24,905 bases of DNA from the IMG/VR virus record IMGVR_UViG_3300009108_000048, positions 1 to 24,905 of that record; one strand, given 5' to 3'. This DNA is from a virus. Position 1 is the first letter of the stretch, and each line of letters opens with the position of its first letter. The notes below the pieces were generated by a model, which saw nothing but the letters and a program-made list of their open reading frames with translations, was not told where the DNA came from and made no database searches. Shown here piece after piece: positions 1 to 24,905 of the stretch. The position numbers and the translations under genes were made by a program.

Positions 1-399
1 ATGCCATCTGTTCGTATTCCAAACCCATATGGTGAGGCACTCGTACAGGTAGACGTAAACGGTATCCAAACATTCAAAGGAACAGGCGTTGGTATTCACG
101 TAGATTCAATCTATGGAATCCCATTCATCCCAAGCAAAGACGCACCAAGCGACTCTGGCGATGCCAGTGAAGTCGGAAGACTATTCGCATTTGATACATC
201 TGATGCAGAAGGATATGGTTACCCAAGAATCGGTATCCAAATCGCTATCCCAACAGAATATTATGAGGCAACAAGACGTTCACCTGGATATCCATTTGTC
301 AACAACGCATTTGTTGAGAAAGGAGTTTTCCGTACAATGGGCGAAACTGTTTGTAGACACTTCAAATCACAGGGTAAGATAAGAGATATAAAACTCTAA
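1..399 (+). CDS. Major capsid protein, HK97 fold, C-terminal part (5' truncated by window)
   Basis: The 132 residues visible resemble the end of an HK97-fold major capsid protein: a 'YGIPFIPSKD' stretch, a 'GRLFAFDT' strand, 'RIGIQIAIPTEYYE', and a closing 'EKGVFRTMGETVCRHFKSQG' followed by KIRDIKL. The last part matches the usual ending of such proteins (gv.r.mgE...r....qGKIRDl). Family members normally exceed 300 aa, so the ATG at base 1 is most likely an internal Met of a longer gene that begins before the window. The product would form the icosahedral shell. A hairpin and T-tract follow the stop codon and the next gene has its own promoter, so the capsid gene appears to end its own transcript. 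The capsid assignment is by sequence pattern and position just upstream of connector genes; no search was run. Confidence 0.75.
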   Translation: MPSVRIPNPYGEALVQVDVNGIQTFKGTGVGIHVDSIYGIPFIPSKDAPSDSGDASEVGRLFAFDTSDAEGYGYPRIGIQIAIPTEYYEATRRSPGYPFVNNAFVEKGVFRTMGETVCRHFKSQGKIRDIKL

Positions 400-409
400 T
401 AAAATTGAA

Positions 410-435
410 GCCTTCGGGCATATTTTTCTTTTTTT
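410..435 (+). terminator. Hairpin with UUCG tetraloop plus T-tract terminator after capsid gene
   Basis: Bases 410-419 read gccttcgggc, a 3-bp GCC/GGC stem closing a TTCG tetraloop in the stable C(UUCG)G context. A nearly uninterrupted T-run follows (421-435). T-runs are the main element of archaeal termination; the short stem may add stability. It sits 11 nt after the capsid stop and just before the next TATA box, so it should separate the two transcripts. Confidence 0.6.
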
Positions 436-440
436 AAGCA

Positions 441-451
441 ATCTTTATAAG
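441..451 (+). promoter_or_regulatory. TATA-box promoter (atctttataag) for the 119-aa virion protein gene
   Basis: atctttataag, preceded by another A, is identical to the sites at 2962 and 11920. Its centre lies about 28 nt before the ATG at 474, so the predicted transcript starts at or within a few bases of the start codon (leaderless). Confidence 0.65.
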
Positions 452-473
452 TCTTTAACATACCCAAATATCA

Positions 474-833
474 ATGGCATTAACAATAAGTTCATCAACA
501 TGGACAGATGCTAACGTGAGAAAAACTCTCTCATGGCAAGCAGCATTAGTATCAAAACTGCGAGTATATGCTATCAAAGTCACCTTTGGTGCTTCTGATA
601 ACTATGCGACCAACGGAGTGTCTGCTGACCTTAAAGAGGGCAGGATATCTACACTCGTTGCTGTAATACCAACTTATACAGACTCTAGACAAGAAGTACA
701 GTATGATAAAGCAAACGAGAAGATTCAGCTCTTTGATGTGGGTGGTGGAGCACAATCCAAATTCACTGAAGTCGCAAACGCAAGTTCAACGTGCAACTCA
801 AAAGTATTCGAGTTTCTAGTCATAGGCTACTAG
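474..833 (+). CDS. Probable capsid decoration/accessory virion protein (119 aa)
   Basis: Small protein with an internal strand-rich region: 'RISTLVAVIPTYTDS', 'EVQYDKANEKIQLFDVGGGA' and a closing 'SKVFEFLVIGY'. This arrangement (Y..g..y.tgG.....l...v..vi.....y...yd..n.ki.lf......E.......l...vlviG) is the pattern of small phage proteins encoded next to the major capsid gene, often decoration or capsid-stabilising proteins. No signal peptide or membrane segment is visible. The gene is monocistronic as far as can be seen, with its own TATA box, a leaderless ATG, and a T-run right after its stop. Capsid-associated function is inferred from position and general pattern; the exact family is not recognised. 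Confidence 0.5.
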   Translation: MALTISSSTWTDANVRKTLSWQAALVSKLRVYAIKVTFGASDNYATNGVSADLKEGRISTLVAVIPTYTDSRQEVQYDKANEKIQLFDVGGGAQSKFTEVANASSTCNSKVFEFLVIGY

Positions 834-849
834 AGTCCAAAAACAGCCA

Positions 850-862
850 TTTTTTTTTCTTT
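850..862 (+). terminator. T-tract terminator
   Basis: A nine-T run (850-858) extends into cttt, 17 nt after the stop of the 119-aa gene and just before a new TATA box. No convincing stem precedes it; a T-tract alone is sufficient for many archaeal terminators. Confidence 0.5.
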
Positions 863-873
863 ATTTTGGTAAA

Positions 874-885
874 CTTTATATATAT
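874..885 (+). promoter_or_regulatory. TATA-box promoter (ctttatatatat) for the 90-aa virion protein gene
   Basis: ctttatatatat is centred about 27 nt before the ATG at 907, again the geometry of a leaderless transcript. Confidence 0.6.
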
Positions 886-906
886 TCATATTTACAATAT
901 ATCAGT

Positions 907-1179
907 ATGGTAGAACTTAATCATAATATAGTTTCGTTTAACTCAGACACATTGATAAAAGGTAATCATGGAGTTCTGGTGGCAGTTTTTGTCACAAAGA
1001 AAGGAACTGGCTCAAATAAGGTGGAGTTTAGAAATGGAGTAAATGCAAGTGCCACACCAATAGAATGTACCATATTCACAGCAATAGAGGGAAATTATCA
1101 AAACATCCACAGAAGATTTGAGAATGGAATATTCGCAGATTGTGATGGTAGTGCTGAAGTAACTGTAGTATTTAAGTAA
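907..1179 (+). CDS. Small virion protein next to capsid gene (90 aa), function unknown
   Basis: A 90-residue protein with strand-rich segments: 'IKGNHGVLVAVFVTKKGTGS', 'NKVEFRNGVNASATPIECTI' and 'RRFENGIFADCDGSAEVTVV'. The pattern 'enGifad.dG.a.vtvvf' occurs in small phage proteins encoded in the head region, and I read it as a possible head-fibre or decoration protein. It has a private TATA box and a leaderless ATG. The next gene also has a TATA-like element directly after this stop, so this gene may be expressed separately to give high copy number. The role is inferred only from position and size. Confidence 0.45.
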   Translation: MVELNHNIVSFNSDTLIKGNHGVLVAVFVTKKGTGSNKVEFRNGVNASATPIECTIFTAIEGNYQNIHRRFENGIFADCDGSAEVTVVFK

Positions 1180-1180
1180 A

Positions 1181-1188
1181 TTTAAATA
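1181..1188 (+). promoter_or_regulatory. Probable TATA box (tttaaata) for the head-tail connector operon
   Basis: tttaaata is centred about 25 nt before the ATG at 1210, so the spacing fits the other leaderless promoters although the sequence is weaker. A second AT-rich motif (tttatataata, near 1198-1208) is too close to the ATG to be its TATA box. Confidence 0.45.
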
Positions 1189-1209
1189 CATTAGAGTTTT
1201 ATATAATAC

Positions 1210-1848
1210 ATGGCAACCACGTATTGTACATCAGGAGACGTAGCAGATTTTCTTAGAATACCTATAACTGCAACGACAAGTCCAAACAAATCACAAGTAG
1301 AAAAGATAATAAACAGAAAGGAAGACGAACTTGATAGGAGAATGGGTCACGCATGGAGATCAAAAACAATAACAAGAGAACTACATGACTTACCACTTTT
1401 GTATACTTTCGGTTGGGGTACACCTTTATTCTTAGCCCACAGAAACTTGTACGACTTTGATGCTGCTGAAGGAGATAAGATAGAAATTTGGCAGGGAGCT
1501 TCATCAAACTGGGAAAACATTCTAGGAAACAGCGAATGGTATGATGTAAATTATGAAAGGGGAACAGTACATCTTAGAGGATTTATATTTTCAATTTTAA
1601 GAAAGAACAGGGTTAGAGTTACTTATAGATATGGTGGAGAAGGTTTTGGTGGAGATACTACAATTCCAGGAGATATAGCTGACTGTGTTATTAAAATGAC
1701 TGCCATCGAACTTGTCAATACAAGCCTTAGAATGGATAGATTACCAATGGGTGGAACTGGTATTGACCTTCAAGCAGTAAAGGCAAGATGGGAAGTAGAC
1801 ATTGAAAAATGTATCGATAATAGAAGGGAAGTTTACATCATACCATAA
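1210..1848 (+). CDS. Head-tail adaptor/connector protein (gp6/gp15-like)
   Basis: A 212-aa protein beginning 'ATTYCTSGDVADFLRI', the usual opening of phage head-tail adaptors (a short helix-forming 'y.t..dV..fL.i' segment). An alpha-helical bundle region follows around residues 30-50 (KIINRKEDELDRRMG), then a central insert, 'VRVTYRYGG' and a C-terminal helix containing 'IPGDIADCVIKMTAIELV'. The 'v.v.Y.yG......iP.di......la.....' ending is typical of the adaptor family that docks on the portal ring. It is larger than the bacterial versions (about 100-150 aa) because of the central 'LYTFGWGTPLFLAHRNLYDF' segment. Its stop overlaps the next ATG (taATG), indicating translational coupling. Confidence 0.65.
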   Translation: MATTYCTSGDVADFLRIPITATTSPNKSQVEKIINRKEDELDRRMGHAWRSKTITRELHDLPLLYTFGWGTPLFLAHRNLYDFDAAEGDKIEIWQGASSNWENILGNSEWYDVNYERGTVHLRGFIFSILRKNRVRVTYRYGGEGFGGDTTIPGDIADCVIKMTAIELVNTSLRMDRLPMGGTGIDLQAVKARWEVDIEKCIDNRREVYIIP

Positions 1849-2531
1849 TGATTCCACATAGTAGAAAGACAATGCTATTAAAAGCAATGCAAACAAGAAT
1901 TTTAGGTGTTGCAAAAAAAGCATTAAAAACAGAAGACATAACAATAGATGAGTTAGAAGATGAAATAACAAATAGATTAATAACCCAAGGTGAGTCATCA
2001 ACTAAACTTATGTTAAGGCGATGGGGAATGACAGACGAAATGATTCATAGAGGACTTGTATGGCAAAAATCTAAGAAGGGAAGAGGTGGTTCGGTCTTTA
2101 TGAGAGATAGTTTGAAAGATATTATGGATTATGAATTCTATGGAGTACAAACAGGAGTTTGGCCGAACATTAAAAGATTTAGAAAGTGGGTAGAATTCAG
2201 GGTTATAGTAAGAGATCCAGGCCTCAAAAAAGAATACAATTCTCATACAGCAAGGGGAAGAGCTAGTATGGTTGACAGGTTAACATATTTATTTAGTAAG
2301 GCAGTACATGATCGTGGTTTACAAAGGTATGCAACAATAGATCCTTCAGCCAGACCAGTAACAAGAAAAGAAGAGGAAAAATTCCATAAAAAATACGATG
2401 AAAAACATGAACCTATAGTGGTTTATTATGGACAGACAGGAAGAAGACAAAGAAGAATAGTTCCTCATAGACGTGAAGTATCAGAATACGATAAAAGAAG
2501 TAATAAAGACTGGGCAGATATGGAGATATAA
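1848..2531 (+). CDS. Putative neck/head-closure protein (227 aa), unrecognised family
   Basis: I do not recognise this family. The protein is strongly basic, with a helical N-terminal third (residues 1-60, Lys/Glu-rich) and 'VFMRDSLKDIMDYEFYGVQT' near residue 85, followed by 'VEFRVIVRDPGLKKEYNSHT'. The C-terminal 60 residues are rich in Lys/Arg/Glu. The 'RDSLkd...yef.gv..g......' stretch recalls tail-completion/neck proteins (HK97 gp10-like) that carry an immunity-type barrel. It lies between an adaptor and a tail-terminator candidate and overlaps both by the taATG arrangement, which supports a neck role. Functional assignment is positional inference. Confidence 0.4.
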   Translation: MIPHSRKTMLLKAMQTRILGVAKKALKTEDITIDELEDEITNRLITQGESSTKLMLRRWGMTDEMIHRGLVWQKSKKGRGGSVFMRDSLKDIMDYEFYGVQTGVWPNIKRFRKWVEFRVIVRDPGLKKEYNSHTARGRASMVDRLTYLFSKAVHDRGLQRYATIDPSARPVTRKEEEKFHKKYDEKHEPIVVYYGQTGRRQRRIVPHRREVSEYDKRSNKDWADMEI

Positions 2532-2959
2532 TGGCAATAGCAACTTATGATGTAATTGACGATGCAATATCCATGTTAAAGACTAAGTGGAATACTAGTA
2601 CAGGTGGTCCAATACCGAGAATAGAAAGAATATGGGATGAAAAAATTATAGGTTTTGGAGATGCCGAAGTAAAAAAAGGTATTATATTAATAGAACCTAC
2701 CAATGAAGCAATACAATATTTCAGTTTGGGTGGAACAGATCATCTTCATAATGTTGATCTAACACTTGATATTAGATCATATCAGAATATAGACAGACAT
2801 GATGAATTAGTGAAGGAAGTAGTAAGAATTATAAAAGATCAAATAAGAAGAACAGGATCGGTGGATTTGAGAATTGTTGGAACAGAGCCATTAAGCCGTC
2901 TTTATAGGAATATGTTCAGGCATATGGTAAGAATAACTTATAGGAGGATTAATCCATGA
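2531..2959 (+). CDS. Putative tail terminator/tail completion protein (142 aa)
   Basis: The N-terminal helix 'TYDVIDDAISMLKTKWN' is followed by 'PRIERIWDEKIIGFGDAEVK', and then by alternating strands and a helix: 'VDLTLDIRSYQNIDRHDELV' and KEVVRIIKDQI. This is the layout of gpU/gp17-like terminator proteins (N-terminal helix, strand 'hn.dltldiRt', long 'r..elv.ev.rii' helix, final strand). Such proteins cap the tail tube at the head end. The ATG overlaps the upstream stop. The following tail tube gene begins after a fresh TATA box, so this is the last gene of the neck operon. Confidence 0.5.
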   Translation: MAIATYDVIDDAISMLKTKWNTSTGGPIPRIERIWDEKIIGFGDAEVKKGIILIEPTNEAIQYFSLGGTDHLHNVDLTLDIRSYQNIDRHDELVKEVVRIIKDQIRRTGSVDLRIVGTEPLSRLYRNMFRHMVRITYRRINP

Positions 2960-2961
2960 CA

Positions 2962-2972
2962 ATCTTTATAAG
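2962..2972 (+). promoter_or_regulatory. TATA-box promoter (atctttataag) for the tail tube gene
   Basis: Identical 12-mer aatctttataag, starting 2 nt after the upstream stop. Its centre is about 34 nt before the ATG at 3001, longer than at the other genes, so a leader of roughly 5-10 nt is predicted. A purine-rich aagaagaagg (2981-2990) could act as a weak ribosome site if transcription began earlier. Confidence 0.6.
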
Positions 2973-3000
2973 CAAATATGAAGAAGAAGGAATGATATAG

Positions 3001-4032
3001 ATGGTAAGAACAGGTGCGTCCTCGTATGTGAGGTATGATTGGGAAGATACATTTGGAACCGCTGCTTTTAGTAACTCTACACATAAAGCATTTGGACTAA
3101 ATGCAAGACTAGGATCATGGACATTAGGCCATTCACCAAAAGATTTACCAAGACTAAATCAAGTAGAAGTAGCACAATATGCTTATGGACAGCAAACAGG
3201 TGCATTAACAGTAGACTTTGTATTATCAAACCCTTGGATTTTTAGGGCTCTTTATGGAGCACAGACAACAACAGGTTCTGGACCATACGTTCATACGTGG
3301 GGTACAACTGGAGATATCTCTGGTGCAAAAACAATAACACCATTTTCAGTAGAAGTTGGATTTGCAGCACAAGACGCAAACATTGTAAGAACAGCAACTG
3401 GCTGTATATTAAACTCATTAGCAATAGGTGCAACTATAGATGGAACAATAGATTGCTCTGCTGATATTTCATACGGAAACGAGGCAGATAATGGTACAAC
3501 ATATCATTCAGCCCCACCAACCGACGATCTTAATTTTCCATATACATTCGCACATGGAGAACTTAGATGGTATGGAGATGACGCAGCAGACACAGACGCA
3601 AATGGATCTGTGGTAGCAGAATTACAAAGTGCAAATATTACATTCGCACAAAACCCAACATTACTTTACACAGTAGGATCACACAAAGCAGTATCCTCAT
3701 ACAGAAGAGTATTTGACATTACAGGAAACTTCCAAGCATCATGGGTAAACAACAAGAAACTATTACAATTACTTGACCAAATAGAAAAACCATTAACAAA
3801 ATCATTCATCAGAGAAGGAGTAGCTGGTGCATCAGTAGACGCAATATTAACATTTGATAATGGTGGAACTGGTACTGCAAAGAAATCAATAACATTAAAA
3901 CTATCAGGAGTAAGACCAGACAGTATATCAATAGATGGAATTGTTCCAGTAGAACCAGTATTTGAGACAATTAACTGGAGAGCAAAAACAGCTTCAGTAA
4001 TAGCAGACAACAACATAGCCACAGCATTATAG
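3001..4032 (+). CDS. Major tail tube protein (343 aa)
   Basis: The N-terminal 'GASSYVRYDWEDTFGT' is typical of phage tail tube proteins. Then come 'GALTVDFVLSNPWIFRALYG', 'TPFSVEVGFAAQD', 'IVRTATGCILNSLAIGATID' and a final barrel-like part with 'AKKSITLKLSGVRPDSIS'. The run 'sveVgf....... r...Gc..nsl.i....g.v..s.di.yg' matches the tail tube fold (stacked hexameric beta-barrel rings). The length is within the range of siphovirus and myovirus tube proteins. The position just before the chaperone and tape measure genes is the conserved order in long-tailed viruses. No sheath gene is seen, which favours a siphovirus-like tail. The start is set by the TATA box and the lack of another in-frame ATG nearby; an upstream ATG at 2992 hits a stop after two codons. 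Confidence 0.65.
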   Translation: MVRTGASSYVRYDWEDTFGTAAFSNSTHKAFGLNARLGSWTLGHSPKDLPRLNQVEVAQYAYGQQTGALTVDFVLSNPWIFRALYGAQTTTGSGPYVHTWGTTGDISGAKTITPFSVEVGFAAQDANIVRTATGCILNSLAIGATIDGTIDCSADISYGNEADNGTTYHSAPPTDDLNFPYTFAHGELRWYGDDAADTDANGSVVAELQSANITFAQNPTLLYTVGSHKAVSSYRRVFDITGNFQASWVNNKKLLQLLDQIEKPLTKSFIREGVAGASVDAILTFDNGGTGTAKKSITLKLSGVRPDSISIDGIVPVEPVFETINWRAKTASVIADNNIATAL

Positions 4033-4037
4033 AAAGA

Positions 4038-4047
4038 CTTATATAAT
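4038..4047 (+). promoter_or_regulatory. TATA-box promoter (cttatataat) for the tail assembly chaperone
   Basis: gacttatataa precedes the ATG at 4067, with the box centred about 25 nt upstream. The same gacttatataa occurs at 21621 before the nuclease gene. A leaderless transcript is predicted. Confidence 0.6.
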
Positions 4048-4066
4048 AATCATTTGTAGACACACC

Positions 4067-4405
4067 ATGGTACTGAAGACATTTACAATACAATTCAAAG
4101 GTACACCAGAAGAAGTACAATTCGAAGATGATATGCCATTTGGTAAATTCGAAGAAATAATTAAAAAATGTGCAAACTTCCAAGAAGGAACAAATCCTGT
4201 AACTAATGTCCAAGTTTACAGAAGGGAAGTTATGTTAAACACATTGAAGAAAGCACCATTTGAAATATCAGAAGATGGATTAGATCAACTTGGATACAAG
4301 GAGGTTACGGAGATTGCAGAAAAAATCCTAGCTGCATACCCTTTAGGGAACTACTTGAATCAGATGATGAAACCCTTCGAAGAATCGATAAAGAAGATCA
4401 GTTAG
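4067..4405 (+). CDS. Tail assembly chaperone, short form (gpG-like, 112 aa)
   Basis: The zero-frame product has strands 'KTFTIQFKGTPEEVQFEDD', then helices 'FGKFEEIIKKCANFQEG' and 'GYKEVTEIAEKILAAYPLGN'. No family motif is certain, but a small protein between the tail tube and tape measure genes is the tail assembly chaperone position of long-tailed viruses. These genes typically yield a short (G) and a long (GT) product through frameshifting. Here the zero frame stops at 4403-4405, while an uninterrupted -1 frame runs on to 4638, and an in-phase slippery heptamer lies at 4339-4345. The chaperone coats the tape measure protein during assembly and is not part of the mature virion. It is expressed from its own TATA box. 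Confidence 0.65.
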   Translation: MVLKTFTIQFKGTPEEVQFEDDMPFGKFEEIIKKCANFQEGTNPVTNVQVYRREVMLNTLKKAPFEISEDGLDQLGYKEVTEIAEKILAAYPLGNYLNQMMKPFEESIKKIS

Positions 4406-4638
4406 TATATAAAATATATGTTACTTGTGCTCATGAATTCGGGTGGGATAAAGAACAGGTTGATAGACAACCGTTCAAGTATTTAAAAAACCTACTTATA
4501 ACGTTAAAGGATGAATTAACTCCAGGTGTTAGAGGCGTGGAAATAGGCGAGCAAGCCAAAGGTGGTCCGTTTAACAAGAAAAAACAACATAGAAACCCAA
4601 GAGCCATGCACCCTAAGAGAAAAACCAAATCAAGATAG
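4067..4638 (+). CDS. Tail assembly chaperone, long form by predicted -1 frameshift (gpGT-like, ~190 aa)
   Basis: If ribosomes slip by -1 at C CCT TTA (4339-4345), 93 zero-frame codons are joined to 97 codons read from 4345 to the TAG at 4636-4638. The -1 frame is open from 4264 but has no ATG, GTG or TTG before the zero-frame stop, so it is not easily an independent gene. Its product includes 'YVTCAHEFGWDKEQVDRQPF' and KYLKNLL, which resembles the 'eFGw...e.......eyl.ll' core of phage chaperone T domains, and ends in a very basic tail. The frame closes 4 nt before the tape measure TATA box. Without it, 270 nt would be an unexplained gap in a tightly packed region. The fusion is inferred from sequence only. 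Confidence 0.7.
4339..4345 (+). promoter_or_regulatory. Predicted -1 ribosomal frameshift site CCCTTTA
   Basis: CCCTTTA fits the X XXY YYZ pattern and lies in the required phase (zero frame: taC CCT TTA ggg). Re-pairing would place the tRNAs on CCC and TTT. It lies inside the 4264-4405 window where both frames are open. I see no strong downstream stem-loop, only weak local pairing such as cttcgaag at 4375-4382, so any stimulator is unknown. Confidence 0.65.
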
Positions 4639-4641
4639 GAA

Positions 4642-4650
4642 TTTTTATAA
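4642..4650 (+). promoter_or_regulatory. TATA-box promoter (tttttataa) for the tape measure operon
   Basis: atttttataa is centred about 30 nt before the ATG at 4676. This supports 4676 as the true tape measure start rather than the upstream in-frame codon at 4562, which lies inside the chaperone's shifted reading frame. Confidence 0.6.
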
Positions 4651-4675
4651 ACTAAGACACCTACATCATATATAT

Positions 4676-7600
4676 ATGGAAACACAGGGAGATTTCACTA
4701 TTAAATTTGATAAGGCAGGACTAAAGGCTATAAAAAACATAAGCACATCTGTAGGTAAATTAGAGACTAGACTTAATAAATTAAATTCAACAATAACTAA
4801 ACTAAATCAAACACAAGTTATGTATGGAAAAGCAATTCAAAACTTGTTAAAACAACAACTCAAAGTCCAACAAAAAATGGCAGGTGGTATAGGTGTGATG
4901 GCTTCCAATGCTAAATTACAGACTGGTTTAATAAAACAATTAATGGCAGCAGGTAAGAAAGGAGCAGGTGGAGCTGGAGCACAAAAACAGCAAACAAGAA
5001 TGGAAAAAATATTAGAACAACTAAGAAAATATTTAGAGCAGTTCTGGAACAAACTACCTTCACAACTACAAAGCATATTGAAAAAAATGCATAAGGGTTT
5101 AATGGATGGTTTAAAGAATGTTTGGTCTAAATTATCAAATTCACAAAAACAAGTATTACAGAGAGCAGCAGGTAAGATGGCAAGTATGGCTGTAAATACA
5201 TTAAAGGGTGCTCAGAGAATTGTAAGCAGAGGAATAAGTGTTGCTAACAAAGGGAATAAATTAGGCCAAAAAATTGGTGCTGGTATAAGTAAGATTTGGA
5301 GTAAGACTGGTGGAAAACTAGCTTCTGTTTCAGACAAAATGCCTGGTATGGCAAAAGGTTTATTGGGTGCTACTGCTCTTGCAAGTATAGGTGGACTTAT
5401 AGCAAAGGTAATTCAAGCGTCTCCTCTTTTAAAAGCCATGATGCAAATCATGAATACTGCTTTCACATTAATCTTAAGACCAATAGGTGATTTCTTTGGT
5501 GCGTTCTTTAGGCCACTATTCATTTATTTCCTTAAGGAAGTTGCTATACCATTCTTTAAAGCTGGTAAAGGCTGGATGAAAGAAGGAGAGAAATGGGGTA
5601 AGGTAGCATTAGGATTCTTCATTGATCCAGTAATGGCAATTTACAGTGGTGCAATGAAAGCAATATCACAAGGATGGGGTGCATTAAAAGGATTATTTGG
5701 GTTTGAAGCAACACCAGCATGGGTTGATCCAGCAACAGGATTAGCAGCAGCAGGAGGTCCATTGGAAGAGGTTGAGTTATTCCAGAGTGATCCAGCAGCA
5801 TGGTTAAGACAGAAACATGGAATAGAAGATAAGACAACTGGAACAGGTGGACAGCCTAAACCAGAAGAAACAATCTGGGATAAAATGTGGGGTGGAATTG
5901 GTGGTATAGGTGGTGGCTTACTTGGATTACTAGCAGGTATTTTTGGCCAGATAGATTGGGATGGAATTTGGGCCACATTAACTGGTGGGTTTGACCAGGT
6001 TTATCAAGCATTACAAAATGGATATGACTGGCTTGTAAATGGATTAGATGGAGTATCGAGAGGACTACAATTAGGTGGAGAATGGCTTTCTCGTTCATTT
6101 TCTTCAATAGCTACTGGATTATCAAGTTCATTAACTAATCTTTCTAACTGGTTATCTCGTGCAGGACTACAGTTACAACAATCAGTACTGGCATTAAGTC
6201 AAAATTTGTTGGCTGCTTTGTTAGGAGTGTTTGATGGCTTTAGAACTATAGGAGATCAATTAGGACAAGCATTAGGATCTGTAAGTGCTGGTATACAAGG
6301 AGCTGGTACAATTATTTGGGATGGGTTATCATCAGTAGGAGAAACTATTTGGAATGGTATCACAGGTTTAGGACAAACAATAACTACAGGATTAGGAGGA
6401 TTAGGAACTGAATTTAAAATAGGAGAAATTGACATAGGTGGTGCATTAGGAAATCTAGGAAAGATGTTAGAAGATGCAGGAATAAATATAATGGCAGCAG
6501 TTAATATAGCAACAGGAGGTTTATTAGGAGATCTTGATACATCGTCAAAAAGACCAACACGAACATTTTCTGGTAATGATGCAGTACAAACTGGTCCAGG
6601 AACATATACCCTAGGTGGTCAAACACACTATGGTAATGCTGCTGATCTCGCAGGCAAAACAGTTACAGTATCACAGCCTGCTACATATGATAAAGCCAAC
6701 CTAAGAACATTAGGAGATCCAACAGGTCAGAAATTCGAAGGTCCAACTGGTGCAATGATGGATATTTATAAGACTGTAGGTGGAGAGAAGGTAAAAATAG
6801 ATCCAACATCTCCTGAAGGAATTAGAATACAACAAGGATACCAAAGACAACTTGAAAACCAAGCAGCAAATGAAGCACAAACTGCTCAATTTACCAAGGT
6901 AAAGAACATGGACTCTGAACAAGCAAAGGCATATGTATTGGCTGGTGGTGGAGAAAAAGGAATAAAAGCAGCAGAGTATACAAAACAACATGGATTAAAC
7001 TTATCAACGTATGAAGGGTTGGCAGCATTAGGAGCAACAGGAGTAGATCATTCCATGATTACACAAGCAGAATCAGTAGTTGGCCAGAGAAACATGATGG
7101 CTGCTGCTTCACAAGCAATGTCAGCAAATACATCTTCAGCTGCTGGATATGGTGGAGGAAGTATTTCTGCTTCTGTAGGGCAAAGCTTAGGCCATGGTGG
7201 TTCTTGGGGAATGACTGGTGGTGGTACAACTACATCTATTGGTGGTGGCATGAACAGTGTTAGTGGTTCTAGCCCATCAGGAAATACTGGTGTTGGTGGT
7301 GGTGCTGGTGCAGCAAGAAGTAGTAGAGGTGGTTCTTCTGGTGGTGGATCTTCTAGTGGAAGTTCTTCTGGTGGAAGCTCTTCTGGTGGAAGCTCTTCTG
7401 GTGGAGGAGGTGCTGGTGGTGGATCAGGAGCTTCTGGTTCAAGAGGAAGTAGAGGTGGATCAAAGAGTGGTGCTTCAGGCAAAGGTGGATCATCAGGTGG
7501 ATCAGGCAGTAAAGGTGGTGCAGGAAGATCAAGAAGTAGTAGGGGTAAGGGTAAACAATTTGGTGGTATTATAGATGAACCAATTTTAGGTATTGGGTTA

Positions 7601-7798
7601 CACTCTGGTGATGAGTGGGCATTCGGAGAAAGTGGTAATGAACTTGTAACTCCTATGTCTGATTTAGAAGGAGGTAAACCAATTAATGTATTGAATATTC
7701 ATATAGGAAATATAACAAAAGAAGCAGATTACTTGAAATTAAAACCATTAATTCAGAGATGGATGTTAGAAGCTAGTAGTAGAAGAGGAAGTGTATAA
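4676..7798 (+). CDS. Tail tape measure protein (1040 aa)
   Basis: The longest gene in the window, located after the chaperone. It sets tail length; at about 1.5 angstrom per helical residue, 1040 aa would suggest a tail near 150 nm. The N-terminal 75 residues are heptad-like coiled coil (TSVGKLETRLNKLNSTITKL...), followed by Lys/Gln-rich helices. A hydrophobic region at about residues 220-300 (GLLGATALASIGGLIAKVIQ; TLILRPIGDFFGAFFRPLFI) and another near 400-430 are the membrane-active helices usual in tape measures. Residues of about 855-960 are an extended Gly/Ser-rich linker. The C-terminus 'INVLNIHIGNITKEADYLKL' with IQRWMLEA matches tape measure C-termini. I start it at 4676 because the TATA box at 4642 gives leaderless spacing; the open frame reaches back to 4562 without support. 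It overlaps the next gene by taATG. Confidence 0.8.
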   Translation: METQGDFTIKFDKAGLKAIKNISTSVGKLETRLNKLNSTITKLNQTQVMYGKAIQNLLKQQLKVQQKMAGGIGVMASNAKLQTGLIKQLMAAGKKGAGGAGAQKQQTRMEKILEQLRKYLEQFWNKLPSQLQSILKKMHKGLMDGLKNVWSKLSNSQKQVLQRAAGKMASMAVNTLKGAQRIVSRGISVANKGNKLGQKIGAGISKIWSKTGGKLASVSDKMPGMAKGLLGATALASIGGLIAKVIQASPLLKAMMQIMNTAFTLILRPIGDFFGAFFRPLFIYFLKEVAIPFFKAGKGWMKEGEKWGKVALGFFIDPVMAIYSGAMKAISQGWGALKGLFGFEATPAWVDPATGLAAAGGPLEEVELFQSDPAAWLRQKHGIEDKTTGTGGQPKPEETIWDKMWGGIGGIGGGLLGLLAGIFGQIDWDGIWATLTGGFDQVYQALQNGYDWLVNGLDGVSRGLQLGGEWLSRSFSSIATGLSSSLTNLSNWLSRAGLQLQQSVLALSQNLLAALLGVFDGFRTIGDQLGQALGSVSAGIQGAGTIIWDGLSSVGETIWNGITGLGQTITTGLGGLGTEFKIGEIDIGGALGNLGKMLEDAGINIMAAVNIATGGLLGDLDTSSKRPTRTFSGNDAVQTGPGTYTLGGQTHYGNAADLAGKTVTVSQPATYDKANLRTLGDPTGQKFEGPTGAMMDIYKTVGGEKVKIDPTSPEGIRIQQGYQRQLENQAANEAQTAQFTKVKNMDSEQAKAYVLAGGGEKGIKAAEYTKQHGLNLSTYEGLAALGATGVDHSMITQAESVVGQRNMMAAASQAMSANTSSAAGYGGGSISASVGQSLGHGGSWGMTGGGTTTSIGGGMNSVSGSSPSGNTGVGGGAGAARSSRGGSSGGGSSSGSSSGGSSSGGSSSGGGGAGGGSGASGSRGSRGGSKSGASGKGGSSGGSGSKGGAGRSRSSRGKGKQFGGIIDEPILGIGLHSGDEWAFGESGNELVTPMSDLEGGKPINVLNIHIGNITKEADYLKLKPLIQRWMLEASSRRGSV
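7361..7405 (+). repeat. Three tandem 15-bp repeats in the Gly/Ser linker of the tape measure gene
   Basis: Units at 7361-7375, 7376-7390 and 7391-7405 read agytcttctggtgga (second and third identical, first with one change) and encode SSSGG. They are the most regular part of a roughly 100-residue Gly/Ser region and look like slippage-expanded linker DNA. Confidence 0.75.
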
Positions 7799-8388
7799 TG
7801 GTATATAAAATAATAATAAGATTAAAGGATAAGTTTGGAAATGTAAAAGTTTCATATGATGCTAGAAATTTGGGTGGTTTTGATTGTCAAATAAATATGC
7901 CTATAAGTACATTTGGTTTACCAGAAGATTATATGGAGGCAGCAATTATCACAAAGGCAGAAGGAAATCAAGGAAAAGTTGTATTTAGTTGGATTATAAA
8001 AGACGAGACAACAACACCATTTACTGCTATGGCTTCTTGGAATACTCTTTGGCCATCTGATACAACCCCACCACATACTTTAACATCTAACACAGGAACA
8101 TTTTATTCAAGAAAGATTAGAAACAACGCAGGAAACAGTTATCAATCATTCGATTTAAAAACAGCCGATGGACAAATGATAGCATTGGCAGAATTGTTTG
8201 AAAAGAAAGGATTCACTGGAGAAGAAAGACATGAATTCTTATTAAGAAATGAAACAGATAGTTATGACATATTCAATGAAGCAGGATTAATACAAAGATT
8301 ATCATTCCAAAAATCAGGAAGTGATCCAGTCACATGGAATGCTTCAGTGGAATTCCAGATAGGAGACGTTGTAGATTCAACTGAATAG
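7798..8388 (+). CDS. Putative distal tail/minor tail protein (196 aa)
   Basis: Directly follows the tape measure gene with a taATG overlap, the position of distal tail (Dit) or related baseplate ring proteins. Predicted strands include 'KIIIRLKDKFGNVKVSYDAR' at the N-terminus and 'DPVTWNASVEFQIGDVV' at the C-terminus. The latter resembles the last strand pair of tail-tube-fold barrels. The middle has 'QMIALAELFEKKGFTGEERH', a helix that could be an insert. No catalytic motif is visible. The assignment as tail tip ring protein is from gene order plus the barrel-like ends; the exact family is not recognised. Confidence 0.45.
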   Translation: MVYKIIIRLKDKFGNVKVSYDARNLGGFDCQINMPISTFGLPEDYMEAAIITKAEGNQGKVVFSWIIKDETTTPFTAMASWNTLWPSDTTPPHTLTSNTGTFYSRKIRNNAGNSYQSFDLKTADGQMIALAELFEKKGFTGEERHEFLLRNETDSYDIFNEAGLIQRLSFQKSGSDPVTWNASVEFQIGDVVDSTE

Positions 8389-8390
8389 TT

Positions 8391-10529
8391 ATGGCCATAG
8401 TAAAACTGTTTGTTGAAGGTGTTGAAAAAAATCTTCATGAAGTAGAGTTAACAAAAGAGGGAGAAAGAGCTATAGATCAAATAAGCTTAAAAGTTCCTAA
8501 AGCTGTTTCTGTGTCAGTAAACCAGGAAATAAAATACTTACAAGATATGGTAGATATAACAAAATTAATAACAGTATATAATTTTCAGGGAAACGCAGAA
8601 GATGAAAGTGGATATGAACATAATGGTACGGCTTCAAATTTAACATATGGTTCTGATTCTTGGGGTGGAAAATCTGGAATATTTAACGGTACAAGCAGTA
8701 ATATAGTAGTAACACATAACTCACGGTTTGATTTTTCAAGTGACTTTTCTATATTTGTTTGGGCCAAATGGACTTCAACAACATCTGGAATGTATATCTT
8801 ATCCAAAAGAATAGAAGGTGATGTATTCCAAGACAACGTATATCAAAATAATGTTTTCTCTGCATCAACAGATGGTGGAATAGGAATACAAGCTAATGCT
8901 GCAACTGCTGGTGATGTTAGAATATCTGTTGGTGGATCTGTAATAACAAGTTCATCTGCTGGTTTTAATGATGGTGAATGGCATTTAATAAACGTATCAA
9001 GAAATAGTAGTAATTTAGTTACATTATCAATAGATGGTGTTTCAAAAGGAACAGCAACTGTAGCAACAGATATAACAACCACCACAAATCTATACATAGG
9101 AAGTGATTTCTATGGTGGTTATTTTAACGGAGAGATATCAAGGGTTAGATTATACAGTGGAAAACTTACAGCAAATCAAGAAGATACAATTTATGTAAAA
9201 AGAAATCCTAGGTCTGTTATAAAATTTGGTGGTAAAATAACAAAAATAGACTCTGAATTAACTGTAAGGAATATAATTGCACAAAGTTTTGGTAAAATAC
9301 TTGCAGAAACTGAGATAAATGGAACAGTATTTACTAACAGATCACCAGAATATATAGTTGAAAGTCTAGTAGAAGATAAAACAGATTTAACATTCAGTAC
9401 AAGTAGTGGTGTTTCTGGTATAACATTAGCTCAGTATACAGCAGATGGAAAGTTAATAGACATCATTAAAGATTTGGCAGCATTAACTAACAGAATTTTT
9501 TATACTACTGGTTCAAAACTATTAGTTTTTGATAGTATTAGTTTTAATGATCTAGATTTATTATTAGAACATGGAACAAATATAGCAGTAAAGGATGATG
9601 GTTTTGACGACACTGAAATAGTGAATGATTTAACTGTGTTAGGACAGAACTTGAGATATAACACAACACAAACATTCTCTGGAAACAACTCAAACACAGT
9701 ATTCACATTAGATAACCATCCAGTTACAGTATATGTATCTGTTGGAGGAACAGAAAAATTACCCGAAATAGATTATGAATTTGACACAATGGCCAGAACA
9801 ATAACATTTACTACAGCACCAGCAACAGCATCAAATAATATTATTGTTGAATACATATACGAAAGACCTCTGTACATAAGGGGAGTAAAAGAAACTAGTA
9901 TAACAGAATATGGAAGACATGCAAAGAAACTAACATTACCATGGATAAGCACAAGAGAAGACGGTGTTCGTTTTGTCCAATCATATCTTAACAGATATAA
10001 AGATATTAGTAGAAAGATTAAACTTACAAGTGGAAGAGTTTATAACAGCCTACAAGAAAACGATATAATTCATATAAAAAATTCTTTAAAATCAATTGAT
10101 GGTGACTTTGTGATTAAAAGTATAAAATGGAATTACCCAAAACTCACAACAGAATTAGAAGTAGGTGAATATTATTTCGATTTCTTCGAGTATGATAAGG
10201 AGATAGTGGCTAAAATTCATGACCTTGAATCTTCTATTACTAGGGTAAAGGATGTGAGGGAATATGAATCCCCAGAAGAAGCTCTAGCATTAGTAGAAAA
10301 TCTATTAATAAAAATAGAGAATTTTCAACTCTCGCAAAGTTTAAGTATGTCTGACGATACAAATATATATGACAAGCCTTATAACACCTACAGTAGTGGA
10401 AGCGTCACAACCACGTTCCAGCCTAATTTGTTTCAAACTAATGTGTTCAGAACAGCACCATTTATTAATCCACCCACATCAGCAACTTACGGATCTAGAG
10501 TGTCAGGGAGTGTGTATGTAAGTGGGTAA
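8391..10529 (+). CDS. Baseplate hub/tail tip protein with inserted LamG-like domain (712 aa)
   Basis: Residues 1-55 and about 271-630 form a gp27/gp44-type hub. It includes 'RSVIKFGGKITKIDSELT', 'IIAQSFGKILAETEI', 'TADGKLIDIIKDLAALTNRI', 'TSITEYGRHAKKLTLPWIST' and 'DGVRFVQSYLNRYKDIS', the order seen in late-control-D/hub proteins. Between residues about 61 and 270 lies a LamG/concanavalin-like domain: 'YNFQGNAEDESGYEHNGTAS', 'SSDFSIFVWAKWTS', 'GEWHLINVSRNSSNLVTLSI'-DG and a closing 'FNGEISRVRLYSGKLTANQE'. The insert falls where a hub normally has only a loop before 'fgGkI'. The C-terminus has a helical region with 'SPEEALALVENLLIKIENFQ' and an 'FQPNLFQTNVF' motif like that of the repeat fibre. 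It starts 2 nt after the previous stop and overlaps the next gene. Confidence 0.65.
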   Translation: MAIVKLFVEGVEKNLHEVELTKEGERAIDQISLKVPKAVSVSVNQEIKYLQDMVDITKLITVYNFQGNAEDESGYEHNGTASNLTYGSDSWGGKSGIFNGTSSNIVVTHNSRFDFSSDFSIFVWAKWTSTTSGMYILSKRIEGDVFQDNVYQNNVFSASTDGGIGIQANAATAGDVRISVGGSVITSSSAGFNDGEWHLINVSRNSSNLVTLSIDGVSKGTATVATDITTTTNLYIGSDFYGGYFNGEISRVRLYSGKLTANQEDTIYVKRNPRSVIKFGGKITKIDSELTVRNIIAQSFGKILAETEINGTVFTNRSPEYIVESLVEDKTDLTFSTSSGVSGITLAQYTADGKLIDIIKDLAALTNRIFYTTGSKLLVFDSISFNDLDLLLEHGTNIAVKDDGFDDTEIVNDLTVLGQNLRYNTTQTFSGNNSNTVFTLDNHPVTVYVSVGGTEKLPEIDYEFDTMARTITFTTAPATASNNIIVEYIYERPLYIRGVKETSITEYGRHAKKLTLPWISTREDGVRFVQSYLNRYKDISRKIKLTSGRVYNSLQENDIIHIKNSLKSIDGDFVIKSIKWNYPKLTTELEVGEYYFDFFEYDKEIVAKIHDLESSITRVKDVREYESPEEALALVENLLIKIENFQLSQSLSMSDDTNIYDKPYNTYSSGSVTTTFQPNLFQTNVFRTAPFINPPTSATYGSRVSGSVYVSG

Positions 10530-10983
10530 TCAAGTAGTACCTTTAAATGGTCATTTAAGGATAAGAGCATGGGAAAAACAGGCAGATGGAACTGAGAAAT
10601 TAGTTAAGAATGATCTCATAAAAAACCTAATAGTAGACGTAGGTAAAGATTCTATATTAAAAAGACTTTATAACGCATCAGGTGGTGGATATATTACCAC
10701 AATAGGGGTAGGAGATTCAGCAACGGCAGCAGCAGTTGGACAGACAGATTTACAGGCTTCATCTAATAAAACGTTTAAAACTGTAGCAGGTAGTGGATTT
10801 GTTTATACTAGACCAACATTGTTTATTAGTGTCGACTATGGTTATTCAGAGGCTAATTATACATGGAATGAAATTGGATTAAAGGATAACAACAGTGTTT
10901 TATTAGCCAGACAAGTTGATTCATCTCCATTAGTCAAAACATCAACGAAGAGGGCTATTGTGGAGTGGCAATTAACTCTATGA
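10522..10983 (+). CDS. Tail fibre/baseplate attachment protein (153 aa), GTG start
   Basis: It reads GTG GGT AAT CAA and overlaps the end of the hub gene by 8 nt. The ATG just upstream is followed at once by TAA, so GTG is the only reasonable start. The sequence has 'KNDLIKNLIVDVGKDSILKR', then 'ITTIGVGDSATAAAVGQTDL', 'NYTWNEIGLKDNNSVLLARQ' and 'TSTKRAIVEWQLTL'. The pattern 'N.i...g...i...l.......i..iavG.g.t.pa..dt.L' plus 'E.Gl......l.ar.......k.....l.v.w.l.' is common to tail-associated proteins of many phages, often at the base of fibres. Function is inferred as a baseplate or fibre-anchoring protein. Its stop overlaps the next ATG (ATGA). Confidence 0.5.
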   Translation: MGNQVVPLNGHLRIRAWEKQADGTEKLVKNDLIKNLIVDVGKDSILKRLYNASGGGYITTIGVGDSATAAAVGQTDLQASSNKTFKTVAGSGFVYTRPTLFISVDYGYSEANYTWNEIGLKDNNSVLLARQVDSSPLVKTSTKRAIVEWQLTL

Positions 10984-11915
10984 CAAGAATACTTATACCA
11001 AGATCTGACTCTCAATCTGCAAAGATTATCGAGCCATCTGATTTTGAGAAATACTTTAGTTCAGATATTGTAAGAGATTACAGAAAATCAGGTTTTGTAA
11101 TAACAGCAGGATCAGGACTTGCAGTTAATGTGGCTGTTGGTACTGCTAGGTTAAAAGGATTATATGTTGAATCTGATGCTACAGAAAGTGTGGGAAGTTT
11201 GACAGCAAACAACACTAATTATATTTACATAACTTTTGCCAGAGATTCAAATGGAGAGGCAGAATCATGGAGTTTCACAAAAAACACAACTGGATCAACA
11301 CCAGCAGATTCATTCTATATAGGTCGGGTAGTTTGTGGGGCCAGCACAGTAACAAGTGTAAACCAAACAGATGTAACCGATTCAGCACTAGTAATAAACA
11401 CAGGAGAAAGCTCAGTAGTAGCACCAAAGACAGTAACAATAGGAGATTACACAACCCCAACAGCAGTAACAGCTTCGAGTGCAGCAAGTGGTTTTGCTTC
11501 TGCTAATGCAAAAGATGGTAATACCAGCACAGTTTGGAAAACCAACTCTGAAACTAATCCATTCATATATGCAGATATGGGATCTGCAGCAAATCTATGT
11601 GCTTTGGCTTGGTATCATAATTCAGCAACAACTGAAACAAGTATAAAGATACAATCTTCAACAGATGCCTCAAACTGGACAGATGAAAGAACAATATTAA
11701 CCTCAAACCTAGTGGCTGATGTATATAATTATATTAGGTTTAACGCAGTAAATGCAAGATATTTAAGAATATATGGAAGTAGTGGTTCTTCTTTGGTCTT
11801 AGCCAGTGCAGAAATTAAGGTTTCAAAGAAAACAGATACTGAACTTGCCACCATTCATGGGCATTTATCCATTAGTAATTCAGACACAGGAATAGAGTTA
11901 GATGGTACAGCATAG
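10980..11915 (+). CDS. Baseplate/fibre protein with C-terminal F5/8C (discoidin-like) domain (311 aa)
   Basis: I choose the ATG at 10980 (ATGA overlap with the upstream stop) over the in-frame GTG at 10965. The N-terminal part has 'SGFVITAGSGLAVNVAVGTA' and 'NTNYIYITFARDSNGEAESW', a fold common in fibre-base proteins. From about residue 150, a galactose-binding-like F5/8C domain is visible: 'ASANAKDGNTSTVWKTNSET', 'FIYADMGSAANLCALAWYHN', 'IKIQSSTDASNWTDERTIL' and 'YNYIRFNAVNARYLRIYGSS'. The '(A).DGn..T.W' and 'aRYlRi' elements are characteristic. Such domains bind carbohydrate or lipid, so this may be a receptor-binding component. It is the last gene before a new promoter. Confidence 0.65.
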   Translation: MTRILIPRSDSQSAKIIEPSDFEKYFSSDIVRDYRKSGFVITAGSGLAVNVAVGTARLKGLYVESDATESVGSLTANNTNYIYITFARDSNGEAESWSFTKNTTGSTPADSFYIGRVVCGASTVTSVNQTDVTDSALVINTGESSVVAPKTVTIGDYTTPTAVTASSAASGFASANAKDGNTSTVWKTNSETNPFIYADMGSAANLCALAWYHNSATTETSIKIQSSTDASNWTDERTILTSNLVADVYNYIRFNAVNARYLRIYGSSGSSLVLASAEIKVSKKTDTELATIHGHLSISNSDTGIELDGTA

Positions 11916-11919
11916 AGAA

Positions 11920-11930
11920 ATCTTTATAAG
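11920..11930 (+). promoter_or_regulatory. TATA-box promoter (atctttataag) for the ~10-kb fibre operon
   Basis: Third copy of the 12-mer aatctttataag, centred about 30 nt before the ATG at 11955. No other convincing TATA box followed by a start codon at the right spacing was noticed until 21621, so this promoter may drive all genes from 11955 to 21617. An upstream ATG at 11938 opens only a five-codon frame. Confidence 0.6.
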
Positions 11931-11954
11931 TAAAGTCATGGAAATGATATTATA

Positions 11955-12506
11955 ATGATGACACTACACGAAAGTAAAAAGCCTGTTGGAAATCAAATTA
12001 ACCCCGATTTGAATGTATGCATCGTAAAAGAGAATACAACAACAGGACAAAAAACTTGGCTTTATACTCATAACATTGTAACAAACGATGGAGATTTATA
12101 CTATGCACAGCAAGCTGTAGAGGGTACACCAACAAGCGATTTCGGTGGTTCTAACGGCAGAATGGAATTAAGAACAGGATCAGCAACACCAGCAAAAGGT
12201 CATGTTTATTCAGATGTAACTACACCTATAACAGCTTCAAGAAAGGCTATAGATTCTAACTATCCAAAAACTGCTGATGATGATTCAGATAATACAGGTT
12301 CAGGAACAGATATTGCAACTTGGAGAACAAGTTGGACAACTGGTGATTTTAACTCTAATGCTATCATAGGTGGATGTATTCATGTTGGTGGAGCAAGTCC
12401 AGCAAGTGGAACAAAACTACTAACTCACTTTAGTATTACAAGTTTCAACAAGACAGCAAGTGATACTCTAAAAATATTCGTTAATCATACTTTTAACGGA
12501 GTATAG
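11955..12506 (+). CDS. Putative fibre/virion structural protein (183 aa)
   Basis: First gene of the fibre operon. It contains 'QKTWLYTHNIVTNDGDLYYA', a segment rich in Thr/Ser/Gly/Asp ('GRMELRTGSATPAKGHVY'), 'GCIHVGGASPASGTKLLTHF' and a C-terminal 'KTASDTLKIFVNHTFNGV'. The 'iVtn.Gd.yya......' opening followed by a strand-rich Thr/Ser region and 'dtl.i.y.i.f' ending resembles phage virion proteins of the fibre/baseplate region, but I cannot name a family. A second ATG follows the first directly (MM); the first has the better spacing to the TATA box. The next, very short gene begins 5 nt after the stop. Confidence 0.45.
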   Translation: MMTLHESKKPVGNQINPDLNVCIVKENTTTGQKTWLYTHNIVTNDGDLYYAQQAVEGTPTSDFGGSNGRMELRTGSATPAKGHVYSDVTTPITASRKAIDSNYPKTADDDSDNTGSGTDIATWRTSWTTGDFNSNAIIGGCIHVGGASPASGTKLLTHFSITSFNKTASDTLKIFVNHTFNGV

Positions 12507-12510
12507 TCCT

Positions 12511-12633
12511 ATGGCTAAATGCCTATCTATGAAAGGTTTATTTAAATTATTGGAAAAGATTAATAACACCCCACAAGAGGGTTTGAATGACAAGGTAAGA
12601 ATGAGTGAAAACGTGGTGGTAAAGATTGGCTAG
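12511..12633 (+). CDS. Small hypothetical protein (40 aa)
   Basis: An ATG frame of 40 codons fills the space between two fibre genes. The product begins 'AKCLSMKGLFKLLEKINNTP' and has a probable amphipathic helix (GLFKLLEKI) and a basic C-terminus. cggag (about 12 nt upstream of the ATG) is a weak ribosome-site candidate. The stop at 12631-12633 overlaps the TTG start of the following gene, which would couple their translation. It could be a genuine micro-protein or mainly a translational leader for the TTG-started gene. No family is recognised. Confidence 0.4.
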   Translation: MAKCLSMKGLFKLLEKINNTPQEGLNDKVRMSENVVVKIG

Positions 12634-13705
12634 AAAAGCAATTTACAAACACGCAACACAAGTTAATGCTAGTAGTTATCCAGATGACGGTACAAGCCCA
12701 GTTGGAACAACAGAATGGAATGAAGATCCAGCACCACAGGGAATGTATGGTAACACACCAACAACAGCAACAATTACAATAGCAAGTGGTGTGGCCACAG
12801 TAACAGATTCAGTTACAGTGGTAACATCAGAATCAAGCACATCAGATACTTTAGATAAACTAGCAATAACAAATACAAATGAATATGATATAATTTACTT
12901 GTTTGCTAACACAGGACATACAATAACATTAACACATACTGCAAGTCCTTCAGCAGATGGTCATGTATTCACTGTAAGTGGAGCAAATGAAACATTGTCA
13001 TCAACAAAACCAACAATCCTAATGAGAAAGGGAACATATTGGTATGGATATGGTGGTGGTTCTACAACTCCAACAGATATTACAGTAGCAGATGAATCAT
13101 CAGATACAACTTGTTTTCCATTATTTGTAACAGCAGCAACAGGTGACTTAGCACCAAAATCAGGAAGTAACTTAGCATTTAACTCAAGTTCAGGCGTATT
13201 AACAGCAACAGGATTTGCAGGAGCATTGACTGGTAATGTGACAGGAAATGTAAGTGGAAGTTCAGGAAGTTGTACAGGTAATGCAGCAACAGTAACCACA
13301 AACGCAAACCTAACAGGAGATGTAACATCCAGTGGAAATGCAACTACTATTGCAAACAACGCAGTAACACTAGCAAAAATGGCTGGTGGTACAGATGGTG
13401 AATTAATCACATATGATGCAAATGGAGATCCAGCAGCAGTAGCAGTTGGATCATCAGGTCACGTACTTACAAGTAATGGAGCAGGAGCAGCACCAACTTT
13501 TCAGGCAGCAGCAGGTGGTGGTGCAACTATAGTACACGCATTTTCAAATACTACCACAACAAACTATGCTGGAACAGCTAGTTCATTCAGTACAGTTGGA
13601 TCAGGAGATAGAGATATTTACATTAAAAAGATAGATACCAACAACGAGGGTGTCTTTACTAAAATCTGGAAAAACGGTTCGGCAGTAGAAGTCCAGATAG
13701 CGTGA
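12626..13705 (+). CDS. Low-complexity tail fibre protein (359 aa), TTG start
   Basis: The opening 'ARKAIYKHATQVNASSYPDD' then 'GTSPVGTTEWNEDPAPQGMY' is a recurring phage fibre N-terminus, so the TTG at 12626 is preferred although the next Met is near residue 40. The central part has 'NTGHTITLTHTASPSADGHV', and residues of about 200-300 carry 'GNVTGNVSGSSGSCTGNAAT', 'NLTGDVTSSGNATTIANNAV' and 'VGSSGHVLTSNGAGAAPTFQ', the classical G-N-V/T repetitive shaft and tip-preceding sequence of fibres. No enzymatic motif is visible. It probably forms a trimeric fibre shaft. It starts inside the end of the 40-aa gene and is followed 8 nt later by the first jelly-roll paralogue. Confidence 0.65.
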   Translation: MARKAIYKHATQVNASSYPDDGTSPVGTTEWNEDPAPQGMYGNTPTTATITIASGVATVTDSVTVVTSESSTSDTLDKLAITNTNEYDIIYLFANTGHTITLTHTASPSADGHVFTVSGANETLSSTKPTILMRKGTYWYGYGGGSTTPTDITVADESSDTTCFPLFVTAATGDLAPKSGSNLAFNSSSGVLTATGFAGALTGNVTGNVSGSSGSCTGNAATVTTNANLTGDVTSSGNATTIANNAVTLAKMAGGTDGELITYDANGDPAAVAVGSSGHVLTSNGAGAAPTFQAAAGGGATIVHAFSNTTTTNYAGTASSFSTVGSGDRDIYIKKIDTNNEGVFTKIWKNGSAVEVQIA

Positions 13706-13713
13706 GATAACTC

Positions 13714-15147
13714 ATGGCTATAACTTACAATGCAGGAAATAGGTTAGTTTCGCCGGATTCTTCACTAGTTAATGATACAACAGGTTGGTCAGCAAGTGGA
13801 TCGTATATCACAGTTGATACCACGAACAATGAATTAGATTTTACTTATAGTGGTAGTGCAAATAATTATACAAATTTTGATCTTGGTGTAATCACTTCTG
13901 ATAATTGGGTATTAAGATTCAAATATGAAATAAAAACATATACAGGTATAGATAGTGGATATTTGCAGTGGGCGTTTGGTGTAGTATCGGCTGCAAGTAA
14001 TTCAATATCAGGAGCAGTAGATGGAATACTGCTTGTCAATACAGTTCAATCTTCACTTAATAGATATAGGCTTTATACATTGGATAACACAAAGATTTCA
14101 GGTGGAAGTCCAACGGTTGCCACATTTACTAAAACATCGGCAGTTCAAACACTTTATGTTGAGATAGAAAGAAAGGGTAGTCTAGCAAAGATTAGATTAT
14201 TTACAAATAGTGATTATTCAGGATCAGGAGAGGAAGTAACCTGTTCGTGTGTAGGAGTAGATAGTCTTAGATATATTCAGGGTGCAATATATGACGAGGG
14301 ATCGGCAATGACATACACATCATCAATATCTAATGTTCAATTTTTTGATAGTGAACCACGACTAACAGCAGATGGAACACTTGTTAATGGCACAACATAT
14401 ACAGACTCATATTCAGGTAAAGAACATATATTAAATTATGGTGCTTGGGCAGAAAAAAACCAACCGTCAAGTAACATAGGAGAACTGTTACACGATCATT
14501 CAAGTCTAGGGAAGCAACACCTTTGGTCTTTTTTTAGTGGTAGTGCTAGTGGAACAATAAATGGTGGAACAAATACTGGTATTATTGATGGTTGGTCATT
14601 AACGGATAATGCAAGTGCATCAGGAAGTCATTCTTATGGGTGTGATAATTCTATAGATGGTGGTTTTAAAATAACAACAAGTGTAAATGAAGATGATGCA
14701 ATCACTTTTTCTCCGTCAAACAATCATGCTATAGAGTGGGTTAATTATGATGGTGCTGTGTGGATTGCAGTTGCAAAACAATTTTCAACAACCAGTATTA
14801 AATCTGAATTGGGATTAAAAACTGATACAAGCACAACTACTTCTCGAAGTGTAAATATGTTCTTATGGGATACAGATGCAGGTTATTCAACCATTCGTTT
14901 TGTCTCGTCAAATTATAACCAATCTGGTGATACAACCGACACAGGTGTTTCTTTTGACACTAATTGGCACGTATTCAAGGGTGTTCAAAATGGAACAAAT
15001 TGTAAGGGAAGTATTGATGGTATATTAAGAGCAACAAACACTGGAACACAACCAGACCAAAAACAGAATTTTAACTTTATGATGAAGAATGGAACAAATA
15101 GTGCTAGAAGTATTGCTATAAGATATTGTGAGGTGTATAATACATGA
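13714..15147 (+). CDS. Double jelly-roll (LamG/concanavalin-like) adhesin, array member 1 (477 aa)
   Basis: Two strand-rich domains. Residues of about 1-215 are a distinct domain with 'LVNDTTGWSASGSYITVDTT', 'WVLRFKYEIKTY' and 'TLYVEIERKGSLAKIRLFTN', a concanavalin-like layout. From about residue 265 to the end is the array-type domain: 'LGKQHLWSFFSG', 'SIDGGFKITTSVNEDDAITF', 'GAVWIAVAKQF', 'NWHVFKGVQNGTNCKGSIDG'-ILRATNTGT and a final 'AIRYCEVYNT'. The second domain aligns by eye with the five other proteins of the array. Such lectin-like folds on tail fibres generally bind cell-surface glycans; the ligand is unknown. The gene ends in the 27-nt seam whose ATGA is the start of the next gene. 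Confidence 0.6.
   Translation: MAITYNAGNRLVSPDSSLVNDTTGWSASGSYITVDTTNNELDFTYSGSANNYTNFDLGVITSDNWVLRFKYEIKTYTGIDSGYLQWAFGVVSAASNSISGAVDGILLVNTVQSSLNRYRLYTLDNTKISGGSPTVATFTKTSAVQTLYVEIERKGSLAKIRLFTNSDYSGSGEEVTCSCVGVDSLRYIQGAIYDEGSAMTYTSSISNVQFFDSEPRLTADGTLVNGTTYTDSYSGKEHILNYGAWAEKNQPSSNIGELLHDHSSLGKQHLWSFFSGSASGTINGGTNTGIIDGWSLTDNASASGSHSYGCDNSIDGGFKITTSVNEDDAITFSPSNNHAIEWVNYDGAVWIAVAKQFSTTSIKSELGLKTDTSTTTSRSVNMFLWDTDAGYSTIRFVSSNYNQSGDTTDTGVSFDTNWHVFKGVQNGTNCKGSIDGILRATNTGTQPDQKQNFNFMMKNGTNSARSIAIRYCEVYNT
15121..15147 (+). repeat. Cassette seam 1 (27 nt)
   Basis: agatattgtgaggtgtataa + tacatga: encodes RYCEVYNT and contains the ATG of the next gene overlapping the stop. Compared with the seam at 18179 it differs at one base. 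Confidence 0.7.
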
Positions 15148-15527
15148 ATCTTCTAGTAGGATTACCAGTAGTTGCTTTGGTATTTGTAGCAGTATTATTT
15201 ATTACAGGAGCTTTTGATCCAGATCCTATAGTACCACCCATAGACATACCAACAGTACCAGATGACACACCAATAATACCCACAATACCAACAGAACCTA
15301 ACTGCATAGATAAATTATATGTCACAGTATATAGATATGATTTAAGAACAGGGGAGTATGATTGGTTAATGTATGAGGGAGAAATGAAATGCCATAACAT
15401 AGATGCATACAAAGAATCCCCTGACTTTGTAGTAGAATATGAAAATGGTTTTAGAGGATCAGAAATAAGAATACAAACAGTATTTGATGCTAACACAAAT
15501 GGTTGGCAACAGGGGTATAACGCATAA
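15144..15527 (+). CDS. Membrane-anchored small protein inserted in the fibre array (127 aa)
   Basis: Residues of about 3-23 (LLVGLPVVALVFVAVLFITG) are a strong single membrane segment or signal anchor. A Pro/Asp/Ile-rich spacer follows (PDPIVPPIDIPTVPDDTP...), then a domain of about 75 residues with 'CIDKLYVTVYRYDLRTGEYD' and 'FVVEYENGFRGSEIRIQTVF'. Two cysteines in the domain (in PNCIDK and EMKCHN) could form a disulphide outside the cell. It is unlike its neighbours, which lack membrane segments. It starts at the ATGA of seam 1 and ends with taATG into the next paralogue. Possible roles include superinfection exclusion, release, or a membrane-docked virion component; none can be chosen from sequence. 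Confidence 0.55.
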   Translation: MNLLVGLPVVALVFVAVLFITGAFDPDPIVPPIDIPTVPDDTPIIPTIPTEPNCIDKLYVTVYRYDLRTGEYDWLMYEGEMKCHNIDAYKESPDFVVEYENGFRGSEIRIQTVFDANTNGWQQGYNA

Positions 15528-16255
15528 TGGCACAGAGATCACTTTATGATTTGCTTAACGGAGAATTTGCTTCTGGTAATCCTTCTCTAGCAGAAGATGC
15601 TACAAATTCTGATGCAGTAGTAGCAAAACAAAGATTTGTCTATAATTTTGCAGGTAAAAATGACACATCAAACAACATTTGGACATTTGATAACCACTCT
15701 GGAACATCAGTAGCTATAGATAGTAATGGTATGACATTAACAACAGCGACATCAGGAACTAATGCATATTGGGCTTTTGGCTTCAATGATAAAAAAACTT
15801 TTGATTCTGAAGGCAGTGTGTGTATATGGTGTGTTAAACCACAAAATGAAATGCCTGATGAATTTGCTAATGGTTTTCAGGAATGGGGATTAGCCACCTC
15901 TATTTGGGGTTCTATAGGAAGTTATGTAGTATTAAATACAACATCAAGTGGTGGAACTCATGGTGGATATGCAACAGATAAAATTGCGTTATCAACTCAT
16001 AGTGCTGAATCTACATACACTGTGACAGATACAGGATTATCAATAGAAAAAAGATGGTATGCTTGGAAAATAGAAAACAAGTCATCAAGTTGTGAGTTAT
16101 CTGTTGATGGTCAATTAAGAGCAACAAATACAGCAACCTTGATGTCAGCAGGTGCTATACAACCATTCAGTTATGCAAATAGAGGTGGTGATGGAGATGC
16201 AGGAAGTATACCACAAAAAGCAACTGTAAATTATTGTGAGGCATACAACACATGA
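15527..16255 (+). CDS. LamG/concanavalin-like adhesin, array member 2 (242 aa)
   Basis: Paralogue of the array domain. N-terminus 'AQRSLYDLLNGEFASGNPSL', then 'VVAKQRFVYNFAGKNDTSNN', 'GSVCIWCVKPQNEM', 'RWYAWKIENKSSSCELSVDG'-QLRATNTAT, 'GAIQPFSYANRGG' and the closing 'VNYCEAYNT'. The S-(L/V/I)-Y-(E/D)-L start and the (K)Q.FV..F(S/A)G element are shared with members 3-6. Predicted all-beta and soluble. Its start overlaps the stop of the membrane-anchored gene. A role as one of several receptor-binding proteins is inferred. Confidence 0.55.
   Translation: MAQRSLYDLLNGEFASGNPSLAEDATNSDAVVAKQRFVYNFAGKNDTSNNIWTFDNHSGTSVAIDSNGMTLTTATSGTNAYWAFGFNDKKTFDSEGSVCIWCVKPQNEMPDEFANGFQEWGLATSIWGSIGSYVVLNTTSSGGTHGGYATDKIALSTHSAESTYTVTDTGLSIEKRWYAWKIENKSSSCELSVDGQLRATNTATLMSAGAIQPFSYANRGGDGDAGSIPQKATVNYCEAYNT
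16229..16255 (+). repeat. Cassette seam 2 (27 nt)
   Basis: aattattgtgaggcatacaa + cacatga; encodes NYCEAYNT plus the overlapping ATGA start of array member 3. Confidence 0.65.
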
Positions 16256-16887
16256 CCTCATTATACGAATTAACAAACAGTTGGGAAAAACCTGCAAGAA
16301 TGAGATTTGTAGATAACTTTTCAGGCGATGCATTAAACACAGATGTATGGACTTTAAATCAGATAGGTGGATCAATTTGCACAGCAACCCTTGATGATTC
16401 AGTAAACGGTGGATTAAAAATGTATGTAAATGATACAGCACCAATTTCAGCATCAGCTAGTTTAACTTTTAGTGATGTTTTACAATTCAATCCTCTTGGG
16501 AGTGTGTTTATTGGCAATATGATAAAGCCTTCATCGAACAATGATAATATTGCAATTAAATATGGTCTGGCATCTGATAGCACCGTAACACCACCCGAAT
16601 GTGCGTTAATGTGTGAGGGAAATTTGCATAGTTACAAAGGAATAGAAACAAATAACGAATCAAGAACTGATTCAAGTGTAGCAAAATCAACTGATTGGTT
16701 TGACTTCAAACTGGAATTAAATGGTTCTAGTTGTGTTGCCTCTATTAATGGAATTGTTGCTATCACAAAAACATCAAGCATACCAACAACGTCAAAATTA
16801 CAACCGTTCTTATATCTTCAAAGTAGAGGAGCTGCACAACAAGCTAGACAGTGGAACACTACTTATTGTGAGGCATATAATACATGA
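16252..16887 (+). CDS. LamG/concanavalin-like adhesin, array member 3 (211 aa)
   Basis: N-terminus 'TSLYELTNSWEKPARMRFVD'-NFSGDALNTDVWTL, then 'TLDDSVNGGLKMYVNDTAPI', 'FNPLGSVFIGNMIKP', 'DWFDFKLELNGSSCVASING' and 'TSKLQPFLYLQSRG', ending 'TTYCEAYNT'. This is a single jelly-roll domain of the array family with almost no additional sequence, so it may be the minimal cassette. All-beta, no signal peptide. Starts by ATGA overlap at seam 2 and ends in seam 3. Confidence 0.55.
   Translation: MTSLYELTNSWEKPARMRFVDNFSGDALNTDVWTLNQIGGSICTATLDDSVNGGLKMYVNDTAPISASASLTFSDVLQFNPLGSVFIGNMIKPSSNNDNIAIKYGLASDSTVTPPECALMCEGNLHSYKGIETNNESRTDSSVAKSTDWFDFKLELNGSSCVASINGIVAITKTSSIPTTSKLQPFLYLQSRGAAQQARQWNTTYCEAYNT
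16861..16887 (+). repeat. Cassette seam 3 (27 nt)
   Basis: acttattgtgaggcatataa + tacatga; encodes TYCEAYNT with the ATGA of array member 4. Confidence 0.65.
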
Positions 16888-17576
16888 CCTTAACTAAAGA
16901 TTCCATATACGAACTCATAAACGCACCAACGCAAGTTATGAAGCAGCATTTCGTAGAGTATTTTTCAGGTGATACGTTAGACACTTTCAGATGGGGTATT
17001 GTGACAGCTTCTTCGACAACATTTACAGCAACAATGGCAGATGAAATTGGTGGTGGTTTGAAAATATATTCGCCATCTTCAGGTGCTCATTCAGGTTGTA
17101 TTGCATTTAATGCTACTACTACAGGTGGAAATCAATCCCCAATGGACGTAAGACCATTTAGTCATACAGGTGCAGTTTGTATATTTGTCGCAAAATTTGA
17201 TACTTATTCAAATTATTCTAATGGCGATGGTAGTTATATTGGATTTGCACAAGATGCAAACCAAAGTGCAGGTGGTGCTAATACATTAATGGGAGGCGTA
17301 AAAGGCAACGAAACCACATTTACCATGCAAACAACCAATGCAGCAGGAAACCAAACACGACATTGGCAAACAACACCAACAGCAGATACAAATTGGCATA
17401 CATGGAGACTTGAAGCATTAGCTTCATCAGCAACAATGGGAATTGATGGTATATTACGAAGAACATCAACAGAAACACTTCCAGCAGCAAAGATGGGAAT
17501 ATGTATGAACGCTAATAGTGATAGTTCAAACAATGCAACTACTTATGTTAGATATATCGAGGCGTGGAACACATGA
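16884..17576 (+). CDS. LamG/concanavalin-like adhesin, array member 4 (230 aa)
   Basis: Begins 'TLTKDSIYELINAPTQVMKQ'-HFVEYFSGDTLDTFRWG, then 'MADEIGGGLKIYSPSSG', 'RPFSHTGAVCIFVAKFDTYS', 'ADTNWHTWRLEALASSATMG'-IDGILRRTSTET, 'KMGICMNANSDSSNNATTYV' and a diverged ending RYIEAWNT, where the otherwise conserved Cys is Ile and Tyr is Trp. It keeps every block of the family in order. Starts by ATGA at seam 3. Presumed glycan-binding fibre tip protein by fold and context. Confidence 0.55.
   Translation: MTLTKDSIYELINAPTQVMKQHFVEYFSGDTLDTFRWGIVTASSTTFTATMADEIGGGLKIYSPSSGAHSGCIAFNATTTGGNQSPMDVRPFSHTGAVCIFVAKFDTYSNYSNGDGSYIGFAQDANQSAGGANTLMGGVKGNETTFTMQTTNAAGNQTRHWQTTPTADTNWHTWRLEALASSATMGIDGILRRTSTETLPAAKMGICMNANSDSSNNATTYVRYIEAWNT
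17550..17576 (+). repeat. Cassette seam 4 (27 nt, most diverged)
   Basis: agatatatcgaggcgtggaa + cacatga; encodes RYIEAWNT with the ATGA start of member 5. It is the least conserved copy of the seam but keeps length and the overlap. Confidence 0.6.
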
Positions 17577-18205
17577 CCTACGGTTCAGTTTACGAGATTA
17601 CAAATCCATTGACAACAGTTGCAAAACAACATATGGTTGAGTGGTTTACAGGTGAAGATTTAGATTTGAAAAGATGGACATATACTGATTATCTTTCTTC
17701 AAATCATACAGGCAGTGGAATGGTTGATGAGGCAGATGGTGGATTTAAGCTAGTAGGAAATTCATCAGGTGGATCATCACAACAAACACTTATTGCATTT
17801 AACGATAAAAGACCATTTAGTAATACAGGCAGTTCAGTTATTTGGGTAGCAAAAATGGTAGCATCGGGAACAAACAAGCAAGGTGGTTGGGGTATGTGTG
17901 GAGTAATGCCCAGTTATTGGTTAGATGGATTAAAAATTAATTGTCCTACTGGAACAGGTAATTATGGATTTTATACAATGAACGCTTCTGAAGCTCAAAC
18001 AGAAATAGCTAATGTATCAGAAACAATAGCGTGGAAAACATACAAACTAGAACAGCTTAGTGCGAGTGCAAACTGTGTTATTGATGGTGTAGTAGAAGCA
18101 ACAAGAACTGCTAATATGTCAAGATATAAAATGCAACCATTCCTAGTTACAAAATATGATAATAGTGAGATTCGTGCAAGATATTGTGAGGCGTATAATA
18201 CATGA
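17573..18205 (+). CDS. LamG/concanavalin-like adhesin, array member 5 (210 aa)
   Basis: I start at the ATG of 17573 (ATGA) by analogy with members 3 and 4; an in-frame GTG at 17564 would add three residues encoded by seam sequence. Blocks: 'TYGSVYEITNPLTTVAKQHM'-VEWFTGEDLDLKRW, 'MVDEADGGFKLVGNSSGGSS', 'RPFSNTGSSVIWVAKMVASG', 'WKTYKLEQLSASANCVIDGV'-VEATRT, 'YKMQPFLVTKYDNS' and the ending 'ARYCEAYNT'. All-beta, about one jelly-roll domain. The gene after it is not a paralogue, so a foreign gene has been placed at its seam. Confidence 0.55.
   Translation: MTYGSVYEITNPLTTVAKQHMVEWFTGEDLDLKRWTYTDYLSSNHTGSGMVDEADGGFKLVGNSSGGSSQQTLIAFNDKRPFSNTGSSVIWVAKMVASGTNKQGGWGMCGVMPSYWLDGLKINCPTGTGNYGFYTMNASEAQTEIANVSETIAWKTYKLEQLSASANCVIDGVVEATRTANMSRYKMQPFLVTKYDNSEIRARYCEAYNT
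18179..18205 (+). repeat. Cassette seam 5 (27 nt)
   Basis: agatattgtgaggcgtataa + tacatga; nearly identical to seam 1 (one difference). It contains the start of the non-paralogous 144-aa gene. Confidence 0.7.
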
Positions 18206-18636
18206 ACGTAAACAAGGCAAAAAAAATACGAGTTAGGTTTCCTAACATTATATCAGGTAAAATGGTTGTGGGAGAATGCGAGAAACAGGTAATGAAATTA
18301 CCAGCTATACAGGATATTAATAATAGGATTTATTCTGAATTGTTTAGTGGTGCTTCTAATACACAAGTTGGTGCTAGATTGTTACCAAAAATTGAAGGAT
18401 TTAACTGCACATGGATTTCCGATAAATCAAATTATGGTGCGTATGTAGATGCACAATTTACATTTGCTTCAAGTGAGGAGAGAAAAGTTATGAGAATTAT
18501 AGACAGACATGGTGGTAAGATAATAGACACAAGAACAGATTTGAATCAAAACAGTTTTACAGAAACAAACCTATCAGGCAAAGAAAACGAAGTAGAACGA
18601 GTTAACGAAGTAATAGGAGGATTGAAATGGCGATAA
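18202..18636 (+). CDS. Hypothetical protein inserted in the fibre array (144 aa)
   Basis: I do not recognise this protein. It is basic and mixed alpha/beta, with 'KAKKIRVRFPNIISGKMVVG', 'LLPKIEGFNCTWISDKSNYG', 'AQFTFASSEERKVMRIIDRH' and a charged C-terminal helix (GKENEVERVNEVIGGLKW). It lacks the array signatures and the YCEAYNT ending. It begins at the ATGA of seam 5 and ends 10 nt inside the next paralogue; its tail encodes a perfect Shine-Dalgarno for that gene. The context suggests a fibre-associated or chaperone-like protein, but nothing in the sequence proves it. Confidence 0.5.
   Translation: MNVNKAKKIRVRFPNIISGKMVVGECEKQVMKLPAIQDINNRIYSELFSGASNTQVGARLLPKIEGFNCTWISDKSNYGAYVDAQFTFASSEERKVMRIIDRHGGKIIDTRTDLNQNSFTETNLSGKENEVERVNEVIGGLKWR
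18615..18620 (+). promoter_or_regulatory. Shine-Dalgarno (aggagg) for array member 6
   Basis: aggagg sits 6 nt before the ATG at 18627, within the coding end of the 144-aa gene. It fixes the start of member 6, whose ATG lies 10 nt upstream of the previous gene's end. Confidence 0.7.
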
Positions 18637-19406
18637 AATACTTAGACGGTGGAAGAATCACAGGTCTTTCGACAGACGCAAAGCCAACTAACATACCAAC
18701 TGGTTCATCATTCGTAGAAACTGACTCAGGTGCTACACTTGTTTACAATGGAACAGCGTGGATACAAGAGCAATTTGATTCAATAAATTCTGCATTTGGC
18801 AAGAGTGGTGGTGTCATACAACGTCAGCATTTCGTAGAATGGTTTTCAGGGAAAACAATAGACACAGACAGATGGACATATACACAAGTAACAGGTTCGC
18901 CAACAAGTGCTATGGCAGATTCAATAAACGGTGGTTATCAAATTACAGGAGTTGCTAACAACAACGCTGCTCAACTTACTTTTAATGGTCAAAGACAATA
19001 TACAAATTCTTCAGTATTCATAGCAGTAGCAAAGAAAGACCAATCGGCAGCAGCAATTATGGGTGGGTTGCGTAATTCTAGTGGATCTACTATAAATCCA
19101 CCGTCTGCATCTGCACAGTTTCATAATAACAGTGGTTATACAAACATAGCGATGACAACAGGAGATGCTTCTTCTGTTTCTGCTACCGAAAGTAGCACAG
19201 CACATGACCAAGCTTATCATTGTTATAAGATAGAATTAAACGCTGGTGCTTCTTCAACAATGACATTAGATGGTGTTCTTGTAATTACAAAATCTACGAA
19301 TATACCAACAGATGGTTACACATACCAACCAGCATTATGTTTCCAACAAAGAAGCACAACAAATGCCAATGGAAATTTCTTATACTGTGAGGCGTATAAT
19401 AAATGA
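18627..19406 (+). CDS. Two-domain adhesin, array member 6 (259 aa)
   Basis: Residues of about 1-50 form a small domain ('AIKYLDGGRITGLSTDAKPT', then 'FVETDSGATLVYNGTAWIQE') typical of fibre-associated attachment modules. From about residue 62 the array domain follows: 'GGVIQRQHFVEWFSGKTIDT'-DRWTYT, 'MADSINGGYQITGVANNNAA', 'SSVFIAVAKKDQ', 'AYHCYKIELNAGASSTMTLD'-GVLVITKSTN, 'YTYQPALCFQQRS' and the ending 'FLYCEAYNK'. It is a fusion relative to members 3-5. A stand-alone relative of its N-terminal domain is encoded directly downstream. The start is set by a perfect Shine-Dalgarno. Confidence 0.6.
   Translation: MAIKYLDGGRITGLSTDAKPTNIPTGSSFVETDSGATLVYNGTAWIQEQFDSINSAFGKSGGVIQRQHFVEWFSGKTIDTDRWTYTQVTGSPTSAMADSINGGYQITGVANNNAAQLTFNGQRQYTNSSVFIAVAKKDQSAAAIMGGLRNSSGSTINPPSASAQFHNNSGYTNIAMTTGDASSVSATESSTAHDQAYHCYKIELNAGASSTMTLDGVLVITKSTNIPTDGYTYQPALCFQQRSTTNANGNFLYCEAYNK
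19380..19406 (+). repeat. Cassette seam 6 (27 nt)
   Basis: ttatactgtgaggcgtataa + taaatga; encodes LYCEAYNK and carries the ATGA start of the 52-aa gene. Confidence 0.65.
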
Positions 19407-19561
19407 CCATTAAATATCTGGCAGGTAATGTAATACAAGGGGAAAGTTCCGAAAGACCTGCTAGTCCAAACTATACGAATGAAACAATCTTCACAGAAAC
19501 AGATACTCATAAATCATATATTTGGAACTCATCTACGTCAAAATGGACACAACTAACTTAA
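19403..19561 (+). CDS. Stand-alone attachment-like domain (52 aa)
   Basis: Too short for a usual ORF cut-off but well supported: it starts with the ATGA overlap at seam 6 and ends with TAA directly abutting the TTG of the next gene. 'TIKYLAGNVIQGESSERPAS', 'ETIFTETDTHKSYIWNSSTS' and KWTQL match the N-terminal domain of array member 6 (IKYL.G..I.G.s....P......F.ETD....y.WN...W.Q). It is therefore a duplicated copy of that small domain, either freed from its jelly-roll partner or waiting to be joined to one. Function as a fibre-attachment module is inferred. Confidence 0.6.
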   Translation: MTIKYLAGNVIQGESSERPASPNYTNETIFTETDTHKSYIWNSSTSKWTQLT

Positions 19562-21259
19562 TTGGCTATAGTATCTGCCGTCTTTCAGAATAACGTATTT
19601 CAAGACAACGCATTTCAGGACAACGAGTTCGGGGATTACACATTTCAAACAAACATATTCCAAGAAAATGTATTTGATAGAAACCCAAGACTAATCAAAA
19701 TATTAAATGAAACTCTATCTGTTGCAGATTCAGAACGTTCAGTGATAGGACTAATCAAACATACAAACGAAACACTACAGTCATCAGAATCCCTCCTCTC
19801 GTACAGAGATAGGTACATATTTGTCAATGAAACAGAGCAAACATCAGAGGTAGGAAGGACAGTAATAGGTCTAATCAAATTTGTCAATGAATCTGAAAGT
19901 ATATCAGAGGTAATAACTAGGCTTGGAGAACTAACTAGGTATGTAAATGAGAGTGTATCCCTGCAAGAATTTGACGGTACTGTAAGAACTATGGCCAGGA
20001 TTGTAAATGAAACTCTGCAAACATCTGAAAACATACGAAGTGTGATAGGTCTTATCAAACTAATAAATGAAACAGAACAGATGTCAGAGGTAATTAATCA
20101 GTTAAGAACTAGATTCTATATAGTTAGTGAATCTGTCAGCACATCTGAATTGATTACAAGACTTGGTGCATTAAAGCGATACATAAACGAAACAGAGCAG
20201 ACATCAGAAAGCGTATCAAGACTTGGTGGACTTCAGAGGTTTATCAATGAAACTATCCAGTCAAGTGAGGCTGTATCAAGGTTAATGAATTTGGGTAGGT
20301 TTGTGAATGAAAACGTATCTCTACAGGAGTTTGATGGAACTGTCAGATCATTGGTTAAAATGGTTGCAGAAACCCTACAAATATCTACAGCCAAAAACAA
20401 GATACTTGGATTTAATAAATATGTAAATGAAACAACACAGTTATCAGAAGTAATAAATAGATTGGGAACTATGAAGAGGATTGTTTCTGAAGTGTTGCAA
20501 TTATCAGAATCATCTGTTAAGAAACTATACCTCTTAATCCATGTTATAAACGAAACATTACAAATATCCGAATCTATTACAAGGCTTGGAGATATAAAGA
20601 GAATAATATCGGAAACACTACAAACATCTGAATCTATTTCAAATGTATTTGTATTAGTAAGAACTATAAATGAATCATTGAGTATATCAGAATCACTAAG
20701 TAAGTTAAACGTTATAATTAAATCAATAAACGAAACTCTTCAGATTTCAGAATCAATATCAAGACTAGGAACTATGTACCGTCTTGTATCTGAAAGCATA
20801 TCGTTACAAGAATTTGATGGATTAAAATCTAGAATATTAGTTAGAATTATCAACGAAATAATGCAAACCACAGAATCAACATATAGAAAGATATATCTTT
20901 TAGTCCACGTAATAAATGAATCACTTGGTATATCAGAAGCATTAAATAGATTAGGAACTATGAAGAGAATTGTGGCAGAAACATTACAAATATCAGAATC
21001 AGCTACAAGATTAGGTTCATTAAAAAGATTTGTTAATGAGGGAATAAGCACTATTGAGGGAATAATAAAACAGGTTCTTGCAGATACCACAATTCTTGTT
21101 ACAACAACATTAAAAACCACAGATAAAAGCAAGACAGCTAGGGGTGGAGATAAGAGTAATACAGCTAGGGGTGGAGATAAGAGTAAGACATCTAGGGGTG
21201 GAGATACTTCTAAGAAAGTCAAAACTTATAAGACAGACGAGACAAGTAGAGGTGATTAG
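19562..21259 (+). CDS. Repeat fibre protein: 23 x 20-residue repeats (565 aa), TTG start
   Basis: Start TTG abuts the upstream TAA. Residues 7-41 are seven tandem pentads of the form xFQxN (VFQNN, VFQDN, AFQDN, EFGDY, TFQTN, IFQEN, VFDRN). Residues 49-511 consist of 23 consecutive units, twenty of 20 residues and three of 21. Their consensus is NETLQISES, (I/V)(S/T)RLG, (T/A)(M/L)KR(Y/F/I)(V/I). Units 5, 11 and 19 are a variant with SLQEFDG, and units 14 and 20 share a (K/R)K(L/I)YLL(I/V)HVI end. Residues 512-565 are a hydrophilic tail with three DKSKTARGG-like repeats. The regular length suggests a solenoid or trimeric rod forming a long fibre or tail-tip spike. Its position after the adhesin array fits. 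No catalytic motif is seen. Confidence 0.6.
   Translation: MAIVSAVFQNNVFQDNAFQDNEFGDYTFQTNIFQENVFDRNPRLIKILNETLSVADSERSVIGLIKHTNETLQSSESLLSYRDRYIFVNETEQTSEVGRTVIGLIKFVNESESISEVITRLGELTRYVNESVSLQEFDGTVRTMARIVNETLQTSENIRSVIGLIKLINETEQMSEVINQLRTRFYIVSESVSTSELITRLGALKRYINETEQTSESVSRLGGLQRFINETIQSSEAVSRLMNLGRFVNENVSLQEFDGTVRSLVKMVAETLQISTAKNKILGFNKYVNETTQLSEVINRLGTMKRIVSEVLQLSESSVKKLYLLIHVINETLQISESITRLGDIKRIISETLQTSESISNVFVLVRTINESLSISESLSKLNVIIKSINETLQISESISRLGTMYRLVSESISLQEFDGLKSRILVRIINEIMQTTESTYRKIYLLVHVINESLGISEALNRLGTMKRIVAETLQISESATRLGSLKRFVNEGISTIEGIIKQVLADTTILVTTTLKTTDKSKTARGGDKSNTARGGDKSKTSRGGDTSKKVKTYKTDETSRGD
19580..19684 (+). repeat. Seven tandem pentapeptide (xFQxN) units in coding DNA
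   Basis: Phe recurs every fifth residue seven times with Gln after it and Asn two further on. Similar FQxN strings occur in the hub protein (VFQDNVYQNNVF near residue 145 and FQPNLFQTNVF near its C-terminus). Confidence 0.7.
19706..21094 (+). repeat. Array of 23 degenerate 60-63-bp coding repeats
   Basis: Each unit encodes 20 (three times 21) residues beginning N/S/A-E-x. Units are diverged at DNA level but keep protein length without gaps, which points to structural selection rather than recent slippage. Confidence 0.75.
21122..21202 (+). repeat. Three tandem 27-bp repeats
   Basis: Units at 21122-21148, 21149-21175 and 21176-21202 share the ends gataaragyaa and ctaggggtgga, and encode DK-S-(K/N)-T-(A/T/S)-RGG-like 9-mers. 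They are much more alike than the 20-residue repeats upstream, so they look recently expanded. Confidence 0.75.
21249..21256 (+). promoter_or_regulatory. Archaeal-type Shine-Dalgarno (gaggtgat)
   Basis: gaggtgat matches eight of nine bases of the archaeal consensus ggaggtgat and ends 4 nt before the ATG at 21261. It overlaps the last codons of the repeat fibre gene and fixes the start of the 118-aa gene. Confidence 0.75.
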
Positions 21260-21260
21260 T

Positions 21261-21617
21261 ATGAGCAGTGCAGACATGATGGGTAGATCAACCGAATTTA
21301 GGGTGAAAGCTGGAAGTAGAGCCACACTCCAATTAACTGTAGCTGATAGTTCTGGTTCAGCAAAAGACCTTTCCAATACAACAACATATGCAACTGGAAA
21401 GTGGAAGGTATGGAGGCCAGGTGGAACATTAATAATTGATGGCAACCTAGTATTTACAACAAGAGCCTCTGGAATAGTATCATATACATTATCAGCAACA
21501 GATACAGCAGTAGCAAACGCTGGTATATGGGCTGGAGAAGTAGAACTAAAAGATTCAAATGGTGACATATCAGAACAAACAGAAACATTTCAGTTTATAT
21601 TAGAAGAAAGTTATTAG
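21261..21617 (+). CDS. BppU-N-like baseplate/fibre protein (118 aa)
   Basis: The frame is open back to 21144, but that part is the shifted reading of the 27-bp repeats. The ATG at 21261 has a strong Shine-Dalgarno. The protein shows an Ig-like strand series: 'RVKAGSRATLQLTVADSSGS', 'TGKWKVWRPGGTLII', 'TTRASGIVSYTLSATDTAVA' and 'AGIWAGEVELKDSNGDISEQ'-TETFQFILEE. The pattern (k.Gd...l.l.v.d..g....l......w.v..p.g......... g...y.l...d....G.y.ae...........T......i) is that of the N-terminal domain of baseplate upper proteins and similar phage Ig-like domains. Probably a baseplate or fibre-attachment component. It is the last gene of the fibre operon. Confidence 0.55.
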   Translation: MSSADMMGRSTEFRVKAGSRATLQLTVADSSGSAKDLSNTTTYATGKWKVWRPGGTLIIDGNLVFTTRASGIVSYTLSATDTAVANAGIWAGEVELKDSNGDISEQTETFQFILEESY

Positions 21618-21620
21618 ATA

Positions 21621-21632
21621 GACTTATATAAC
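21621..21632 (+). promoter_or_regulatory. TATA-box promoter (gacttatataac) for the nuclease operon
   Basis: The TATA core is centred about 25 nt before the ATG at 21652, and shares gacttatataa with the chaperone promoter. It begins 4 nt after the upstream stop and supports 21652 over the in-frame TTG at 21634. Confidence 0.65.
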
Positions 21633-21651
21633 ATTGAATATAAATTCACTT

Positions 21652-22428
21652 ATGTTAACATTAGAAGACATAAACAACCATGTATATTTCTTGTTTAGAA
21701 AATCTCAAGCAGAGGCAATGAAAACAGAGAGATTAGGCAAGATTCATGTAAGTGATTTAATTAAACCATGTATGAGATATGTAATATATAAAAAAATATC
21801 AACCAGTTCAGGCATGAATACTGAAGAATTGAAAAGTCTTTACTTTGGTCAACTAGTACACGCACACTCACAACTAGCAGATTTAGAACACCATGAAAAA
21901 TTCTTGGGGTATGACTATGTAGAAGACAAGGTTGTAGATTTAAAGTGGGCCCAATCATTGGATGAAAATGATCCAAAACATCTAGATATAATATATGGAT
22001 CAATAGATGATCTTATTAAGATTGGTGATGATTGGATTATAGTAGATAAGAAAACTACTGGATCTATAGGATACTTCCAGAAATATAACTCAAAACCTAG
22101 TGACACACATAAGACTCAGATCAATGCATATGGAGCATTACTCAAGAAGTGTTATGGTATAGAAGCAAAGAGGGGGTGTGTTATGTATATATCAAACCAA
22201 GTAGACAAGGAAACAAGAGACAGGCCTATAGCATTATCATTTAAATTAACTGACCCAGACAAAGAATTAGAAATATTGGTAGAAAAAGCAAAGACAATAA
22301 AAGACGCTTTAATTAATAAAACATTACCTGGTAGAACAAAAAACTTCTTATGTGATGGTATGTGTCCTTTCGCAACAAAGTGTTTTGAAGATAATAGAAC
22401 GAAGTATAGTGAAATTCCAGAAGTATAG
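21652..22428 (+). CDS. Cas4/RecB-like PD-(D/E)XK nuclease with probable Fe-S cluster (258 aa)
   Basis: Motifs appear in family order: Cys40 (IKPCMRY), 'LYFGQLVHAH' with His70, 'YGSIDDLI' with Asp119, 'WIIVDKKTTG' with Asp132 and Lys134, 'KTQINAYG' with Gln156 and Tyr160 (QxxxY), and a C-terminal C-x3-C-x5-C (Cys234, Cys238, Cys244). This is the Cas4/AddB-type layout: one N-terminal Cys plus three C-terminal Cys for a 4Fe-4S cluster around a RecB nuclease core. Expected activity is metal-dependent exonuclease action on DNA ends. In a virus it may serve recombination, replication or genome maturation; no CRISPR locus or cas1 is in the window. The TATA box supports the ATG at 21652 and a leaderless mRNA. 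The following gene starts on the last base of the stop. Confidence 0.75.
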   Translation: MLTLEDINNHVYFLFRKSQAEAMKTERLGKIHVSDLIKPCMRYVIYKKISTSSGMNTEELKSLYFGQLVHAHSQLADLEHHEKFLGYDYVEDKVVDLKWAQSLDENDPKHLDIIYGSIDDLIKIGDDWIIVDKKTTGSIGYFQKYNSKPSDTHKTQINAYGALLKKCYGIEAKRGCVMYISNQVDKETRDRPIALSFKLTDPDKELEILVEKAKTIKDALINKTLPGRTKNFLCDGMCPFATKCFEDNRTKYSEIPEV

Positions 22429-23195
22429 TGAAACTATATTTTAACGCAAATAATAAGGCAACACTAGAAGCACTAGTACAATGTGGTGTTAAAAATGTCA
22501 TGCTTTCACACCGATATTCATATGCAAATATCAATAAATTTCATGATAAATTTGAATCGGTTTTTGTGGTTGCAGGAACAAAAGGAAACCCAGATAAATA
22601 CCATGACTTTTTAAAGAAGAAGAGAGAACAATATGAATACGCAACACAGTTTGACGTTTATTTTGATATGGATGCAACCCTAAAGTATTGGAAACAAGAA
22701 CAGGAAATGGGAATAGACTGGACAGTTCCAGTTTTACAGGGTAATTATGTACATCACTTAGCACAGTTAAGACCTGAGCCTAATAGTTTGGTGTGTCTTG
22801 GAGAGATAAGAGGTGTTGCAGAACTAGAAGACCAGATGAGGAAATTACCTGGCAACCTAAGATACCATGGTCTAGCCAAATCAAAGTTTATTAAGAATAG
22901 AATATTTGAGAGTGTTGATACTGCTGCATGGATATCTGTTGCATTGGCTAAGAAGAGTGAGATATGGACTGGAAGTGATTCCATGAGTATGTTCTTTGGT
23001 CAAAAGGGCAGGGGTATGGTACCAATGTTAAGACATTATTGTGAAAGATATAAGGATAATTTAGAAAAGGTGGGAATAACAACAGAGCAGATAATAAATG
23101 CAGAGTATTCTGCATTGTTAAAAGCACCTATAGCATTGATGTTCATGCCACAACTTAAAACATATGGGTTTTATGATGAGAATTTTATACAGTAA
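22428..23195 (+). CDS. DpdA/tRNA-guanine transglycosylase-like protein (255 aa), GTG start
   Basis: Starts GTG AAA CTA, with the G shared with the TAG of the nuclease gene. The protein opens 'KLYFNANNKATLEALVQCGV'-KNVMLSHRY and carries a series reminiscent of phage DpdA/TGT-like TIM barrels: 'QFDVYFDMDAT' (residues 75-83), 'WTVPVLQGNYVHHL' (98-111), 'SLVCLGEIRGVAEL' (120-133), 'LRYHGLAKSKF' (144-154) and 'IFESVDTAAWISVAL' (159-173). In DpdA the corresponding parts read vPVLQGw, vG.GS, l.HGfG.k and SaDS.aW. Such enzymes insert 7-deazaguanine bases into DNA. I cannot confirm the catalytic aspartates or zinc site by eye, so activity is uncertain. No deazaguanine biosynthesis gene is visible. It is translationally coupled to the nuclease. 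Confidence 0.5.
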   Translation: MKLYFNANNKATLEALVQCGVKNVMLSHRYSYANINKFHDKFESVFVVAGTKGNPDKYHDFLKKKREQYEYATQFDVYFDMDATLKYWKQEQEMGIDWTVPVLQGNYVHHLAQLRPEPNSLVCLGEIRGVAELEDQMRKLPGNLRYHGLAKSKFIKNRIFESVDTAAWISVALAKKSEIWTGSDSMSMFFGQKGRGMVPMLRHYCERYKDNLEKVGITTEQIINAEYSALLKAPIALMFMPQLKTYGFYDENFIQ

Positions 23196-23196
23196 T

Positions 23197-23205
23197 GTTT
23201 ATAAG
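23197..23205 (+). promoter_or_regulatory. TATA-box promoter (gtttataag) for the packaging operon
   Basis: gtttataag is centred 26 nt before the ATG at 23227 and starts 2 nt after the upstream stop. Leaderless geometry. Confidence 0.65.
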
Positions 23206-23226
23206 TATTGATTTAGTAATTGGTAT

Positions 23227-23742
23227 ATGGCTGATGATGAGGTCTTTAAGATAAAACCAGTAGGTAATACAAAACTTGTAATGGAAAACAAGAGAAAGAC
23301 CGTATCTCCGTTCAACTCTGCCAAACATTTAAAATCTGCAAACATACCAGCATTATGTAACCAATGTGTATACAGATCAATAGATGATGGTGGTAATGGC
23401 AAGTGCCCAAAATATGAAAAGGATGCAGTGTGTGCAATAAGAGATGACTTTGTTAAATTCATAAACGAATTAGACACAAGAGAACCAGAAGATATAAAAT
23501 CAATATTAGATATGTTAGTAAAACTATCATTTGAAAATGTATTGATGGCCTTAACTCAGGCAAAAATGGATGGTAATATACCAGACAGAAATACAAAGAG
23601 TGAGATAAACTCATTATTAAATATAGTAAAATCAATTAATGATTTAAACAGTAAGATAACAATATCAGAAGAAAAGAGATTTACTAAAGAAGGAGATATT
23701 GAAAACATATTCAGACAAATAAAATCACAGAGATCAGAATGA
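23227..23742 (+). CDS. Putative small terminase subunit with Cys cluster (171 aa)
   Basis: Residues 44-69 hold C-x2-C-x12-C-x8-C (ALCNQCVYRSIDDGGNGKCP, then KYEKDAVC), likely a zinc or Fe-S site. The remainder is helical: 'IRDDFVKFINELDTREPEDI', 'ILDMLVKLSFENVLMALTQA' and a C-terminal Lys/Glu-rich helix from 'EINSLLNIVKSINDLNSKIT'. It stands a few hundred bases upstream of the large terminase in the same transcript. A similar 'CP.Y..dA.C...d.f....' opening followed by helices that count off 'l......E....a......g' fits small terminase subunits, which recognise the packaging site. The assignment is inference from position and general form. The stop overlaps the next ATG (ATGA). Confidence 0.5.
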   Translation: MADDEVFKIKPVGNTKLVMENKRKTVSPFNSAKHLKSANIPALCNQCVYRSIDDGGNGKCPKYEKDAVCAIRDDFVKFINELDTREPEDIKSILDMLVKLSFENVLMALTQAKMDGNIPDRNTKSEINSLLNIVKSINDLNSKITISEEKRFTKEGDIENIFRQIKSQRSE

Positions 23743-23852
23743 ATAACACATATAATATAAAACATTGTATTCACTGTGGTAAAAATTTTGGAAGTACTGA
23801 TGAAGTTATATTACATATAAAAACTAAACATATGGTGGTTGGTAGTGGATGA
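23739..23852 (+). CDS. Single C2H2 zinc-finger micro-protein (37 aa)
   Basis: Starts by ATGA overlap with the small terminase candidate. The product, 'NNTYNIKHCIHCGKNFGSTD' followed by EVILHIKTKHMVVGSG, contains a textbook C-x2-C-x12-H-x4-H zinc finger that fills the protein. Such one-finger proteins are frequent in archaeal viruses and archaea and usually bind DNA or protein partners. Located between packaging genes, it might regulate transcription or assist packaging. It is too short for many gene callers, but the motif and overlap make it credible. Confidence 0.7.
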   Translation: MNNTYNIKHCIHCGKNFGSTDEVILHIKTKHMVVGSG

Positions 23853-23931
23853 TAAATATTGTGTAAAATGTGGTCATTATCTAGAGGTTCATTATACCTC
23901 TACAGAATGTGAGTGTGATTGTCATGGGTAA
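23845..23931 (+). CDS. Cys-rich micro-protein (28 aa), GTG start
   Basis: GTG GAT GAT AAA opens a 28-codon frame overlapping the zinc-finger gene end by 8 nt and the next gene start by 8 nt. The product is DDKYCVKCGHYLEVHYTSTE then CECDCHG: a C-x2-C pair followed by C-x-C-x-C-H. The Cys density in a reading frame that exactly bridges two genes supports a real metal-binding micro-protein. A TTG two codons upstream is an alternative start. No ribosome site is obvious. Confidence 0.45.
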   Translation: MDDKYCVKCGHYLEVHYTSTECECDCHG

Positions 23932-24094
23932 AGAAGAAGAAAGACATTTATTAGAATACAGGGGTTATGAGAAAAGGCTAGAGGAATCTATACCTAAAGA
24001 AACAGATAAAAGAGAGAAGGATTGGTTGGAAAATAGGCTTAAATCTGTTAAAAACAGAATTCGAGATGTGAGTGCTGAAATAAAGAATGGCTAG
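23924..24094 (+). CDS. Small coiled-coil protein (56 aa)
   Basis: I choose ATG 23924, which overlaps the previous stop; the in-frame GTG at 23909 would add five residues. The product is almost entirely a highly charged helix: 'GKEEERHLLEYRGYEKRLEE' and 'KREKDWLENRLKSVKNRIRD'-VSAEIKNG, with Leu/Ile spacing compatible with a coiled-coil hairpin. No known family. Its stop overlaps the start of the large terminase by 8 nt, so it is translated immediately before it and might be an accessory of packaging. Confidence 0.5.
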   Translation: MGKEEERHLLEYRGYEKRLEESIPKETDKREKDWLENRLKSVKNRIRDVSAEIKNG

Positions 24095-24905
24095 ACCAAA
24101 CAAAGAGGTCTTAGAAGAAAGGCAAAACTTTCTACAGACAATAACAGACTGTGCTGACAACCCAAGCAAATTTAGTGAAGTGTTTCTCAACCATAAATTA
24201 TTTCCATATAATAAGGAATATGTAGATTGTAAGGATAGGTTTATAGTTTACAGATCTGGAAGACAGGTTGGCAAGACAATGAGTACAGCAGTAAAGGCAA
24301 TACACTTTGCGTTTTTTGCACCATTAATGCTGAAGACAGTCAACACTGATTGCACAATAGTAATAGCAGCACCTACACAAAACCAGGCCACAATCATGTT
24401 CGGTAGAATAAGAGATATGATTATGAGAAGTGAATTCTTATCAAGATATGTAATACGTAATACACAGACAGAGATGTGGGTTAGTTTCTTAGACAATACA
24501 GGCTCATCTAAAATAGTAACAAGAGCAACAGGAGAAACTGGTGTCAGCTTGAGAGGTTACTCTCCACATGTAATCATTGCAGACGAGTGTTCCTTTATCA
24601 AGACAGATATACTTAGAGCATTTTTACCATCAGGTTTGGCCACACAGGCTAGGGTATGGTTGACATCTACACCATTTAGTAAGGCTGGATATTTCTATGA
24701 GGCCTGCCAGAATGCAAAACCAGCAAATCCTGACGGAATGTGGAGAGAGTTTCACATAAAGTCAACTGACAACCCATTGGTACAAGAAGATCCCACATTT
24801 GTAGAAGAGATTAAAAAACTTACAAGAGAGGAGTATGTTCAAGAAGTTGAGGGTGAGTTCTTAGACATAGGTGATGCCTTAATACCTAATAGTTTAATCA
24901 TGGAA
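24087..24905 (+). CDS. Terminase large subunit, N-terminal ATPase part (3' truncated by window)
   Basis: The frame begins at ATG 24087 and is still open at the window end (273 codons). ATPase motifs are clear: 'FIVYRSGRQVGKTM' with a Walker A at residues 56-64, 'TIVIAAPTQNQATIMFGRIR' (the motif around residues 90-110), 'PHVIIADECSF' with Walker B 162-167 and the catalytic Glu167, and the coupling motif 'VWLTSTPF' ending at 197. This is the motor that translocates DNA into the prohead; the RNase H-like nuclease half should follow beyond the window. The Q-motif-like segment 'LFPYNKEYVDCKDRF' lies upstream of Walker A. It lies downstream of the tail genes, so portal and protease genes may follow it in a circular or permuted genome (inference). 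Confidence 0.9.
   Translation, partial: MARPNKEVLEERQNFLQTITDCADNPSKFSEVFLNHKLFPYNKEYVDCKDRFIVYRSGRQVGKTMSTAVKAIHFAFFAPLMLKTVNTDCTIVIAAPTQNQATIMFGRIRDMIMRSEFLSRYVIRNTQTEMWVSFLDNTGSSKIVTRATGETGVSLRGYSPHVIIADECSFIKTDILRAFLPSGLATQARVWLTSTPFSKAGYFYEACQNAKPANPDGMWREFHIKSTDNPLVQEDPTFVEEIKKLTREEYVQEVEGEFLDIGDALIPNSLIME

Follow-up and report, generated by a model that had tools for sequence, protein, structure and literature searches.

The window analysed here, 24,905 bases in length, is the entire virus record IMGVR_UViG_3300009108_000048, which is probably a fragment because relatives reach 56-68 kb. All of its genes are read in one direction and lead from tail genes through a variable island to a repeat protein, a nuclease and a terminase. 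A tail tube gene (Phage_tube_2) at 3001 is followed by the gene of a long tape-measure-like protein, and genes for baseplate-type proteins, among them a LamG-domain and an F5/8C-domain protein, lie 5' of the island. On the 3' side follow the repeat protein, a PD-(D/E)XK/Cas4-like nuclease, and the terminase at 24087. The repeat protein (19562-21259) opens with the motif F-Q-x-N-x-F-Q-x-N, which is also present within the LamG-bearing baseplate-type protein (8391-10529). A gene near the terminase (22428-23195) is conserved in most relatives and matched no family in a Pfam search. The island and its two boundary genes, the latter derived from gene-order comparison with relatives, contain the following features:

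12626..13705, + strand: conserved gene bounding the variable island on its upstream side (g12626)
13714..15147, + strand: copy A, with anchor-like N-terminal start, extra domain (residues ~20-215) and lectin domain (residues 252-477, 14467-15144)
15144..15527, + strand: small protein of 127 aa with an N-terminal membrane segment, between A and B
15527..16255, + strand: copy B, lectin domain starting at about 15602, assigned by homology
16252..16887, + strand: copy C, near-minimal lectin cassette, assigned by homology
16884..17576, + strand: copy D, near-minimal lectin cassette, assigned by homology
17573..18205, + strand: copy E, near-minimal lectin cassette with a structure model of pLDDT 82.9
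18202..18636, + strand: conserved partner protein of 144 aa between E and F, unrelated to the lectins
18627..19406, + strand: copy F, anchor-like N-terminal module (residues 1-52) and lectin domain
19403..19561, + strand: 52-aa open reading frame, anchor-like module alone (MTIKYLAGN...FTETDTHKSYIWNSSTSKWTQLT), ATGA overlap with F
19562..21259, + strand: conserved downstream boundary gene (g19562) with FQNN-type start and repeats

Six related genes between tail genes

A sequence-only reading had described this stretch as a tandem array of six paralogous jelly-roll adhesins among tail genes. All six open reading frames are present, the shared sequence blocks and the terminal YCE(A/V)YN(T/K) are real, and the position after the baseplate genes and between tail genes was confirmed. 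Paralogy of the copies was borne out by all-against-all BLASTP (E 4e-4 to 1e-25) and by phmmer, in which every true pair among A-F scored above shuffled sequences run as controls for the query concerned. The common domain comprises about 205 residues with pairwise identities of 24-36%. The array is not contiguous, as the unrelated genes 15144 and 18202 interrupt it. Copy A is indeed the one with an extra domain, which was found again in other islands; the boundaries had to be corrected to those listed, the lectin domain being restricted to residues 252-477. The 52-aa open reading frame overlapping the stop of F had been missed. With paralogs side by side, conserved ends and a variable middle, the array has the organization of a multi-receptor-binding-protein cluster.

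None of the shared domains scored above the cut-off in Pfam, PHROGs or NCBIfam. The Pfam models Laminin_G_3 and Laminin_G_2 did not reach it either, with a best E of 0.003 in one of 19 members; copy D of the window scored 14.1 bits against Laminin_G_2 (cut-off 22.9). With copy E as tblastn query, the best match among 50,697 phage records reached only E 0.2. The anchor-like module, which forms the N-terminus of F and by itself the product of 19403-19561, had no Pfam match; in PHROGs the copy F anchor matched a structural protein of the virion, classed under head and packaging. In L090 (334-1305) two halves of the anchor module are split around a glycine-rich insert.

Predicted fold of the common domain

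A structure model of copy E built from 19 sequences had a mean pLDDT of 82.9 and a pTM of 0.83, compared to a pLDDT of 39 with six sequences as input. Foldseek searches with this model returned GH16 lichenases as best matches (E 6.8e-8), and superposition on a lichenase gave a Z of 21.2 and an rmsd of 2.3 across 173 residues. Most of the top structural alignments did not include residues 1-15, which belong to the conserved N-terminal segment. Independently of the model, the lectin family profile retrieved the same GH16 proteins, along with LNS domains of neurexins, at E 3e-4 to 5e-4. Matches in the viral structure library were Caudovirales proteins, some of them named tropism or tail. According to the model, copy E is a GH16/concanavalin A-like beta-sandwich and has the concanavalin A-like lectin/glucanase fold (GH16/LamG-type beta-sandwich); the other copies were assigned by homology to E. 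The jelly-roll fold proposed earlier thus holds and can be specified further.

In a sequence motif check the GH16 catalytic motif E-[ILVM]-D-x-(x)-E was absent from all 17 members. Since a GH16 fold without this motif is predicted, the domain appears to be lectin-like, and classification as a glycoside hydrolase family 16 enzyme was rejected. With the concanavalin A-like superfamily (GH16, LamG/LNS) the array family has in common the fold and the strand pair D-x-x-W-H-x-x-K...DG. It differs from this superfamily by the missing catalytic motif and by constituting a family of its own below the Pfam cut-off.

Arrays in related viruses

We gathered 80 terminase relatives and compared the island in those with enough flanking sequence. 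Gene order is kept up to g12626 and again from g19562, and the stretch between varies from virus to virus. Most relatives' islands hold other protein sets, and many of their island proteins open with the anchor-like M-x-I-x-Y-(L/H)-(A/D)-G-x-R-(I/L). A tryptophan-halogenase-type gene is situated within the variable island of L094 (9634-11181, Pfam E 1e-101) and, judged by eye, of L105 (5457-6782).

Among the first 50 records the lectin family was clearly present only in G012. Targeted scans added five contigs, the array contigs being found via pair alignments and linked genes (membrane protein, 18202); a scan of viral contigs with single-copy queries gave no match. Besides the window, six contigs bear arrays, in each of which two or three copies can be seen:

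Window: A-(membrane protein)-B-C-D-E-18202-F
G012: lectin-(membrane protein)-lectin-lectin-18202
L120: order as in G012, three lectins, the first of them interrupted by a stop or frameshift
L111: lectin-(membrane protein)-lectin, contig cut, at least two copies
L128: three lectins, then 18202; the third with an insert of ~150 residues
L131: two lectins, then 18202, cut upstream, at least two copies
L132: two lectins, cut downstream, at least two copies

Copy number and content differ between the relatives, in agreement with the expandable repertoire suggested before, with six copies here, three in G012, L120 and L128, and at least two in L111, L131 and L132. Fixed, unrelated single-copy genes were not what the relatives showed at this place. 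Several features of individual contigs may be added. The internal stop or frameshift in the first lectin of L120 (9321-10003) sits near ambiguous bases and reflects assembly error or decay. In L128 (11226-12416) the domain of ~150 residues in the third lectin is inserted behind the conserved N-end. L111 encodes two metalloprotease-looking proteins (HExxHxxGxxH; 3426-4229 and 4990-5688) close to structural genes. At the upstream array edge of L132, between g12626 and an anchor protein, lies an HNH endonuclease gene (8650-9258, Pfam HNH above cut-off), a possible driver of local recombination.

The 18202 protein belongs to no known family and shares 65-70% identity between the window copy and those of G012 and L120. 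Its gene immediately follows the lectins in each of the five contigs that show both (window, G012, L120, L128, L131) and is absent in records without lectins, except for L123, whose sequence starts inside 18202. A scan of 84,980 genomes with 18202 gave no match. Judging from position, fold and variability, this partner probably serves assembly. A protein of similar size and build to the 15144 product follows the first lectin in G012, L111 and L120; its sequence relation to the window protein is weak (16%).

Cassette ends and translational coupling

All copies with a readable end terminate in Y-x-E-x-(Y/W)-N-(T/K/G). The end of copy A is given as an example, and the ends of B, C, D, E and F are built likewise:

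15121..15147, + strand: cassette end, TAT TGT GAG GTG TAT AAT ACA TGA

This segment combines the last strand of one protein, a Shine-Dalgarno-like GAGG, and the overlapping start of the next gene. The codon of the terminal Glu is GAG in 18 out of 18 cases versus 24 out of 111 elsewhere in the lectin genes (P 8e-11, with copies that are non-independent by descent), and Ala at the cassette end is encoded by GCG in 8 out of 12 cases versus 6 out of 282 elsewhere. GAGG or GGAG is located about 8-14 bases 5' of the ATG of the next gene, which mostly overlaps the stop codon. GAG is fixed at the ends and GAGG or GGAG keeps this spacing to the next ATG, so this invariant codon probably acts partly as a signal for translation. 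In densely packed viral operons it is common for a ribosome-binding site to lie within the gene before. Similar sites are present at other overlapping genes of the window, and hence the coupling device itself is ordinary. Conservation of the coupling sequence at every cassette end is what would make the cassettes exchangeable.

Age of the array and replacement of gene middles

Duplication and recombination had been named as the diversifying force; recombination is supported, whereas recent expansion by duplication is not. Copies A-F are about as distant from one another as from copies in other viruses, and in a tree of 20 domains with mostly weak branch support the copies did not group by genome. 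Copy E, the last before 18202, shares 69% identity with the first lectin of G012. This match and the lack of grouping by genome suggest an old set with turnover. Recent tandem duplication within the virus was rejected, as copies did not group by genome in this tree of mostly weak branches.

Support for recombination comes from DNA similarity confined to the junctions and from codon comparisons. When positional counterparts were compared in five pairs, identity was 62-100% over the first 20-42 residues and 26-34% in the middles. The DNA of L128/L132, L128/L131 and L120/L111 aligns over the junctions, and similarity is lost inside the lectin genes. Neighbouring genes remain close in the compared viruses (g11955 89%, 18202 89%, membrane protein 93%). 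Selection and exchange were discriminated by codon identity at identical residues in five gene pairs, with codons treated as independent. It amounted to 96/126 (0.76) in gene starts and 504/665 (0.76) in flanking genes, compared to 113/200 (0.57) in the middles and 182/340 (0.54) in unrelated copies (Fisher, starts vs middles P 4e-4, flanks vs middles P 3e-7). The effect is weak for the second lectin of L120/L111 (0.66 vs 0.62). With codon identity near the level of unrelated copies, the middles seem to be of greater age than the sequence around them; replacement accounts for this, whereas selection acting solely on the protein sequence does not. This indicates that the middles of lectin genes have been replaced as cassettes by recombination. 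L128 and L132 also differ strongly in the tape measure, baseplate, and g12626 genes; thus, mosaicism in this pair is general and not lectin-specific.

The reported absence of reverse transcriptase and invertase was confirmed: PF00078 (controls matched), PF00239 and PF00589 were each found in 0 of 20 virus records, which may be fragments. On this basis, and with the same reservation about possible fragments, a diversity-generating retroelement and a phase-variable (invertible) tail fibre module were rejected as candidates. With no hit to a reverse transcriptase or to a recombinase of the serine or tyrosine type in the 20 records, the variation is most simply attributed to homologous recombination at the shared ends. 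One relative encodes a RadA-like recombinase.

Proposed role of the array and alternative explanations

We propose with moderate confidence that the lectins are interchangeable, non-catalytic attachment tips of GH16 fold diversified by recombination at conserved gene ends. The array products would be carbohydrate-binding-type modules forming exchangeable tips of the host-attachment apparatus. A and F would be anchored via the anchor-like module, and B-E, which are without it, probably dock by their conserved N-terminal segment onto the anchored members or one another; both roles are suggested by sequence resemblance. Homologous recombination between viruses at the conserved ends would replace the binding-domain middle or lead to gain or loss of whole cassettes. 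Since every cassette brings along, at its end, the ribosome-binding site and overlapping start codon for the gene that follows, translation would continue through an inserted or swapped cassette. Binding to a glycan, glycoprotein or other receptor, location at the tail tip, and docking are deduced from position, fold and variability. By cassette exchange the virus probably alters its attachment range. More tentatively, and with considerable doubt, we consider a recombinase-free system of self-contained gene units. The conserved start would give each unit an address specific to its position, used in docking and in recombination, and the conserved end would unite last beta-strand, ribosome-binding site and next start codon, so that tips could be shuffled, gained or lost without breaking translation or assembly.

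Selection alone could account for the pattern if the ends were constrained and the middles diverged fast by point mutation under host pressure, without exchange. The ends do carry constraints, namely the last strand and the ribosome-binding site, but this explanation predicts about equal synonymous codon identity along the gene, whereas middles resemble unrelated copies and starts resemble flanking genes. Moreover, DNA similarity stops inside the genes and resumes at the next junction, and the match of E to the first G012 copy at a different array position points to shared middles. We thus regard it as unlikely. A role of the proteins as decoration or structural components of the virion, for example on the capsid or tail tube, with a general affinity for glycans and no part in determining specificity, is quite unlikely. 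The head and packaging category of the copy F anchor match would fit such a role, but the location behind the baseplate genes, the hypervariability and several distinct paralogs per virus agree better with a role in specificity.

Alternatively, the lectins might be absent from the virion and, together with the small membrane protein, be displayed on the surface of the infected cell or set free from it, for superinfection exclusion or as decoys. In favour are the occurrence of such a membrane-segment protein behind the first lectin and ahead of the second in four of six arrays and the lack of an anchor in four window copies. We consider this role very unlikely, since the arrays of L128 and L132 are without the membrane protein and A and F share their anchor-like start with surrounding island proteins. 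Active glycan-degrading enzymes clearing the host surface would agree with GH16 glucanases as nearest folds; with E-x-D-x(1,2)-E missing in 17 out of 17 members this is hardly credible.

Comparison with known systems

The closest precedent is the tail spike cluster of the Ackermannviridae, in which one protein carries the virion anchor, the others are linked to it, and binding parts are exchanged by homologous recombination thanks to conserved 5' gene ends (PMC11414711). The array is similar in that receptor-binding-type genes lie side by side, one or some with an anchor, with conserved 5' ends permitting exchange (PMC11414711). In contrast to the up to four large tail spikes of these bacterial phages, the array comprises up to six small non-catalytic GH16-fold domains with both ends conserved. 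The spikes are joined via conserved N-terminal domains, by analogy to which docking in the array may be envisaged. In the haloarchaeal tailed viruses of the Hafunaviridae a hypervariable tail fibre adhesin region sets the host range (PMC8651126). The virus studied here, with a probably archaeal host, likewise is an archaeal-type tailed virus with a hypervariable adhesin-type locus; the Hafunaviridae locus, however, comprises a glycine-rich adhesin gene and a small gene, and no tandem concanavalin A-like paralogs were described (PMC8651126). In metaviromic islands of marine phages host-recognition genes vary among otherwise related viruses, a general population pattern without the cassette anatomy seen in the array (PMC3909814).

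The array is probably a variation on the multi-adhesin gene cluster, in a marine tailed virus probably infecting archaea. No description of this lectin family or array was found in the literature searched, chiefly outside subscription journals. To our knowledge, little is known about host recognition by viruses of planktonic archaea. The array provides a concrete, testable locus with a lectin-like family below the Pfam, PHROGs and NCBIfam cut-offs and evidence of binding-domain swaps at fixed junctions. The small two-ended cassette design would add to adhesin diversification without reverse transcriptase or invertase in tailed viruses and, if true, would link virus host range to the glycan diversity of abundant marine archaea.

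The archaeal host proposed by the sequence-only reading gained indirect support from G027 (terminase 78% identical), which encodes RadA, just above the NCBIfam model cut-off, and an MCM helicase. The host is likely archaeal and perhaps thaumarchaeal. Among named terminases, a haloarchaeal virus has the closest one (29%). A terminase scan of 84,980 genomes matched a Thaumarchaeota MAG (55%) and a Bacteroidetes MAG (66%, partial), the latter likely being a case of mis-binning.
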